Source of the DNA: Pseudemcibacter aquimaris
GTDB lineage: Bacteria > Pseudomonadota > Alphaproteobacteria > Sphingomonadales > Emcibacteraceae
Length of the DNA: 64,000 bases
Reading direction: 5' to 3'
Assembly (NCBI RefSeq): GCF_028869115.1
Contig: NZ_CP079800.1
Location: forward strand, 2,641,501-2,705,500
Part shown: in pieces, positions 1 through 64,000 of the stretch
How positions within the stretch are numbered: position 1 is the first letter of the stretch
Layout: each line of letters starts with the position of its first letter
Position numbers and translations under genes: made by a program
The notes under the pieces: model-generated
Seen by the model: only the letters and a program-made list of their open reading frames with translations
What the model was told of the DNA's origin: nothing
Database searches by the model: none

Positions 1-186
1 AATGCCGTTCATTCCCGGCATATTAATATCTGTAATAATAAGATCGATTTCGTTGGATTTTAATTTGGTTAACCCATCGTTCCCATCAACGGCCAACGTG
101 ACATCATACCCTGCACCTTGCAGTGTAAAATTGATCATATCTCTCATGGTTTTTGAATCATCAACAGCCAGAATTTTTTTAGCCAT
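1..186 (-). CDS. CheY-like single-domain response regulator (partial)
   Basis: The gene enters from the left edge; only the first 62 codons are present. The product begins MAKKILAVDDSKTMRDM and shows the receiver acidic pair (VDDS) and the phosphoacceptor region LIITDINMPGMNG, with the aspartate near residue 53. A stand-alone receiver of this type relays phosphate from a histidine kinase, classically CheA to the flagellar motor. The STAS gene lies just upstream on the same strand (stop at 188), so the two are probably co-transcribed. Whether an output domain follows beyond the edge cannot be seen. Confidence 0.9.
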   Translation of the reverse strand, partial: MAKKILAVDDSKTMRDMINFTLQGAGYDVTLAVDGNDGLTKLKSNEIDLIITDINMPGMNGI

Positions 187-187
187 T

Positions 188-466
188 TTAAGAACTCCAA
201 TCTTTATATTCTTTTTCCAATCCCAAATCGGTTACCGCACTAATGAATGCATCCGATGCATTCGTGACAATTAATTTGGAATTATTTTTTTTAAGTTCAT
301 TATCGGTAGCCACAATCAACTGGATGCATGGGGTCAGAATTCTTTCAACTTCTGAGCCATCTATCGTAATTTCACTCTTGTCATTCAATTGGGATTCCAG
401 CTGCACTTTGAAATCATTTGCTGCGACAAGATCCATAACTGGAGAAAGTTTAATTGTGTCAGTCAT
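188..466 (-). CDS. STAS-domain protein (anti-anti-sigma / chemotaxis type)
   Basis: A 92-residue protein starting MTDTIKLSPVMDLVAAND. The start is placed at 466, not further upstream, because a GGGAGG ribosome site lies about 12 bases before this ATG. It has the STAS pattern of an initial strand, a long helix (VAANDFKVQLESQL) and a conserved ITIDGSEVERILTP segment. STAS domains act as small switch proteins or scaffolds; in alphaproteobacteria this form is common beside cheY in chemotaxis clusters, which fits the adjacent CheY gene. The canonical phosphorylatable serine sits in the DGSEVERI segment. The partner protein is unknown. Confidence 0.8.
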   Translation of the reverse strand: MTDTIKLSPVMDLVAANDFKVQLESQLNDKSEITIDGSEVERILTPCIQLIVATDNELKKNNSKLIVTNASDAFISAVTDLGLEKEYKDWSS

Positions 467-533
467 AAAGGTAAATTTCCTCCCTGAATTCACTTTTACC
501 GATTAAATTTCGCAATAGTATTTGCCAATTTAG

Positions 534-548
534 TTAACAAGCAATTAA
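534..548. promoter_or_regulatory. CtrA-type box, TTAA-N7-TTAA
   Basis: The bases read TTAACAAGCAATTAA, a perfect TTAA-N7-TTAA. CtrA is the alphaproteobacterial cell-cycle and motility regulator and binds this spacing. The site lies 68 bp upstream of the STAS-cheY unit, where motility control would be expected. In AT-rich DNA chance matches occur, but a second perfect copy lies 180 bp away. Confidence 0.55.
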
Positions 549-671
549 AATATTAAATATATTAAGTAAAATTTCTGTTACAATTTTATATATGCTTGGC
601 GACAACGCGCCTTACCCCCAAAAATATTGCTCACTGAATATAAACTTTTGAATCAAAATGAATTTTTATAT

Positions 672-702
672 TGATTCGCGCGAATCATCATCATATGATT
701 CG
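672..702. promoter_or_regulatory. Palindromic GANTC cluster (possible CcrM-sensitive operator)
   Basis: Positions 672-687 form a perfect 16-bp palindrome, TGATTCGCGCGAATCA, and 681-702 form a second inverted repeat, CGAATCAT-6 bp-ATGATTCG. Together they hold three GANTC sites (673, 682 and 697), the target of the cell-cycle methylase CcrM. The layout suggests a methylation-sensitive protein-binding site just upstream of the CtrA box and the gene at 777. This function is inference. Confidence 0.45.
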
Positions 703-713
703 TAATGTTATGC

Positions 714-729
714 TTAACAAAAGATTAAC
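714..729 (+). promoter_or_regulatory. CtrA-type box, TTAA-N7-TTAAC
   Basis: The bases read TTAACAAAAGATTAAC, a full-consensus CtrA site 48 bp before the start at 777. CtrA sites at about -35 activate promoters, so this one probably controls the DUF2786-like gene. Confidence 0.6.
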
Positions 730-776
730 GCGGTACAATTTTACAAACTGTTTTAATGTCTTTCCCGGAGGAAATA

Positions 777-1259
777 ATGCCTGAAACAGACCTTTTTAGT
801 AACGAACAAGAACTACAAAAATTATGTCGTATACTAGAGCTTTCAAATTCAACAAATGACGCCGAATGTTTAGTGGCAACTCGTAAAGCTCAACAAATTC
901 TTTCTAAGTATGGTTTAACATATCACGCGTTTATTAGCAAATTACAATATAAATCAACCCATTCTACTAAACGAAAAATCAAAGAACTACAGTCAAAAAT
1001 AAAAGAACAAAATGCAAAAATCGCAAGACTGGAAAAACGACAATCATCGGATCTAAATACTGCAAATTCGACCCCAAGGTTCCTTGGTCCCATTCAAGGA
1101 TTAAAAAAGTATTTGATGGGTAATTTTTCACTTAAAACCCATGAACGCGCCTTACTAGAAGGGATTAAGGAAATTGAACCAAAATCAAAAGAAGCCTATA
1201 TGATTTTAATATGCGCCAGAAGACATGGCGTCGAATATAAATTGGCGAACAATTTATAA
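777..1259 (+). CDS. DUF2786-like protein of unknown function
   Basis: A 160-residue protein. The start at 777 (MPETDLFSN) is preferred to the ATG at 756 because a GGAGG motif lies 7 bases before it. Residues about 14-50 match the DUF2786 pattern of a leucine-rich helix, an AECLVATRKAQQIL helix and SKYGLT. A basic, probably coiled-coil stretch follows (KIKELQSKIKEQNAKIARLE). The C-terminal half matches nothing I recognise. DUF2786 proteins are often linked to phage or DNA-associated functions, but no activity is established. The CtrA box and GANTC cluster upstream suggest cell-cycle or motility control. Confidence 0.65.
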   Translation: MPETDLFSNEQELQKLCRILELSNSTNDAECLVATRKAQQILSKYGLTYHAFISKLQYKSTHSTKRKIKELQSKIKEQNAKIARLEKRQSSDLNTANSTPRFLGPIQGLKKYLMGNFSLKTHERALLEGIKEIEPKSKEAYMILICARRHGVEYKLANNL

Positions 1260-1266
1260 ATATCAT

Positions 1267-2547
1267 TCATTCTTCTTCGTATTTAACGACGACTTTATTT
1301 CTCCCGTTTTCCTTTGCTTCATATAAACATTTATCAGCATATGATAATAATTCATCTGCATCTTCACTATGCCCTACATAAACGCCAATACTGATGGTGG
1401 GGTTAATGATTTCATTATCAATTTCCATGGTAACATCGTTAACAGCTTGTCTAATATGGTCAAATTTTTCTTCTACTTTTTCAACATCCATATCTGTTGC
1501 AAGAATTGCAAATTCCTCACCACCCGTCCTAGCAAGCACATCACTTTTTCGGATATTTTCTGATAGTACATTACCTATCAAAATAAGAACCTGATCCCCC
1601 ACATCATGGCCGAATGTATCATTAATTTTTTTGAAGTGATCCACATCAAGCATCGCTGCAACAGGAGGCACTTTCCGTCTATCTAACCCGGAAAGGAGCG
1701 GTTCTGTTACCTCGAAAAATGACCTGCGGTTTCTTAATCCTGTCAGAAAATCATAACTCGCCAGATTTTCAAGCTGTTCAATATGTTCAAGATAATCAAG
1801 ATTTTGTGAAACCCGGCAATAGAACTCTTCTGCATCAAAAGGTTTTGAAATAAAGTCATTGGCACCAATTTTAATGAATTGCGCCGACAACCCTTGTTGT
1901 TCTGAGCTGGAAACCGCAATAATCGCAAGCTTGCTTTTTGGATGTTCTTCACGGATGTTTTTCGTTAATTCAAACCCATCCATTTTCGGCATATTGTAAT
2001 CCGTTAAAATCATTTTGATGTCAGGGTTTTCTTTCAATTTCTGAAGTGCATCTTCACCATCACATGCCTCGATTACGTTTAACTGATATCTTCTGCACAT
2101 TTCAGAAAGTAAAATTCTGCCTATTTTGGTGTCATCGACAATTAATACTTTTATATCCTGATTTATAAGCACTCTTCTCACAACAGAATATATATATTCA
2201 AAACTTGCCTTTCCCCCTTTGATCACATAATCAACCACACCAAGGTCAAACATACTTTTCGATAATTGAAGATCAAAAGTTCCTGTGAATACAACGATAG
2301 GAACATTAAAGTTTGTAATTGCCTGAACTATCTCGATACCGTGGGCATCAGGTAGGCTTAAATCAAGAAGTGTTAAATGAAATTTATTATCTGGATTTGA
2401 TAAAGCTTCTTTGGCTTCTACCAGATCACTTGCCCAATGGATATTCACCCATTCCATTCTGCTTAACGTTTGCATGATAACCGCAGCGAAATATTTAGAA
2501 TCTTCTACAAGTAAAATATTCTTAACGCCTTGGCCTTTTAGTGACAT
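1267..2547 (-). CDS. Diguanylate cyclase response regulator, REC-REC-GGDEF (PleD-like)
   Basis: A 426-residue protein with the PleD architecture: receiver 1 at about residues 9-125 (phosphoacceptor D62 in LLDLSLPD), receiver 2 at about 132-250 (D183 in ILTDYNMPKMDG) and a GGDEF domain at about 260-420. The active site reads GGEEF, a catalytically competent variant. An RKSD motif five residues upstream matches the RxxD inhibitory c-di-GMP site, so the enzyme should be feedback-inhibited. It would make c-di-GMP from two GTP when phosphorylated, favouring surface attachment over swimming. A GGAG site precedes the ATG. It ends 7 bp from the convergent DUF2786-like gene. Confidence 0.93.
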   Translation of the reverse strand: MSLKGQGVKNILLVEDSKYFAAVIMQTLSRMEWVNIHWASDLVEAKEALSNPDNKFHLTLLDLSLPDAHGIEIVQAITNFNVPIVVFTGTFDLQLSKSMFDLGVVDYVIKGGKASFEYIYSVVRRVLINQDIKVLIVDDTKIGRILLSEMCRRYQLNVIEACDGEDALQKLKENPDIKMILTDYNMPKMDGFELTKNIREEHPKSKLAIIAVSSSEQQGLSAQFIKIGANDFISKPFDAEEFYCRVSQNLDYLEHIEQLENLASYDFLTGLRNRRSFFEVTEPLLSGLDRRKVPPVAAMLDVDHFKKINDTFGHDVGDQVLILIGNVLSENIRKSDVLARTGGEEFAILATDMDVEKVEEKFDHIRQAVNDVTMEIDNEIINPTISIGVYVGHSEDADELLSYADKCLYEAKENGRNKVVVKYEEE

Positions 2548-2688
2548 TTAATATTCTCCAACGCAAAAATTAGAGGATAGTCAAAAATTCAACAGCAGAT
2601 AACAGCTAATGATATAGATACCCCATCATCTTAATAAATAAGATCATCCACACATTATTTACTTAATATATTAAATAACACTTAACCG

Positions 2689-4014
2689 TTAAGAAGATTT
2701 TTTCTTCATTAATTGATTGGCCAGATATATCAACACGGAAACACCCACGAGTGCAATCAGCCCTAACGCTTCATTTGTTTCTAACTGGAAAAGCATCCAA
2801 GCAATAAGCGAACAACTTAACATCGGAATAATTGCACCGCCCGGCAATTTAAACTGTTCTCTGGACGGCATTCCATCTCGCATCCTGACCTTAATCACCG
2901 ACAGACTGACACCCGCGTAAATCAACATAATGGAACCGGACGCAAGAATGGCAAGTGTTTCAAATGTTCCGCTAAAGGCTATCAATAAAAGAAGCGCCGA
3001 AAACACAATCACGGACATATATGGTGTATTAAATTTTGGATGCACTTTCGCAAGGAATTTAGGTAAATTGCCATCACGTGCTGATGCAAATACAACACGC
3101 GGCGTAACCAGAATATCACCACTAAGTGTCGCGAAAATTGATATAGCCGTCCCCACCAGCAACATTTTACCACCCCATGATCCGAATATAATTTCGGCTG
3201 TCGCGGAAAGTGGCGCTTCCGTATTATTACCGAGGTCAGCACCAAGAACACCTTGTGCCACCGTTTGCAGCGCAAGATAAAGCATCAAAATACTACCGAT
3301 CCCAAGCATGATACCGCGGGGCACTGTTTTTTCAGGTTTTTCAATTTCACCGCTGGCATTAAGTGCGCATTCCGCACCAGAAAAAGCAAAGAAAAGAATT
3401 AATGTCGATGCGCCAATTTGCTCTACCGATGGCCATTCAGTGATGGTCAAATTATCAAAATTAATGGCAAAAAATCCGAATATTACAAGCAAACCAAGCG
3501 GAATAACCTTGGCGATAGTATTGGCGATATAAAGCTTTTTGCCGCTCTCAACACCACGAACATTGGTAAAAACAAGAAACGCGATCAATCCCGTCATAAA
3601 TAAAATACGGAATATCTGATTATCCACTTCCGGCACGATAAGAATTATCGTTTCCGTTAAAATCACCAAAAGCGCCGCATCCGAAAGAATAGCCCACCCA
3701 AACCATAGCAGCATAGATGCGATGAACCCAGCAAAAGGGCCAAATGCATCTTCGATATAAGCGTATGAACCGCCACTACGTCTAACGCGGCTGCCGATTT
3801 CGGCGTAGCATAGAAAAATCATACTAACGGCAAGCCCGCAAATGAGATAAGCAAAAATTGCTGATGCCCCCAGATGGGAAGCCACAACCCCCGGCAAAAC
3901 GAAAATACCGGCCCCAACAACCATATTAAATACATTGGTGCCTAGTGCTAATGGACCAATTGATCTGACAAGCCCTTCACGTGATAATTTCTTTTCACCG
4001 TTTTCTAATCCCAT
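2689..4014 (-). CDS. APC-superfamily amino acid permease
   Basis: A 441-residue membrane protein with about 12 hydrophobic segments. The first segment carries the APC signature GTNVFNMVVGAGIFVLPG, whose unwound GAGIF bends around the substrate amino group, and RVRRSGGSYAYIEDAFGP follows. Proteins of this type import amino acids or amines by proton symport or exchange. The start overlaps the end of the upstream aminotransferase by 10 bp and has an AAGGGCGA site, so the pair is translationally coupled. It is the last gene of the four-gene unit, and its substrate is probably the amino acid handled by those enzymes. The substrate cannot be read from the sequence. Confidence 0.88.
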   Translation of the reverse strand: MGLENGEKKLSREGLVRSIGPLALGTNVFNMVVGAGIFVLPGVVASHLGASAIFAYLICGLAVSMIFLCYAEIGSRVRRSGGSYAYIEDAFGPFAGFIASMLLWFGWAILSDAALLVILTETIILIVPEVDNQIFRILFMTGLIAFLVFTNVRGVESGKKLYIANTIAKVIPLGLLVIFGFFAINFDNLTITEWPSVEQIGASTLILFFAFSGAECALNASGEIEKPEKTVPRGIMLGIGSILMLYLALQTVAQGVLGADLGNNTEAPLSATAEIIFGSWGGKMLLVGTAISIFATLSGDILVTPRVVFASARDGNLPKFLAKVHPKFNTPYMSVIVFSALLLLIAFSGTFETLAILASGSIMLIYAGVSLSVIKVRMRDGMPSREQFKLPGGAIIPMLSCSLIAWMLFQLETNEALGLIALVGVSVLIYLANQLMKKKSS

Positions 4015-5156
4015 TCGCCCTTGTGCCTCTCTATAAATTCTTTTAATTTTTCTAACGCTTCTGCCATATTGCTTTCACCGTATCCAAGGCGGAAAAAATC
4101 AACATCTTCCGTCACGGTATCACTGAAAACATAGGCAGGCTTTATTGATATCCCCTCTTTTGCAAGCGCAAGTCCCAATTCATCCGTATCCATTGGGCCT
4201 TTAAACTTCACGAAACTAACCGCACCCGCGACTGGTCTTACCCATTCGAAATATTCACTATACTCATCAAAAAACTCATCCAGCAAGGACATATTATAAT
4301 TAATAATTTCAATGTTACGTTTCAATATTTCATCACTGGACCTTAGTGTCATTATCGCAAGCAGTTCACTGGCCCGGCTTGGGCATGCAGTTCCGAAATA
4401 CTGAATATCGGTCATTTTATCTCTTAAATCCAAATCCTGCAGCGCGGCCCATCCAATTGTGACACCGCATCCGCCCCATGGTTTTGAAAGGGTTACGATG
4501 CTAATCCCTTTTGAATATATATCTGCCATCGCAGGAATTTGTACATCCGGTGTATGCTCCAATAAACGGTATACTTCGTCAGAAAGAATATGAATGTCAT
4601 TTCTTTGCGCCATCTCAACCAACCTTGCCTGTTCTTCGGCACTCATTAAAGTACCAGCAGGATTGGTTGGCTGATTAACAACGATATATTTCGTATTTTC
4701 CTGAATTGCGGCTTCGACCTCATCCAAATCAATACGCCAATCATTTTCATATTTCAGCTGAATTTTTGTAACCTGACTGCGTGCAAAAAATGGCGCTTCC
4801 TGAACAGATTGATACCCTGGCGTAAAAACAATGGAATGCGAATTTTCATCAAGCAAAGCAAATGCGAGCGTCGAAATGATGACCTGGGCACCGGAAAAGA
4901 CAAGAATGTTATCTGGCCCGATTTCAGGGCCGTATAATTTTGCAATCTCTTCACGTAAATCAAGACTGCCGCCATTTGGTGTATATTCCAGTGTATGATC
5001 AAGATATTCATCAACAAGGTTTTGATCACCACGCGCAGCCGCCATATCAAGCAATTCTTTGCTCGTCAGTGGTTCAGTATAAGAATTTGAAAAATTATAC
5101 GGCAAACCGCCAGTTACTTTTTTATGTCTTTTAGACCATGGTAATTTGAAAGTCAT
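4005..5156 (-). CDS. Fold-type I PLP enzyme, class I/II aminotransferase family (copy 1)
   Basis: A 383-residue protein starting MTFKLPWSKRHKK; this ATG is preferred to a TTG at 5177 that would overlap the preceding gene. The family landmarks are present: the NQPTNPAGTLMS turn (Asn and Pro contacting PLP), SDEVYRLLE, the PLP-lysine segment TLSKPWGGCG and a C-terminal FFRLGYG arginine for the substrate carboxylate. The family includes aminotransferases and eliminase/cyclase-type enzymes such as capreomycidine synthase, so transamination is not certain. A paralogue lies at 6141-7298 with the kinase gene between them. Two paralogues in one operon suggest two steps or a heterodimer. Confidence 0.85.
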   Translation of the reverse strand: MTFKLPWSKRHKKVTGGLPYNFSNSYTEPLTSKELLDMAAARGDQNLVDEYLDHTLEYTPNGGSLDLREEIAKLYGPEIGPDNILVFSGAQVIISTLAFALLDENSHSIVFTPGYQSVQEAPFFARSQVTKIQLKYENDWRIDLDEVEAAIQENTKYIVVNQPTNPAGTLMSAEEQARLVEMAQRNDIHILSDEVYRLLEHTPDVQIPAMADIYSKGISIVTLSKPWGGCGVTIGWAALQDLDLRDKMTDIQYFGTACPSRASELLAIMTLRSSDEILKRNIEIINYNMSLLDEFFDEYSEYFEWVRPVAGAVSFVKFKGPMDTDELGLALAKEGISIKPAYVFSDTVTEDVDFFRLGYGESNMAEALEKLKEFIERHKGEWD

Positions 5157-5166
5157 TTTCCGCTTT

Positions 5167-6138
5167 CTAAATATCAATAAATTTTAATTCTTCCATTCGC
5201 TTTAAAAGCTCGATACCCGGTTTTTGCGTCACCAACAGATATTCATTATCCGGTTGCAAACTCGCGTTATAAGCTGACATAGTGACCGACACGATGACAC
5301 GCATCGCCATCAGGTAAAATAAAATCTCACGCTCTTCATCAAGGATTTTAAATTCCTTGTCATATCCATCAACCAATGCCTTGGATGCCATTTCAATGTC
5401 ATCCTCACCCATCAAGCAGTAAGCAAGCGTAATCGCCAGTTCATTGATTTGTGATGCATGTTGAAGTTCGCCAAAATCAATCAGACCATAAATCTGGTCT
5501 GGTTTTTCTTTTAATACAAGAAAGTTTTGTTCATTGGCATCGCTATGGATAATCGCCTTACGTAATTTGGGTAATTTAGGAAGCACTTTTTCTTCATACG
5601 CGTCAAAAATTCGATTCATCCGGTCACGTGTTTCATCATCGGCCACATATTTTACATATGGCTTACAATCAATCACACGGTCCAGCTTCCAAAGCGGGTC
5701 CGACCCTTCATGATGTTCCGGATTAAATGAACAAAGCGCTTGTGAAAGCTGCCCCAAAAAACGCCCTAGATCAGCATAGAGCGTTTCACTCTTTGGCATA
5801 TTGGTGTAAATTTCCCCCTCAAGAAAGGTTTGAAGACGAACGTAAAAGCCGTCAACTTCGATCAATTCTTCCTCGCTCAGTGTTGCAACCGTACTTGGAA
5901 AGGCAAGATGGGGAGCCTTAACTTTAAGATGCTCAAGCACATTAATTTGCGTTTGAATGAATGTTTTCGGCCATTTGGTATTGGAAATTTTTAATACAAA
6001 TTTGCCATTACCCGTTTTAATAAGCGCATTTTGGTCTTCATATGACACGAGAGCGGTTACCGACCCTTCAAGACCATAATGTTCTTTCGCAATGCTCGCA
6101 ATTTTTTCATCGCTGAAATTTGGAATAATTTCTTTCAT
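5167..6138 (-). CDS. Hydroxylysine-kinase-like phosphotransferase (APH fold)
   Basis: A 323-residue protein starting MKEIIPNFSDEKI. It has a protein-kinase-like (APH) fold: an ATP-lysine segment GNGKFVLKIS near residue 50, the catalytic loop IIHSDANEQNFLV (Asp as base, Asn for Mg) and the metal-binding LIDFGELQHA. The HSDANEQN and IDFGE wording and the ELAITLAYCLM helix resemble hydroxylysine kinase (HYKK/AGPHD1) more than aminoglycoside kinases. It therefore probably phosphorylates the hydroxyl group of an amino acid or amino alcohol. It starts 3 bp after the upstream aminotransferase gene ends and is followed after 10 bp by the next one, a tight operon. Antibiotic resistance is unlikely in this context. 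Confidence 0.82.
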   Translation of the reverse strand: MKEIIPNFSDEKIASIAKEHYGLEGSVTALVSYEDQNALIKTGNGKFVLKISNTKWPKTFIQTQINVLEHLKVKAPHLAFPSTVATLSEEELIEVDGFYVRLQTFLEGEIYTNMPKSETLYADLGRFLGQLSQALCSFNPEHHEGSDPLWKLDRVIDCKPYVKYVADDETRDRMNRIFDAYEEKVLPKLPKLRKAIIHSDANEQNFLVLKEKPDQIYGLIDFGELQHASQINELAITLAYCLMGEDDIEMASKALVDGYDKEFKILDEEREILFYLMAMRVIVSVTMSAYNASLQPDNEYLLVTQKPGIELLKRMEELKFIDI

Positions 6139-6140
6139 AA

Positions 6141-7298
6141 TTATGACTTCCAACTTTCTTTTCGCTCATCTACAAAAGTTTTAAATGCATCAAGGGCAGC
6201 CGGCATTGTTTTGCGGCTAAAGCCGATACGGAAATATTGTTTCTGGCTTTCATCGCAATCAAAAATATATGACGGGAACACCAAAATACCGACTTCAAGT
6301 AATTCTTCCGCCAGTTCATTTGATGTCATCGGTCCTTTAAATTTCACAAAACCCGTGCCGCTTGCTTCGGGACGCATCCATTCAAAAAGGTCACTATATT
6401 CATCAAAAAATTGATCAAGTAATACCAGATTTTCATTGATGATATTCATGTTTCGTTCAATGATTTTATCGCTGGCACGAATAACCATACGCGCCTGAAT
6501 TTCACCAGTTCTTGACACACAGACGGCAAATAAATGCTGTGCTTTTTGTAATTTTCTGATGACATCTATATCCTGACAAGCAACCCAACCAACACAGCAT
6601 CCACCAGCGCCCCACGGTTTCGCCATCGTCCCAAGCGCAAGGCCATTTTTGGTCATTTCCGCAACAGATGCCGATCTATCATCCGGATTAATTTCAAGCA
6701 GTCTATAAACCTCGTCTGAGAAAACATGAAAGCCGTGTTCTTCAGCCAATTTGACTAGTTCGCTTTTGATTTCCGGCTTCATAAGCGAGCCAGACGGGTT
6801 ATGCGGATCATTAAACACCAGATATTTTGTGTTTGATCTGATCGCGGCCTTAACCGCGTCCACATTCACTTGCCAGTTATCTTCTGGTGTAAGACCAATA
6901 CGTGTAACATCACCGCCCGCATATTTAATCCCTTCCTCAAGAGATTGGTAACTTGGTGTCACAACAATCGCATGATCGCCATCATGGATCATCGCAAGTG
7001 CTGTTAATGTCATACCGGTTTGTGCACCCGGGAAAATTACGATATTATCTTCCGTGATGCTATCATCATAAAGGGTCGCAATTTCCGCACGGATATCCTG
7101 ACTGCCACCGTTATCCGCATAACCAAGTGAATGATCATGCATCAAATCAACCAGTTCCTGATCACCATTTTCAATGGTCCAGTTGATGAGTTCCTGAAGA
7201 TCAAGCGGTTCTGATGACGAGGCATAAAAACGGTGGTCGATATCAAATGTTTTTTCAAGCAATTGATCTGATCTGATCGGGTTATCTAGTAAGTGCAT
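6141..7298 (-). CDS. Fold-type I PLP enzyme, class I/II aminotransferase family (copy 2)
   Basis: A 385-residue paralogue of the enzyme at 4005-5156 and first gene of the operon, with a GGGAG ribosome site. It shares the landmarks DNGGSQDIRAEIATLY, NDPHNPSGSLM, SDEVYRLLEINP, the PLP lysine in TMAKPWGAGGC and the carboxylate arginine in YFRIGFSR. The two copies differ around the active-site lysine (SKPWGGCGV against AKPWGAGGC), which suggests different substrates or reactions. The family contains aminotransferases and beta- or gamma-elimination enzymes. With the kinase and permease genes it forms an uptake and breakdown unit. Confidence 0.85.
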   Translation of the reverse strand: MHLLDNPIRSDQLLEKTFDIDHRFYASSSEPLDLQELINWTIENGDQELVDLMHDHSLGYADNGGSQDIRAEIATLYDDSITEDNIVIFPGAQTGMTLTALAMIHDGDHAIVVTPSYQSLEEGIKYAGGDVTRIGLTPEDNWQVNVDAVKAAIRSNTKYLVFNDPHNPSGSLMKPEIKSELVKLAEEHGFHVFSDEVYRLLEINPDDRSASVAEMTKNGLALGTMAKPWGAGGCCVGWVACQDIDVIRKLQKAQHLFAVCVSRTGEIQARMVIRASDKIIERNMNIINENLVLLDQFFDEYSDLFEWMRPEASGTGFVKFKGPMTSNELAEELLEVGILVFPSYIFDCDESQKQYFRIGFSRKTMPAALDAFKTFVDERKESWKS

Positions 7299-7499
7299 TT
7301 CAGCTCCCTAAAATCATAAATATTGAATGCATCTTGCAGAAAGAATTGACCAAAGTCCAGCAACAAGATCACATATATTCAGGAATAACGAAAAAATACA
7401 AATTATGCTTGAATAGCTTGTTAAAACTACTTCATTTTTGAATAGAATCCGCTATAAAGAGGGGAAGAGATGTTCATATAACAGGGAATTATTTAAATC

Positions 7500-8420
7500 A
7501 TGAAAATCGGATATATTGGCTTGGGCAAAATGGGCCTTGGCATGGTCAAATTATTGCTTGAAAAAGGTCACGAAGTGGTTGCCACTGACCCAAACGAAGA
7601 TGCCTGTAACGAAGCCAAAGTAGCTGGTGCAGAAATCGTAAGCAACTTGGAAGAATTTAAAGACAAACTGCCAGGCGAAAAATTTATCTGGATCATGGTG
7701 CCACATAATGTTGTCGATAATGTCATCGCGGACCTAAGCGGTATATTAAACGAAGGCGACACCATTATGGATGGTGGTAATTCCAATTTCAAAGAAACCA
7801 TGCGTCGCGGTGCAGAACTTAAAGAAAAAGGTCTTGTCTTTATGGATGTGGGCACAAGTGGTGGCCCTGCTGGTGCGCGTAATGGAGCCTGTATGATGAT
7901 CGGCGGTGCCCGTGATAAATTTGATAAATATGAACAGCTATTCAAAGACCTAAGCATTGAAGATGGTTATGCTTATATGGGTGAATGCGGTGCTGGTCAT
8001 TATGTAAAAATGATCCATAACGGTATTGAATACGGCATGATGCAAGCCATCGGCGAAGGATTTGAAGTGTTAAAAGAATCCCAATTTGGTTTGGATCTTA
8101 AAGAAGTATCACGCATCTATAACACAGGCAGCGTGATTGAATCCCGTCTTACAGGATGGCTTCAAAAGGCATACGACGAAGAAGGTGTGGAACTGGACGC
8201 CATTTCTGGCGAAGTTTCCCATAGTGGCGAAGGGCTTTGGACCGTTGAAGAAGCCAAAAATTGCGTCACGAAGTCAGGCGATGTTAAAAATATCCCTGTA
8301 CCTGTCATTGAAGGATCACTTCAATTCCGTATCGATTCACAAGGCAATCCAAGCTATACTGGACAGGTTGTATCCGCGCTTCGCAATCAATTTGGCGGGC
8401 ATAGCGTAAAGAAAGAATAG
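7500..8420 (+). CDS. gnd: 6-phosphogluconate dehydrogenase, decarboxylating (short form)
   Basis: A 306-residue enzyme converting 6-phosphogluconate to ribulose 5-phosphate, CO2 and NADPH or NADH. The N-terminus has the dinucleotide motif GYIGLGKMGLGM. The substrate loop MDGGNSNFKET and DVGTSGGPAGARNG follow, and the catalytic segment GHYVKMIHNGIEYGMMQ contains the conserved Lys and the HNGIEY signature. At about 300 residues it is the short YqeC/GndA-like type, often NAD-dependent, rather than the 470-residue enterobacterial form. The next gene starts 3 bp after its stop and is probably co-transcribed. Confidence 0.95.
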   Translation: MKIGYIGLGKMGLGMVKLLLEKGHEVVATDPNEDACNEAKVAGAEIVSNLEEFKDKLPGEKFIWIMVPHNVVDNVIADLSGILNEGDTIMDGGNSNFKETMRRGAELKEKGLVFMDVGTSGGPAGARNGACMMIGGARDKFDKYEQLFKDLSIEDGYAYMGECGAGHYVKMIHNGIEYGMMQAIGEGFEVLKESQFGLDLKEVSRIYNTGSVIESRLTGWLQKAYDEEGVELDAISGEVSHSGEGLWTVEEAKNCVTKSGDVKNIPVPVIEGSLQFRIDSQGNPSYTGQVVSALRNQFGGHSVKKE

Positions 8421-8423
8421 CAA

Positions 8424-8876
8424 ATGTCATTAAATCTTGATCCGGTCGCAAAAGCAGAATTACGTATCCGCAAACCTGTGGATGTCGTATTTGAAGCCTT
8501 TGTTAATCCGGATCAGATTACCAGATTTTGGTTTGATAAAAGCACTGGACCACTTGCCCTGGGTGCCAACGTTGAATGGTGCTGGACCATGTATGGTTTT
8601 TGTGTACCTGTCCGTGTGACAGAATTCATTGATGGCGAAAAAATCCACATGACATGGGGTGACGGTGATGATTTATCCCGTCTCGAATGGACATTCGCTG
8701 GCCGTGATGACGGTACAACCCTTGTCACCATGATTAACAAGGGGTTCAAGGGGACTGACGACGAAAAAATGGCTAAAGCACTTGATTCAAACGGCGGCTT
8801 TCATCTGGTAGTCGCCGCCGCGAAAGCTTATCTTGAGCACGGCATTAAGTTAAATGTCGTCGAGGATAAATTTTAA
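8424..8876 (+). CDS. SRPBCC (AHSA1-like) domain protein
   Basis: A 150-residue single-domain protein with the START/AHSA1 pattern: an ELRIRKPVDVVFEAFVNPDQITRFW opening, a central beta-sheet (RVTEFIDGEKIHMTWG) and a final helix (GGFHLVVAAAKAYLEHGI). Such proteins form a helix-grip cavity that binds hydrophobic ligands; this one has no assigned role. It follows gnd by 3 bp. The stop codon lies 1 bp from that of the convergent NTF2-like gene. Confidence 0.8.
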   Translation: MSLNLDPVAKAELRIRKPVDVVFEAFVNPDQITRFWFDKSTGPLALGANVEWCWTMYGFCVPVRVTEFIDGEKIHMTWGDGDDLSRLEWTFAGRDDGTTLVTMINKGFKGTDDEKMAKALDSNGGFHLVVAAAKAYLEHGIKLNVVEDKF

Positions 8877-8877
8877 C

Positions 8878-9333
8878 TTATTGTGGCAAACATTTTTCCG
8901 GTGTGTGTGTGTCAATCAGATACGCCACTTTCCACTCTTCGCCATGTTTTACTAACGTAAATTGATTAACACCACATGATGTAAGCTTTCCATTTAGCGC
9001 AATTGTAAATGGTGCCCATGCCACAGCAAGTGGTCCTTCCACATGGATTTTTACATCAAAAATTTGCTCATCAGCCTCACCCGGTTCAAGTGTTTCTACC
9101 CAGCCAATCCAGCCTGATGAATCGCTTCTGTTAACAGTTTTACCTGGTGTAATTCTATCAAGGCTCGCATCCGGCAACAAAAGGTTCCTTAAGGTGTCCG
9201 CATCCCCCGCACGCATGGCATCAAAAACCTGATCCAATACTTTATGAACAGCTGCTTTTTCTGTTATGCTACCGTCTGCGAATGCTGTAAACGGCATTAA
9301 CATTACTGTGATGGCTATGATTATTTTCTTCAT
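8878..9333 (-). CDS. Secreted NTF2-like (SnoaL/DUF4440-type) protein
   Basis: A 151-residue protein starting MKKIIIAITVMLMPFTAFADG, a clear Sec signal peptide with an AFA-type cleavage site, so it is probably periplasmic. This start has a GGGAAA site; a start at 9387 would bury the signal peptide. The mature part has the NTF2 cone-fold pattern (helix VHKVLDQVFDAMRAGDADTL, strands WAPFTIALNGK and GEEWKVAYLID). NTF2-like proteins bind small ligands or act as isomerases, and nothing here gives a substrate. A short GT-rich run near the 3' end is coding (DTHTPEK). Confidence 0.75.
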   Translation of the reverse strand: MKKIIIAITVMLMPFTAFADGSITEKAAVHKVLDQVFDAMRAGDADTLRNLLLPDASLDRITPGKTVNRSDSSGWIGWVETLEPGEADEQIFDVKIHVEGPLAVAWAPFTIALNGKLTSCGVNQFTLVKHGEEWKVAYLIDTHTPEKCLPQ

Positions 9334-9475
9334 GACGTTTCCCTTTTTGTTGCACCACAGCATATATCTGGTTTTCCACGCTGACAAGAACAGATAGCAG
9401 ATTATAAAAAGACATTTTATTCCAATTCATTGTGTGTATGATCTAAAGAAAACAAAAATCTTGCGGGAAAATATC

Positions 9476-11026
9476 ATGATCAAAAATACCTGTTTATCAC
9501 TTGCCTTACTTTTAAGCGCCAGCACATCGCTTGCTGCCGATATGCCAATAAGCGAAAATGAAATTGATGAAATAGCAGAACGTGCCCTTGAAACATTTGA
9601 AACACCGGGTATGTCCGTTGGTATATTAAAAGACGGCGAGCTGATATTTGCAAAAGGATATGGCATTGCGGATGTTGAAACAGGCGCAAAAATTACCCCA
9701 GACACCGTTTTTGGCATCGCATCACATACAAAAGCATATACCGTCGGCGCCCTTGCAATGTTAAAAGATCAAGGAAAACTTGATTGGGATGATAAGGTAA
9801 TCGACCATATCCCCGAATTTAGATTATATGACCCATATGCCACCCGTGAATTTACCATTCGTGATCTGCTCACCCACAGAAGCGGTCTTGATCTTGGCGC
9901 GGGCGATTTATTGATGTTCCCAAATAGTACCGCAAGCCGTGCAGATATCATCAACGCGCTTCAACATTTAAAACCGGTTTCCAGTTTCAGAAGTAAATAT
10001 GATTATGACAATCTGCTTTATATTGTTGCGGGTGAGGTCGTAACCCGCGTTTCCGGACAGCCGTGGGAAGAATATATTGAAGAACATATTTTCAAGCCCT
10101 TAAACATGACAAGCTGCCGTTCCATGCGGGAAAGGTTGCCATCCGATGCACCATCCGCTGCGCCGCACATCCCCGTTGATGGTAAGATTACAAAAACATA
10201 TTGGCAAAGCGGCGAACCAATGACGGCTGCTGGTTCCATCAATTGTTCCTTAAATGATCATGCCAAATGGATCGCATTACAGCTTAATGAAGGCAAAATG
10301 AAAGACGGCACCGCACTTTATAGCGAAGACCGTCATAAGGAAATCTGGTCCCCCGTAACCATGATGCGTGGATCTGCTATAAAACGCGGTGAATTTGATG
10401 AACATTTTTCCGCATACGGACTAGGGTGGATTTTATCAGACGCAGGCGGTGAATTACGTGTGCGTCATACAGGCGGCCTTGTGGGTATGGTGACATACAC
10501 CAACTTGCTTCCGGAACAGGAAATGGCGGTGATGGTATTTACCAATAGCATGAATGGCGGGCCAATGGTTTCCGTTTCCCATGAAATTTTGGACGCTTAT
10601 CTTGGTCTTGATAATGGGGACTGGATTACCGCCTTTAAAGAATACCAGCAAGAAGCCAGAAAACGTGCTGAAGAAGTGATGGCAAAAGCAGCACCAAAAT
10701 CATCCGGCGGCACACCTTCGCAACCAACCGACAATTATGTTGGCACTTATCATGATGCTTGGTATGGCGATATTGAAGTACGCTTAAACGGTGACAACCT
10801 AGAAATCGCATTCGGTCGCAGTGAACTGCTTACCGGACCGTTAGAGTATTTCCAAAACAACACCTTCATCGCAAGGTGGTATGACCGCACGTTAGAGGCT
10901 GATGCCTACGTCACATTTGAAACAAGCCCGGAAGGAAACATCAACGGCATAAAAATGAAGCCCGTTTCCCCATTAACGGACTTCTCATTTGATTTTCAGC
11001 ATCTGGACCCCAAAAGGGTCCAGTAA
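9476..11026 (+). CDS. Serine hydrolase, class C beta-lactamase-like, with C-terminal beta domain
   Basis: A 516-residue secreted protein with signal peptide MIKNTCLSLALLLSASTSLAA. The start at 9476 is chosen because GGGAAA precedes it and it begins the signal peptide. The SxxK nucleophile motif is S83-H-T-K86 (FGIASHTKAYT), a YDN motif lies in SKYDYDNLLY, and RHTGG replaces KTG. After the roughly 390-residue catalytic domain a linker (APKSSGGTPSQP) leads to a DUF3471-type beta domain. The family includes penicillin-binding proteins, D-aminopeptidases and esterases, so peptidase or esterase action is likelier than antibiotic resistance. A hairpin overlaps its stop codon. Confidence 0.88.
   Translation: MIKNTCLSLALLLSASTSLAADMPISENEIDEIAERALETFETPGMSVGILKDGELIFAKGYGIADVETGAKITPDTVFGIASHTKAYTVGALAMLKDQGKLDWDDKVIDHIPEFRLYDPYATREFTIRDLLTHRSGLDLGAGDLLMFPNSTASRADIINALQHLKPVSSFRSKYDYDNLLYIVAGEVVTRVSGQPWEEYIEEHIFKPLNMTSCRSMRERLPSDAPSAAPHIPVDGKITKTYWQSGEPMTAAGSINCSLNDHAKWIALQLNEGKMKDGTALYSEDRHKEIWSPVTMMRGSAIKRGEFDEHFSAYGLGWILSDAGGELRVRHTGGLVGMVTYTNLLPEQEMAVMVFTNSMNGGPMVSVSHEILDAYLGLDNGDWITAFKEYQQEARKRAEEVMAKAAPKSSGGTPSQPTDNYVGTYHDAWYGDIEVRLNGDNLEIAFGRSELLTGPLEYFQNNTFIARWYDRTLEADAYVTFETSPEGNINGIKMKPVSPLTDFSFDFQHLDPKRVQ
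11003..11023. terminator. Hairpin at the end of the serine hydrolase gene
   Basis: CTGGACCC pairs with GGGTCCAG around a 5-base loop, ending just before the stop codon. There is no strong T-run after it, so termination is weak or bidirectional. It lies between convergent genes. Confidence 0.45.
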
Positions 11027-11041
11027 TTAAGATTGAAATAA

Positions 11042-14000
11042 TTAGCTTTCAAATTTGCTTCTGAATAATCGTTGTACGAAAATGTAAAACATCGGCACAA
11101 AGAAAATCGCAAGGAATGTGGCGGCGAACATACCGCCCATCACCGCAACGCCGATTGCATTTTGACTTCCTGATCCGGCACCTGTTGCAAGCGCAAGCGG
11201 TGTCACACCAAGCATAAATGCCATCGATGTCATGATAATCGGACGGAAACGCTGACGCGCAGCCAGTGCTGTTGCCTCAAGTATCGACATGCCGTCTTCA
11301 TACATTTCTTTAGCAAACCCAACAATCAGAATTGCGTTCTTGGACGCAAGCCCCACTGTTGTTAACAATGCCACTTGGAAGTAAACATCATTTGCCATAC
11401 CGAATACCTTACTGCCAATCACGGCACCAAGCACACCAAGCGGCACAACAAGAAGTACCGCAAATGGCACAGCCCAGCTTTCATAAAGCGCCGCAAGACA
11501 AAGGAAAACAACAAGTACCGAAATACCGTAAAGAAGTGGTGCTTGTGACCCAGTCAGACGTTCTTCGTAAGACATGCCGGACCATTCAATACCAAAACCA
11601 TCAGGTAATGTATCAACGATTTTTTCAATTTCCACCATGGCGACACCGGTACTAATACCCGGTGCAGGTGAACCTTGAATATTCAGTGAACTTGTTCCGT
11701 TAAAACGTTCCAGTTTCGATGGGCCAAATTCCCATTCCACCGTTGAAAAGTTATTAAACGGTACCATTTCGCCCATATCGTTTCGCACATACCAATCATA
11801 AACATCTTCCGGCATCATGCGGAACTCAGCATCCCCTTGCAGGTACACTTTCTTGATACGACCCTGATCAACAAAATCATTTGCGTAGCTAGAACCCCAG
11901 GCGATTTGTAATGTTCTATTAATGTCATTCAGTGAAATACCAAGGGCAGATGCCTTTTCACTATCGATATCGATTTTAAGCTGCGGCACATCATCAAGTC
12001 CCAATGGACGCACCCCGAAAAGTAGCGGGTTTTGTGCCGCTGCACCAAGTAATTGGTTCCTTGCCTGCATCAACGCATCATGACCTTGCCCTGCCCGGTC
12101 GACGATTTGGAAATCAAATCCTGATGCGTTACCAAGTTCCTGAATTGGGGGTGGATAAAACGCAAAGGCAAAAGCATCTTTAATCTGTGAGAAGGCACCC
12201 ATGGCTTGCCCGAATATGGAAAAGACAGATTGATCTTCGCGTGTACGCTCATCCCAATCCTTTAATCCGATAAAACCCATACCCGCATTTTGCGCGGCGC
12301 CAGCAAAACTGAAACCAACCACCGTAAATAAGTGATCAACATTATGTGCTTGTTGATCAAGGAAGAAATCTTCGATCTGATAGACACTTTCAAGTGTTCT
12401 TTCCGCCGTTGCACCGGACGGGGCATTGACCATCATCATCATCATGCCTTGATCTTCATTCGGCAAGAATGATGTTGGTAGCGTGCTAAAGATATAAAGC
12501 ATACCGGAAATCAAGATCACATAAATGGATGTGAAGCGCGCCGTACGACGTACCATATATGACGTACTTTCCTGATAAAAAGTACGGATGCGGTTAAAAT
12601 GTGTATTAAACGCACCAAAGAAGCCCGATGTCGATCGGCGTTCACCATGCTTTTCCTGTTTCAGGAAAGTGGCACATAGTGATGGTGAAAGCACAATTGC
12701 CACAACCACCGAAAGCGCCATCGCGGATACAATCGTGATTGAGAACTGTTTATAAATCACACCGGCCGAACCGCCAAAAAATGCCATCGGCACAAACACC
12801 GCTGAAAGCACGACCGCAATACCAATCAAGGCACTGGTAATTTGATCCATGGATTTTTTCGTGGCTTCTTTCGGGGAAAGATCTTCTTCGCTCATGATCC
12901 GTTCGACGTTTTCCACCACAACGATGGCATCATCCACCAACAAACCAATGGCAAGCACCATCGCAAACATGGTTAGTGTGTTGATCGAATATCCAAACAT
13001 CGAAAGAATGGCAAACGTTCCAAGCAACACAATCGGCACCGCAATCGTCGGGATCATGGTTGCACGAATATTTTGCAAGAACAGGAACATAACAAGGAAC
13101 ACAAGTCCAACGGCTTCGAACAATGTCATGACAACAGATTGAATGGATAATTCAATGAACGGTGTCGTATCAAACGGATAAATTACTTTAACACCTTCCG
13201 GTAAAAACTCTGCAAGCTCTTCGACCCTTGCCTTTACACGTTCCGCCGTATCAAGCGCATTGGCACCTGAAGCAAGACTTACAGCCATACCACTTGCCGG
13301 GCGGCGTTTATAACGAGCAACCATACCGTATTCTTCAGAACCCAATTCAACACGGGCCACATCACGTAGGCGAACCTGTGATCCATCGGAATTCACACGT
13401 AATATAATACGTTCAAATTCTTCGGTTGTTTGTAAACGTGATTGCGCATTAATAACTGCATTTAATTGTTGTCCCTGAACTGCAGGAAGGGCACCGATTT
13501 GTCCTGCTGAAAGGTCCGTATTTTGAATTCTAACGGCATTTTGAACATCAAGCGGTGTCAGGTTATAACTAAGCAGTTTTTCAGGGTTTAACCAAATGCG
13601 CATCGCGTTCTGGAAACCAAAAACCTGAACGCTGCCGACACCGTTCACACGGGAAAGCTGATCCTGAAATGTGGTAACGATCATGTCACCGATTTCTTGC
13701 TGCCCGATATTTTCATCTTCTGAATAAAGTCCGACAACCATCATGAAATTTCGTGTTGCCTTTGCAACCGTAAGACCAAGTGCCTGTACTTCCGATGGCA
13801 ATTGCGGCACGGCCCCTTGCACCTTATTCTGGGTTTGCACTTGTGCAATATCCGGGTCCGCGTTTGGTTCAAATGTCAATGTAATCGTTGACATCCCGTC
13901 CATACTTTGTGACGAGAAATAACGCAGGTTATCAATTCCCACTAGTTTCTGTTCGATCACCTGCGTGACCGAATTTTCAATCGTTTCTGCCGATGCACCG

Positions 14001-14149
14001 GGATACATCGCCATAATTGAAACCGTTGGCGGCGCCACTTTCGGGTATAATTCAATAGGTAGTCCACGAATAGACAGGACACCCGCAAGCATAATGATAA
14101 TCGCTATCACCCATGCAAAGACTGGTCGTTCAATAAAAAATCGAGCCAT
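11042..14149 (-). CDS. RND efflux pump inner-membrane transporter (HAE1 family, AcrB-like)
   Basis: A 1035-residue transporter of AcrB/MexB size. The N-terminus MARFFIERPVFAWVIAI is diagnostic. The proton-relay aspartates lie in TM4 (GLLVDDAIVVVENVERI, near residue 405), and two porter domains lie between the TM bundles. It would expel hydrophobic drugs or toxic metabolites by proton antiport. The adaptor gene 21 bp upstream is co-transcribed. No TolC-type gene lies alongside; an outer-membrane channel from elsewhere, or possibly the one at 35777, would have to complete the tripartite pump. No local repressor gene is present. Confidence 0.96.
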   Translation of the reverse strand: MARFFIERPVFAWVIAIIIMLAGVLSIRGLPIELYPKVAPPTVSIMAMYPGASAETIENSVTQVIEQKLVGIDNLRYFSSQSMDGMSTITLTFEPNADPDIAQVQTQNKVQGAVPQLPSEVQALGLTVAKATRNFMMVVGLYSEDENIGQQEIGDMIVTTFQDQLSRVNGVGSVQVFGFQNAMRIWLNPEKLLSYNLTPLDVQNAVRIQNTDLSAGQIGALPAVQGQQLNAVINAQSRLQTTEEFERIILRVNSDGSQVRLRDVARVELGSEEYGMVARYKRRPASGMAVSLASGANALDTAERVKARVEELAEFLPEGVKVIYPFDTTPFIELSIQSVVMTLFEAVGLVFLVMFLFLQNIRATMIPTIAVPIVLLGTFAILSMFGYSINTLTMFAMVLAIGLLVDDAIVVVENVERIMSEEDLSPKEATKKSMDQITSALIGIAVVLSAVFVPMAFFGGSAGVIYKQFSITIVSAMALSVVVAIVLSPSLCATFLKQEKHGERRSTSGFFGAFNTHFNRIRTFYQESTSYMVRRTARFTSIYVILISGMLYIFSTLPTSFLPNEDQGMMMMMVNAPSGATAERTLESVYQIEDFFLDQQAHNVDHLFTVVGFSFAGAAQNAGMGFIGLKDWDERTREDQSVFSIFGQAMGAFSQIKDAFAFAFYPPPIQELGNASGFDFQIVDRAGQGHDALMQARNQLLGAAAQNPLLFGVRPLGLDDVPQLKIDIDSEKASALGISLNDINRTLQIAWGSSYANDFVDQGRIKKVYLQGDAEFRMMPEDVYDWYVRNDMGEMVPFNNFSTVEWEFGPSKLERFNGTSSLNIQGSPAPGISTGVAMVEIEKIVDTLPDGFGIEWSGMSYEERLTGSQAPLLYGISVLVVFLCLAALYESWAVPFAVLLVVPLGVLGAVIGSKVFGMANDVYFQVALLTTVGLASKNAILIVGFAKEMYEDGMSILEATALAARQRFRPIIMTSMAFMLGVTPLALATGAGSGSQNAIGVAVMGGMFAATFLAIFFVPMFYIFVQRLFRSKFES

Positions 14150-14170
14150 TATATTTTCCTATACCCTTTA

Positions 14171-15322
14171 TTACGATGAAGGTGACCATGGGGATGGCAT
14201 CACTGTCATTCCCGGTCCGATTTTCTGATACCCTTCAATCACGATTGTGTCACCGGAATTTAGGCCGGATGATACAATCCATTGATCGCCATGCGCACCG
14301 CTTACGGTAATCATTTTTGGGCTTACCTGATTATTTGCGTCAATAGTCCATACTGTTAATGTACCGTCCGGGTTTCTGGTGGTTGCGCGTTGCGGCACGA
14401 GAAGCGCGTCTTGTTCGCCAAGTTCGATTTTCACACGAACAAACAGCCCCGGCAGCAATAATTGCGATTTATTTGGCATTAGTGCCCGAAGACCTACTGA
14501 TCCGGTGCTCTCTTCCACAACTACATCAGAAAATTTCAGAACGCCTTGTTCTTCATAACTAACGCCCGCAGCATTATCCAATACCACTTGAACCGGAAGA
14601 TCGTTACCATTGCTCATTTCGCTTCTTAAACGAAGTGCGTCATTACCCGGTTGGCTGATGTCGATATATATCGGGTCAAGCTGGGTAATTTGTGTCAGGC
14701 TGTCGCTTTGGTTTGTTGTCACAAGCGCACCTTCCGTCACCATTGTGCGGCCAATACGTCCGGAAATCGGCGCATATACTTTCGTGTAGTTCAAGTTTAC
14801 TTGTGCAACTTCGATGTTTGCTTTTGCCACTGCAATATTTGCTGTAGCGCGGTCAAGTTCCGCTTTTACATCATCATAAGCTTGTCCACTGACCGCATTT
14901 GTTTTGATCAGCTCTTTAAATCTTGCTTCTTTTGCTGTAGCGGCTCTTAAGTTTGCTTCTGCGCTCACTAGATCAGCATTCGCGCTGGCAAGGGCCGCAC
15001 GGTATGGCGTATCATCAATTTGGTAAAGCGCCTGACCGCGTTCAACAGCCGCCCCTTCTTCAAAAAGGCGCTCGGTAATGATACCTTCAACTTGCGGTCT
15101 GATTTCCGCTTGCCTAAAGGCAGCGACACGACCTGGAAGAATTTCTTCACGGTTGATGGTTTCAGTATTAATTTGTAATACAGAAACGGCCGGTGGCGGC
15201 ATTTGCCCCATACCCATTGGCATTCCACCGCCTGGTGCAGCCGCATTATTTTTCATAAAATACCAACCTAAACCCGCAATGATGATAACGGAAATGGCAA
15301 TGATTTGATTTTTTCTGGACAC
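14171..15322 (-). CDS. RND efflux periplasmic adaptor (AcrA/MexA-like)
   Basis: A 383-residue adaptor starting with GTG (AGGGAAA site upstream). An N-terminal membrane anchor (IIAISVIIIAGLGWYF, no lipobox) is followed by a Gly/Met/Pro-rich linker (GGGMPMGMGQMPPP). Then come a lipoyl half (RPQVEGIITERLFEEGAAVERGQ), a coiled-coil hairpin (about residues 100-165), the second lipoyl half and beta-barrel/MP domains. It would bridge the RND transporter downstream to an outer-membrane channel. The signal anchor instead of a lipid anchor is an ordinary variant. Confidence 0.93.
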   Translation of the reverse strand: MSRKNQIIAISVIIIAGLGWYFMKNNAAAPGGGMPMGMGQMPPPAVSVLQINTETINREEILPGRVAAFRQAEIRPQVEGIITERLFEEGAAVERGQALYQIDDTPYRAALASANADLVSAEANLRAATAKEARFKELIKTNAVSGQAYDDVKAELDRATANIAVAKANIEVAQVNLNYTKVYAPISGRIGRTMVTEGALVTTNQSDSLTQITQLDPIYIDISQPGNDALRLRSEMSNGNDLPVQVVLDNAAGVSYEEQGVLKFSDVVVEESTGSVGLRALMPNKSQLLLPGLFVRVKIELGEQDALLVPQRATTRNPDGTLTVWTIDANNQVSPKMITVSGAHGDQWIVSSGLNSGDTIVIEGYQKIGPGMTVMPSPWSPSS

Positions 15323-15522
15323 GGGTTTTTCCCTTATTCATTATTAGGATTAACTGATCAATATAGCACTTATTAATATCCCGAACAACAAAAGTAAATC
15401 AGTGATCACACTATTCACATAAATGTGACATTCCGGCTATTGGCTTTTAAATTTATTGTCTTATGTAATTAAGATGACTAACGTAAAATCATAAATAATT
15501 TTCAATATTATTAAGGAATAAC

Positions 15523-15960
15523 ATGGCTGATAAAACAAGCGTCACAATTTCTGAATCCGGTGCCGGGAAATTCACCAATAAAATCGTAACAAGCTCAGGA
15601 CATGTATTGATTGCCGATGAACCCACTGAACTCGGCGGCGATGATCTTGGCCCAAATCCATATGATTATCTTTTATCCGCCCTTGGTGCCTGTAAATCCA
15701 TGACCATGCGCATGTATGCGGCGCATAAGGGATTTAAGCTGGAACATGTTGATGTGACATTAAATCATTATCGGATCCATGCAAAAGATTGCGAGAAATG
15801 CGAAACCACAAAGGGCCTCGTGGATATTATCGATACAGAGATCAGCATTTCCGGTGATCTGACAGACGATGAAAGAAGGCGCATTTTTGCCATTGCCGAA
15901 AAATGCCCGGTTCAACGTACAATTATGAATGAAGTGGTGATTAATTCTAATCTAGTTTAA
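15523..15960 (+). CDS. OsmC/Ohr-family protein
   Basis: A 145-residue protein with the OsmC fold and both conserved cysteines: C57 in [15 protein letters not shown] and C128 in AEKCPVQRT. OsmC-type proteins reduce organic hydroperoxides through this Cys pair. A strong AAGGA site precedes the ATG. The 3' end overlaps the convergent decarboxylase gene by 14 bp. Two additional cysteines (DCEKCE, residues 90-93) are unusual and might bind metal. Confidence 0.9.
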
Positions 15961-16954
15961 AGAATTTTTCCGCGTTTCCACCAAGTATTGCTGATTTCTG
16001 CGTATCATCCAAATCAGGATGGTTGCGCACCAATGCGCCCATATCAATTTCACCAAGCGGGAACGGATAATCAGTTCCGAACATGACCCGTTCTGTGCCA
16101 CTGCATTTTACCAACAAATCAAGGGCGTCATCACTGAACACTGCGCTATCCACATAAAAACGGTCACAATAACTGGACGGCAAATTCGGGCAGTCTTTCC
16201 TGACGATATCACGTTCGCGCCATGCATTATCAACACGTCCCATAAGATAAGCAAAACTGCCACCGCCATGAGCAAAACATAGTTTCAAGCTTTTTGGCAA
16301 TCTTTCAAAAGCGCCAGATAGTATCAGCGACAGAATTGAAAGCTGCGTTTCCGCAGGCATCGCCACCAACCATTGCAGCATATATTTTGGCATTCGTTCC
16401 GGTGCCATCATATCCCAAGGGTGGATCAATACAGGCGCGCCAATATCAGCACAATGATGAAGAAACGTGATCAATCCTTCGTCATCAAGGTTTTTATCAC
16501 CAACATGATTGCCAATTTGTACCCCGATATGACCACTTTCCATCGCGCGACTGACTTCCGCGCAAGCAAGATCAATATCCTGTAGAGGAACCTGACACAT
16601 GGCTTTTAACCGGGCACTATCATATGAACACATTTCAAGGGCAGCATCATTCATGAAGCGCGCACATTCCAGCGATTGTTTCGCCGGTTTTGCATAGGCA
16701 AAAAGAATTGGTGTCGCGCACATAATCTGAACATCTACGCCATATTTATCCATTTCTTCAATACGGCGGGATGCGGACCAACAGGCATCATAAATGGGCC
16801 TAAAATCTTTTCCTTTAAAGGTAATCATTCCTTTTTCATCAGAAACTTTTCGAAACCCCGGCCATTCGCCCGAGCCAAAGCGCGTTTCCATATCCGCAAT
16901 GTTATCCGGATAAAAATGTGAATGAATGTCTATTACTCTGGTGGATGCAGTCAT
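15947..16954 (-). CDS. nbaD: 2-amino-3-carboxymuconate-6-semialdehyde decarboxylase (ACMSD)
   Basis: A 335-residue amidohydrolase-fold decarboxylase. The metal ligands are visible: HSHF near the N-terminus (IDIHSHFYP), a central histidine in PVLIHPWDMM, LCFAHGGGSFAYLMGR, and the late aspartate in FGTDYPFPLG. The family removes CO2 from the ring-cleavage product of 3-hydroxyanthranilate to give 2-aminomuconate semialdehyde. Its neighbours encode the preceding and following steps, which makes the call firm. It is the last gene of the operon, starting 2 bp after the dioxygenase gene ends. Confidence 0.93.
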   Translation of the reverse strand: MTASTRVIDIHSHFYPDNIADMETRFGSGEWPGFRKVSDEKGMITFKGKDFRPIYDACWSASRRIEEMDKYGVDVQIMCATPILFAYAKPAKQSLECARFMNDAALEMCSYDSARLKAMCQVPLQDIDLACAEVSRAMESGHIGVQIGNHVGDKNLDDEGLITFLHHCADIGAPVLIHPWDMMAPERMPKYMLQWLVAMPAETQLSILSLILSGAFERLPKSLKLCFAHGGGSFAYLMGRVDNAWRERDIVRKDCPNLPSSYCDRFYVDSAVFSDDALDLLVKCSGTERVMFGTDYPFPLGEIDMGALVRNHPDLDDTQKSAILGGNAEKFFKLD

Positions 16955-16956
16955 GA

Positions 16957-17523
16957 TTAAAGCTTAACCCATCCTTCCGGCGGTTTTCCTTTTCCAGGGT
17001 GTAATTCACCGCAATTTTTACAGGTACGTGCCTTTATATCATCATGATAATCCTGATAGACCTTTGGCAGTGCTGTTACGATCATGCTTGGGTCAACTAA
17101 TGACACTTCAACACGGTGTACTTTTTCACCGCAATTAAAACAGTACCATTCGAACCCTTCCATCATTCCTTCGTATCTTGGGGCTTCGATCACAAGGCCG
17201 ATTGATCCTTCTTGTGGGCGTTGCGGCGCATGAATTGTATGGGGTGGCAATAAAAACACCTCGCCTTCGCGAATTGGCACATCATAAATTTCACCATTTT
17301 CCGCGATTTTTAGCATCATGTCGCCTTTGACCTGATAAAACCATTCTTCAACCGGATCATCATGAAAATCAACACGGGTGTTGGGGCCACCAACCACCAT
17401 AACGATCATACCTGATGTTTCATCATGCAGCATTTTGTTGGCCACTGGTGGCTTTAACAGATGCTCATTCTCATCAATCCATTTTTGAAAATTAAATGGT
17501 TTTAATTTTGGATGTACTGGCAT
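16957..17523 (-). CDS. nbaC: 3-hydroxyanthranilate 3,4-dioxygenase
   Basis: A 188-residue cupin that opens the ring of 3-hydroxyanthranilate. The iron ligands (His, Glu, His) fit VDFHDDPVEEWFYQVKG and LPPHTIHAPQRP. The C-terminus carries the second, rubredoxin-like metal site typical of bacterial enzymes: CFNCGE (about 134-139) and CKNCGELH (about 167-174). The AAGGGAT site is strong. It lies between the RidA-type deaminase and ACMSD genes in a gap-free operon. Confidence 0.95.
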   Translation of the reverse strand: MPVHPKLKPFNFQKWIDENEHLLKPPVANKMLHDETSGMIVMVVGGPNTRVDFHDDPVEEWFYQVKGDMMLKIAENGEIYDVPIREGEVFLLPPHTIHAPQRPQEGSIGLVIEAPRYEGMMEGFEWYCFNCGEKVHRVEVSLVDPSMIVTALPKVYQDYHDDIKARTCKNCGELHPGKGKPPEGWVKL

Positions 17524-17525
17524 GT

Positions 17526-17939
17526 TTATCCCTTCTTATAGGCAACGGCCTTAATTTCGATTAACAGATGCGGATGCGGTAATTCACTTACGGCAATCGT
17601 GGTTCTGGACGGGCCTGTTTCAGCATTAAAATATTCGCCGTAAACCTGATTATATCCTGCGAAATCATCCATACTGATTAGATAAGTACTGATTTCCACC
17701 AAATCCGACAATTCTGCGCCCGCGGCTTTTAATGTGCTTTCAATATTTTTGATAACACCGTGTGTTTGTGCCTTGATATCCAATGTAACATTGCCATCAG
17801 CATCAATTTCAACGCCCTCATGGCTGTTATCTTCGCGTCTTGAACTGGTGCCGGAAACAAAAATAAAATCGCCAGCCCGTTTATAATGGGGATAGGCACC
17901 AAGGGGCTTTGCTTTACCGTCAATTATTTTTCCGCTCAT
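17526..17939 (-). CDS. nbaF: RidA-family 2-aminomuconate deaminase
   Basis: A 137-residue YjgF/RidA protein with the family's GDFIFVSGTSSRR opening, the SDLVEISTYLISMDDF helix region and a catalytic arginine in GPSRTTIAVSELPHPHLLIEI. General RidA proteins hydrolyse enamines or imines. In 3-hydroxyanthranilate and 2-aminophenol clusters this member deaminates 2-aminomuconate to 4-oxalocrotonate, and the operon context supports that role. It ends 2 bp before the dioxygenase gene starts. Confidence 0.9.
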   Translation of the reverse strand: MSGKIIDGKAKPLGAYPHYKRAGDFIFVSGTSSRREDNSHEGVEIDADGNVTLDIKAQTHGVIKNIESTLKAAGAELSDLVEISTYLISMDDFAGYNQVYGEYFNAETGPSRTTIAVSELPHPHLLIEIKAVAYKKG

Positions 17940-17949
17940 GGCTTAGTTC

Positions 17950-19410
17950 CTAATGTTTCATGCAAATAGTTAAGGGTTCCGAATAAAATTCAAGGCTATG
18001 AATACCACCCTCTCGACCAATACCCGATAATTTTACGCCGCCAAATGGGGTGCGCAAATCACGCAAAAACCAGTCATTCACCCAACATATTCCTACTTCC
18101 ATCTGCCTCGCGACACGTTCGGCCTTTTCCAAATCTGTTGTCCAGATTGCAGCGGCTAAACCATAATCAGTGTCGTTTGCTTTATGGATTACTTCGTCTT
18201 CATGATCAAAGGGCATAATATGACAAACAGGGCCAAATATTTCTTCATTCATGCATCTGGCGTCATCTGATAACCCCGTCCATATGGTTGGGTTGATAAA
18301 GGCACCCTGATCACGGTCATCACCGAAATGCGGCACTTCACCACCGGTGACCACATTCGCCCCTTCTTCAATCGCTAGCTTAAAATACGAAAGCACCTTT
18401 TCACGGTGTCCCACAGAAATAAGTGGCCCCATGTCGGCGTTATCCTCTGGTCTACCGATTTTTAAAGCTTCTGCCTTTTCTTTAAGCGCCGATACAAATT
18501 CATCAAAAATTTCACGTTCTACATATACACGTTCCGAACAAAGGCATACTTGACCGCAATTGGCAAATGCCGACCTGATGGTTCCAGAAACGGCCTTATC
18601 AAAATCCGCATCTTTAAAAACAATGGCTGCATTTTTACCCCCAAGTTCAAATGATACGGGCTTTAATCCATCCGCCGCATTTTTCATGATGGCGGTACCG
18701 GTTTTGCTTTCACCGGTGAATGTGACCGCATCAACATGTGGATGCGTAACCATAAATTCCCCTGCTGATCCCGGGCCAAATCCATGCACAAGATTAAACA
18801 CACCTTTTGGCATACCAACCGCATCCATTACTTCTGCAAGCAATGTTGCTGTTCCCGGCGTTTCTTCGGATGGCTTAACAATCACCGCATTTCCAGCGGC
18901 GAGCGCAGGCGCCACTTTCCATGTCATCAATAGAAGCGGTAAATTCCACGGCGAAATAACCGCAACCACACCAATTGGCTTACTCAAAATTTTATTGGTC
19001 GCGCCCAATCCATCGGGTGTATCCATTTGCCAGCTTTTCTCACCTTGTTCACGAGCAAGGTTTGCAAAAAATCTAAAATTAGCACCGCCACGGGGAATAT
19101 CGATATTTTTAACCTGCGCATGCGCCTTTCCAGTATCAGCGATTTCAGCAGCGACAAAATCATCAAAACGTCGCTCAATCTCTGCCGCAACGCGGTCAAG
19201 CATATCACAGCGTTCGGCGACACTCATTTTGCCCCATTTTCCATTCATGGCATTTTTGGCTGCAAGAACCGCCTGATCCACCAGTGATTTATCCGCTTCT
19301 GAAACCCTTGCGACCAATGATCCGTCAATGGGGCTGATATCATCAAAATAATTACCATTATCGACAAATACGCCGTCGATATAGTTTTTATATATTGGTG
19401 AATTGGACAA
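17950..19410 (-). CDS. nbaE: 2-aminomuconic 6-semialdehyde dehydrogenase
   Basis: A 486-residue NAD-dependent aldehyde dehydrogenase, first gene of the operon, starting with TTG behind CGGAG. The catalytic glutamate lies in VSFELGGKNAAIVF and the catalytic cysteine in FANCGQVCLCSERVYV; the NAD loop TFTGESKTGTAI is present. The sequence resembles the ALDH8/AmnC group that oxidises 2-aminomuconate semialdehyde. With the three following genes it covers 3-hydroxyanthranilate to 4-oxalocrotonate. Enzymes acting before (tryptophan dioxygenase, kynureninase) and after are not in the window. Confidence 0.92.
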   Translation of the reverse strand: MSNSPIYKNYIDGVFVDNGNYFDDISPIDGSLVARVSEADKSLVDQAVLAAKNAMNGKWGKMSVAERCDMLDRVAAEIERRFDDFVAAEIADTGKAHAQVKNIDIPRGGANFRFFANLAREQGEKSWQMDTPDGLGATNKILSKPIGVVAVISPWNLPLLLMTWKVAPALAAGNAVIVKPSEETPGTATLLAEVMDAVGMPKGVFNLVHGFGPGSAGEFMVTHPHVDAVTFTGESKTGTAIMKNAADGLKPVSFELGGKNAAIVFKDADFDKAVSGTIRSAFANCGQVCLCSERVYVEREIFDEFVSALKEKAEALKIGRPEDNADMGPLISVGHREKVLSYFKLAIEEGANVVTGGEVPHFGDDRDQGAFINPTIWTGLSDDARCMNEEIFGPVCHIMPFDHEDEVIHKANDTDYGLAAAIWTTDLEKAERVARQMEVGICWVNDWFLRDLRTPFGGVKLSGIGREGGIHSLEFYSEPLTICMKH

Positions 19411-19514
19411 TAGAGGCTCCGAAAAATTGTTTGGTTTATTGAATAATACAGATTAAACATATAAACTAATAATAACAATATGAACCTTAATTATAATAAT
19501 TTGAATATAACGTT

Positions 19515-20453
19515 ATGACCGCTGCGCAATTAGAACATCATCTTTTATACAGGTTGAAATTTAGACAATTACGGCTGCTTGTTGCCGTGGATCACCATAG
19601 AAATATCTTAAAAGCATCCAAAGAATTAAATATTGCGCAACCGGCCGCGACCAAGAGCATTCGTGAACTTGAAGATATAATGAATGTGCCTTTATTCGAA
19701 AGATCTTCCCGTGGTGTTACACCAACACTTTACGGCGAAGTGGCCATCAAGCACGCCAAATTTATGCTAAGTCAGGTCAAACAAATCAGCGAAGAAATTA
19801 CATCGATTTCACAAGGGATCACCGGACACATTAATGTAGGCACTTTACTGGCCGCGTCACCGACCCTGATCCCACAGAGCGTTTTAAAATTAAAAGAAGA
19901 ACGTCCCAACATCACCGTCACCATAATCGAAGGCACCAATGATAAATTGATGCCTGCCTTACGCACAGGTGATATTGATGTGGTCGTGGGAAGACTTCCG
20001 GAATTTCGTGAACGTGAGGGTTTAAAACAAGATATTATTTATGATGAACCCATATCCATCGTTTCAAGAAAAGATCACCCATTAGCGGATCATAAAAACA
20101 TTTCATTTTCCGATTTAAAAGAATATGACTGGATTTTACCGCCGCCATCCACATCATTAAGACGCCAGATTGAAAGCGAATTTAGAAATGCCGGACTTGA
20201 ACCACCGCTCCAATCCATTGAATCCATTTCTATTCTAACCAATTTCACATTGCTGGCTGAAACGGATATGATTGCTGCGATGCCAAATCACGTGGTGGAA
20301 AATAATAACGATCTGATAAAATTACCAATCACATTTGATGCTGCAACCAGCGCTGTTGGTATCAGTTACCGTTCGGATTATACCCCCTCAACCGCAGTTA
20401 ATTATTTCATTGAAACCTTAAAACAGGTTGCCAATGAAATAAGCGATATTTAA
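19515..20453 (+). CDS. LysR-type regulator (GbpR/PcaQ-like), divergent from the nba operon
   Basis: A 312-residue LysR protein: winged helix-turn-helix at about residues 13-72 (FRQLRLLVAVDHHRNILKASKELNIAQPAATKSIRELE, shown here only as landmark text in parts) followed by a periplasmic-binding-like effector domain (GHINVGTLLAASPTLIP onward). It is divergent from the 3-hydroxyanthranilate genes with a 104-bp shared promoter region, the usual layout for a LysR activator responding to a pathway intermediate. Its stop overlaps that of the permease gene by 4 bp. Confidence 0.9.
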   Translation: MTAAQLEHHLLYRLKFRQLRLLVAVDHHRNILKASKELNIAQPAATKSIRELEDIMNVPLFERSSRGVTPTLYGEVAIKHAKFMLSQVKQISEEITSISQGITGHINVGTLLAASPTLIPQSVLKLKEERPNITVTIIEGTNDKLMPALRTGDIDVVVGRLPEFREREGLKQDIIYDEPISIVSRKDHPLADHKNISFSDLKEYDWILPPPSTSLRRQIESEFRNAGLEPPLQSIESISILTNFTLLAETDMIAAMPNHVVENNNDLIKLPITFDAATSAVGISYRSDYTPSTAVNYFIETLKQVANEISDI

Positions 20454-21673
20454 CCGAATTTTGGCAATAACCCTGCTGCGGCAGCAATGAAGCAAATGGC
20501 CAGAAACGCTGTATAAACAAGGATCACATTAATCAGTTTATCGCTACCAGCTCTGAAATCTTTATTTTCAAATTTCTTGCGACTTGCCCGTACACAAAGC
20601 GCGGGCATAAGCGTTGCCATAACCATTCCAAACAGGCCAACCAAGCCAATGGCATAAAGAAAACCATTTGGGAAAAATACACCACCAATTGTCGGCGGAA
20701 TAAATGTAATCGCCGCCGTTTTTAATCGGCCCATGCCATCATCACTGAATTTAAATTTGTCCGCAATAAAATCAAATAACCCCAGTGACACGCCAAGGAA
20801 ACTTGATACAACAGCCATATTGGCAAAGGCGTTTACAAGCGCAGAAAGATTTGCGCTTTCAGCAACATTATTAAGCGCACCAACAATATCGCCAATATTT
20901 CCACCGCTTGCGATGATCGGTTTAAATTCTTCGCGGCCGATATTACCTTGTGTCACCATTAACCAAAGCGCATAAACAACCATTGAAAACAGTGATCCGT
21001 AAAGTACGCTTTTTCTGATTAAATCAGGCTTTTTACCGTAATATTTCATCACGCTCGGGATAGCTGCGTGATAACCATATGACGCCAGAAAATAAGGTAG
21101 GGCTGCGAAAATAAATGGAATATATTCCGCTTTATTATCAAGCAAAACAGGCAATTGAATTCGTGTAGTAAATTCACCCATCGAAAGCAAAAATGTAATC
21201 GACATACCGCCAACAATAATCGCATTTATGCGCCCTACCATTGCGGTACTTAACCAAACAATAAAGGCAAGCCCAAACGCGAACGTCAGACCTGCAACAA
21301 CCGGTGGCAAGTTTAACCCAATCGATGCTTCAAGCGTATGACTTACGATTGAACCACCCCCACTGATATAGGCATAGGTAAGCACATATAAAACAAAGGC
21401 AAACGTGATGCCGTTAAACAAATTCCATTTGGGGCCGAGAGTATCTTTTACAAAAGTATCATAACTGGAACCACGCGGATAATTGAGGTTGGTTTCCACC
21501 ACCATAAGGCCGGATTGATACAATAAATACCAACTAACCACCAAGGCTATTATAGACCATGTGAACCACATTCCTGACGTAATAATCGGAAGAGAGAACA
21601 TCCCCGCACCAACAGTAGCACCCGCAATAATTGCGGTGCCCACAAGGACGGATGGATTTTTATCTTCTGACAT
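20450..21673 (-). CDS. Aromatic amino acid (Tyr/Trp) permease, HAAAP family
   Basis: A 407-residue membrane protein with about 11 hydrophobic segments and the HAAAP opening GTAIIAGATVGAGMFSLPI, typical of TyrP/Mtr/TnaB. Internal landmarks include NYPRGSSYDTFVKDTLGP and SYGYHAAIPSVMKYYG. It would import tryptophan or tyrosine by proton symport, which fits the neighbouring kynurenine-branch genes. It is convergent with the LysR gene, sharing the TTAA at their stops. GGGAG precedes the ATG. Exact substrate is inferred from context. Confidence 0.88.
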   Translation of the reverse strand: MSEDKNPSVLVGTAIIAGATVGAGMFSLPIITSGMWFTWSIIALVVSWYLLYQSGLMVVETNLNYPRGSSYDTFVKDTLGPKWNLFNGITFAFVLYVLTYAYISGGGSIVSHTLEASIGLNLPPVVAGLTFAFGLAFIVWLSTAMVGRINAIIVGGMSITFLLSMGEFTTRIQLPVLLDNKAEYIPFIFAALPYFLASYGYHAAIPSVMKYYGKKPDLIRKSVLYGSLFSMVVYALWLMVTQGNIGREEFKPIIASGGNIGDIVGALNNVAESANLSALVNAFANMAVVSSFLGVSLGLFDFIADKFKFSDDGMGRLKTAAITFIPPTIGGVFFPNGFLYAIGLVGLFGMVMATLMPALCVRASRKKFENKDFRAGSDKLINVILVYTAFLAICFIAAAAGLLPKFG

Positions 21674-21878
21674 ATATTTTTCTCCCTCTTCGCTCCCGAT
21701 CTCTCAGGAAATTTTTCTCTAATACCCCAACAATTTCAACAACTTAATAATAATTACAACATCATTTCTTCAATAAGAATAATGTTTTACATGTAATGTT
21801 TGTTTTATGTTTCTGGATACGATATATGTTTCGAGTAAACATGAAAAGAATTTAATTTTTAATAACTGGATTATAAAC

Positions 21879-23069
21879 ATGACAGACAAAAATTGGGATA
21901 ACATCGACCAGGCGACAATGGCCGTTTGGGCTGGTGAAGAAAAAACATTTTTGGAGGGCTGCGCACAAGTTCCGATCGTGAACAGTGTTTCATATAGCCA
22001 CGATGATGTTGATGAATGGTTTGAAGTTGCGACCGGTAAACGCGAAGGCCACATTTACAGCCGTAACACCAACCCGACCGTTGATGTTTTTGAAGAAAAA
22101 ATGCGCGTCCTTGAGGGCGCGGAAGCCGCGACAAGTTTTTCAACTGGAATGGCTGCGATCAGCAACGCCTTATTCACATTTTTATCACCAGGACAACGCG
22201 TAGTATCAACAAAAGATACGTATGGCGGCACCAGCGTTGTATTCTTAGAACATCTACCGCGTTTTGGTGTTGATGTTAGTCTTGTTGAAACAACCGACAT
22301 GGACGCGATCGAAGCAGAAGTTGATAAAGGCTGTGATCTACTTTATCTGGAAACACCAACAAACCCGACGATGAAGGTTCTTGATCTAAAACGTTTGATT
22401 GCCTACGGGAAAGAGAGAGGCGCGATTGTTATTGTTGATAACACATTTGCCACACCGATTAACCAAAACCCGCTTGCACTTGGTGCTGATCTTGTGGTGC
22501 ACAGTGCGACAAAATTCCTTGGTGGTCATTCTGATGCGATGGGCGGCATTCTTTGTGGTAAAGAAGACCTGATTAAAAAAGCATATTCTTTCCGTGAAAT
22601 TAATGGTGCATCACTTGACGCCAATTCAGCATATTTGCTTCTTCGTGGTCTTAAAACATTAAAACTACGCGTTAAACAGCAAAACGAAAATGCGCTTGCA
22701 CTTGCCAAATATCTTGAAGGTCACGATAAGGTGGAAAAAGTTTTCTATCCAGGTCTTGAAAATGATCCGGGTCATGAAATCGCAAAAGGTCAAATGCGTG
22801 GGTTTACAGGTATGCTTAGTTTCTCGCTTAAGGGCGGGTTTGATAGCGTTCGTAAGTTTCTGCCATCTGTTAAATATGCGCACCGCGCAGCGCACCTTGG
22901 TGGTGTTGAAACAATTCTTGGGCCACCCCGTACAGCAAGCCATGTTGAACTAACAGAAGAGCAACGCGCTGCACTCGGCATTCCGGAAAGTCTGATCCGT
23001 TGTTCAGTAGGCATCGAAGATATTGATGACATCATTGCCGATTTCGAACAAGCAATGAAGTCGCTTTAA
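21879..23069 (+). CDS. Cystathionine gamma-synthase / methionine gamma-lyase family PLP enzyme
   Basis: A 396-residue Cys/Met-metabolism enzyme starting MTDKNWDNIDQATMAVW. The ATG at 21879 fits the family start; an ATG at 21807 would add an unusual extension. PLP is held by K212 (HSATKFLGGHSDA), with YSRNTNPTVDVFE near the N-terminus, YLETPTNPTM, VDNTFATP and a C-terminal LIRCSVGIED carboxylate arginine. Family members make cystathionine, homocysteine or methanethiol, and sequence alone does not separate them. No SAM riboswitch is seen upstream. It stands alone and is followed by a good terminator. Confidence 0.88.
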   Translation: MTDKNWDNIDQATMAVWAGEEKTFLEGCAQVPIVNSVSYSHDDVDEWFEVATGKREGHIYSRNTNPTVDVFEEKMRVLEGAEAATSFSTGMAAISNALFTFLSPGQRVVSTKDTYGGTSVVFLEHLPRFGVDVSLVETTDMDAIEAEVDKGCDLLYLETPTNPTMKVLDLKRLIAYGKERGAIVIVDNTFATPINQNPLALGADLVVHSATKFLGGHSDAMGGILCGKEDLIKKAYSFREINGASLDANSAYLLLRGLKTLKLRVKQQNENALALAKYLEGHDKVEKVFYPGLENDPGHEIAKGQMRGFTGMLSFSLKGGFDSVRKFLPSVKYAHRAAHLGGVETILGPPRTASHVELTEEQRAALGIPESLIRCSVGIEDIDDIIADFEQAMKSL

Positions 23070-23091
23070 AAAGCGTTTAGACAAATAAAAA

Positions 23092-23126
23092 GGAGAGCGT
23101 GGCGTGGTTCGCGCTCTCCCGTTTTT
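23092..23126 (+). terminator. Rho-independent terminator after the trans-sulfuration gene
   Basis: GGAGAGCG pairs with CGCTCTCC (23112-23119) around a 12-base loop, followed by a run of five T. It lies 23 bp after the stop codon. Confidence 0.88.
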
Positions 23127-23474
23127 CAGACAATAACAGGCTAACCAACCACGTCCCTGTCTGAATAGCTTATTATACCATAAAATAAGCCATTTTTCAA
23201 TTTCGCCGCTTATGGTTTCCAATTCTCTTTTAAAATCAATAGCCCTGAATTAACCATGTTTTTCGGCGGCTGACGCAGAGTAAAAACGACTCCGATTTAT
23301 CTTAGGAAATTTAAGCTGAGTTTGCATCTAACATTGATCTCAGCATATTTTGCCGTTTCGGCATGTTCTGCATAGGCAATTATTGTTTATCTATAAATAC
23401 TTCCCAGCATTTTCCACATTTTCAAGTGGCATATTTCTTGCATTATTTTCCTGCAAACATATTGGGAAGAAAAA
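23127..23474. other. 348-bp intergenic region with sigma-54 promoter
   Basis: No gene seen. It carries a TGCCG-TTT-CGGCA inverted repeat (23351-23363) and a sigma-54 promoter (23427-23442), both upstream of the coiled-coil protein gene. The inverted repeat lies about 65 bp before the promoter, a plausible activator-site distance. Confidence 0.6.
23427..23442 (+). promoter_or_regulatory. Sigma-54 (-24/-12) promoter
   Basis: TGGCAT-N5-TTGCA, with exactly ten bases between the GG and GC doublets as sigma-54 requires. It lies 33 bp before the start of the gene at 23475. Confidence 0.65.
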
Positions 23475-23945
23475 ATGATCATTATACCAGATAAAACATA
23501 TCCAGCGAACGCCATTGGTGCAACGTCATTACAAGGCAACCAAACTTCAAATCAAGAAACGCAGGCTCACAATAACAGAGCTGCGCGCATTGTTGAAGAT
23601 AAGGTCGAAATATCATCCGAAGCGCTGGATGCATATGAAGCTAGCCTTAAAGCGCGAAATGAAGCACAGAATGCCTTAACCGAAAAAATCATGTCAAAAG
23701 GGTTTCTTGACTGGGCAGAAGAGGTAAATAGAGAAAAGCTAGAAGCAGAGGTTAGAGCACAAGTTCTTAGTTCAATGGGATATAGCGAAGAGGATTACGC
23801 AACATTAGAAGCCGAAGTCCAGCAACGCATCGAGCAAATCATTAAAGAAAAAATAGAAGAGAAAATAGAAGAAGAACTTGCCAAAAAACTGAAGGAGTCA
23901 AATCCTGAAAATGATCAGTTTGCGAATATCAGTTTTAGGAAATAA
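23475..23945 (+). CDS. Hypothetical coiled-coil protein (sigma-54 controlled)
   Basis: A 156-residue soluble protein with no signal peptide and no family I can name. The first 45 residues are polar and probably disordered. DKVEISSEALDAYEAS follows, a phrase often seen near the N-terminus of small flagellum-associated proteins. The C-terminal half is highly charged and Glu/Lys-rich (IIKEKIEEKIEEELAKKL), predicting a long helix or coiled coil. GGAAG precedes the ATG. The sigma-54 promoter upstream and the phrase above make a motility or envelope role possible, but this is a guess. Confidence 0.7.
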   Translation: MIIIPDKTYPANAIGATSLQGNQTSNQETQAHNNRAARIVEDKVEISSEALDAYEASLKARNEAQNALTEKIMSKGFLDWAEEVNREKLEAEVRAQVLSSMGYSEEDYATLEAEVQQRIEQIIKEKIEEKIEEELAKKLKESNPENDQFANISFRK

Positions 23946-24021
23946 TAATGCATACTATTGCGCGCGAAATTAATTAAGGTAATATGCATCCTTAAAGTAA
24001 ATTAAGACTACAGGCACTATT

Positions 24022-24507
24022 TTGACATTAACCGCACTCGATCCCACTGATCTTAAAATTCTATCTGTACTGCAGAACGAAGGCAGGATCAGCAAAACCG
24101 ATCTTGCGGAACGTGTGAACCTTTCCCCATCCCCATGTTGGGTACGTCTTCAACGGTTAGAAGATGAAGGATACATCACGAGCTATAGCGCCAATATCGT
24201 TCTTGATAAGCTTTTTTCATTTTCGACCGTGATGGTTGAAGTCAGCCTAAAAAGCCATACAAAGAATGATTTTATTCGTTTCGAAGAAGCAGTTCAATCA
24301 ATGGACCATGTGGTGGATTGTTACGCAACGGGCGGGGGCATTGATTACATCCTGCGCATCGTCGCAAAAGATATTGATCTATACCAAAAGCTAATTGATG
24401 AAATGCTGGACGCTGATATCGGAATTGATCGTTATTTTACCTATATCGTCACCAAAACCGTTAAATCATCAAATCAAATTAAAATAAACGCATTACTGGA
24501 TAATTAA
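24022..24507 (+). CDS. Lrp/AsnC-family regulator
   Basis: A 161-residue regulator with TTG start. The N-terminal helix-turn-helix (LKILSVLQNEGRISKTDLAERVNLSPSPCWVRLQRLE, residues about 9-45) is followed by a RAM effector domain (about 65-150) containing VDCYATGGGIDYILRIV. Such proteins sense amino acids and often control the adjacent catabolic gene. The adjacent convergent gene was a class III aminotransferase that is now only a 49-codon remnant, so the regulator may have lost its main target. Confidence 0.9.
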   Translation: MTLTALDPTDLKILSVLQNEGRISKTDLAERVNLSPSPCWVRLQRLEDEGYITSYSANIVLDKLFSFSTVMVEVSLKSHTKNDFIRFEEAVQSMDHVVDCYATGGGIDYILRIVAKDIDLYQKLIDEMLDADIGIDRYFTYIVTKTVKSSNQIKINALLDN

Positions 24508-24511
24508 GAAA

Positions 24512-24537
24512 AAGCGGGATCAAACCTGATCCCGCTT
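24512..24537. terminator. Bidirectional hairpin after the Lrp gene
   Basis: A perfect 11-bp stem, AAGCGGGATCA with TGATCCCGCTT, and a four-base loop. A-rich before and AT-rich after, it can serve both the Lrp gene and the convergent aminotransferase remnant. Confidence 0.8.
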
Positions 24538-24549
24538 ACTAAATTATAC

Positions 24550-24699
24550 TTATCCACACACTTCACTGATTGCTTCTTGCATAGCAGCAACAACAATATC
24601 GATTTCAGCGGCGCTAATGCATAATGGTGGGGCAAAACCAAGAATATCACCTTGTGGCATGGCCCGCGTAATAACACCACGCTTACACAAACTACGAAG
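24550..24699 (-). pseudogene. C-terminal remnant of a class III (omega) aminotransferase
   Basis: On the minus strand 49 codons plus stop read as the tail of a class III aminotransferase: KRGVITRAMPQGDILGFAPP, then LCISAAEIDIVVAAMQEAIS. This matches the conserved final 50 residues of omega-amino acid:pyruvate transaminases, where the arginine and FAPP segment lie near the active-site entrance. An in-frame stop immediately precedes the first homologous codon, and about 400 upstream codons are missing. The DNA beyond it is AT-rich and unrelated. The original gene was therefore deleted or replaced. Confidence 0.85.
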
Positions 24700-24804
24700 T
24701 TATTGGCTTTCAAGAAAAAATGTTATAGTAATTGAAAGTTCTGATTGGGGAGATTTCTAACATTTTTTTAGTTCAAAGTTTCCCTCCATTTTCTGGAGAT
24801 TAAA

Positions 24805-25272
24805 TTGAAGATTACTGCCTATTTATTAATATTATTCTGTTCTGTAATAGCTTCTTCAAATTCGTATGCATTAAGTTGCAATATAACTTATGATAAAGAA
24901 TTAATTGATGATTATGACGTAATTTTTAAAGGATATGCGACATCATCAAGAGTTGTATACTATGAATCTGCTAATGAAACAGATCCTATAACTATACAAA
25001 AGAGCATTACAACTTTTGTAATTGATAAATTATATAAAGGAAAGAACTCTCAAGAAATCAATATACTCCATTCATCCAATACAAGTTTCTGGGGTAAAAA
25101 TTTTGTAAAAAACGAACCCATGCTTATATTTGCAAAAAATGACAATATACCAAACCAAGTGCAACTAGGTTTATGCGATCCTAATTTTGAAGTTCATCAA
25201 ATTCCTCAACGAATAACTGATCTACTTTTAGACTTTATAGAGCAAAAAAAATCTAACGTAATTTCAAAATAA
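24805..25272 (+). CDS. Secreted protein, possible TIMP/netrin-like domain
   Basis: A 155-residue protein starting with TTG behind a strong GGAG. Signal peptide MKITAYLLILFCSVIASSNSYA, then a mature domain opening with a cysteine (LSCNITYDKELIDDYDVIFKG, in part). The pattern of a buried VIFKG strand, TTFVIDKLYKGK, a PMLIFAKND strand and a late LGLCDPNF cysteine resembles bacterial TIMP/netrin-type OB-fold proteins, whose function is unknown. The two cysteines could form one disulfide. Base composition is clearly more AT-rich than the neighbours, and it sits where the aminotransferase body should be, so it is probably acquired. Confidence 0.65.
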   Translation: MKITAYLLILFCSVIASSNSYALSCNITYDKELIDDYDVIFKGYATSSRVVYYESANETDPITIQKSITTFVIDKLYKGKNSQEINILHSSNTSFWGKNFVKNEPMLIFAKNDNIPNQVQLGLCDPNFEVHQIPQRITDLLLDFIEQKKSNVISK

Positions 25273-25297
25273 AAATTGAGTTTTAAATTAAATAAAC

Positions 25298-26497
25298 CTA
25301 AACGCGTTCGATCACCATGGCGATGCCTTGGCCGACGCCGATGCACATTGTGCAGAGGGCGTATTTGCCGCCAGTGCGTTCAAGTTGATTGACCGCGGTT
25401 GTTACAAGGCGAACACCGCTCATACCCAGTGGGTGACCGAATGCGATTGCGCCGCCTTGCGGGTTAATGCGCGGATCATCATCAGCAATACCGAGTGTAC
25501 GTGTACAAGCAAGAACCTGTGCGGCGAATGCCTCGTTAAGCTCAAGAATATCCATGTCATCAAGGGATAAGCCAAGACGTGCCAGCAATTTTTGTGATGC
25601 TGGAACTGGGCCAATACCCATTGTACGCGGTGCAACACCAGCAACAGCAGAACCCAGAATACGGGCACGTGGCGTTAAACCGTGTTTGCTTGCGGCTTCT
25701 TCGGTGGCGATCAATGTCGCTGCGGCACCGTCGTTAATTCCAGATGCGTTACCGGCTGTGATTGTGCCCCCTTCAAAAATTGTGCGAAGGCTCGCCATTT
25801 TTTCAAGGTTTGATTGACGTGGATGCTCATCGCGGTCCACGATAATCGGATCTTTACGTCGTTGCGGTACCGTAACAGAACAAATTTCATCTGCTGTGTA
25901 ACCCGCTTCAATTGCGGCGGCTGCTTTATTCTGGCTCCAGAAAGAGAACTTGTCCTGATCTTCGCGGCTGATGTTATGTTCTTCCGCAAGATTTTCTGCC
26001 GTTTTTGGCATCACATCTGTGCCATACATCTTATCAAGTTTCTTATTGATAAAACGCCAGCCCATTGTCGTATCTTCTAACTTATGTGCGCGGCCATATG
26101 GCCCTTCTGATTTACCCATAACGAATGGGGCGCGTGACATGCTTTCCACGCCACCCGCAATCATCAGATCACCTTCACCGACCGCGATGGCGTTGGCGGC
26201 AATACCAATGGCATTAAGACCAGAACCACAAAGGCGGTTTACGGTTGTTGCAGCAACTTCCTGCGGTAGCCCTGCAAGAAGTGTTGCCATACGGCCAACG
26301 TTACGGTTGTCTTCGCCTGCCTGATTGGCACAGCCATAAATCGCATCATCAACCGCTGCCCAGTCAACGTCTTTATTTCTTTCCATTAGCGCCGTTAACG
26401 GAATTGCCGCAAGATCATCTGCACGTACAGGGGCAAGACCACCACCATAACGACCAACGGGTGTACGGATTGCATCACAAATAAAGACGTTTTTCAT
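25298..26497 (-). CDS. pcaF: 3-oxoadipyl-CoA thiolase (PcaF-like)
   Basis: A 399-residue thiolase that cleaves 3-oxoadipyl-CoA with CoA into succinyl-CoA and acetyl-CoA. The nucleophile cysteine lies in VNRLCGSGLNAIG (about residue 90), with the late GHPLGMSGVR histidine and CIGVGQG cysteine. Family-specific phrases FGxGANQAGEDNRNVGRMATLLAGLP-like text and LEDTTMGWRFINKKL match PcaF rather than acetoacetyl-CoA thiolases. It ends the operon begun by the aminomutase gene and lies with the matching CoA-transferase. No protocatechuate or catechol ring-cleavage gene is nearby, so its 3-oxoadipate probably comes from another source. Confidence 0.9.
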   Translation of the reverse strand: MKNVFICDAIRTPVGRYGGGLAPVRADDLAAIPLTALMERNKDVDWAAVDDAIYGCANQAGEDNRNVGRMATLLAGLPQEVAATTVNRLCGSGLNAIGIAANAIAVGEGDLMIAGGVESMSRAPFVMGKSEGPYGRAHKLEDTTMGWRFINKKLDKMYGTDVMPKTAENLAEEHNISREDQDKFSFWSQNKAAAAIEAGYTADEICSVTVPQRRKDPIIVDRDEHPRQSNLEKMASLRTIFEGGTITAGNASGINDGAAATLIATEEAASKHGLTPRARILGSAVAGVAPRTMGIGPVPASQKLLARLGLSLDDMDILELNEAFAAQVLACTRTLGIADDDPRINPQGGAIAFGHPLGMSGVRLVTTAVNQLERTGGKYALCTMCIGVGQGIAMVIERV

Positions 26498-26511
26498 TTT
26501 ACTTTTTACCT

Positions 26512-27819
26512 TTAAAACTGGTTTTTCATTTTATTGAAGCTGCGCTCGACGGCTTCTGCAAATTTGTCGATTTCCGCATTGGTCAGTGCTGTTGAAAGCA
26601 GACCAGAACATGTGTTCACCATGATGAAACCTTCATCAAACAGGTGATTGTTCAGTGTGCTGATCAGGGCACTTTCCTCTTTGGTAACAAATGCTTTACG
26701 GTATGTGTTTGGCACTTCCGGCTTCATGTGAATACGGAATACGGAACCACGGCCCGTTACACAACATGGAACGTCAGCGTTTTTAATCGCTTCACGAACA
26801 GACTGGCGTGCATATTCAGTTACACCGTTAAGACGGTCAACCGCTTCACGATCAAACAGTTCCATGGCAACACGGCCCGCTGTCATTGTAATCGGGTTTG
26901 CTGAAAATGTACCGGAATGCGGGAATAGTACATTATCCGCATGCGGGTTCATCACATCCATTACATCCGCACGACCAGCAAAGGCACCAACAGGGAAACC
27001 ACCACCGATCATTTTACCCATCGCAGTAAGGTCAGGCTTAATATTCGGATACCATTCCTGCGCACCGCCATAATTTGAACGGAAGGTAATAACCTCGTCA
27101 CAAACAAGTAGCGCTTCATTACGACGTGTCCAGTCGTAAATTGCCTGAACGAAATCTTCTTCAGCAGGTAAGAAACCAACACGGTGCGGCATCAAGTCAA
27201 GAAGAACACAAGCAATGTTGTCTGCTTCTTCGTCAAGGATTTTAATGGCGCGCTCTGGATCATTAAACGGAATAACCACAACGTCATCAAGGGCCGCTTG
27301 CGGTGTTCCGTGTGCAACAGGAACACTTGTCGGACGGTCTTCATCACCCCAGTTGGAAGGGTTTGCCGTTTGACTTACTTCCGCATAGTCATAAAGACCG
27401 TGGTATGCACCCTCAACCTTTGCAATTTTTGGACGGCCCGTAAAAGCACGTGATGCTTTAAGACATCCCATTACGGCCTCGGTTCCGGAGTTAACAAAAC
27501 GAACCTTTTCAAAACTATCTGAACGGTTAACCAGATGCTCAGCATAAAGAACCTCTGCTTCTGTACCAAGTGTGAATGCCGTACCTTTCGCAAGCTGTGC
27601 GCTTACTTCTTCAACGATTTTCGGGTGAGAATGACCGTGAATGTGCGATGCCATATTATTGGCAAAATCGATGCGGGTTACGCCTTCGATATCGGTTACG
27701 AAACAGCCTTCTGCATGGTCCACATATAATGGATGTGGTTTACGCAGGATTGTGTTACGGCTGCAACCACCAGGCATTACCTTTAGGCCGCGTTCATATA
27801 ATTCAGAGCTTTTTGACAT
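26512..27819 (-). CDS. Class III aminotransferase, HemL-like / beta-amino-acid type
   Basis: A 435-residue PLP enzyme. The PLP lysine is K269 (LTAMGKMIGGGFPVGAF) and the ring-contacting aspartate D241 (LLVCDEVITFR); SGTEAVMGCLKASRAFTGR binds the phosphate. The overall look is HemL-like, as in glutamate-1-semialdehyde aminomutase, but known beta-amino-acid transaminases (beta-phenylalanine aminotransferase) belong to the same clade. Between an aminomutase and a 3-oxoacid CoA-transferase, conversion of a beta-amino acid to a 3-oxo acid is the sensible role. Substrate is inferred. Strong AAGGA site. Confidence 0.85.
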   Translation of the reverse strand: MSKSSELYERGLKVMPGGCSRNTILRKPHPLYVDHAEGCFVTDIEGVTRIDFANNMASHIHGHSHPKIVEEVSAQLAKGTAFTLGTEAEVLYAEHLVNRSDSFEKVRFVNSGTEAVMGCLKASRAFTGRPKIAKVEGAYHGLYDYAEVSQTANPSNWGDEDRPTSVPVAHGTPQAALDDVVVIPFNDPERAIKILDEEADNIACVLLDLMPHRVGFLPAEEDFVQAIYDWTRRNEALLVCDEVITFRSNYGGAQEWYPNIKPDLTAMGKMIGGGFPVGAFAGRADVMDVMNPHADNVLFPHSGTFSANPITMTAGRVAMELFDREAVDRLNGVTEYARQSVREAIKNADVPCCVTGRGSVFRIHMKPEVPNTYRKAFVTKEESALISTLNNHLFDEGFIMVNTCSGLLSTALTNAEIDKFAEAVERSFNKMKNQF

Positions 27820-27831
27820 TATTTTTTCCTT

Positions 27832-28482
27832 TTAAGCCTTGATAAGCTTTGCACCTGTGCGTTCCTGCACATAATCAAAATCAACACCCGGAGCCAGTTC
27901 AACAAGTTTGAACCCTTCTGGTGTTACATCAATAACCGCAAGATCGGAATAGATGCGTTTTACAACGCCAACACCAGTAAGCGGGAATGTGCAATTTTCA
28001 ACCAATTTCGGATAACCTTTTTTGGTTACATGTTGGGTAATCACGTTGATTGTTTTTACGCCAGCAACAAGATCCATTGCGCCGCCCACAGCCGGGATCG
28101 CATCTGGATTACCAGTTGACCAGTTCGCAAGATCGCCATTTTCCGCAACCTGCATCGCGCCAAGCACACAAATATCAATGTGGCTGCCACGGATCATAGA
28201 AAAACTATCCGCATGGTGGAAATATGATGCACCCGGGATTGCTGTTACAAGCTTTTTACCAGCATTGATCAGTTCCGGATCCTCGTCACCTTCTGCTGGG
28301 GCATCGCCCATACCAAGAAGTCCATTTTCCGTATGATAAATTACTTCGCGGCCCTCAGGGATATAACGGACAACCTTTTCAGGAATACCGATACCGAGGT
28401 TTACATATGCACCATCAGGAATATCCTGCGCTGCGCGTTCCGCCATTTGTTCACGGTCCCAACCGATTACTTCTTCAGTCAT
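27832..28482 (-). CDS. pcaJ: 3-oxoadipate CoA-transferase subunit B
   Basis: A 216-residue beta subunit of a family I CoA-transferase. The catalytic glutamate lies in the HTENGLLGMGDAP segment (about residue 51), and GAYVNLGIGIP and VGGAMDLVAGVK are conserved. Closest in wording to PcaJ. It moves CoA from succinyl-CoA to 3-oxoadipate. Its ATG overlaps the stop of subunit A (ATGA), so the two are coupled and made in equal amounts. Confidence 0.88.
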   Translation of the reverse strand: MTEEVIGWDREQMAERAAQDIPDGAYVNLGIGIPEKVVRYIPEGREVIYHTENGLLGMGDAPAEGDEDPELINAGKKLVTAIPGASYFHHADSFSMIRGSHIDICVLGAMQVAENGDLANWSTGNPDAIPAVGGAMDLVAGVKTINVITQHVTKKGYPKLVENCTFPLTGVGVVKRIYSDLAVIDVTPEGFKLVELAPGVDFDYVQERTGAKLIKA

Positions 28483-29189
28483 GGGTAACTCTCCCCTGCT
28501 GCAACAAGTGCTGATTCATGAACAGGATCAGCAACAGTAACAATACGATTTACAAAAATACCTGGTGTTACAACCACTTCAGGATCAATTGCGCCTGCTT
28601 CAACATATTCTTTTGTTTGAACAATTGTTGTGCTTGCGGCCATTGCCATGATCGGTGCAAAATTACGGGCCGTTTTATTGTAAATCAGGTTGCCGTGACG
28701 GTCTGCCTTTAATGATTTGATCAGTGCGAAATCAGCCGTTAAGCCCATTTCCATCACATAATCACGACCATTGAAATTACGAACTTCTTTACCTTCGGCA
28801 AGTGGTGTACCCACGGATGTTGCCGTAAAGAATGCCGGAACACCTGCACCACCAGCACGGATACGCTCGGCGAGTGTGCCTTGTGGCACTAGCTCAAGTT
28901 CAATTTTACCTGCTGTATAAAGTTCAGGAAAAACGAATGAGTTCGCAGATTTCGGGAAAGAGCAGATCATCTTTGCAACGCGCTTATTTTCGATAAGCGC
29001 TGCAAGGCCAACGTGACCGGAACCTGTGTTATTATTAACCACAGTAAGGTCTTTTGCGCCCTGATCGATGAGAGCATGAATAAGTTCGATAGGGCTGCCT
29101 GCCTCACCGAACCCGCCGATCATAACGGTGGCACCATCTTTGATGTCTGCCACCGCTTCATGAACGGAATCTATTTGTTTATTGATCAT
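28479..29189 (-). CDS. pcaI: 3-oxoadipate CoA-transferase subunit A
   Basis: A 236-residue alpha subunit with the CoA-binding motif GGFGEAGSP near residue 24, then VVNNNTGSGHVGLAAL, VPQGTLAERIRAGGAGVPAFFT and VTPGIFVNRIV, all matching PcaI. It pairs with the following gene. Of the 3-oxoacid CoA-transferase group, PcaIJ and the acetoacetate enzymes are close relatives, and PcaF next door favours 3-oxoadipate. Confidence 0.88.
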   Translation of the reverse strand: MINKQIDSVHEAVADIKDGATVMIGGFGEAGSPIELIHALIDQGAKDLTVVNNNTGSGHVGLAALIENKRVAKMICSFPKSANSFVFPELYTAGKIELELVPQGTLAERIRAGGAGVPAFFTATSVGTPLAEGKEVRNFNGRDYVMEMGLTADFALIKSLKADRHGNLIYNKTARNFAPIMAMAASTTIVQTKEYVEAGAIDPEVVVTPGIFVNRIVTVADPVHESALVAAGESYP

Positions 29190-29216
29190 AAACGATAGTC
29201 CTTATGATGAATAGGA

Positions 29217-30629
29217 TTAAGCTTTAATGCTGAATAGACCTGCTTCATCACTAATTACGCGATCTTTATAATCATCGAACCAGATCGCATCTGGGTTACG
29301 ACCAACAATCGCAACTTGACCTTTCTTCGGTGCATCTTCAGCAGAACGAAGAAGCTTGAAGATCACAACGCCGTTTTCAGCGTGCGGAACACCAGGGATA
29401 GGCTCGTTTGTTACTGCAACAACTTCTGTCTTACCGTAATAGTGAGTGATTGAAAGACGAGCATGCGCCTCAACACCAGAAAGACCACGTTGTGAAGTAT
29501 TAAGAATGTTCCATGCCTCTTCGATTGGAACGTTAAACGCTTTATGGCCAACAATGTCACGACCACAGAAGAAGTAATGGTTTTCAACTTTCGCACGGCG
29601 AAGTTCACGTTGCATGATACGCTTCGCATCAGGGTCATCACTGATGTTTTTGATGATTGGTGCTTGGTTATCAAGTGTTACGAAACCACGTTTGCCGAAT
29701 TCTTTAACGGCACGGCCTGTGCTCTCAACCCACTTAAGACCACCGCCTTCAACAGGGATGTAGTTGCCGTCTTCGTCTTTATCTAGGAACTCATCAGGAT
29801 GGTTGAAGTGGATCATGAAACGTAGACGTGTTTCAGGATAAGCTTCATGGAAATCATCCATCATTTGGAAGAAGCTGTCATCAAAACGGTCTGGGAAGAA
29901 CGCAAGTTCCTTAGTACCAAGACGGATGCTTTCGATACCTGCTTCTGAAAGTGCTGCCCACCATGATGCGATACCTTTGTTCGCAAGAACCATTGGGTCA
30001 CCACCAGACATAAGAATTTCACGTAGACGCTCACGACCTGTTTCAGGGTGACGGCCACCGTTTTCATCAACGATTTTGTTGTGCTCTTTGATGTACTCAA
30101 CAAGCTCAGGAATTTGTGCAAGACCTTTAGCTTGGATTGAACCATCTTCGCGAACGATTTCTTTTTTCGCGATTAGTTCTTCACGGTAACAGAAACGACA
30201 GTGTGCTGAACATGTACCCGCAACATAAATAAGACCTAATTCATATTTATGGATAAGACCTTCAACTGGGCTGTAGCTCATTTGCTTACCAGGATCTTCT
30301 GAACCGGCAAGGTCAAATGTTTCAGCAGGTGATGCTTTAACAAGTGTACGTACTGATGGGCTTACGCGTGCACGCTCGAAATAATGACGTGTCATTTTAA
30401 CTGGCATACGTGCTTCGATGTCACGGTTTGTGCCTTTAAGTGCTGCGATTTCAGCAAGCTCTTCTTCAGTATAGAAATCCTTCATATCATCATCGACTTT
30501 ACCGTCCATGAATTTTTGAAGACCTGTTACGATTTGACGGTCATATTTAGCATTCTGAACTTTTGACAGAAAATCTGCTTCTTTCTCAGTTGGGATATGC
30601 TTCTTTCTAACTTTTGCTTGTACGTTCAT
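29217..30629 (-). CDS. Radical SAM 2,3-aminomutase, KamA family (acidic-substrate type suspected)
   Basis: A 470-residue protein. The start at 30629 follows GGAGG; an in-frame GTG at 30644 overlaps that site. The [4Fe-4S] motif is C140-x3-C144-x2-C147 (CSAHCRFCYRE), with R149 expected to hold the substrate carboxylate. SGGDP (208-212), HFNHPDEF and LDNQAPI are family landmarks. K400 (YYGKTEVV) is the likely PLP lysine. By eye the two aspartates that bind the side-chain amine in clostridial lysine 2,3-aminomutase are absent: the first region reads FCGRDIVG with R357, the second SITHYYGK. That favours an acidic side chain. First gene of the operon with the CoA-transferase, aminotransferase and thiolase genes. 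Confidence 0.88.
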   Translation of the reverse strand: MNVQAKVRKKHIPTEKEADFLSKVQNAKYDRQIVTGLQKFMDGKVDDDMKDFYTEEELAEIAALKGTNRDIEARMPVKMTRHYFERARVSPSVRTLVKASPAETFDLAGSEDPGKQMSYSPVEGLIHKYELGLIYVAGTCSAHCRFCYREELIAKKEIVREDGSIQAKGLAQIPELVEYIKEHNKIVDENGGRHPETGRERLREILMSGGDPMVLANKGIASWWAALSEAGIESIRLGTKELAFFPDRFDDSFFQMMDDFHEAYPETRLRFMIHFNHPDEFLDKDEDGNYIPVEGGGLKWVESTGRAVKEFGKRGFVTLDNQAPIIKNISDDPDAKRIMQRELRRAKVENHYFFCGRDIVGHKAFNVPIEEAWNILNTSQRGLSGVEAHARLSITHYYGKTEVVAVTNEPIPGVPHAENGVVIFKLLRSAEDAPKKGQVAIVGRNPDAIWFDDYKDRVISDEAGLFSIKA

Positions 30630-30725
30630 AATAATGCCCTCCACGGCTGTTTAGACGAATTGAAATGCAACTTTTATGACTAAAACTCATTTCAACATAT
30701 TGCTCAAAATTAAAATTTGCCGTAA

Positions 30726-30788
30726 ATTACAAAAATATCTGGATATGGACAAGCCAAAGTTGGTCACATATTCATGAGTTTTTGTAAT
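30726..30788. promoter_or_regulatory. Inverted repeat in the divergent kamA-lysR promoter region
   Basis: ATTACAAAAA (30726-30735) and its exact reverse complement TTTTTGTAAT (30779-30788) flank 43 bp between the aminomutase gene and the LysR gene. A LysR tetramer touches two sites at about this distance, so these may be its recognition and activation sites. AT-rich repeats can arise by chance. Confidence 0.4.
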
Positions 30789-30799
30789 GAAAGAGAAAA

Positions 30800-31690
30800 A
30801 TGCTCGGCCAAAGAAGATTAATACCAAGTACCAGTATGCTGATGGCATTTGAGGCATCCGCAAGAAACGGCAGCTTTACCCTTGCTGCACAGGAATTAAA
30901 CCTGACACAAGGTGCAATTAGCAGACAAGTAAACGCGCTTGAAGAACAGCTGGGTGTATCCCTTTTCAAAAGGGTCAAAAAATCAATTATCCTGACGGAT
31001 GTTGGAAAAATTTATGCCGATGAAATCGCTGGAGCCCTTAGAACGATTCGTAATGCGTCTCTTAACGCAGTGAGTGACACCAAGGGCCAGACATTAAACG
31101 TCGCTATATTACCCACGTTCGGCATGCGTTGGTTGATGCCGAAATTTCCTGACTTTCTTTCAAAGAACCCACAAATCACAGTGAATTTCACCAGTAAATT
31201 ATCACCGTTTGATTTTAACAGCGAAGATCTTCATTGCGCCATTCACTTTGGCCATCCCGATTGGGCCGGTACGGAAGGCACCTTTTTAATGAGCGAACAA
31301 GCCGTCCCCGTTGCTGCGCCATCATTCATTGGCGACCATACCGTTCGTGATGCAGAAGAAATACTGGACATGCCGCTTTTACATATTGAAACAAGGCCAG
31401 CCGCATGGGACGAATGGTTTAAGCAAAATGACCTTAAACCACCAAAAGACAAAGGCATGGTGCTTGAACAATTTTCAATGGTTACACAAGCCGCCGTCGC
31501 GGGTCTTGGTGTCGCGCTCCTTCCTCATTTTTTGATCAATACGGAACTTGACCGCGGGGAGCTTGAGATTTTGATGGATAATCCGCTTGAAAACAGCGCT
31601 GGGTATTACCTGATCACCCCAAGCAGCCATTCCAACTATGCGCCGGTTAAGGCGCTAAAAAGTTGGTTGTTGGAACAGACTGAGACCTAA
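30800..31690 (+). CDS. LysR-type regulator (GcvA-like), divergent from the aminomutase operon
   Basis: A 296-residue LysR protein with the GcvA-subfamily opening STSMLMAFEASARNGSFTLA, helix-turn-helix to about residue 65 (LTQGAISRQVNALEEQLG) and an effector domain (LNVAILPTFGMRWLMPKF). The divergent position, 170 bp from the aminomutase start, makes it the likely regulator of the 25.3-30.6 kb operon, probably sensing the amino acid substrate. Its stop overlaps that of the RTX gene by 4 bp. Confidence 0.9.
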   Translation: MLGQRRLIPSTSMLMAFEASARNGSFTLAAQELNLTQGAISRQVNALEEQLGVSLFKRVKKSIILTDVGKIYADEIAGALRTIRNASLNAVSDTKGQTLNVAILPTFGMRWLMPKFPDFLSKNPQITVNFTSKLSPFDFNSEDLHCAIHFGHPDWAGTEGTFLMSEQAVPVAAPSFIGDHTVRDAEEILDMPLLHIETRPAAWDEWFKQNDLKPPKDKGMVLEQFSMVTQAAVAGLGVALLPHFLINTELDRGELEILMDNPLENSAGYYLITPSSHSNYAPVKALKSWLLEQTET

Positions 31691-32616
31691 GTAATTAATT
31701 GAGGGATATCTTCATCCACGAGAAGTGTTACATCGGCGAATGTATAAACGTTTGCACCGGCCTCTTCACCGACATAAAACCAACCTTCACCGACAGAGAA
31801 CACTTCATCACCGCTGTCGCCTTCGATGATTAATTCATTATAACCATCGGTAATGTCGATGACGTCATCAACGGTTAGTTCCACAGAGATTTCATCTTCG
31901 AAGTTACCAAGGTCAATGACCTCAATATCAACGGCATCGATAAGGGATAAATCAAGAAAGAAGGGGATAAAGGGGTCTTCGGCAAAGAATTGAAGCGTGT
32001 CAAATCCACTACCGCCATCAAAATAATCTTCCAGATCGGAAAATTCATCTTCGTAAACTTCGAAGGTGTCATCGCCACCTTCACCGTATAGATAATCAAT
32101 ATCCAATCCGCCAGACATTAAATCATTGCCGGATCCACCATAAAGATCATCATCACCGGAACCACCATATATCCAATCGTTACCACTGCCGCCATCAAGA
32201 TGATCATCGCCCGAGCCACCATAAATGTCATCAAAACCGCTTTCGCCGTAAATATCATCGAAACCATGATGACCATGGATCAAGTCATCACCGCCGCCAC
32301 CATATATGATGTCATCGCCAGAACCAGTATCGATAATATCGTCACCCCCATAAGAAAATACCACTAGATCCCGGCCGGTATATTCTTGTTCCAAGATATG
32401 ATCGGCATCATCATATGCTTCGTATGTATCGCTGGACGCATAAAAATAGCTGCTTGGGCCATAATCTTCATAAACATATTCTGTTACGATAACGGTATCT
32501 GCGCCATAGTGATAATGGCCGGAATTACATCCGCTTATTAATATTGCTGAGATACCAAGACCGAAGAGTTTCGGTTTCTTAAAGAATTTCACATTTTCTA
32601 AAGCACGTTTTTTCAT
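31687..32616 (-). CDS. RTX-repeat protein with N-terminal lipobox
   Basis: A 309-residue acidic protein. Residues 17-30 form a lipoprotein signal (GLGISAILISGC, lipid-bearing C30). About residues 88-188 hold roughly ten RTX nonapeptides (GGSGDDHLDG, GGSGNDWIYG and similar) that fold into a calcium-binding beta-roll. The C-terminal 90 residues (VIDLGNFEDE, TVDDVIDITDG, VYTFADVTLLVDED) resemble the type I secretion target region of large RTX proteins. The secretion genes lie immediately upstream. A lipobox and a type I signal together are contradictory, since type I substrates bypass the periplasm. No pore-forming domain or acyltransferase gene is seen, so a toxin is unlikely. Confidence 0.85.
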   Translation of the reverse strand: MKKRALENVKFFKKPKLFGLGISAILISGCNSGHYHYGADTVIVTEYVYEDYGPSSYFYASSDTYEAYDDADHILEQEYTGRDLVVFSYGGDDIIDTGSGDDIIYGGGGDDLIHGHHGFDDIYGESGFDDIYGGSGDDHLDGGSGNDWIYGGSGDDDLYGGSGNDLMSGGLDIDYLYGEGGDDTFEVYEDEFSDLEDYFDGGSGFDTLQFFAEDPFIPFFLDLSLIDAVDIEVIDLGNFEDEISVELTVDDVIDITDGYNELIIEGDSGDEVFSVGEGWFYVGEEAGANVYTFADVTLLVDEDIPQLIT

Positions 32617-32733
32617 ACTTTACTCCACACCACAGGTTGACCCCTCACCGCGTGCGTGAAAATAAAGTTACATGATTATTGATGAACGGTTGCTGAATAT
32701 GCCCTTCAGGAAACAGTCAGGTACCGGTCAGAA

Positions 32734-34017
32734 TTAACGCTCTCTAAATGCATTTTCCTGCAATTTAAGAACCGGACTCATCAGATAGCGCATAATCGAC
32801 TTTTTACCATTTAGGATATCAACTTCTGCGACCATACCAGGTAAGATTGGCAAGTTTCCTTCGTCTGATGGCAGGCTGTTTTCCTGTGTACGTACTTGAA
32901 TGACATAAACATATTGTTCCTGATCATTCAGAATCGCATCAGCACTGATGTTTTCCACATTCCCTTCAAGTGCGCCGTAACGGGCAAAATCATATGCCGT
33001 TAATTTAACACGTGCATCCTGCCCCGGACGTAAAAATGCAATATCCTGCGGCAATACTTCTGCCTCAACCAATAGCGTGTCATCAAGTGGCACCAATTCA
33101 ACTATCGGCATACCGCTATCAACAACGCCGCCGATGGTTGTGACGAGCACCTGATTAATCACACCGTCTGTCGGTGCAATAACGTCCGTTCTGTTTACAC
33201 GGTCCGATAACGCCGGAAGGCTATCAACAAGTTGGTTACGGCTTGTTTCCGCCTCATTCAGTTCCGTTAGTACACCAGCACGGAATTTTTGACGTTCGGC
33301 TTCGATTTGAAGATTTGTTTCTTCAACGGATTTCTTGGCTTTCTCAATCCCAAGCTCTGCAATTCTGCTATCACCGGCCGCTTCCGTTTTGCGCTGTTCC
33401 GCACGGATCAGTTCCATTTGCGGTTCAATACCACGCTCAACCAGCGGCTTTAACAGTTCAACTTCTGCGTCCGCTAACTCACTAGCTGATCTGGCACTGA
33501 CGAGACTTACTTCTGCTTCGATTTGTTCCTGTTCAATTTGACGAAGACGTGCAGTAAGACTGTTAATCGATGCATCAAATTCCGCCTTACGGGCATTAAA
33601 TAGATTGATTTCACGACTGACCAGATATTCATGCTCATTTAAAAGCGTTTCATCAAATACCGGTTCTTCGAAATTACTTTCTGCACGAAGACGGGTGATC
33701 ATCGCCTCTAATGATAGATACTCTTCTTCATTACGATTAAATTCAGCATCAAACTGGGTACGGTCAAGCTTAACGAGAATATCGCCTTCTTTTACCTCGT
33801 CCCCTTGGCGCACAAGAATTTCTTTTACGATACCGCCTTCAAGGTTTTGGATTACCTGTATTTGCTTACTTGGCACAATACGGCCCGATGCACGTGTTAC
33901 TTCGTCCAGTTCAGACAGGCTTGCCCATAAAATAAACAATGTGAAAAAGCCAAAAATACAAAGCAATAATGCATTGGCCGCCAGTTTTGGTGTTAATTCA
34001 GGAATATTTTTTAACAT
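32734..34017 (-). CDS. Type I secretion membrane-fusion protein (HlyD/LapC family)
   Basis: A 427-residue protein with one N-terminal TM segment (about 14-34), then a lipoyl half (VIQNLEGGIVKEILVRQGDEVKEG, in part), a long coiled coil (about 95-270), the second lipoyl half (VIAPTDGVINQVLVTTIGG) and a beta-barrel domain ending DILNGKKSIMRYLMSP. It links the ABC transporter to the outer-membrane channel. AAGGGG precedes the ATG, 6 bp after the ABC gene, and the RTX gene follows 117 bp downstream. Confidence 0.93.
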   Translation of the reverse strand: MLKNIPELTPKLAANALLLCIFGFFTLFILWASLSELDEVTRASGRIVPSKQIQVIQNLEGGIVKEILVRQGDEVKEGDILVKLDRTQFDAEFNRNEEEYLSLEAMITRLRAESNFEEPVFDETLLNEHEYLVSREINLFNARKAEFDASINSLTARLRQIEQEQIEAEVSLVSARSASELADAEVELLKPLVERGIEPQMELIRAEQRKTEAAGDSRIAELGIEKAKKSVEETNLQIEAERQKFRAGVLTELNEAETSRNQLVDSLPALSDRVNRTDVIAPTDGVINQVLVTTIGGVVDSGMPIVELVPLDDTLLVEAEVLPQDIAFLRPGQDARVKLTAYDFARYGALEGNVENISADAILNDQEQYVYVIQVRTQENSLPSDEGNLPILPGMVAEVDILNGKKSIMRYLMSPVLKLQENAFRER

Positions 34018-34022
34018 TTGGG

Positions 34023-35777
34023 TTACCCCTTCTTCATCATATCAGGTGCGTTTTTCGCGCCCTTAGGGGTTAGCATTTTAATGACGTCATCTTTTGGCCC
34101 GTTGGCAACAACCTTGCCCTGTTCCACAACAATGATACGGTCCACAAGTTCAAGAAGCGACGGACGGTGCGTTACAATAAGTAATGTGCTGTCTTTTAAT
34201 TCTTCTTTTAATCTATAGATAAGCTTATGCTCGGATGCCGTATCCATAGAACTGGTCGGTTCATCCATCATGATCATCGGCGCCTTACGAACGAGCGCAC
34301 GACAAATGGCAAGCGCTTGTTTTTGGCCGCCCGATAATCCTTCACCACGGTCCCGAAGGTGAAGATCATAACCATTTGGAATACTGCCAAGGAAATCCTG
34401 AACACCACTGATTTCAGCAGCTTTTAGAATATCTTCATCGCTCACTTCCGGATGGCCCATTGTGATATTTTCTTTAACCGTTCCGGAAAATAGGAATACA
34501 TCCTGTAAAACCATGGCCATATTTTTACGAACGTCATCCGGCACGATCTGACGTATGTCTGTATCATCAATCATGATGGCACCGTCATCCGGTTCATAAA
34601 GCCCCGCAGCAAGTCTTAAAACTGTGCTTTTACCAGAACCAATTTTACCAAGAATACCGACCTTCTCACCCGGCTCCACTTTAAAGGATAAATTATCAAG
34701 CACACGGGTCGGCTGATCAGGGTATTTAAAGTTCACATTTTTAAATTCAATTTTACCCTTCATTTTATCACGGCGGATGAAATCACGACCAGTGACATCT
34801 TCGTTTGGTTCTGCCATCAAATTATCAAGTGCACCATAAGCCGTTTTCGCATGGTTATAACGCGTAAGCAGGTTCGCAAGCTGACCAAGCGGCGCAAGAC
34901 AGCGACCGGAAATAATCACACAGGCAATCAACGCACCCATGGAAAGCTCCCCTTCCATGATCATAAAGAAACCAACCGCAACAATACCGATTTGTGATAT
35001 TTGCTGTGCGGATGCTGCGCTATTAATGGCAACTTGACTGAACATACGTGATTTAACACCCACGTTTGAATGCTGGTCCACCGCCTTTTCCCAGCGGTCA
35101 TGGAAAAGTTTATCAGACCCAAGACTTTTTAATGTTTCAAGCCCCGACACCATTTCAACAAGTGTGCTTTGTTTACTATGACCTTGCTGCATTCCTTCTT
35201 TTGAAAAGCGGCTAAGGAATGGTTGAATGAATACACCAACAAAAAGTACGAACGGCACCGCAAGTGCCGGCACCCAAGCAACCGGACCACCAATCATTGC
35301 AATAACACCAATGAACAACACAATAAACGGAATATCCACCACTGTCGCAATTGATGCGGACGTACAAAAATCACGAAGACTTTCAAATTCACGAACCGTG
35401 TTCACAAGACCGCCCGTCGATCCTTTTTGTGACGCCAGTTTTAATTTCATGATACGGTCGAAAATGCGCTTCGCAACCGTAAGGTCCACCTTTTGACCTG
35501 CGCTATCAATGAAATAGGCACGTAAGAATTTCAAAAGAAAATCAAACCCGATCAGAATGATCATACCGATACAAAGTGCCACCAGACTTTCAATAGCATT
35601 GTTCGGAATAACACGGTCATAAACCGTCATGATAAAAACGGAACTACCTAATGAAAAAATATTAATCATTACCGCAGCAAGAATAATCTGGCCATAGGTC
35701 CACCAGTTCTGATGAAACGCACCCCAGAACCAATGTTCCTTATCCAAAATAGCTGATTGTGGACTAAACTCGCTCAT
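34023..35777 (-). CDS. Type I secretion ABC transporter (LapB/HlyB family)
   Basis: A 584-residue half-transporter: six-helix membrane domain (about residues 30-315), then the ATPase with Walker A GKIGSGKST, signature LSGGQKQALA, Walker B MIMMDEPTSSMD and switch histidine VTHRPS. It lacks the roughly 130-residue N-terminal C39-like domain found in HlyB/LapB, so substrate recognition must lie elsewhere. It exports the RTX protein from the cytoplasm. The start overlaps the stop of the outer-membrane gene by 1 bp (TAATG). Confidence 0.93.
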   Translation of the reverse strand: MSEFSPQSAILDKEHWFWGAFHQNWWTYGQIILAAVMINIFSLGSSVFIMTVYDRVIPNNAIESLVALCIGMIILIGFDFLLKFLRAYFIDSAGQKVDLTVAKRIFDRIMKLKLASQKGSTGGLVNTVREFESLRDFCTSASIATVVDIPFIVLFIGVIAMIGGPVAWVPALAVPFVLFVGVFIQPFLSRFSKEGMQQGHSKQSTLVEMVSGLETLKSLGSDKLFHDRWEKAVDQHSNVGVKSRMFSQVAINSAASAQQISQIGIVAVGFFMIMEGELSMGALIACVIISGRCLAPLGQLANLLTRYNHAKTAYGALDNLMAEPNEDVTGRDFIRRDKMKGKIEFKNVNFKYPDQPTRVLDNLSFKVEPGEKVGILGKIGSGKSTVLRLAAGLYEPDDGAIMIDDTDIRQIVPDDVRKNMAMVLQDVFLFSGTVKENITMGHPEVSDEDILKAAEISGVQDFLGSIPNGYDLHLRDRGEGLSGGQKQALAICRALVRKAPMIMMDEPTSSMDTASEHKLIYRLKEELKDSTLLIVTHRPSLLELVDRIIVVEQGKVVANGPKDDVIKMLTPKGAKNAPDMMKKG

Positions 35778-37126
35778 TACTCGCCTCTCTGTAATATAAT
35801 ATTCAGTGCCGGAAGCAATGTACCCATACTATCAAGCAGCCTGTATTTTGACAAATCATGCTCGATCATGCCGCTTAAATGTTGTTCACGGGCATTGTGA
35901 TGTTCTTTTTCCGCCTCTAACAATGAAAACAGACTGCCGCCAGTAACCTCGAATTGTTCTCTTGTTTGATCACGGTTAATGCCGCTTGCCTGCATTGCTT
36001 TTTCAAGCGAAACAACCTGTCTTTGCTGACTTTGCATACTTTGGAAAGAAACTTTAATACCGCGGTTTACTTCGCGACCAATTTGATCTTCCGCATGACG
36101 TGATCTTTCATAATTCTTTTGTGATCTGGCAATGCGCGCTGTATTGGCACCACCAGTATAAAGATCATAATTCAAAATCAACCGACCCGATACGTCATAA
36201 TCCGGCGTCCAGCGTTCCACATCATATTTCGTCGCGGCGAGTTCCAATGACACATATGGAAGTCTTTCTTTCTTAACCGCATTGACGTCTTCCTTGGATG
36301 CCATCGTTCTTGAAGATGCCATCGTAAGAAGCGGACTATTCATAAAACCCATTTCAAGAGCTTCATTTTCCGTCGCAGGAAGGTTTAAGGCAAATTCCGG
36401 ACGGTCCAAATTGGCCGGGGAAAAATTATAAACTTCTTCGTAATGGCTAGTGGCTTCTTCCAAGTCCATATCAGCACGCGATGCCTGCGTTTCAGCAAGG
36501 GCAAGACGCGATTCCATTAATGTAACGTCCTGGTTGGCACCACGACCACTTTCAAAACGCTGATTAACCATATCAAGTATTTCACGGTGACGCGCCACAT
36601 TCTGCTGATGAAAATCTTTACGCATACGTTGGAACAGAACCTGATAATGCGCCTCTACCGCAGCAAGTGCCACTGCCGATGCTTCTAATGAATATTCTTC
36701 GTGTGCCGCTGTGAATGCATGACGGGCACTGGAAATACGGCTAAAAGTGCTGCCCCCATCATATAATAATTGCCTACCGACGAGCGCAACATTCGCCGCA
36801 GTATCCCGAAGGCTACGTTGGGTTATGTTATCAAAACGATCTTCAAAATTATCAAAAATCCTGTGACGGCCCGACACATCAAGACCAATTGTTGGGTATA
36901 ATGCAGAACGAGCTTCGTCCTCGCGAAATTTCTGTTCATCACGTACGGCGAGTGCCGCAGACGTACGTGGATGCTCGCTTACAGCAAGTTGAATATTTTC
37001 TTTAAATGTTTGTGAATATGCAGGTACGCCAACAAAATTACTACTTTCCTGCGCCTTCACCGCGATTGGTGCTGATAATGCCATGCTTAACGCAAGAACA
37101 CCAATTCCCCAATTTATCTTTGTCAT
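35777..37126 (-). CDS. Type I secretion outer-membrane channel (TolC family)
   Basis: A 449-residue protein starting MTKINWGIGVLALSMALSAPIAVKAQ, a Sec signal peptide; a TTG at 37144 is an alternative start. The TolC pattern of paired long helices is visible (RDEQKFREDEARSALYPTIG; ARSQKNYERSRHAEDQIG), as in LapE/AggA. It forms the trimeric tunnel completing the secretion machine and is first in the operon. It might also serve the RND pump at 11-15 kb, which has no channel gene of its own. Confidence 0.9.
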   Translation of the reverse strand: MTKINWGIGVLALSMALSAPIAVKAQESSNFVGVPAYSQTFKENIQLAVSEHPRTSAALAVRDEQKFREDEARSALYPTIGLDVSGRHRIFDNFEDRFDNITQRSLRDTAANVALVGRQLLYDGGSTFSRISSARHAFTAAHEEYSLEASAVALAAVEAHYQVLFQRMRKDFHQQNVARHREILDMVNQRFESGRGANQDVTLMESRLALAETQASRADMDLEEATSHYEEVYNFSPANLDRPEFALNLPATENEALEMGFMNSPLLTMASSRTMASKEDVNAVKKERLPYVSLELAATKYDVERWTPDYDVSGRLILNYDLYTGGANTARIARSQKNYERSRHAEDQIGREVNRGIKVSFQSMQSQQRQVVSLEKAMQASGINRDQTREQFEVTGGSLFSLLEAEKEHHNAREQHLSGMIEHDLSKYRLLDSMGTLLPALNIILQRGE

Positions 37127-37187
37127 ATTTTTATCTTTAATCAATGATTCTCTACCGCGTAACTATATTGAAGAACGCATATTAATC

Positions 37188-37208
37188 AACCTAATATAAT
37201 TATAGGTT
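37188..37208. repeat. AT-rich inverted repeat upstream of the secretion operon
   Basis: AACCTA and TAGGTT separated by 9 bases, between the end of the glutathione-S-transferase gene and the type I secretion operon. It may be a weak terminator or an operator. Confidence 0.25.
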
Positions 37209-37237
37209 AATAAAGCAGAAGATTTTAATTTTTACCT

Positions 37238-37888
37238 TTAAATTACGGCATCTGGCTGGTTTTCAGGGATCGCTTTTTGAAATGCTTCTAACGCCAGACA
37301 GTTTTCATTAATTCGTAAAATATTCGCGTATGGCGATACATCACATTTGAAACGGTTCGCGTTATAAACTTGTGGCACCAGAAAACAATCAGCGAAACCA
37401 GGTTTATCACCATGGCAGAAATCACCTGTTTCCGGCTCACGTTCCAGTTTCTTTTCCAGTGCTGTGAATTCTTGTTTAACCCAATGATGATACCACATGG
37501 TGACTTCATCATCACTGTGATTTAAAGGATCACGCAAATAATTAGTAACACGTAAGTTATTCAATGGATGAATTTCACACGCAATCGCATAAGCAATAGA
37601 TTTTACCCTGATTTGATCATCAATATTGTCAGGTAATAACGGATTATCGGCGCTTAAATGATCAAGATATTCAAGAATACACAAAGATTGCGTGATCATT
37701 TTATCACCGACCTCAAGTGCGGGAACCAATCCTTGCGGATTCTTCGCTAAAAACTCTTCCGATTTATGTTCACCTTTCGCAAGGGCATAATTCTTCTGTA
37801 CATAATCGATTTTTTTTAAATTGAGCGCAATACGTGCGCGGTAAGCCGCAGAACTACGCCAAAAACCATGTAAAACGATATTAGACAA
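37238..37888 (-). CDS. Zeta-class GST, maleylpyruvate / maleylacetoacetate isomerase
   Basis: A 216-residue protein with TTG start behind GGAG, overlapping the hydrolase gene by 8 bp. The zeta-GST motif RSSAAYRARIALN (SSAxYR binds glutathione) and NPQGLVPALEVGD are present, and the C-terminal domain has YAIACEIHPLNNLRV. It isomerises the cis ring-opening product to the fumaryl form, from either gentisate or homogentisate. The neighbouring hydrolase favours fumarylpyruvate, hence gentisate, but no ring dioxygenase is in the window. Confidence 0.87.
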   Translation of the reverse strand: MSNIVLHGFWRSSAAYRARIALNLKKIDYVQKNYALAKGEHKSEEFLAKNPQGLVPALEVGDKMITQSLCILEYLDHLSADNPLLPDNIDDQIRVKSIAYAIACEIHPLNNLRVTNYLRDPLNHSDDEVTMWYHHWVKQEFTALEKKLEREPETGDFCHGDKPGFADCFLVPQVYNANRFKCDVSPYANILRINENCLALEAFQKAIPENQPDAVI

Positions 37889-38567
37889 CTTTTATCTCCA
37901 ATTCAGAAAGGCCATCAACGCCAACTTTAATTTCGTCACCTTTAATAACAGGACCAACACCTTCGGGTGTGCCTGTGTATATTAAGTCACCCGGCTTCAA
38001 TGTAAATAGCTCGGATAAATTTGCTATGACCTCAGCAACTGACCAAATCATTTTGTTTGTGTTGCTATCTTGCCTTGTTTCACCATTAACCGTTAACCAG
38101 ATACGCGCATCATCGATATGACCGTTTTCAGAAACAGGATATATTTCCGAACAAGGCGCAGAATGATCAAACCCTTTTGCCGTATCCCAAGGACGTCCTT
38201 TCTTCTTTGATGCTGCCTGCAGATCGCGTCTTGTAAAATCGATACCAACTGCATATCCGTATACATAATCAAGTGCTTCATCAACGCTTACATTTTTTCC
38301 TACTTTACCGATGGCGATTACAAGCTCTGCTTCATAATGCAGATTTTCTGTTTCTGGTGGATATGGAAAGTCAGAACCATTTTTTAAAATAGCGTCTGCC
38401 GGTTTTGTAAAATAAAATGGTGCTTCACGTGTTGGGTCACCACCCATTTCAAGTGCGTGATCAGCATAATTTCGGCCAACACAATATATTCTTCGTACCG
38501 GATAAAGATCATCACTGTTATGAATATTTAACGTGGATCTTTCACAAGGTTCAACGACAAATGCCAT
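37881..38567 (-). CDS. FAH-family hydrolase (fumarylpyruvate hydrolase-like)
   Basis: A 228-residue FAH-fold hydrolase. The metal-binding EAELVIAIGKVGKNV glutamates, YAVGIDFTRRDLQ and the active-site region KGFDHSAP and GDLIYTGTPEGVGPV are clear. Its size and opening (RRIYCVGRNYADHA) match fumarylpyruvate hydrolases rather than the 420-residue fumarylacetoacetase. It would give fumarate and pyruvate. Strong GGGGGT site. Confidence 0.88.
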   Translation of the reverse strand: MAFVVEPCERSTLNIHNSDDLYPVRRIYCVGRNYADHALEMGGDPTREAPFYFTKPADAILKNGSDFPYPPETENLHYEAELVIAIGKVGKNVSVDEALDYVYGYAVGIDFTRRDLQAASKKKGRPWDTAKGFDHSAPCSEIYPVSENGHIDDARIWLTVNGETRQDSNTNKMIWSVAEVIANLSELFTLKPGDLIYTGTPEGVGPVIKGDEIKVGVDGLSELEIKVV

Positions 38568-38594
38568 TATGGCACCCCCTTTATAATTTTGAAT

Positions 38595-39512
38595 TTAAAT
38601 ATCAGAACGATTGATAAGTTTTTGCAATGTCTTTTTAAGCATATCAATTTCATCAGATGAAAAACCATCAAGAACTTCATCTTCAAATCTTTTGACGCGG
38701 CTTCTGATGGATAGCATATATTCTTCACCTGTTTCCGTCAGGTAATATCCTTTATCATCATCCATATTGATATGGCCGTTATCGCTTAACATTTTGAGAG
38801 ACATTGAAACTGTTGCCATATCCACATCAGTATCACTTGCAAGTTCCGCCGTGATGATGCCTGGGTTTCTGCTTATGCTTGAAATAAGCCTTGCATGCGC
38901 CACAGGAATACCTTCATCCATTAATTCCCGGTGAAAAGGGGCCGCAATTTCACGGTAACTTTTTAAAAGCATCAACATCACAAAATCACCATCATGTGAT
39001 TTTGCTTCCGGCTCCGGGAATTGATTGGATGGGTGACGGGCTGCTAATCCATAATTACCATTTGCATAAAGAAGCGGTTTTTTATCACCCATTTCAAAAT
39101 GCTCAACTTCACCGATGAAAATCGTATGATCCCCACCCGGGTATTGATTAACATTTTTACATTCCAAATGAGCAACAGTATCTTTTAGAAGTGGGATGGC
39201 GCACTTACCTTCTAACGTCTCAATGCCTTCAAATTTATCTTCTTTTGGACTAGCAAAATTATTGGATAAATCCATTTGATCCGACGCAAGTACATTAACG
39301 GCAAAATGGCTTGCCTCTTTTAAAGCATCCAGATTATTAGATCTGTTATCAAGTGACCACAAAATCATCGGTGGATCAATGCTTAAAGAACTGAACGAAT
39401 TAACCGTAAGACCAATTTTTTTACCATCAGGTCCGACAGCGGTTATCACGGTAATACCCGTTGCAAATTTACCGAAACAGTTTCTAAGTTCTCTGGGATC
39501 TATTTTTGTCAT
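38595..39512 (-). CDS. Flavin reductase fused to a MarR-like domain
   Basis: A 305-residue fusion. Residues about 8-165 form a flavin reductase domain (FGKFATGITVITAVGPDGK, then LTVNSFSSLSIDPPMILWSL in parts; GDHTIFIGEVEHF). Residues about 180-300 form a MarR-type winged helix (ARLISSISRNPGIITAELASD, in part). This architecture is known from the reductase (C1) of 4-hydroxyphenylacetate 3-hydroxylase, where the MarR-like domain binds the aromatic substrate and relieves autoinhibition. It would supply reduced flavin to an aromatic monooxygenase, but no oxygenase gene is nearby. Confidence 0.87.
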   Translation of the reverse strand: MTKIDPRELRNCFGKFATGITVITAVGPDGKKIGLTVNSFSSLSIDPPMILWSLDNRSNNLDALKEASHFAVNVLASDQMDLSNNFASPKEDKFEGIETLEGKCAIPLLKDTVAHLECKNVNQYPGGDHTIFIGEVEHFEMGDKKPLLYANGNYGLAARHPSNQFPEPEAKSHDGDFVMLMLLKSYREIAAPFHRELMDEGIPVAHARLISSISRNPGIITAELASDTDVDMATVSMSLKMLSDNGHINMDDDKGYYLTETGEEYMLSIRSRVKRFEDEVLDGFSSDEIDMLKKTLQKLINRSDI

Positions 39513-39521
39513 TGATTTACC

Positions 39522-41249
39522 TTAATTTTCAATGTCTTGTGCAACACTGTATACATAAACTTCTTTATTTCCTATATCACTTATACGTTTATAGTTTAAA
39601 GAAAAATATTCAGCCATTCTTTCAGAGTATTCAGTATTATATTTATCTTCCCTCGTATAGAAAATAACCTTTGGTTTCTTTTCTTGAATGATTTCTATAC
39701 TTTTTTCAAAATTAATATCTGTAAATGCAGTACTAAAGAACCTGAAAGGATTTTTTCTTTCTGAAATAAAATATATTTCTGCATTTCCTGGAAATGCGAA
39801 AATATAGCCTTCTTTATCACTATAACGTTCCGTCACTTCCATAATTGCTTTATATTCTTCAAAATCTTTTTGACTTAACCATAAACCAATCGGTTTCGGG
39901 TAATATTTCAATTCAATATTGTGCTTTTGTCCTAATACAATTTCTTTTAAATTCCGTTCATGTGATGCGCTAGCATTAAAATAAGCATTAACGCAAACAA
40001 TAAAAACTATCATTGCAGCAATAGAATTTCTTATTTTAACGGGAAACTCCAATATCATGAATATCAATCCACACAATACTAGCCCAAATGAAAACCAGAA
40101 ATAAATTGGCGCTTGATAATGCGTTGAAACAATTCCATAAAAAAGAGCGATTATAGGTAAAGGATGTACATCTTTATTTCCTTTAAAAACAGAATATACA
40201 TATTTTAAAACCACCGCCCCAAATACCGGATAAACCAATATAGCTAATATCCACATCAACGCATTAATATTTTCCGTTAAACTCCCCCCGTTCAATAAGT
40301 TCTCAATCGCAAATATATAATAATATAAATATTTGATTGATTTAATAAATTCGAGTTCTGTTAAACCTAACGGCAGAATTAATACATCGTAAAACCATGA
40401 TTCTAATGAATTATTTAATACATGATAAAGAACTATCGGTATTAAAGGTATAATAGCACCAACTAATATCTTCTTAATTATTTTCCATAGCTTTGAATTA
40501 TCTACATTTATCAAGAAAGACATAAACAGAAGTATATAAACCTGAAAACCGCCAATAATTATTGCCGTAAAAAATGTCGTTTTATTTCCAAGATACCAGA
40601 AAAGTCCCAAAAACATAATAAATGTAAGGATTTTAGCACCAATATTAAGGCCCGGTAATTTTTGGTCATGCTGTTCCAATAGTAAATATGTAAAAAGTCC
40701 TATACCAGTAATGACACCTGTTAACTGTCTGAACATAAACAGTGTCATAATCAAAACACCAATAATATATAAACGTTTTTCATTCTCTTTTGGTATGCGT
40801 TGCAAACTATAAATCAATAGAATTGCAATAAATAATGCGTACCAATTAGCTGTCGGGTTGGGATAAAGAATAAAGGACGATGCAGATAAGGCGGTTGATG
40901 CTAAAAACGCAAATTCGGGACTATGTTTTTCTAATATTCTAAAAACTAATATCGACTGAACTATTGTTAAAAAAACTAAGGGTAGCCTTAAGTTTACTAA
41001 GCTACTGCCAAATATTTTTAAGACAAACGCATTTAGAAAATTTACATATCCCATATGCAAATCAGAAACATGCAGATTGAGCACTTCTCCTTTTAAAATT
41101 CTATCCGCAACATGACCATAAGCCCCGTCATCTGGAGGATCCCATTGCTTGTCATAATTTACAACCAATAGAGCAACAGAAATCGCAATAGAAATCAAAA
41201 GAAGGATATTATTTCTGCTTCTCATATGATTAAGAAAATCGGTTTTCAA
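39522..41249 (-). CDS. GT-C fold membrane glycosyltransferase-like protein
   Basis: A 575-residue protein with TTG start behind GGAAG, immediately after the methyltransferase stop. It has about 11 hydrophobic segments, and the first loop reads WDPPDDGAYGHVADRILKG, with the acidic pair expected of PMT/ArnT-type (GT-C) enzymes that use polyprenyl-phosphate sugars. A soluble C-terminal domain (about 430-575) ends the protein. It probably transfers a sugar to a periplasmic glycan. Very AT-rich codon use. The acceptor is unknown. Confidence 0.7.
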   Translation of the reverse strand: MKTDFLNHMRSRNNILLLISIAISVALLVVNYDKQWDPPDDGAYGHVADRILKGEVLNLHVSDLHMGYVNFLNAFVLKIFGSSLVNLRLPLVFLTIVQSILVFRILEKHSPEFAFLASTALSASSFILYPNPTANWYALFIAILLIYSLQRIPKENEKRLYIIGVLIMTLFMFRQLTGVITGIGLFTYLLLEQHDQKLPGLNIGAKILTFIMFLGLFWYLGNKTTFFTAIIIGGFQVYILLFMSFLINVDNSKLWKIIKKILVGAIIPLIPIVLYHVLNNSLESWFYDVLILPLGLTELEFIKSIKYLYYYIFAIENLLNGGSLTENINALMWILAILVYPVFGAVVLKYVYSVFKGNKDVHPLPIIALFYGIVSTHYQAPIYFWFSFGLVLCGLIFMILEFPVKIRNSIAAMIVFIVCVNAYFNASASHERNLKEIVLGQKHNIELKYYPKPIGLWLSQKDFEEYKAIMEVTERYSDKEGYIFAFPGNAEIYFISERKNPFRFFSTAFTDINFEKSIEIIQEKKPKVIFYTREDKYNTEYSERMAEYFSLNYKRISDIGNKEVYVYSVAQDIEN

Positions 41250-42041
41250 TTATTTCTTCCATATCGATAATGTTGCAAATGAAAAAAAGCGGCCGATAAG
41301 ATTTTTGTAAAAGAGCCTATCAATCCAGAAAACAGACCTGACCAACCACTCGCCCCCTTTATTTAATAACGGGAATGCATCTGGGTTATAATATAAGATA
41401 TATGCCAACAGCCCCGGGTACCTAATGCGTTCGCATTCCATATCTGCCGACTGAAATAAATTTTCCAGTTCTTTTACCGAGAAATCACGTTCAGTTTGTT
41501 CATCAAATAATTTATTCTTATTATAAATTATTTCTCTGATTTTTTTCGTGACCGGATTGCCATATGTGGGCTCAAAATTAATAAACAACCCACCTTTTCT
41601 TAAGCCTTTTGATAAACTTTTTACCACCTGCCCGGCATGATCCGGAACATGATGTAATCCACCAATCAATAAAATTATATCATATGTTTCAGGTTCTGGT
41701 TTCCAGCTCGTAGCATCTGCTTGCCAAATGTTTAGGTCAGTATTTTGTTCCTTTAATAAAGAAACCACCTGATCGCTGTAATCAAAGCCACAATAAACAA
41801 TCTGAACCCCCAAATGTTTTGGGATGATTTCATTTCCTTCAGCAAAACCGCACATTGCTTCAAGTAAATTATATTTTCTTTTTGGAAGTAAACTGATCTC
41901 TTTTAAACAATGCTTCCAAATCAGTTTTTTTAAAAGTTGATGATTTTTATGAAGCCTTGCCTGATGATATTCATGAGCAATTGAATTAAAATGTTCTTTT
42001 TGTCGGTCTAATAATTCTTGTTTTTGATCTGGCCTATTCAT
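41250..42041 (-). CDS. SAM-dependent class I methyltransferase
   Basis: A 263-residue methyltransferase. The SAM-binding region is NLLEAMCGFAEGNEIIPKHL (motif I, variant of ExGxG), with an acidic end of strand 2 (VYCGFDYSDQVVSLL), the NIWQADATSW turn and DIILLIGGLHHVPDHAG (motif IV). It belongs with the UbiE/type 11 group. Its start overlaps the small transporter gene by ATGA. In this cassette it probably methylates a sugar or lipid-linked intermediate. Confidence 0.8.
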   Translation of the reverse strand: MNRPDQKQELLDRQKEHFNSIAHEYHQARLHKNHQLLKKLIWKHCLKEISLLPKRKYNLLEAMCGFAEGNEIIPKHLGVQIVYCGFDYSDQVVSLLKEQNTDLNIWQADATSWKPEPETYDIILLIGGLHHVPDHAGQVVKSLSKGLRKGGLFINFEPTYGNPVTKKIREIIYNKNKLFDEQTERDFSVKELENLFQSADMECERIRYPGLLAYILYYNPDAFPLLNKGGEWLVRSVFWIDRLFYKNLIGRFFSFATLSIWKK

Positions 42042-42370
42042 ACTGGTTTATCACCAATTGTTATCAATGCAATCCCCAGAATAATTACAAGAATACCTGC
42101 AATATGGCTCATTGAAATATATTCTTTTAAGAAGAAATAACCAACCAATTGCGTTGAAATGATAAGTCCCCCTGCTGCAATTGGAAAAGCAGCTGATAAA
42201 TTAATTCTGGATAAAACCACATACCAAATTAAGAAGCCAACAGCATATAAAAATAACCCGCCTATTCCTTTAGCAGATATCAATTCCCCATCTGATAATT
42301 TCAAAAGCAAAAGACCGGAAGCACTTACTAAGAAATACATTATAAAAATTAAAGCATTGGTTATCATCAT
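42038..42370 (-). CDS. Small EamA/SMR-like transporter (ArnE-like flippase component)
   Basis: A 110-residue protein with four hydrophobic segments, starting MMITNALIFIMYFLVSASG. It resembles the SMR/ArnE group (SAAFPIAAGGLIISTQLVGYF; SHIAGILVIILGIALITIG). A position next to a GtrB-like transferase suggests it flips a polyprenyl-phosphate sugar across the inner membrane. GAGG lies 10 bases before this ATG; a TTG at 42379 is too close to it. Confidence 0.75.
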   Translation of the reverse strand: MMITNALIFIMYFLVSASGLLLLKLSDGELISAKGIGGLFLYAVGFLIWYVVLSRINLSAAFPIAAGGLIISTQLVGYFFLKEYISMSHIAGILVIILGIALITIGDKPV

Positions 42371-42382
42371 ATTTGGCAAACC

Positions 42383-43321
42383 TCAGTTAATTTTATCTTT
42401 AATGATATAAGTTGGCTTTTGTTGCAGTGAATTATGAATTCTTCCGATATAAATTCCCATCAACCCTATAACGAAAAACAATATTCCAAACAAAAGAGAC
42501 ATCACCCCTAATGTGGAAGCCCAACCTGGAACTGTTTCCCCCTTTAAATAAACAAAAAAGATGTACCCTAATTCAAAAAAGGCAATAATGCCTGTGATCA
42601 TCCCTATCCATACCCCAATTTTTAAGGGCAGTGTGGAATAAGAGACAATGCCACTTGATGCTAATTGCATCATCTTGGAAAATGTAAATTTGGTTTTGCC
42701 GCTGTGTCTTTCTGCTAAATCATATTCAATCGTTGCCACATTAAAACCGACCCATTGAATTGCCCCCCTAAGAAAAATATCGCTTTCACCAAATGATAAT
42801 AATTCCTTTAATACTTGCCTATCAATTAACCGAAAATCGGAACTTCCCTCTTCTATTTCAACGCTGGATAATAATGAGAAAATTTTATAATAGAGTTTCG
42901 AAGAAACTCTTTTTAATGAACCTGATACAGCCTTGTCACGACGCACTGTATTGACAATATTGTAACCATCTTTCCATTTTTTATATAGAGCATGAATTAA
43001 TTCGGGAGGATGCTGTAAATCACCATCCATACTTATTACAGCTTCACCTTCAGCATGTTTTAGTCCAGCGTAAATAGCACGTTGATGACCAAAATTTCTG
43101 GAAAACCTTATAGCTTTGATATGACTATTCTTGCTGCTTTCTTTACAAACATGATCCCATGTTGCATCGCGGCTACCGTCATCAATAAAAATAACTTCAT
43201 ACTTGATTTGAAGTGCTTCAAGATTTTCAATCAGACGGCCAGACATAGCCGCAACATTATCTTGCTCGTTATATAGAGGAATAACGACAGACAATTCAGG
43301 TTTTTCATTAATAATTGTCAT
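42383..43321 (-). CDS. GT2 glycosyltransferase with two C-terminal TM segments (GtrB/DPM1-like)
   Basis: A 312-residue enzyme starting MTIINEKPELSVVIPLYNE. The GT-A fold has the nucleotide-sugar site FIDDGSRDATWD and the metal-binding MDGDLQHPPELI. The segment VGFNVATIEYDLAERHSGKTKF follows, and two TM helices lie at about residues 225-290. Enzymes of this kind make polyprenyl-phosphate sugars. It is first in the cassette and would feed the flippase and GT-C transferase downstream, as in gtrABC serotype-conversion loci. A TTG at 43357 is an alternative start, but GAGGGA lies just upstream of the ATG. Confidence 0.88.
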   Translation of the reverse strand: MTIINEKPELSVVIPLYNEQDNVAAMSGRLIENLEALQIKYEVIFIDDGSRDATWDHVCKESSKNSHIKAIRFSRNFGHQRAIYAGLKHAEGEAVISMDGDLQHPPELIHALYKKWKDGYNIVNTVRRDKAVSGSLKRVSSKLYYKIFSLLSSVEIEEGSSDFRLIDRQVLKELLSFGESDIFLRGAIQWVGFNVATIEYDLAERHSGKTKFTFSKMMQLASSGIVSYSTLPLKIGVWIGMITGIIAFFELGYIFFVYLKGETVPGWASTLGVMSLLFGILFFVIGLMGIYIGRIHNSLQQKPTYIIKDKIN

Positions 43322-43514
43322 GTGTTTTCTTAATCCCTCAATTTTGTCTTTAGTCAAAACCGTAATCCGGCAATGCTATTTTTCTAATATTATATACATT
43401 CCATTATAACAAAAATACAATTTATTCTTGGTTTTTGATTGCGGTCTATCCTAAGCTAGCGCCCAAAGAATCATAATCATAAGAATTATAAAAATATAAA
43501 TAGGGAATAATCAC

Positions 43515-44897
43515 GTGAGCGAAGCAACAACAGAAAAAGTCACCTGGACGACAAGATCGGCCTTTCTTATGGCATCAGTCGGGTGCGCCGTTGGGTTAGG
43601 AAACCTATGGCGTTTCCCCTATATCGCCGGGGAAAATGGTGGTGGTGCTTTTGTACTTATTTACATTGCTTTTGTGTTTTTGCTTGGTGTTCCATTGATT
43701 ATGTCGGAACTCGCCCTTGGTCGTGCTGGTAAAATGAATGCCCTTGGCACGATGAAGAAACTAGTTTCCATGGGACATCACCCAATATGGAAAAGCATCG
43801 GTTATATCAGTATTCTGGTGCCCGTACTCGGACTTACTTATTACAGTGTGATTGCCGGACTTTCCCTTGAATATATATTTAAAGCAGGGTCAGGACAGTT
43901 TGACGGTGTTGATGCCGCCGGGTCAGGTGCCATTTTCCAGGAAGCACAGGATAACTGGCAAGTTTTAACCGTGTGGTTCAGCATTTTTCTATTTTCCACT
44001 GTGGCCATTATTTCACTTGGTGTTAAAGCTGGCCTTGAAAAGGCAGTGAAATTTATGTTGCCGTCATTATTCCTGATCCTTGTGATCTTGGCCGTATATG
44101 CCATGAGCACGGGTGACGCGCGCGGCGCAATTGATTTTCTTATCAATGCCGATTTTTCCAAATTAACCCCACGCGCCATTCTTGAAGCACTTGGTCAGGC
44201 GCTCTTTTCACTGGCGATTGGTGTTGGTGGTCTGATTACGTATGGTGCTTATCTTGATGACGAAGCATCACTGCCACGTTCAGCAGGTATTATTGCCTTA
44301 GCCGATACGGCAGTAGCCTTACTTGCGGGCTTTGCCATTTTCCCAGTTGTGTTTGCATACGGGCTTGAGCCAGGCGAAGGACCGGGATTGATTTTCGCGA
44401 CACTTCCGATTGCCTTTGGTCAAATGCCGGGTGGTATTTTCTTTGGTACTTTATTCTTTGTGCTGCTTTCTTTTGCGGCACTTACATCAACGATTGGCAT
44501 GCTGGAACCAATTGTTGCTTGGTTCGTTGATAAAGGCATGTCGCGTGCTAAAATGGCATGGGCAACAGGCGTTGTCGCATGGTCAATTGGTATGTTCATG
44601 TTATTTTCATTTAACATCCTGGCTGATTTCCAACCGCTTAACTTTATTCCGTTTTATGAAGGCAAAAACCTGTTCGGCATAATGGATTATACGGTTGCGA
44701 ATGTATTGCTGCCGGTTAATGCGCTTCTGATTGCTGTATTCGCCGGATGGGCAATGACAAATGAAATGGCTACAGAACAGCTTGGGTTTAAATACGGCAC
44801 AAGCCAGTTCACCATGTGGCGCATCAGCACAAAATATGTTGCTACAGCAGCCATTACACTGGTCGTTTATATGATGATGTTTGGCAACCCGTTTTAG
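43515..44897 (+). CDS. Sodium-dependent neurotransmitter-symporter (NSS) family transporter
   Basis: A 460-residue LeuT-fold transporter with GTG start and AGGGAAT site. TM1 carries the signature ASVGCAVGLGNLWRFPY, which forms the sodium and substrate sites, followed by NGGGAFVLIY and PLIMSELALGR. About 11 or 12 TM segments. It imports an amino acid with sodium. Its stop overlaps that of the convergent dadA by 4 bp. Substrate unknown; alanine or another D/L amino acid would fit dadA. Confidence 0.93.
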   Translation: MSEATTEKVTWTTRSAFLMASVGCAVGLGNLWRFPYIAGENGGGAFVLIYIAFVFLLGVPLIMSELALGRAGKMNALGTMKKLVSMGHHPIWKSIGYISILVPVLGLTYYSVIAGLSLEYIFKAGSGQFDGVDAAGSGAIFQEAQDNWQVLTVWFSIFLFSTVAIISLGVKAGLEKAVKFMLPSLFLILVILAVYAMSTGDARGAIDFLINADFSKLTPRAILEALGQALFSLAIGVGGLITYGAYLDDEASLPRSAGIIALADTAVALLAGFAIFPVVFAYGLEPGEGPGLIFATLPIAFGQMPGGIFFGTLFFVLLSFAALTSTIGMLEPIVAWFVDKGMSRAKMAWATGVVAWSIGMFMLFSFNILADFQPLNFIPFYEGKNLFGIMDYTVANVLLPVNALLIAVFAGWAMTNEMATEQLGFKYGTSQFTMWRISTKYVATAAITLVVYMMMFGNPF

Positions 44898-46153
44898 GAT
44901 CTATCAAGATTGAACGTAGCCGGATTAAAGTCCGGCTCGTTACCGCTAATGATGTCAGTTAACAATTTCGCTGATCCTGCTGCCATGGTCCATCCAAGCG
45001 GTCCATGTCCCGTATTAACATAAAGGTTATCAATTTTCGTTTTGCCGATATACGGCGATCCATCAACACTTAATGGTCTTAATCCCGCCCATTCAGTCAC
45101 CTGATCTTTATCAAAATAAGGGGCAAAATCCGGATAAAGTTCCTCAAGCAGATTATACATATTATCAAGACGACTTTGGGTAAGGCTGCTATCAAGTCCG
45201 GCAAATTCCGCTGTTCCCGCAATCCTAAGAACGTTACCAAGTGGGGAAATCGCCGCATGGAAACCATCATCAATAATTGGCATGCGCGGCCCACCGTTCC
45301 ATCCCTTAAGCGGCACGGAAATTGAATATCCTTTTGCGGGGCGTACTGGGATATTAAGACCAACCGTTTTCGCAAGTGGTGCGGAAAAACTTCCGGCGCT
45401 GATGACATATTTATCCGCCGATATATCGCCATCACTGGTTCTTAAGGATGATATGTTTCCGTATTTCTTCATCAGCTTTTCAACCGATACCCCGTAACGA
45501 AACTTCGCACCCAACTTCACGGCTTCTTTTTCAATTTCACAACTAAACTTATAAGCATTTCCCGCCTGATCATCTGGAAAATAAACACCACCCGCAAGCT
45601 TATCAATAACGGGTTCCAGTGACGGTTCAACCTTTAACAAGTCTTCACCATATAAAACATCAAACGTCATTCCATGATCACGTAAATGTTCGGATAATTC
45701 TGCAAGCTCATCAAGGCTTTCTTTATCGCGGAATACCTTTATAGACCCGGTTGTGATCTGGTCATAATTCAGGTTCATATTTTCCCTGATATCATCCAAT
45801 AATTTCAGGGAATACCAAGCAAGTTCCGCACTGCGGTGCAGGTTTTTGATATATTTCTGTTCCCTAGAATTATTTAAAAACGACACCCCCCAGGTCAAAA
45901 GTGACGGCAAAGCTTTAGGGCGCAGCTTAAACGCGCTTTTATTATCACCAAGTGATGTGATCAGCGTTTTTAATATTCCCGGTGAATTCCACGGATCAGC
46001 CATTGATGGCGTTAACATTCCTGCGTTGGCAAAACTGGTCTCTAACGCTGGCCCGTCTTGTCTTTCAATAACAGTGACATCGTGTCCTTCTTTCGCAAGG
46101 AAATAGGCGCTCGTGGTACCGACGACGCCTGCGCCAACAATTATAATTTTCAT
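44894..46153 (-). CDS. dadA: D-amino acid dehydrogenase
   Basis: A 419-residue FAD enzyme with the N-terminal dinucleotide motif IVGAGVVGTTSAYFLAKEGH and the glutamate VIERQ. Landmarks include NAGMLTPSMADPWNSPG, a C-terminal WAGLRPLSVDGSPYIG and NTGHGPLGWTMA. It oxidises D-amino acids to 2-oxo acids and ammonia, passing electrons to the respiratory chain. No alanine racemase gene is adjacent. It is followed upstream by a YkvI-type transporter gene 10 bp away, which may be co-transcribed. Confidence 0.93.
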   Translation of the reverse strand: MKIIIVGAGVVGTTSAYFLAKEGHDVTVIERQDGPALETSFANAGMLTPSMADPWNSPGILKTLITSLGDNKSAFKLRPKALPSLLTWGVSFLNNSREQKYIKNLHRSAELAWYSLKLLDDIRENMNLNYDQITTGSIKVFRDKESLDELAELSEHLRDHGMTFDVLYGEDLLKVEPSLEPVIDKLAGGVYFPDDQAGNAYKFSCEIEKEAVKLGAKFRYGVSVEKLMKKYGNISSLRTSDGDISADKYVISAGSFSAPLAKTVGLNIPVRPAKGYSISVPLKGWNGGPRMPIIDDGFHAAISPLGNVLRIAGTAEFAGLDSSLTQSRLDNMYNLLEELYPDFAPYFDKDQVTEWAGLRPLSVDGSPYIGKTKIDNLYVNTGHGPLGWTMAAGSAKLLTDIISGNEPDFNPATFNLDRS

Positions 46154-46163
46154 AACTTAAAAA

Positions 46164-47252
46164 TTATTCCGCTTTGTTCTTTACCATCTTCCAAAGACCA
46201 ATAGTAAATAGAGGGACAATGATCAAGATAATAAATGCATATGTTAAGGTTCCGTACCCTTCTGCGATTAAGTTTACAATCCCAAATTCAGTCGCAAGAA
46301 CGATTGCCGTAAACAAAATACCGATGGCAATGACAGGGCGCATGAACCTTGGCATAACTTTATTTTTATGTTCATAAGCCACCGCCACTCGTTCATTAAT
46401 CGAATGGATCAGTGCCGTACCCGTTTCAATGAATGTTCCAAATAGAATAATTTCAAATAACACCTTAAAAAATGGCACATCCAATATGATCAGCAGGAAA
46501 TTAACCGGCAACGATTCCCCCGTAATTTCCGGATAATACCCCATCATCGCAATAAAAAATAAAATTGCTGGAATGGTCGCAATTGGTCCTGCCAATAGCC
46601 CTGCAGTAACGGCCTCTTTACGGGATGTTAAATGACGAATACAAAATAAAACGGCAGGGATCGTCGCAAGGTTATACCCTGAATATGTAAGCCCGCCTTT
46701 AATCCACCCCTCTCCCACAGGGTAGCTTGAAAAATTGGCCGCAATTTTATCGCCAAATACAGAAATACATAAAATTACAAATGCGGCATAGGCGATATAA
46801 AGTAGAATGGACCATGCACTTAAGAATTTTTCAATGATGTTTGATCCGTAAAAAACCAATACCCCAACAGAAATCATCATCGCAGTGGTTCCCCATATTG
46901 GCATAATTCCATAATTTTCAAGCAGTAATGCGCCGGCCGCAGCACCGACAATTGATATTGTTAATAGAATTTGAAGCATATATGCAATCTCAAACAGGAA
47001 GCTAAATCGCCCGAGCGTTTGGCTGAAATAGGTCTGATAATCGAAACTTTTCGTCATTCTGGCAAGTTCAAAACATGCCGCAAGCGTTATACTCCAGATG
47101 GTCATGGCAACAAAAATGCCAAGTAGTCCACCTATCGGGCCCGATCCAAAAAAGAATTCAACAATTTCACGACCTGTTGAATATCCACCTGCAATAATGA
47201 CAGATTGAAAAATAAAACCCGGCAACAAATAACGCTTAAATATACTTCCCAT
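46164..47252 (-). CDS. YkvI-family membrane protein
   Basis: A 362-residue protein with about 10 TM segments, starting MGSIFKRYLLPGFIFQSV; GGAAGGA precedes this ATG, while an earlier ORF start at 47336 lacks a site. The opening FIFQSVIIAGGYSTGREIVEFFF matches the YkvI group, distant relatives of the APC/BCCT-type transporters with no proven substrate. It is upstream of and close to dadA, so a role in amino acid transport is reasonable but unproven. Confidence 0.75.
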   Translation of the reverse strand: MGSIFKRYLLPGFIFQSVIIAGGYSTGREIVEFFFGSGPIGGLLGIFVAMTIWSITLAACFELARMTKSFDYQTYFSQTLGRFSFLFEIAYMLQILLTISIVGAAAGALLLENYGIMPIWGTTAMMISVGVLVFYGSNIIEKFLSAWSILLYIAYAAFVILCISVFGDKIAANFSSYPVGEGWIKGGLTYSGYNLATIPAVLFCIRHLTSRKEAVTAGLLAGPIATIPAILFFIAMMGYYPEITGESLPVNFLLIILDVPFFKVLFEIILFGTFIETGTALIHSINERVAVAYEHKNKVMPRFMRPVIAIGILFTAIVLATEFGIVNLIAEGYGTLTYAFIILIIVPLFTIGLWKMVKNKAE

Positions 47253-47360
47253 TTCATTCCTTCCATTCAATTTGAAACGACCATGGCATTTATATTTGTT
47301 TGATGCAAAGGCAAAATCAGTATATATTTTACACAAGTGTAAAACTTAGGATGTGTATTT

Positions 47361-48629
47361 ATGAATAAACCCTTTAAAAACAAATCATTAAATGCCAAAC
47401 CAATTGATGAATTAACCGGAATCAAAGTGAACGATGATTTCGAAAGGTTTGAACAAAAGTTTGATATTTATTGCCGTGCCATGTGGGATCCGGAAATCAG
47501 ATCGGAAAAATCCGATAAATTTTTCGAAGGCTATTATATGCCCTACGCCAAGGCACGTAAAACCGATGGGTTTAGCCAAAAAGATTATGCGTTCAGAAAT
47601 GCAGCATGGCATGTGAATAACGTGATCCGTGACATTGAAAAATCCGGTGAATTTAGAAAAGAAAAACCGGATGAAATCAGAAAAGAAGGCTTTTGGGATT
47701 ATTACACATCCCATGATGAAGGATGGCCAGAACCATACCCGTTTGAAAGCGCCGCCGAAGCCACACGTGACCTTAAAAAAGTGGCCGGATTTTGTGGTGT
47801 CGGTGACCTTGGTGTTTGTGAATATGATGAAAGATGGATGTATAAATCCATATTCAGTAAGGAAGGAAACGGTCAAAAACCACAAGAAATCCCTAGTGAC
47901 ATTCCAAACGTTATTGTGACATTGGAACCCATGGACCGTGAACTGATCAAAACGGTTCCTTCTGCACTATCCGGTGCTGCAACGGGGCTAGGTTATACTT
48001 TTGACGGTGTCGCAATCATTACGCTTGCGCAATATATCCGAAATATGGGGTATCGTGCTTATGCCACGCTGAATGATAGTGCATTATGTATACCACTTGC
48101 CTTACAAGCCGGACTTGGTGAGGTCGGCCGTCATGGCATGCTGATCAATGAAAAATATGGCCCCCGTTTTAGGATTGGAAAAATCTTCACCGATATGCCG
48201 CTGGAAATTAACAAGCCTAAAAAATTTGGTGTTGAGGAATTTTGTAATAATTGCGACAGATGTGCAGTCGCGTGCCCGCCTAGTGCCATTCCATTTGACG
48301 ATCCAAGCGATCATGTCCATAGCGAAAGCAACATCAAAGGCGTAGTAAAATGGACACCGTCCGCCGAAAAATGTTTTAAATTCTGGTGCAATCAAAATAC
48401 TGATTGTATTATCTGTGTCAGGTCATGCCCTTACAATCGCGACTTTTCAAAATTACGACACAGGTTGTGGTTGAAACTTGCCAAAAGCCCGTTTAAAAAG
48501 CTTGCTTTAAAACTTGATGACTGGCTTATGGATCGTGGTCGCTTAAAAACCAGCTGGTGGTGGCGCCCTGAACTTAAAAAGACAGAAGCCGCAGAAACGC
48601 CAAAGCGTAAAAAGAAAAGAAAAAAATGA
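47361..48629 (+). CDS. Reductive-dehalogenase-like iron-sulfur protein
   Basis: A 422-residue cytoplasmic protein. Residues about 200-275 match the corrinoid-binding core of reductive dehalogenases (LGYTFDGVAIITLAQYIR, then GLGEVGRHGMLINEKYGPRF). Two ferredoxin-type clusters follow: C295, C298, C301, C305 and C343 or C338 with C349, C352, C356 (CIICVRSCPYNRD). There is no Tat signal and no B-subunit gene, unlike respiratory RdhA, and no C-terminal reductase domain. It could be a non-respiratory dehalogenase or a corrinoid enzyme with another role. QueG is unlikely: the spacing differs and the HEAT-like tail is missing. The C-terminus is strongly basic (KRKKKRKK). Confidence 0.78.
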   Translation: MNKPFKNKSLNAKPIDELTGIKVNDDFERFEQKFDIYCRAMWDPEIRSEKSDKFFEGYYMPYAKARKTDGFSQKDYAFRNAAWHVNNVIRDIEKSGEFRKEKPDEIRKEGFWDYYTSHDEGWPEPYPFESAAEATRDLKKVAGFCGVGDLGVCEYDERWMYKSIFSKEGNGQKPQEIPSDIPNVIVTLEPMDRELIKTVPSALSGAATGLGYTFDGVAIITLAQYIRNMGYRAYATLNDSALCIPLALQAGLGEVGRHGMLINEKYGPRFRIGKIFTDMPLEINKPKKFGVEEFCNNCDRCAVACPPSAIPFDDPSDHVHSESNIKGVVKWTPSAEKCFKFWCNQNTDCIICVRSCPYNRDFSKLRHRLWLKLAKSPFKKLALKLDDWLMDRGRLKTSWWWRPELKKTEAAETPKRKKKRKK

Positions 48630-49468
48630 TTTCAATTGGAAGCAGGAACACTTTAACCGTCACCAGTCATACTGATTTCGGTATTTACCTTGGTGATGAA
48701 ACGGAAAATATTCTGCTTCCTGAAAAATATTTACCTGACGATCAATCGCTTTACGAAATCGGCAAAGAAATGGATGTGTTTGTCTATCTTGATTCAGAAG
48801 ACAGACCCGTCGCAACCACAGAAGAACCTTATGCCGAGGTTGGCGAATGCGCATTTTTACAAGTCGTTGGCAAAACGACATTTGGATCATTTGTCGACTG
48901 GGGTTTATCAAAAGACTTACTTGTTCCTTTTAAAGAACAGCGCGTCCCCATGCATGAGGGCAGATCATATGTCGTCTATATCTATCTTGATAAATCGAAC
49001 CGGATCGCAGCCACAACACAAATAAGCAGGCACCTTAAAGAAGAAAACGAAGGTGATTTTGAATTTCGCCAAGAGGTGGATTTACTGATCACTGGAAAAA
49101 CCGACCTCGGTTATAAAGCAGTGATTAACGGCACCCATCTTGGTCTTATTCATCAAAACGAAGTTGTCCGCCCTATTAGGGCCGGTGATCAGTTTAAAGG
49201 ATATATCGGTGAATTTCGGGATGACGGTCGCATCAATTTAACACTTCAAAAACTGGCCCATGAAATGCGTGAAGAGCTGTCAGATAAAATTCTGGCTTTC
49301 CTTCATGAAAATGGCGGCATCACGACCCTTACTGACAAAAGTCCGCCCGGTGAAATCAATGCCATTTTCCATGTCAGTAAATCCAATTATAAAAAAGCGC
49401 TCGGCAAATTGTTTAAAGAGGGCAAAATCACGTTCCATGAAAAAACGGTCAGGCTGAAACAGGATTAA
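48626..49468 (+). CDS. cvfB: S1-like RNA-binding protein, CvfB family
   Basis: A 280-residue protein with three S1-like OB domains (about 1-65, 66-135 and 145-210) and a C-terminal winged helix (AFLHENGGITTLTDKSPPGE, in part). The start FGIYLGDETENILLPEKYLP and the FGSFVDWGLSKDLLVPFKEQ segment are typical of CvfB/YitL, which binds RNA and affects virulence gene expression in Firmicutes. It overlaps the preceding stop as ATGA. The reason for pairing with a dehalogenase-like gene is not evident. Confidence 0.88.
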   Translation: MISIGSRNTLTVTSHTDFGIYLGDETENILLPEKYLPDDQSLYEIGKEMDVFVYLDSEDRPVATTEEPYAEVGECAFLQVVGKTTFGSFVDWGLSKDLLVPFKEQRVPMHEGRSYVVYIYLDKSNRIAATTQISRHLKEENEGDFEFRQEVDLLITGKTDLGYKAVINGTHLGLIHQNEVVRPIRAGDQFKGYIGEFRDDGRINLTLQKLAHEMREELSDKILAFLHENGGITTLTDKSPPGEINAIFHVSKSNYKKALGKLFKEGKITFHEKTVRLKQD

Positions 49469-50946
49469 CGAACACGCATATGTTCGGGGATAACCTTCTT
49501 TTCAAGAAGTTCAAAAAGAAGTTCCGTGATTATTGCAAGACATGCGGCTGGCACCGCCCCTTGTAAAATTAGGTTCGTATCATTCAACGCTAGCCCGGTC
49601 ACAATTGGCTCACCAAGCCCGCCCGCACCAATAAACGCCGCGAGTGTCGCCGTACCAATACAAATGATCGTCGCTGTTCTGATACCTGACAATATATTGG
49701 GTAAAGCAAGCGGGAAAATAACCCGACTTAATTGTTGAAAGCGCGTCATGCCAATGGCGCGTGATACATTAACCAGGACCGGGTCAATCGTCGTTAATGC
49801 GGTCACGGCACTTCTTAAAATTGGTAACAAGGAATATAAAAATAACGCAAGAATGGCCGGTAGTTCACCAATACCGAAAAGCGGGATCATAAGCGCCAGC
49901 AATGCAATAGACGGGATCGTTTGCATAAGTCCAGAAAAATAAATCACTGATCTTGATAATTTAACGGATCTAAAAATCAAAAAAGCCAATATAAGAGCAA
50001 ATACACACCCAGCTGATAACGCGATCAACGTGATTTTGATGTGTGTTAATGTATTGGATAACAACCGGGTTGACCAACCCGCCTGCTGCCTTTGCTCACT
50101 AACGAGATTTTTTGAAATTAGAAATTCATTTGCAACATCCGCGAATGTTCTTTCATGAATAACTACTTGAGCATTCATTGCACGCATGCTCTCGTCATTT
50201 AAACTACTGGATAACTCAGCAAGCAGTTCTGCTGCCCTTAATGGAAAATCTGTCCTTGTGAGTGATGCCGCAAAATATTTCGGAAAAAATTCAAGATCAT
50301 CTTTCAGTAAAATAAGCCCGTATCTTTCGATATCACCATCTGTTGAATAAGCATCCGTCATATCAATGGCATCTTCATCAATGGCCTTATAGGCAAGGCC
50401 ATGCTGAATTCCTGTGGGTTCATAAGAAAGCCCGTATGCCGCCTTTAACGCCGGCCATCCATCATTGCGATTTAAAAATTCATGACTGAAATGCACATTT
50501 AAATCTGGATGATTTTGTAAATCAGAAATGCTCTTAATACCTTTTTCATCGCTTAATTCACGTTTAATCGCCATCGCATAGGTATTATTAAATCCAAACG
50601 TGAAATTTACATGCAAGTCTTTATCGTTCAAAATTTTATTAAGGTCATCAATTGAGATTGGATTATCTGAAAGCTCATCCTCGCTTAACAGTGCAGCTGT
50701 TATTGTACCGGTATATTCAGGGTATAAATCAATCTCACCAGATGTCAGTGCATTATAGGTAATAAGCGTCCCACCCATTCCAAACCGCCGGTCAACGATG
50801 TAACCATCACTTTCTAATAACTGCGACATTATTTCCGCGAGTAAATAGCTTTCGCCATCCATTTTGCTGCCCACAGTAATGGTTTCTTTATCCTGCGCGA
50901 ACGTAAATGGCCCCACTAAAGTTAAGGCCAAGAACATTAATTTCAC
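49465..50946 (-). CDS. Osmolyte ABC transporter: substrate-binding protein fused to permease
   Basis: A 493-residue fusion. A signal peptide (MKLMFLALTLVGPFTFAQ) and an OpuAC/OsmF-type binding domain (ITVGSKMDGESYLLAEIMSQ, TYNALTSGEIDLYPEYTGT; about residues 22-275) come first. A permease domain of about six TM segments follows (about 285-485) with the coupling EAA-like VSRAIGMTRFQQLSRVIFPLALP, in part. Most known fusions place the permease first. The family imports betaine, choline, carnitine or similar compounds. The partner ATPase is probably the product of 53607-54332. GTG start; an ATG follows 3 codons later. Confidence 0.88.
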   Translation of the reverse strand: MKLMFLALTLVGPFTFAQDKETITVGSKMDGESYLLAEIMSQLLESDGYIVDRRFGMGGTLITYNALTSGEIDLYPEYTGTITAALLSEDELSDNPISIDDLNKILNDKDLHVNFTFGFNNTYAMAIKRELSDEKGIKSISDLQNHPDLNVHFSHEFLNRNDGWPALKAAYGLSYEPTGIQHGLAYKAIDEDAIDMTDAYSTDGDIERYGLILLKDDLEFFPKYFAASLTRTDFPLRAAELLAELSSSLNDESMRAMNAQVVIHERTFADVANEFLISKNLVSEQRQQAGWSTRLLSNTLTHIKITLIALSAGCVFALILAFLIFRSVKLSRSVIYFSGLMQTIPSIALLALMIPLFGIGELPAILALFLYSLLPILRSAVTALTTIDPVLVNVSRAIGMTRFQQLSRVIFPLALPNILSGIRTATIICIGTATLAAFIGAGGLGEPIVTGLALNDTNLILQGAVPAACLAIITELLFELLEKKVIPEHMRVR

Positions 50947-51022
50947 TGTGATTGATTTAAAGATTTTTCTTTCCCTGATACCTTTTTAATCAGTATCAGG
51001 GATATATGGTTTTAAGTCAAAC

Positions 51023-51949
51023 CTAACGCGGCAATAAATGAATTCCTGCGAGCATACAGCGCACTGAACCACCCGCCAGTTCAATTGTCGGAATTTCAAG
51101 CGGCAGTATGGTTGTGCTTTCTTCGATTTTGGCTATTTGCTCGTCGGTTAGCGCATCAACGGCTCTTTTGGAAATGGCAAGAATGCGTCCTTCGCTACCC
51201 TGTAATTCCAGCGCATTGCCGGCAAAATTGGCAATTTGATCTTTGCTTAATGCAATGACTTCGCGACCGGAACTTTCAAATCTTGATACGATCTCGTCCC
51301 GTCTTGCTGGATCATCCATCATATCAAGCCCGACCATCACAAAATCGGTGGCGATACACATAAGTACATTTGTATGATAAACGGGTGTACCACTATCATC
51401 AAAAGCATCAAACGCCATTGGTTCATAATTAAAATGGGTACAAAATCTTTCTAATGTCACCGGATCAGCACGGTTTGATTTGGTCACATAAGCAACACGG
51501 TCCCTATGGTCCAACACCATTGCCCCTGTCCCTTCAAGAAAAAGACCGTCCGGCTCAAGGCCAGAATAATCAATCACATCTTGAACACGGTAATTGGTTT
51601 TAAGCATTTCAATAATGTCATACCGTCTTTCCAATCTGCGGTTTTCAGGGAACATTGGGTATATGGCCACATGACCGCCCGAATGGGTCGAAAACCAATT
51701 GTTCGGGAAAACGGAATCCGGTGTTTTCGTTCCTTCATCTTCAAAGATATGAACTCTTACGCCTTTTTCTTCTAATTTCTCAGCGACAATTGTTGCTTCT
51801 TGAAAAGCTTTTTTTGAAACTTCAGCTTCGGATAAATCCTCGCTTGTTTGTTGAAAGCTATTATCTTTTGCCGTTTGTGAATTGGGCACAAAGTGATGCG
51901 GCCGCACCATAATTACAGCCGCAGGTGCCTGAACACTGCGTTTTTCCAT
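51023..51949 (-). CDS. ctlX: CtlX-family citrulline hydrolase / amidinotransferase-like enzyme
   Basis: A 308-residue pentein-fold enzyme with the CtlX hallmarks: PAAVIMVRPHHFVPN opening, PDSVFPNNWFSTH (aspartate binding the guanidino or ureido group), catalytic histidine in YHTNVLMCIA and nucleophile C298 in GGSVRCMLAGIHLLPR. CtlX proteins hydrolyse citrulline; related arginine dihydrolases release ammonia and make ornithine from arginine. The following step is encoded next door by ornithine cyclodeaminase. It starts 2 bp after that gene ends, with a GGAGAG site. Confidence 0.88.
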   Translation of the reverse strand: MEKRSVQAPAAVIMVRPHHFVPNSQTAKDNSFQQTSEDLSEAEVSKKAFQEATIVAEKLEEKGVRVHIFEDEGTKTPDSVFPNNWFSTHSGGHVAIYPMFPENRRLERRYDIIEMLKTNYRVQDVIDYSGLEPDGLFLEGTGAMVLDHRDRVAYVTKSNRADPVTLERFCTHFNYEPMAFDAFDDSGTPVYHTNVLMCIATDFVMVGLDMMDDPARRDEIVSRFESSGREVIALSKDQIANFAGNALELQGSEGRILAISKRAVDALTDEQIAKIEESTTILPLEIPTIELAGGSVRCMLAGIHLLPR

Positions 51950-51951
51950 GG

Positions 51952-53019
51952 TTACTCTCCGTCATTGTTTTTTGCGGCCCTTTGCACCATACCAAACAGA
52001 TCACGTGGATCATCAGGGTCAGCAAGCATATCCAAATTTTGGAAATGGCCTGTTCTTTGTAGCTGGTCATGCAAATATCTTAGGGCCGAGAAATCCTCAA
52101 TCGCGAAACCAACACCATCAAAAAGGGTGATTTGTTTTTCAGATGTGCGTCCTTCAACTTCGCCAGTCATAACCTGCCATAATTCTTTTACCGGATAATC
52201 ATCATCAAGCTGTTGAATTTCACCTTCTATGCGGGTTTGTGGGGTATATTCCACGAAAATATCAGAACGCAGTAGGATATCTTTATGAAGTTCCGTTTTA
52301 CCAGGACAGTCACCACCGATGGCATTAATATGAACACCCGACCCAACCATGTTATCAGTAAGAATGGTTGCATATTGCTTATCGGCAGTACATGTGGTGA
52401 TTACATCTGCGCCTTCAACGGCCATTTGTTCGCTATCACATGGAACCACTTTTAAGCCGCGACCTTCAAGGTTACGCATACATTTTTCAGTGGCCGCTGC
52501 ATCAACATCATAAAGGCGTACTTCTTCGATGCCACAGATGGATTTAAACGCCAGCGCCTGAAATTCTGATTGCGCGCCGTTTCCGACCATCGCCATTGTT
52601 TTTGAACCCTTTGGCATTAAGTATTTTGCCGCAAGTGCCGATGTTGCCGCCGTACGAAGGGCCGTTAAAATTGTCATTTCCGTGAACATTAATGGATAAC
52701 CTGTTTCCACATCAGAAAGCACACCAAACGCCGTTACCGTTTGAAGGCCGTCTTTTGTATTTTTCGGGTGACCATTCACATATTTAAAACCATAAATTTG
52801 ACCATCACTCGTCGGCATTAATTCAATCACGCCTTCTTGTGAATGGGAGGCAACACGTGGTGTTTTATCAAATTCCGGCCAGCGGCGAAAATCTTCATCA
52901 AGATATTCTGTAATTCCGGCAAGCATTTCTTCAACGCCGATATCTAAAATAATCTTCATCATGTCATCAACACTGACGAATGGGACAAGGTTAAGTTCGT
53001 TTAATGATTTTTTATTCAT
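51952..53019 (-). CDS. Ornithine cyclodeaminase
   Basis: A 355-residue enzyme of the ornithine cyclodeaminase/mu-crystallin family, starting MNKKSLNELNLVPFVS; GTGAG precedes this ATG, and a GTG at 53031 is the alternative. NAD-binding VGNGAQSEFQALAF, the active-site RTAATSALAAKYLMPK and NAIGGDCPGKTELHKDIL are present. It converts ornithine to proline and ammonia. With CtlX this gives citrulline or arginine to proline in two genes, a job done by one fused protein in cyanobacteria. The divergent Lrp gene probably regulates it. Confidence 0.92.
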   Translation of the reverse strand: MNKKSLNELNLVPFVSVDDMMKIILDIGVEEMLAGITEYLDEDFRRWPEFDKTPRVASHSQEGVIELMPTSDGQIYGFKYVNGHPKNTKDGLQTVTAFGVLSDVETGYPLMFTEMTILTALRTAATSALAAKYLMPKGSKTMAMVGNGAQSEFQALAFKSICGIEEVRLYDVDAAATEKCMRNLEGRGLKVVPCDSEQMAVEGADVITTCTADKQYATILTDNMVGSGVHINAIGGDCPGKTELHKDILLRSDIFVEYTPQTRIEGEIQQLDDDYPVKELWQVMTGEVEGRTSEKQITLFDGVGFAIEDFSALRYLHDQLQRTGHFQNLDMLADPDDPRDLFGMVQRAAKNNDGE

Positions 53020-53154
53020 AATATTGCTCACTTAAGTTCTTAAAAACAGATTTTACCAAAGCACAAAACTAGCAACAATGTCATTTTTTGATAAAAATTG
53101 ATGCATAATTGTACATTTTGATATATAAAATTGTGAAAAATAACAATTTCAAAC

Positions 53155-53610
53155 ATGATTGCCGATATATTGAAAGAACCAACCAAATATATATATGACC
53201 AACTTGATCGTGACCTAATCTCTTTATTAAGGAACGATGGGCGCGCTCCTTTATCAAAGCTTGCTGATATACTGCGTGTATCCCGTGGCACCGTGCAAAA
53301 CAGACTGGACAGGCTTGTAAATTCCGGTGCCATTCACGGGTTCACTGTGCGCGTCCGTGAAGATTATGATCAGGATACCATACGCGCCCTAATGATGATC
53401 GAAGTGGTCGGCAAAACAACATCACAAGTGATTAAAAAGCTACGCGGAATGCCGGAACTTCACGCATTACACACAACAAATGGTTCATGGGATTTGGTTG
53501 CTGAAATTCAAACATCCAGCCTATCAGAATTTGACCGCGTGTTAAGGGATGTCAGAATGATTGACGGCGTCCTTAACAGTGAAACAAGTTTGCTGCTCAT
53601 CAGCATTTAA
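53155..53610 (+). CDS. Lrp/AsnC-family regulator, divergent from ocd-ctlX
   Basis: A 151-residue regulator: helix-turn-helix (DQLDRDLISLLRNDGRAPLSKLADILRVSRGTVQNRL, residues about 12-48) and RAM domain (about 65-145, AEIQTSSLSEFDRVL). It is divergent from the ornithine cyclodeaminase gene with a 135-bp gap and is likely to respond to ornithine, citrulline or proline. Its stop overlaps that of the ABC ATPase gene by 4 bp. Confidence 0.92.
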   Translation: MIADILKEPTKYIYDQLDRDLISLLRNDGRAPLSKLADILRVSRGTVQNRLDRLVNSGAIHGFTVRVREDYDQDTIRALMMIEVVGKTTSQVIKKLRGMPELHALHTTNGSWDLVAEIQTSSLSEFDRVLRDVRMIDGVLNSETSLLLISI

Positions 53611-54332
53611 TCTGCATGTGATTTCAGTAAATTTCGTACATAGTCATTTGCTGGGTTCTGAATAATATCTGCGGTTTTCCCCTGCTGAATGATTTCACCT
53701 TTTTCAATTATGACAATATTATCGGCAAGCTTCACGGCCTCACTCATATCATGGCTGACAAGCATAATCGCACGCGGTTCCGCTTGCTGCATTTTTAAAA
53801 ATTCATCGTGAATATGTTCTTTGGTGATGGGGTCTAATGCGGAAAATGGTTCATCGAGTAACAGTAATGCTGGATCAAGCATCAAAGCACGACAAAGACT
53901 TACACGCTGCTGCTGCCCACCGGATAGTTTATGCGGATATCTATCCAGTAATTCTTCATATAAATTCACGAGCTTAATCACATGATCCACGCGCTTTTTA
54001 ATATCCGCGTCAGACCATCCATCCAGTTTCGCCATCACAATGATATTTTCATAAACTGACATATGCGGGAAAAGACCGCCACCTTGAACCGCATACCCCA
54101 TCTTCTTTCGCATACCGGAAATATCATCATAATTCAGCTTGTCGCCAAACAGTTCAACATGACCGGATGATGGTTCCGTTAAACCATTCACCAGCTGCAA
54201 TAATGTTGTTTTACCGCTGCCGCTTTCGCCAACCAGTGCCGTTATTTTATGATTTTCAACATCAAGGTTTATTTGATTAAGAACACTGGTCTTGCCATAT
54301 TGTTTTGAAATATCTTTAAATGAAACGACCAT
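53607..54332 (-). CDS. ABC transporter ATPase (OpuCA/OsmV-like)
   Basis: A 241-residue ATPase with Walker A GESGSGKTT, Q-loop AVQGGGLFPHMSVYENI, signature LSGGQQQRVSL, Walker B ALLLLDEPFSALD and switch histidine VSHDMSEAV. It matches the quaternary-amine importer group but lacks the CBS domains of OpuAA/ProV. It is the likely motor for the binding-protein/permease fusion at 49465-50946, although three genes lie between. It begins 13 bp after the kinase gene ends and may be co-transcribed with the two-component genes. Confidence 0.9.
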   Translation of the reverse strand: MVVSFKDISKQYGKTSVLNQINLDVENHKITALVGESGSGKTTLLQLVNGLTEPSSGHVELFGDKLNYDDISGMRKKMGYAVQGGGLFPHMSVYENIIVMAKLDGWSDADIKKRVDHVIKLVNLYEELLDRYPHKLSGGQQQRVSLCRALMLDPALLLLDEPFSALDPITKEHIHDEFLKMQQAEPRAIMLVSHDMSEAVKLADNIVIIEKGEIIQQGKTADIIQNPANDYVRNLLKSHAD

Positions 54333-54344
54333 GCCTAACCTTGA

Positions 54345-55697
54345 TTAAAATGTAAGAAAAAATGATGCACCGCCACCAGCAGAAGTCGAAAGACTAACGT
54401 TACCACCGTGAGCAATCATCACCTGACGGGTTAAGGCAAGACCAACACCCGATCCTTCGCGTTTTGTCGTATAAAATGGCACAAATATTTTTTCCGCAAG
54501 GTCATCCGGTATGCCGGGCCCGTTATCTGATATTTCAATAACAATTCGGCCACGTTTATTGATTTTTGCACTTAACGAAACTTTGGCATTTTCTACGCCC
54601 TCTAATGCTTCCGCCGCATTTTTAAGCAAGTTAATCAACATCTGTTCAAGCATTTCTGGATCAGCGGAAACCTCAAGACTGTCTGTTGCCACATCAACAT
54701 CTAGCGCGATTCCCTTATCATCCCAATTAACGGCCGCGATCCGAATGACATCATCAAATATCTTTTTCAGAACAATTTGTTCTTTTTCCGGTGGTGGTAA
54801 TCTGGTGAGGCGACGATAACTTTGCACAAAATGCATAAGGCCATCTGATCTTCTGGCGACGGTATCGACCGCATCACGAACATCACTTAATTCTTCAACC
54901 AGTTCATCTTGGCCTTTTGCCTTTTCAATGGCATCATCAACAAGATCGGTTGATGTTTTCGCCAGTGATGATACGGGCGTGATGCTATTCATAATTTCAT
55001 GGGTAAGCACGCGCACCAAATCTTGCCATGCTTTAAGCTGCGCAACATCAAGTTCGCTTTGGATGTCTTGCAATGAAATTAATTTTTCTACTTTACCTGC
55101 TGAAATGATCTGCGTGGATGCGACCGTTAAGGTCTGTTCAATATCATCCAGCTTAAACGTCACAAGGTGGCGTTCTCCGGGTTCCAAAGTAAGTACCTTT
55201 TTCCTAAATTCATCACCAAATTGCGACAGGTCAGAAACCCGCGTCACATGCGCAGACCCAAAAAGCCGCCTTGCTGCATTATTATGAATTGAAATGGTAC
55301 CGTCACCATTGATGGACATTAATGGCACGGGAACCTGTTCAATCAGTGCTTTTAAATGTTTTAGGTCCTCTTCCTGCTGACCGCGAAGCTGTCGGAAGCG
55401 TTCAAGAATATCTGTGATCGCTTCACCAAGTTCATTAAAACCCGCACCCATTCCGGCATGATCAAATTTTTGGCCAAAATCGCTATAACGCATGGCATCC
55501 AAAAAACGGGTCAGATCATCATTGGTAAGTTTTACAAAGCGGACAATTTCAAAAATCTGAAAAACAGCAACCAATGTAATAAGCATGCTAGCCGCAATAA
55601 AACCCGGGCTGATCACAAGGATAGAAAGACTGGAAACGGTTACGAATAACAACACCAATCTTATAGTAAGAAGTAAGCTGAAACGCTTAAAACCCAT
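54345..55697 (-). CDS. Sensor histidine kinase, NtrY-like
   Basis: A 450-residue kinase: two TM segments (about 8-30 and 34-54), a HAMP-like linker, a PAS domain (about 115-210, VPLMSINGDGTISIHNNAA), a dimerisation domain with H233 (RVLTHEIMNSITPVSSL) and an ATPase domain (NLLKNAAEAL, ISDNGPGIPDD, GSGVGLALTRQV). There is hardly any periplasmic sensor domain, so the signal is probably in the membrane or cytoplasm. Its gene overlaps the response regulator gene by 11 bp, so the pair is coupled. It probably reports envelope stress to the exporter. Confidence 0.93.
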   Translation of the reverse strand: MGFKRFSLLLTIRLVLLFVTVSSLSILVISPGFIAASMLITLVAVFQIFEIVRFVKLTNDDLTRFLDAMRYSDFGQKFDHAGMGAGFNELGEAITDILERFRQLRGQQEEDLKHLKALIEQVPVPLMSINGDGTISIHNNAARRLFGSAHVTRVSDLSQFGDEFRKKVLTLEPGERHLVTFKLDDIEQTLTVASTQIISAGKVEKLISLQDIQSELDVAQLKAWQDLVRVLTHEIMNSITPVSSLAKTSTDLVDDAIEKAKGQDELVEELSDVRDAVDTVARRSDGLMHFVQSYRRLTRLPPPEKEQIVLKKIFDDVIRIAAVNWDDKGIALDVDVATDSLEVSADPEMLEQMLINLLKNAAEALEGVENAKVSLSAKINKRGRIVIEISDNGPGIPDDLAEKIFVPFYTTKREGSGVGLALTRQVMIAHGGNVSLSTSAGGGASFFLTF

Positions 55698-57105
55698 ATT
55701 TTTCCATCCTTCGGTAAAGTGCGGCGCGCGTTAAACCCAATTCTTTCGCCGCGTGCGAAATATTATAGCGATGTTTTTTAAGTGACCTTTCAATTAAAAC
55801 ATGCTCCATCCGTTCCAGATTAAGGTTACCGTCAGGAAGTTCAATTTCTTCGGTGCCGGAACTTGTTTTAATGCTTAATTTGTTCGCCACTTCACCCGCG
55901 CTATCGGGATGACTTTCCAAGGAAAAATCCCCCGCTGAAAATTCATTTCCTTGGCTCAATATAATTGCGCGTTCAATAGCGTGGCGTAACGCCCTGACAT
56001 TGCCCGGCCAGTTATATTCTTTAATCGCACTTAATGCGTCCACCGATAATTTCTTATGCGGTTTATCATATTTGCGGCAATAAACCTCGATATAATGGTT
56101 GGCGATTTCTTCGATATCGCCCGGGCGTTCCCTTAAAGGCGGCACGTTAATCTCAACGGTATTAAGACGGAATAACAAATCCTGTCTAAAACGGCTTTCG
56201 TCATTAAGCTCTTTTGCCGTCAGGTTTGTTGCAGCAATAATTCTTACGTCAATATCCACCGGTGCATTTGCCCCAACGGGTGTTACTTGACGTTGTTCTA
56301 AAACTGTTAACAGTTTCGTCTGCATATGCAGCGGCAAATTTCCGATTTCATCAAGGAACAATGTCCCACCCGATGCCGCTTGAAAACGGCCAACGCGGTC
56401 TGATTTTGCATCCGTGAATGATCCTTTTTTATGACCAAACAGTTCACTATCAAAAAGGCTTTCGCTAATCGCGCCCATATCCACGCTTAAGAATATTTCA
56501 CCGGACCTTTTGGATTTGCGGTGTAATTCACGGGCAACCAATTCTTTACCCGTTCCATTTTCCCCAAGAATTATAACATTGGCATCCGTCGGCGCGGCGC
56601 GGTCAATCATAGACTGGATATTTTTTAACGCGTCGGATGACCCGATAATTTCCTGACCACCGCGTTCTTCAACAAGTGTTTGATTTACCCGTTTCAGGTT
56701 TGCTGCTTCGTTTCGAGTTCTCCTTAGTTTCACCGCCGCAGACAAGGTGGCGACCACTTTTTCATTTTGCCATGGTTTTGAAACGAAATCTGTTGCCCCC
56801 ATTTTCATGGCCTCTACAGCAATATTTACACCACCATGGGCCGTGATCATGATAACAACGGCCTGTGGATCGATTTTCATAATCTCTGATAACCAGTGAA
56901 AGCCTTCCTCACCAGAACTTTGACCGGGACCAAAATTCATATCCAGCAAAATTGCATCATATGTATTTTTCGATAACAGTTCCGGCAACCTATTTGGATC
57001 CTCAATGGTTTTAACGGATGCAAAATGCGGTTTAAGAAGAAGCTTGCCCGCAACAAGAATATCTTCGTCATCATCCACAATTAATATCGAACCGCGTTTT
57101 TCCAA
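55687..57105 (-). CDS. Sigma-54-dependent response regulator (NtrC family)
   Basis: A 472-residue activator with TTG start behind AGGAT. Receiver domain (acidic pair near 11-13, phosphoacceptor D55), AAA+ domain (Walker A ILGENGTGKE, Walker B GGTLFLDEIGNL, LFRLNTVEINVPPLRERPGD in part) and a Fis-type helix-turn-helix at the end (NISHAAKELGLTRAALYRRM). The sigma-54 contact loop reads GSFTDA instead of GAFTGA; such variants are known and keep the critical threonine. It is divergent from the exporter, whose promoter is sigma-54 type with three tandem palindromes, so it almost certainly activates that operon. Confidence 0.94.
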   Translation of the reverse strand: MEKRGSILIVDDDEDILVAGKLLLKPHFASVKTIEDPNRLPELLSKNTYDAILLDMNFGPGQSSGEEGFHWLSEIMKIDPQAVVIMITAHGGVNIAVEAMKMGATDFVSKPWQNEKVVATLSAAVKLRRTRNEAANLKRVNQTLVEERGGQEIIGSSDALKNIQSMIDRAAPTDANVIILGENGTGKELVARELHRKSKRSGEIFLSVDMGAISESLFDSELFGHKKGSFTDAKSDRVGRFQAASGGTLFLDEIGNLPLHMQTKLLTVLEQRQVTPVGANAPVDIDVRIIAATNLTAKELNDESRFRQDLLFRLNTVEINVPPLRERPGDIEEIANHYIEVYCRKYDKPHKKLSVDALSAIKEYNWPGNVRALRHAIERAIILSQGNEFSAGDFSLESHPDSAGEVANKLSIKTSSGTEEIELPDGNLNLERMEHVLIERSLKKHRYNISHAAKELGLTRAALYRRMEKYGF

Positions 57106-57123
57106 TTTTACTTATCCTTTTAA

Positions 57124-57183
57124 TGTCCGCATTCGTACACCAGTGTCCGTTTACGAACAGTATATACTGTACGAAAACGAACA
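57124..57183. promoter_or_regulatory. Three tandem activator sites, TGTNCG-N4-CGNACA
   Basis: Copies lie at 57124-57139 (TGTCCG-CATT-CGTACA), 57144-57159 (TGTCCG-TTTA-CGAACA) and 57168-57183 (TGTACG-AAAA-CGAACA). Their centres are 20 and 24 bp apart, about two helical turns, so they lie on nearly the same DNA face, 40-100 bp upstream of the sigma-54 promoter. They are the expected enhancer sites for the divergent NtrC-type regulator. The leftmost copy is 19 bp from that gene's start, allowing autoregulation. Confidence 0.85.
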
Positions 57184-57222
57184 GTAAAGAATTAAATCAT
57201 TGAAAATCAACGTTTTTATTTT

Positions 57223-57238
57223 TGGCACGCTCTTTGCA
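57223..57238 (+). promoter_or_regulatory. Consensus sigma-54 promoter of the exporter operon
   Basis: TGGCAC-N5-TTGCA, a full match to the -24/-12 consensus with ten bases between GG and GC. It lies 40 bp before the start at 57278 and shows that an ORF start at 57200 cannot be the real one. Confidence 0.92.
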
Positions 57239-57277
57239 CTTAAAGAAGGTAACACGAATTATTTGATTGAAGTTAAC

Positions 57278-58597
57278 ATGACTAAAATGGACAACAATAT
57301 TAAAAGCACAACAAGCGCCCATGCTGGTACAGGCATGGACCGCGTCATTGAAAAAAAACGCGATAATAAAAAACTGGCCTTATTCGGCGCCGCCGGATTA
57401 ATCACACTAACTGTCATTTATATGATTTTTGACAGCGTTAGTGGCGGTCGCACATTCCGCGTTGAAGAAAGCCGCCTAGTGGTTTCAACCGTCACCAGCG
57501 GCGTATACGAAGATTACATTCCCATCCGCGGAAAAGTAACCCCGCTAACAACCGTATTCGTATCGGCGACCGAAGGTGGTCGCGTGGAACGTATTCTTGT
57601 TGAAGACGGTGCAATCGTAAATCAAGGACAGGCAATCGTTGAGTTATCCAACCCAACGCTTCAGCTTGAAGTTTTCCAAAACGAAGCACGCGTTGCAGGG
57701 CAGCTTAACGCCATGCGTACACTTGAATTACAGCTTGAGCAAAACCGCCTGCGCCATATTACCAATATCACGACGCTTGAATATGAAATTCAGCAAATGA
57801 CCCGTAATATTGAACGTTACAGAAGACTATATGCCAATGGTAACTATACCAAAGCGCAAATGGATCTGGCTGAAGAGGACCTAGCCTATAAAATCAAGAT
57901 GCTTGACATCACCAAGCAATCACAAGAAACCGATGCGCGTATGCAGGAAACTCAGCTTCAGATGTCCAAACTGGACACAGAAAACCTGGAAAGAAATCTT
58001 GGTATCGCCAGAACCAGTCTTGAAAACCTAAATATGAAAGCGCAAATCGAAGGGCAGCTTTCCGGATTTGATCTTGAACTTGGTCAAACAGTAAGTCCGG
58101 GCACAGCCATCGGTCAAATTGATGATCCATATAATTTCAAACTTGAAGTACAGGTGGATGAATTTTATCTAAACCGTATCGACCTTGGTCAAAATGGTGT
58201 GTATGTGCGCCCTGGCGATAATGCTGAATTCCCAATGCGCATCAAGAAAATCTATCCGGATGTTCAAAACAACCAGTTTAAAATCGATATGGTTTTCACT
58301 GAAGAACAGCCAGAAGATATTCGTCGCGGCCAAACATTACAGTCAAAACTAACCCTTGGCGACAGCGCTGAAGCCGTCCTTATTCCAAATGGTGCCTTTT
58401 ACCAAGACACAGGTGGTAGCTGGGTATTCGTTGTCACCGATGACAGCACAACTGCCATTAAACGTAATGTGCGCCTTGGACGCAAAAACAACAATTACAT
58501 TGAGGTAATAGAAGGACTGGAAATCGGTGAGCGCGTCATCACATCACCATACACCAGCTTCATGGATATGGACCGTTTAAAATTAACCGAAGAATAA
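57278..58597 (+). CDS. Periplasmic adaptor of an ABC exporter (MacA/HlyD-like)
   Basis: A 439-residue adaptor starting MTKMDNNIKSTTSAH; the promoter upstream fixes this start. One TM segment (about 35-53, LALFGAAGLITLTVIYMIF) is followed by a lipoyl half (ATEGGRVERILVEDGAIVNQG), a coiled-coil hairpin (about 120-245), the second lipoyl half (LELGQTVSPGTAIGQI) and beta-barrel domains ending ITSPYTSFMDM. It carries or senses substrate between the ABC permeases and the outer envelope. The ATPase gene follows after 33 bp. No TolC gene is adjacent. Confidence 0.9.
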   Translation: MTKMDNNIKSTTSAHAGTGMDRVIEKKRDNKKLALFGAAGLITLTVIYMIFDSVSGGRTFRVEESRLVVSTVTSGVYEDYIPIRGKVTPLTTVFVSATEGGRVERILVEDGAIVNQGQAIVELSNPTLQLEVFQNEARVAGQLNAMRTLELQLEQNRLRHITNITTLEYEIQQMTRNIERYRRLYANGNYTKAQMDLAEEDLAYKIKMLDITKQSQETDARMQETQLQMSKLDTENLERNLGIARTSLENLNMKAQIEGQLSGFDLELGQTVSPGTAIGQIDDPYNFKLEVQVDEFYLNRIDLGQNGVYVRPGDNAEFPMRIKKIYPDVQNNQFKIDMVFTEEQPEDIRRGQTLQSKLTLGDSAEAVLIPNGAFYQDTGGSWVFVVTDDSTTAIKRNVRLGRKNNNYIEVIEGLEIGERVITSPYTSFMDMDRLKLTEE

Positions 58598-58630
58598 ACC
58601 AAAGAATTTAACAAACCAAAAGGACATAGA

Positions 58631-59308
58631 ATGTTAAAATTACAAGACCTTACAAAGGCATACCGCACAGACGAAGTTGAAACGGTTGCCCTTAACAACG
58701 TCAACATTGAAATCGAAACAGGTGAATTTGTTGCCATCATGGGACCATCAGGTTGTGGTAAATCAACGCTTCTAAACATCGTTGGAATGCTTGATACACC
58801 ATCAAGTGGTCATTACTTCTTTAATGGCGAGGATGTAGCAGGATATTCTGAAGCACAACTTGGTGTTATCAGAAAACAACATATCGGCTTTATCTTCCAA
58901 AGCTTTAACCTGATTGATGAGCTTTCAGTATTTGAAAACATCGAACTTGCGCTGCTTTATCATGATATTCCGGCCTCAGAACGCAAAGACCGTGTTAACG
59001 CCGTAATGGATAAAGTTGGTATTGCCCACCGCGCTAAACATATGCCAAGTCAACTTTCCGGTGGTCAACAACAGCGTGTTGCTGTGGCCCGTGCCGTTGT
59101 TGGTAACCAAAGCATGATCCTCGCTGACGAGCCAACCGGTAACCTTGATACTGCTCATGGTCAGGAAGTAATGGAAATGCTTCAGAAACTAAACGAAGAA
59201 GGTACAACAATCGTAATGGTAACACATAGCCCGTCACATGCTGATTATGCACGCCGCACAATCAACCTGCTTGATGGTCACGTTGTTACAGAAAGCATGC
59301 GTGCTTAA
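58631..59308 (+). CDS. ABC exporter ATPase (MacB/LolD type)
   Basis: A 225-residue ATPase: Walker A GPSGCGKST, Q-loop FQSFNLIDELSVFENI, signature LSGGQQQRVAVARA, Walker B MILADEPTGNLD, switch histidine VTHSPSHA. The LDEPTGNLD-like wording and stand-alone length mark the LolD/MacB/FtsE group that works with FtsX-type permeases. AAGGA precedes the ATG. It energises the permeases encoded just downstream. Confidence 0.94.
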   Translation: MLKLQDLTKAYRTDEVETVALNNVNIEIETGEFVAIMGPSGCGKSTLLNIVGMLDTPSSGHYFFNGEDVAGYSEAQLGVIRKQHIGFIFQSFNLIDELSVFENIELALLYHDIPASERKDRVNAVMDKVGIAHRAKHMPSQLSGGQQQRVAVARAVVGNQSMILADEPTGNLDTAHGQEVMEMLQKLNEEGTTIVMVTHSPSHADYARRTINLLDGHVVTESMRA

Positions 59309-59375
59309 ACGCAATCTAAAAATTCGGCGACCTTGAAGGGAAAGGGAGTAGGGAGCCAAATTCAGGATTATAAAA

Positions 59376-61859
59376 ATGCTTTTAACAAATTACTTTGTAA
59401 GCGCATGGCGCAACATTTTTAAACATTCGCTGTTCAGCGCGATTAATATACTTGGCCTCGCCATTGGTTTGGCCGCTTGTATTATGATCGCACTGTTTGT
59501 CCGCGATGAGCTTTCTTATGACAAGTTCTGGACGAAGGCCGATAACATTTACCGCCCGAATATTACATTCACAGTACCGGGGCGTGACCCGATGTATATG
59601 GGAATGACACCGGGACCGGTAATGAATGCTATGAAAAAGGACTTCCCGGACATTGAACATGCGACGCGCTATTCAATACAAGAGCCAACAATTATCGTGG
59701 ATGACAATTACTTCGTTGATTACATCACGTTAGTTGATCCTGAATTTACAGATATTTTCGACCTTGAAATCATCTCTGGTTCGCTTGATGGTGCCATGGA
59801 CAGCTATAGCAACATTATCCTGAATGAAACATTGGCCCAGAAATATTTTGGCAACACAAATGTGGCTGGTGAAATTCTGACCGTCGATTTTGATAATTTC
59901 AAAAAAGATTACAATATCGTCGCCGTAATGAAAGACATGCGTGAAAACAGCCATGTTAAGCCAAAAGCAATCATCAGTATTGATGAAGCGGCCTGGCTTG
60001 ACCGTCCTTATATGTTTGATGCATGGTTTTCAACCAACTCGCAGCTTTTCTTTTCTCTTCAAAATGGCGCCAATATTGAAAATATCAACAAAGCATACCC
60101 TGATTTTGTAAATCGTAATTTCCCGAAATTACCTTTTGGTGGTGATGATGCTGAAACATCGGATATGATCGTGATGTCCACCATGAATATTCAAGACATT
60201 CATTTGAATGCCTTAAGTAACGGTGAATACCATCAAGGCGGCAACAAAAATACAGTGATGATTTTTGCCACGGTTGCTATTTTGATCTTGGTGATAGCAG
60301 CGATTAATTTCATGAACCTTAGCACCGCACGTGCAAGTCAACGTGCAAAGGAAGTCAGCCTTCGCAAAGTTATGGGCGCTTCCCGTAAAGATCTGATCAT
60401 TCAGTTTCTTGGTGAATCTGTCTTAATGACATTATTCGCGCTTGTGATTGCGCTTTCGATCGTTGAATTGGCACTACCGCTTTATAACGAAACGATCGGC
60501 AAAGAGCTTGTGATTAATTATGGCTCAAGCGATCTTTTAAACATTGTTCTGCTTGCTTTTGGTGTTGGACTGCTTGGCGGCGCTTACCCTGCGTTTGTCC
60601 TTTCGCATTTCCGCCCTGCAGAAACATTAAAAGCAAATAAATCAGCCGAAAGTGATGCATCCGTGAAACTAAGATATATCTTGGTTGTGATGCAGTTTGC
60701 CGTATCGATCACACTGTTTGTTTCCACATCAGTGGTCTATGGTCAAATGCTATACGCCAGAACGATGGACCTTGGTTATAACACTGAAAATGTATTAGCG
60801 ATCAAAGAAGCTGGCCGTGATGTCGTTTACGAAAAAATGCTGACCCTTGTGGAAGAAATCCGCAGAATGCCGGGTGTGACTGCTGTTACTTGGTCTGATT
60901 TTATGCCGGGTAATTCCAATAACAATAACACAATCGTCCACACAGAAGGCCAAACCGTTGAAGATGGTGTTCTGATCGGTAGTCGTAATGTCGGATATGA
61001 ATATTTCAAAACATTCGATATACCAATGATTGCCGGTCGCGCCTATAGCAAGGAACGCGGTGACCGTAATGTAATGACGGATGATCTTCGTAACGGGATT
61101 AATTACACCGGCTCAATTATGCTAAACCAATCTGCTCTTGGCAGACTTGGGTTTACTAGCCCTGAAGAAGCCATCGGCCAAATCATCTATAAAGGTGCCG
61201 GACAGCCGGAAGAAAATCTTACGGCCACATATGAAATTATTGGCGTTATTCCAGACATTCATTTCGACAGCTTAAAAACAACAATACGCCCCGAAGTGTA
61301 TGAGCTTGAAAATGATTGGGGAAGAGTTATCGCCGCAAGATTTCAAGGCGATCCTACCTTAGTGGTTGAACAGGTCCGTGCCCTTTGGGAACAGGAAATT
61401 CCAAGCATCCCGTTTGATTATGACTTCATTTCCGATGCGATTGCCAAGCAATATTCCGCAGAACAAGGGCAAGCGACTATGTTTGCTGCCTTCTCTGGTC
61501 TTGCTATCTTCATTGCCTGTCTTGGCCTTTATGGTCTGGCAAGTTTCACTGCGGATCGCCGCACCAAAGAAATCGGCATCCGTAAAGTTATGGGGGCAAG
61601 CGTATTTGATGTTGTAAAATTACTGGTTTGGCAATTTTCAAAACCTGTAATTATTGCCAATCTTCTCGCGTGGCCCATATCTTATTACGCCATGAGCGTT
61701 TGGTTAGAGAATTTCGTCTACCGCATTGAAATTTATTATGTGGTTGGCTTCTGTTTGCTCGCCGGTATTTCAGCGATGCTAATCGCATGGAGCACCGTTG
61801 CAAGCAACAGTATGCGTGTCGCAAAAGCAAATCCAATCTTTGCATTAAGATATGAATAA
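59376..61859 (+). CDS. FtsX/MacB-type ABC permease (long form, copy 1)
   Basis: An 827-residue permease. An N-terminal TM segment (about 18-43, FSAINILGLAIGLAACIMIALFV, in part) is followed by a large periplasmic MacB-like domain. TM segments at about 285-420 (FMNLSTARASQRAKEVSLRK is the family coupling segment) come next, then a second periplasmic domain and the C-terminal TM group (LASFTADRRTKEIGIRKVMGAS). It equals two MacB-type halves in one chain. Such mechanotransmission permeases move lipoproteins, peptides or drugs without a channel of their own. Confidence 0.92.
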   Translation: MLLTNYFVSAWRNIFKHSLFSAINILGLAIGLAACIMIALFVRDELSYDKFWTKADNIYRPNITFTVPGRDPMYMGMTPGPVMNAMKKDFPDIEHATRYSIQEPTIIVDDNYFVDYITLVDPEFTDIFDLEIISGSLDGAMDSYSNIILNETLAQKYFGNTNVAGEILTVDFDNFKKDYNIVAVMKDMRENSHVKPKAIISIDEAAWLDRPYMFDAWFSTNSQLFFSLQNGANIENINKAYPDFVNRNFPKLPFGGDDAETSDMIVMSTMNIQDIHLNALSNGEYHQGGNKNTVMIFATVAILILVIAAINFMNLSTARASQRAKEVSLRKVMGASRKDLIIQFLGESVLMTLFALVIALSIVELALPLYNETIGKELVINYGSSDLLNIVLLAFGVGLLGGAYPAFVLSHFRPAETLKANKSAESDASVKLRYILVVMQFAVSITLFVSTSVVYGQMLYARTMDLGYNTENVLAIKEAGRDVVYEKMLTLVEEIRRMPGVTAVTWSDFMPGNSNNNNTIVHTEGQTVEDGVLIGSRNVGYEYFKTFDIPMIAGRAYSKERGDRNVMTDDLRNGINYTGSIMLNQSALGRLGFTSPEEAIGQIIYKGAGQPEENLTATYEIIGVIPDIHFDSLKTTIRPEVYELENDWGRVIAARFQGDPTLVVEQVRALWEQEIPSIPFDYDFISDAIAKQYSAEQGQATMFAAFSGLAIFIACLGLYGLASFTADRRTKEIGIRKVMGASVFDVVKLLVWQFSKPVIIANLLAWPISYYAMSVWLENFVYRIEIYYVVGFCLLAGISAMLIAWSTVASNSMRVAKANPIFALRYE

Positions 61860-61870
61860 GGGGACGAATG

Positions 61871-64000
61871 ATGCTATTTAAAAATTATATTACTGTCGCA
61901 TGGCGCAACATTTATAATCATAAATTATTCAGTGCCATTAACATTCTGGGTCTAGCCATCGGCCTTGCTGCCTGCATGATGATTGCCTTATTTGTCCGTG
62001 ACGAGGTTGGATATGACAAGTTCTGGTCCAAGGCTGATAATATATACAGAATGCATCAAACCTTCCTGCCAACAGCGAGGCCGCCTATGGAATTCTCGCT
62101 CGCGGCTGGTCCCATCATCCATGCTTTAAAGAAAGATTTCCCACAAATTGAACATGCTGCTCGGATTTCAGGAAAGCGAGTAACATTTACAATAGACGGA
62201 AATTATTTCGAAGAAACCATCGGCCTCGTCGATGCGGAATTTCTTAATATATTTGACCTTAATGCCTTATCAGGAAACATCAACAACGCACTTGTCGATC
62301 AAAGTAGTATCGTCCTTACCAAGACACTCGCTGATAAATATTTCCCAAACGGCGACGCGTTAGGTCAATCTATCACGGTCAACGCCGATGTTTTTGAACG
62401 TGAATTTAGAATTAGCGCCGTTGTTGAAGACATGCCAGAAAACACTATTCTTGGGGGTGATGCTTTTTTACCGATCGTAGAAGAAGAATGGAAAAGCCAA
62501 GAATGGATGTTTGATAGCTGGTTCTCGGTTAATAGTTTTCTTTATTATACGATACGTGACGGCGCAGATATCAATGAAATAGATGCACAAATGCCTACTT
62601 TCATTGACCGTAATTTCCCTGAACAAGGAAGCGGTGATAAAGTTTCAAGCTTCGTTGAACTAAGCTCTATGCCTATTACGGATTTGCATTTGCAGGCACC
62701 GGGAACAAGCGAATTTACAGAAAGCGGAAGCTTAAATACCGTACTTATATTCTCTGCTGTTGCTTTTTTAATATTACTAATTGCATCCATCAATTTTATG
62801 AACTTAAGCACAGCCCGTGCAAGTCAACGGGCCAAAGAAGTTAGTCTTCGTAAGGTTTTGGGGGCATCCCGTAAAAATCTGGTCTCCCAATTTATTGGCG
62901 AATCCATCTTGTTAACATTGTTCGCTTTGCTTCTTTCAATGGCAATCGTGGAAATGTCCTTGCCACTTTACAATGAAACAATCGGTAAGGATTTATCGTT
63001 TGATTACGCATCAAGTGATCTGCTTCTGGTGATGCTGATGGCAGCAGCCGTTGGATTAATGGGTGGATTATACCCTGCCTTTATCCTATCTGGATTTAGA
63101 CCAGCCGAAGTTTTAAAAGCAAATAAATCATCAGAAGGGGGCGCATCCGCAAAATTAAGAGCCGCACTGGTTATTTTCCAATTTGCGATTTCAATTACCC
63201 TGTTCGTTTCAACAGCCGTCGTTTACGGCCAGATGCTTTATGCGAAAAACATCGAACTTGGGTTTGATAAAGAACGTATGATTGTTATCGGCAATCTATA
63301 CCGTGATGCGGCCCATAATAAACAAGCAACACTTGTAAATGAATATAAACGCATTCCGAATGTCATAAATGTTGCAACGTCAAATGATGCACCAGGTGTA
63401 CCGACCGAAAACAACACAGGCCTTCGCACACCGGAAATGCCCGCAGAAGATACACAATTAATCGGTAACCGCACCGTGGGTTATGATTATTTTGAAACCT
63501 ATAACATCCCGCTTATCGCAGGACGCTATTATGACATTAACAAAAATGACGAACGCGCAGAATTCAGCGCCATCCGCGAAGGAAACGGCCATGTTAGTTC
63601 ATTGGTCATCAATGAAACGGCTGTTCGCACATTAGGGTTCAGTAGCGCAGAAGAGGCCGTCGGCAAATCCCTTTACCGTCCATTCGGCAATAATGATGAA
63701 TCCTTTATTATGGAATATGAAATCATTGGTGTTGTTGTTGATTCCCATTTGGACACACTTAAAAAACAGATCAGACCGGAAATGTTCGACCTGACACCAA
63801 CCCTCGCCCAATATGTTACCGTTAAATATACCGGTGACCCAATGGCGGTCGTTGACCAATTAAAACAAATCTGGGAACAAGAAATCCCGAGCGTCCCGTT
63901 TGATTATAATTTTGCCACTGACAATCTTGAAAACCAATATGAACAAGAACAAGGCGAAATGGCAATGTTTGCGACCTTCTCTGGTCTAGCAATCTTCATT
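61871..64000 (+). CDS. FtsX/MacB-type ABC permease (copy 2, cut by the window edge)
   Basis: The reading frame stays open to the right edge, about 710 codons. The start at 61871 aligns with copy 1 (MLFKNYITVAWRN against MLLTNYFVSAWRN) and lies 7 bases from GGGG; another ATG is directly before it at 61868. It repeats the whole architecture of copy 1, including NILGLAIGLAACMMIALFVR and NFMNLSTARASQRAKEVS, but has diverged at many synonymous and non-synonymous sites, so the duplication is old. The two may form a heterodimer with the shared ATPase. Confidence 0.92.
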   Translation, partial: MLFKNYITVAWRNIYNHKLFSAINILGLAIGLAACMMIALFVRDEVGYDKFWSKADNIYRMHQTFLPTARPPMEFSLAAGPIIHALKKDFPQIEHAARISGKRVTFTIDGNYFEETIGLVDAEFLNIFDLNALSGNINNALVDQSSIVLTKTLADKYFPNGDALGQSITVNADVFEREFRISAVVEDMPENTILGGDAFLPIVEEEWKSQEWMFDSWFSVNSFLYYTIRDGADINEIDAQMPTFIDRNFPEQGSGDKVSSFVELSSMPITDLHLQAPGTSEFTESGSLNTVLIFSAVAFLILLIASINFMNLSTARASQRAKEVSLRKVLGASRKNLVSQFIGESILLTLFALLLSMAIVEMSLPLYNETIGKDLSFDYASSDLLLVMLMAAAVGLMGGLYPAFILSGFRPAEVLKANKSSEGGASAKLRAALVIFQFAISITLFVSTAVVYGQMLYAKNIELGFDKERMIVIGNLYRDAAHNKQATLVNEYKRIPNVINVATSNDAPGVPTENNTGLRTPEMPAEDTQLIGNRTVGYDYFETYNIPLIAGRYYDINKNDERAEFSAIREGNGHVSSLVINETAVRTLGFSSAEEAVGKSLYRPFGNNDESFIMEYEIIGVVVDSHLDTLKKQIRPEMFDLTPTLAQYVTVKYTGDPMAVVDQLKQIWEQEIPSVPFDYNFATDNLENQYEQEQGEMAMFATFSGLAIFI

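Follow-up and report, generated by a model that had tools for sequence, protein, structure and literature searches.

An operon of Pseudemcibacter aquimaris, found in a 64,000-nucleotide stretch of its genome (the window), quite probably encodes the second half of a lysine degradation pathway that proceeds via α-aminoadipate, β-aminoadipate and 3-oxoadipate. Five minus-strand open reading frames follow one another head to tail in the order AM, PcaI, PcaJ, AT and thiolase (Table 1). The proposal builds on this gene set and its order, their conservation at related loci, the family assignments of the proteins, the conserved residues of AM, and the lysine genes that neighbour AM in other genomes.

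Table 1. Features of the operon, its flanks and the intradiol dioxygenase pair of the host (window positions, except for the last row).
Feature	Position	Strand	Basis
AM, divergent KamA-like radical SAM/PLP protein	29217..30644	-	475 aa from GTG 30644; motifs and fold
PcaI-like CoA-transferase subunit A	28479..29189	-	TIGR02429
PcaJ-like CoA-transferase subunit B	27832..28482	-	TIGR02428
AT, HemL-like class III aminotransferase	26512..27819	-	PF00202
PcaF-like 3-oxoadipyl-CoA thiolase	25298..26497	-	TIGR02430
LysR-family (GcvA-like) regulator, divergent from AM	30800..31690	+	265 bits vs GcvA cut-off 288
Lrp/AsnC-family regulator, past operon 3' end	24022..24507	+	domain match
Intradiol dioxygenase pair, elsewhere in host genome	C1:1216271-1217334		PF00775

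AM may start at the tabulated GTG or at an ATG at 30626. It is separated from PcaI by 27 bp, PcaI and PcaJ overlap by 4 bp, and gaps of 12 bp and 14 bp precede AT and the thiolase, respectively. The initial annotation had placed an aminomutase, PcaIJ, PcaF and an aminotransferase in one transcription unit, which is borne out by five minus-strand frames with gaps of at most 27 bp; the order it gave stands for AM followed by PcaIJ and is reversed for the last two genes, since AT precedes the thiolase. Its remark that no ring-cleavage genes are near holds at the locus, but an intradiol dioxygenase pair exists elsewhere in the genome. The grouping exceeds what chance would produce, because related loci repeat the same neighbours. 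The LysR-family regulator, separated from AM by 155 bp and short of the GcvA model cut-off, is the likely controller of the operon; an opposite-strand LysR gene is present at 42 of 80 related loci (the best 80 of 457), in 37 of them upstream of AM. The Lrp/AsnC-family regulator is at most a candidate for a link with the operon.

Judged by its motifs and modelled fold, AM is a KamA-like member of the radical SAM 2,3-aminomutase superfamily. Its identity as an aminomutase leans on these two features because AM falls short of the profile cut-offs and a Pfam search (E 0.001) matched no model. Against six KamA-type NCBIfam models AM scored 65-84 bits, all below the cut-offs of 199-650; these include the KamA subfamily (TIGR00238; 84 bits, cut-off 199), glutamate 2,3-aminomutase (TIGR04368; 83 bits, cut-off 650, the second-highest score of the six) and lysine 2,3-aminomutase (KamA/AblA, TIGR03820; 67 bits, cut-off 525). 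The best Foldseek match of the predicted structure (pLDDT 87) is lysine 2,3-aminomutase 2A5H (E 5.6e-17 over 404 alignment columns, with 20% identity, TM 0.57/0.65 and rmsd 7.5), relative to which AM carries insertions.

Active-site residues were surveyed in 82 family members (81 of them different), with positions mapped by alignment to KamA-type proteins. All 82 keep C145, C149 and C152 of the CxxxCxxC cluster motif, as well as R154 and K405, which align with KamA R134 and K337 (the substrate-carboxylate arginine and the PLP lysine, respectively). At the sites of KamA Asp293 and Asp330, which bind the lysine side chain, all 82 proteins carry an arginine (R362) and a serine (S398), and residue 396, two positions before S398, is arginine in 78 and lysine in 4. 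A literature search on the lysine-binding aspartates of KamA found nothing. The resulting pocket of arginine, serine and basic residue 396 appears suited to a distal carboxylate of the substrate. On the question of whether AM looks specific for lysine or arginine, the sequence speaks against it: either substrate is unlikely because the KamA aspartates are replaced by arginine and serine, with a second basic residue nearby, and lysine was dropped as a candidate on account of this exchange.

The other enzymes agree with the initial annotation, which had described a PcaIJ-like CoA-transferase, a PcaF-like thiolase and a HemL-like class III aminotransferase. PcaI scores 355 bits against TIGR02429 (cut-off 128.5), a model that also takes in ScoA and does not tell PcaI and Sco types apart, and PcaJ scores 300.5 bits against TIGR02428 (cut-off 243.55). 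By pairwise identity of subunit A only, the operon PcaI is nearer to a Loktanella copy adjoining pcaF (66%) than to the host's other, Sco-type-named copy (46%); close PcaI relatives also occur on plasmids, with no AM adjoining. The thiolase passes the PcaF equivalog TIGR02430 (670 bits, cut-off 597) and falls far under the cut-offs of the PhaA (287/740 bits) and BktB (357/725 bits) models, which places it with PcaF as opposed to acetoacetyl-CoA enzymes; its nearest PDB match is 8gqh, followed by 6pca, a β-ketoadipyl-CoA thiolase. AT matches PF00202 and misses the hemL cut-off (TIGR00713; 316/527 bits), and its nearest solved structures are 6k8h and ForI (6ssd), followed by HemL proteins and the β-transaminases 2yku and 4ao9. 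PcaIJ is the proposed 3-oxoadipate:succinyl-CoA transferase, and AT, by its likeness to ForI, 2yku and 4ao9, the proposed β-aminoadipate aminotransferase.

The surroundings of AM were compared at the best 80 of 457 relatives, whose labels span six phyla. Near AM at these 80 loci lie AT (54 loci), PcaI (42), PcaJ (38), ferredoxin (20) and PcaF (16), together with two lysine genes: piperideine-6-carboxylate/aminoadipate-semialdehyde dehydrogenase (AASADH; 10) and a lysine-dehydrogenase-like protein (LysDH; 7), the LysDH and ferredoxin queries being drawn from two of the loci themselves. Of the 10 AASADH proteins linked to AM, 5 were checked along with that of the host, and each of these six exceeds the cut-off of NF050084. 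One or both lysine genes are present at 13 loci, and neither was found in the available flank at the other 67. Where at least 3 kb of downstream sequence is available, AT or PcaI plus PcaJ accompany AM at 48 of 60 loci; six of the 12 exceptions are Colwellia loci. Two loci illustrate the arrangements: one reads Lrp / LysDH-AASADH-AM-Fdx-PcaI-PcaJ-AT (L078), and the other AM-Fdx-AT-AASADH-PcaI-PcaJ-PcaF (L069), with PcaI and PcaF 59% and 61% like the operon proteins. AASADH is found in the vicinity of AM at loci both with and without PcaIJ. The co-occurrence and the lysine genes, along with the AM residues and the PcaF-type thiolase, support the conversion of α-aminoadipate to 3-oxoadipate that the initial annotation had put forward.

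Distances among AM, AT and PcaI proteins correlate (r 0.60-0.67, against permutation maxima of 0.17-0.32; n=53, 43 and 35), a comparison that ignores shared species history. On a quick AM tree, in which L053 and L078 sit on long branches, the lysine-gene label needs 6 changes, 2 of them forced by starred branches; 30 short-flank loci were excluded from this labelling, and the 38 labelled as having none include the P. aquimaris locus. A Blastopirellula MAG is placed among Rhodobacterales on the same tree, perhaps through mis-binning. Within the class, 119 of 385 genomes match AM at E 0.001. Close relatives are rare, as the identity counts are so low: only the host and one other genome reach at least 70%, four lie at 42-45%, and the rest are at most 39% identical over the matched stretch. 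Among plasmids, 104 records match, one of them at 60% or more, and one plasmid record carries a family member annotated 'hypothetical protein'; 28 stretches of viral contigs fit a pattern, none of which encodes a relative.

In the proposed pathway, lysine would be converted to L-α-aminoadipate by saccharopine enzymes and AASADH in the host, and in some other genomes by the LysDH-like protein and AASADH encoded near AM. AM would relocate the C2 amino group to C3, yielding β-aminoadipate, with the basic residues that replace the lysine-binding aspartates holding the distal carboxylate. AT would then remove the amino group to give 3-oxoadipate, which PcaIJ would activate with succinyl-CoA to 3-oxoadipyl-CoA, and PcaF would cleave the latter to succinyl-CoA and acetyl-CoA. 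The net outcome would be succinate plus acetyl-CoA from α-aminoadipate, with zero carbon loss. The substrate of AM, the direction and stereochemistry of its reaction, the flux, and the operation of the route in the host are what we infer.

The host's sequence indicates that the supply of aminoadipate from lysine is encoded away from the operon, by AASADH (NF050084, 794 bits, cut-off 730) and both saccharopine enzymes in tandem (2q99, E 3.9e-74; 1e5l, E 6.2e-43). AASADH occurs in 31 of 50 AM carrier genomes, as compared to 87 of the 385 genomes surveyed in the class; these carriers were taken from the best 80 of 457 relatives, and many are MAGs, some perhaps mis-binned. At E 1e-80 it was not found in the other 19, which include the isolate genome of Sneathiella chungangensis. 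That the classical outlet is absent from carriers of AM, making the proposed route their exclusive one, is unsupported: a glutaryl-CoA-dehydrogenase-like gene is present in the host and in 36 of the 50 carriers, and is missing from only 6 of the 31 with AASADH, so aminoadipate could exit by that route. Cucumibacter marinus DSM 18995 has AASADH and gave no match to the glutaryl-CoA-dehydrogenase-like query at E 1e-90. This query was named by a motif alone, and none of the NCBIfam models at E 1e-60 names it as glutaryl-CoA dehydrogenase. HglS was not found in the host genome. In Mesorhizobium sophorae HglS sits between LysDH and AASADH, so two fates of aminoadipate may coexist; a single HglS query, from L096, places the gene near AM at one or more of the 80 loci.

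Other substrates for AM have to be weighed. Were AM a glutamate 2,3-aminomutase, β-glutamate could serve as an osmolyte or be converted by AT to 3-oxoglutarate and onward, by activation with CoA and thiolytic cleavage, to malonyl-CoA and acetyl-CoA. R362, basic residue 396 and S398 fit glutamate too, several of the carriers bear marine names (e.g. Zongyanglinia marina and Cucumibacter marinus), and TIGR04368 ranks second for AM; however, that score lies far below the cut-off, the operon thiolase is PcaF-type, and lysine-to-aminoadipate genes recur near AM in a search that covered lysine genes. Glutamate also has a direct path to 2-oxoglutarate already at hand, and we consider this reading unlikely. 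That AM acts on lysine itself, with β-lysine transaminated and cleaved to 4-aminobutyryl-CoA and acetyl-CoA, is highly improbable: the fold is that of 2A5H and the CoA-transferase and thiolase could handle such a 3-oxo acid, but the charge at the lysine-binding sites is reversed in 82 of 82 proteins and the TIGR03820 score is 67 of the required 525 bits.

It is also conceivable, if rather improbable, that PcaIJF serve a protocatechuate pathway of the host, that AM and AT are unrelated to them, and that aminoadipate exits via 2-oxoadipate and glutaryl-CoA. PcaIJF alone fits protocatechuate breakdown, and the host has both the intradiol dioxygenase pair and the glutaryl-CoA-dehydrogenase-like gene; moreover, the two other thiolases found in the host are just 47% and 39% identical to that of the operon. 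Against this, the AM-PcaI-PcaJ-AT neighbourhood is preserved over the labelled phyla, the distances of AM, AT and PcaI are correlated (with the disregard of species history noted above), and AASADH lies near AM irrespective of PcaIJ.

The β-aminoadipate route is thus the preferred reading, and it seems fairly likely that a carbon-conserving lysine route exists in up to six phyla, resting on a new radical SAM α-aminoadipate 2,3-aminomutase and a natural β-aminoadipate intermediate, and joining lysine breakdown to the β-ketoadipate pathway. Lysine degradation is well charted: a published count gives eleven MetaCyc pathways for it, nearly all of which end at glutaryl-CoA (PMC5653290). If true, the route through β-aminoadipate and 3-oxoadipate, of which no description was found in the literature searched, would be a new lysine pathway; its C4 acid product would relieve lysine-grown cells of the need for the glyoxylate or ethylmalonyl-CoA routes. 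The route would also assign a function to the radical SAM family of AM, alter the way in which genomes are interpreted for lysine use, and make AM an enzyme source for β-aminoadipate production.

The proposed route shares its first half, up to α-aminoadipate, with known lysine routes that continue through 2-oxoadipate to glutaryl-CoA or, via HglS, to 2-hydroxyglutarate, but it would differ in a C2-to-C3 amino shift in place of C2 transamination, in the lack of decarboxylation, and in ending at succinate and acetyl-CoA. Aerobic β-lysine degradation, the acetyl-β-lysine route, likewise leads from a 2,3-aminomutase through transamination and CoA activation to thiolysis, whereas its substrate is lysine itself and its intermediate is acetylated. 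Among the enzymes, KamA/AblA (2A5H) resembles AM in fold, CxxxCxxC motif, carboxylate-binding arginine and PLP lysine, and is set apart by Asp293/Asp330 in place of Arg/Ser, by the low identity of the fold alignment, by the AM insertions and by the missed equivalog cut-off. Glutamate 2,3-aminomutase, which has Lys332 and Asn369 at the KamA Asp293 and Asp330 sites, would share with AM a basic residue at the former site, but AM scores poorly against its model and the predicted AM substrate is one carbon longer. The CoA-transferase and thiolase are common to the operon and the β-ketoadipate pathway, as the PcaF-level score of the thiolase reflects; the operon contains no dioxygenase, however, and is proposed to be fed by a β-amino acid, not by an aromatic ring.

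The operon, initially annotated as a route from alpha-aminoadipate to 3-oxoadipate, is a tight unit of five ORFs on the minus strand, and as a prediction from sequence this assignment is well supported by gene context and active-site residues. In the proposed scheme, a divergent KamA-like radical SAM protein (AM) would convert alpha-aminoadipate to beta-aminoadipate, from which a HemL-like class III aminotransferase (AT) would form 3-oxoadipate; on family knowledge, PcaIJ would then use succinyl-CoA to yield 3-oxoadipyl-CoA, and PcaF would split it into succinyl-CoA and acetyl-CoA, a balance of C6 to C4 plus C2 without CO2. The thiolase scores 670 bits against the PcaF equivalog (cut-off 597), with the PhaA and BktB cut-offs far from reached. 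In a Chloroflexi MAG (L107), members of the methionine-gamma-lyase and Lrp families found beyond the operon precede the aminomutase gene, and the lyase family is likewise present at two other loci (L033 and L054).

Features of the operon and neighbouring genes in the window
Feature	Position	Strand	Assignment
AM	30644-29217	minus	ORF
PcaI	29189-28479	minus	ORF; CoA-transferase subunit named by NCBIfam
PcaJ	28482-27832	minus	ORF; CoA-transferase subunit named by NCBIfam
AT	27819-26512	minus	ORF; NCBIfam: nearest HemL, cut-off not reached
Thiolase	26497-25298	minus	ORF; NCBIfam PcaF equivalog
LysR gene	30800-31690	divergent from operon	ORF
Methionine-gamma-lyase-like gene, Lrp gene	21807-24507		Lyase passes PRK08249 cut-off
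Glycine/aspartate-rich RTX-like repeat protein adjoining HlyD-, ABC- and TolC-like genes	31687-37144		By eye; resembles a set for type I secretion
GST resembling maleylacetoacetate isomerase, FAA hydrolase, flavin reductase	37238-39512		Presumed role perhaps aromatic breakdown

AM scores 65-84 bits against six KamA-type NCBIfam models, reaching none of their cut-offs (199-650), and matches no Pfam model at E 0.001. Its sole PDB sequence match at E 0.001, in searches that included a profile search, is lysine 2,3-aminomutase (KamA, 2A5H). Judged by the fold of its AlphaFold2 model (44 sequences; pLDDT 87, pTM 0.88), AM is an aminomutase: 2A5H chains take the first two places in Foldseek (E 5.6e-17 and 1.0e-16), at 20% identity and with a large rmsd (7.5). 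For KamA we assume the usual numbering and roles of Arg134, the PLP lysine, and Asp293 and Asp330 as the two acids that hold the lysine ammonium. In a MAFFT alignment with KamA-type proteins, R154, K405, S398 and R362 of AM occupy the positions of Arg134, the PLP lysine, Asp330 and Asp293, respectively, the last also in a HMMER alignment to 2A5H that is weak there. All four are invariant over 82 family members (81 different); at residue 396, two before S398, 78 of these carry Arg, as AM does, and 4 Lys. With basic residues where the acids of KamA hold the ammonium group, the predicted pocket suits a distal carboxylate, that of glutamate or aminoadipate. Arginine at the Asp293 position was also seen in the two aligned members (L003 and L005) of a longer aminomutase clade (L003-L006, 37-45% identity), in which a class I aminotransferase, assigned by eye, adjoins the aminomutase in L004 and, with its gene cut off, in L006; it recurs in the two aligned members (L011 and L015) of a separate KamA-like clade (L011-L015) with CFRW after the cluster motif in 5/5.

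A species genome scan gave 457 AM relatives, and the best 80 (67-90% identity) are labelled Pseudomonadota, Bacteroidota, Planctomycetota, Chloroflexota, Actinomycetota and Gemmatimonadota, the last two resting on one MAG each. By tblastn, these 80 loci hold AT at 54, PcaI at 42, PcaJ at 38, ferredoxin at 20 and PcaF at 16, as well as LysR at 42, always on the opposite strand and upstream of AM at 37. AT or PcaI plus PcaJ occur at 48 of the 60 loci with at least 3 kb downstream of AM, and neither at the other 12, six of which are Colwellia. At L087, AT is replaced by a different class III aminotransferase. The order at L069 is AM-ferredoxin-AT-AASADH-PcaI-PcaJ-PcaF, where AASADH denotes piperideine-6-carboxylate/aminoadipate-semialdehyde dehydrogenase; its PcaI resembles the window's at only 59% and its PcaF at only 61%, consistent with the function having been recruited independently. 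Tistrella mobilis pTM2 (L156) carries PcaI and PcaJ 72% and 70% like the window's, in the neighbourhood of a GcvA-like regulator, a gene with the annotation DUF1338 and one resembling AASADH (61%); no aminomutase match was found in that stretch, and the DUF1338 gene was unmatched with the L096 HglS (an enzyme of 2-oxoadipate to 2-hydroxyglutarate) as query.

Among the same best 80 loci, tblastn placed AASADH at 10 (8 on the AM strand), a lysine-dehydrogenase-like gene (LysDH) at 7 (5 on the AM strand) and HglS, with the L096 protein as query, at one; AASADH, LysDH or both occur at 13, and neither in the flank covered at 67, many with short flanks. By chance, AASADH would be expected within 8 kb at 0.3-0.5 of 80 loci, an estimate that assumes genomes of a few Mb with one to three copies each. 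The orders include LysDH-AASADH-AM-AT in Sphingorhabdus (L053), LysDH-AASADH-AM-ferredoxin-PcaI-PcaJ-AT in a Woeseiaceae MAG (L078), preceded by Lrp on the other strand, and Lrp-LysDH-HglS-AASADH-AM-ferredoxin-AT in Mesorhizobium sophorae (L096). The lysine-gene label is clustered on the AM tree (0/500 shuffles as low) and needs six changes, two forced by starred branches; the linkage probably has several origins, though it may have only one or two. Six of six AASADH proteins scanned (that of the host plus five among the ten linked to AM) pass NF050084, the L-piperidine-6-carboxylate dehydrogenase equivalog (776-811; cut-off 730), and one of them has Pcd and antiquitin among its PDB relatives. 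Two LysDH-like proteins scanned contain saccharopine dehydrogenase domains, with no NCBIfam match at E 1e-15; the closest PDB entry of one is 3ABI, a lysine dehydrogenase, and the LysDH name is less sure than the AASADH name.

AASADH occurs in 31/50 AM genomes versus 87/385 genomes of the class (host included), a rough comparison, as some of the 50 belong to other classes and MAGs of uncertain completeness are numerous among them. A glutaryl-CoA-dehydrogenase-like (GcdH-like) gene is present in 36 of the 50, and only six genomes have AASADH without it (L053, L060, L065, L101, L106 and, from Cucumibacter marinus DSM 18995, L108), which argues against a simple replacement of the glutaryl-CoA route by AM. 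As predicted from its genes, the host can make alpha-aminoadipate, since it has an AASADH gene, adjoining an Lrp gene, and both saccharopine enzymes in tandem ~18-20 kb left of the window. The classical outlet, via 2-oxoadipate to glutaryl-CoA, may also operate, given a GcdH-like gene that we name by a motif; no HglS was found in the host genome. The host further encodes a second CoA-transferase pair, here called Sco-type, two more thiolases that share 47% and 39% identity with that of the operon, and an intradiol dioxygenase pair adjoining a BKACE gene. That pair, of protocatechuate type by eye, clusters with BKACE, a class III aminotransferase and an IclR-like gene (L164 8146-12502; host C1 about 1216145-1220501), with no pcaIJF-like ORF among the ORFs listed for L164.

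We found no description of a route via an aminomutase and beta-aminoadipate/3-oxoadipyl-CoA among the open-access papers listed in our searches, and one may exist in subscription journals, most of which lie outside that set, or in bioRxiv preprints, all of which do; passages of PMC9854754 and PMC9309667 hold nothing on it, and PMC8706239 marks the lysine to adipate route as in silico. In Phaeobacter inhibens, according to PMC5653290, 13C-lysine was traced and aminoadipate became labelled, six compounds rich in M+5 or M+6 label were left without identity, and lysine carbon leaves by glutaryl-CoA, with succinyl-CoA M+4 at only 5%.
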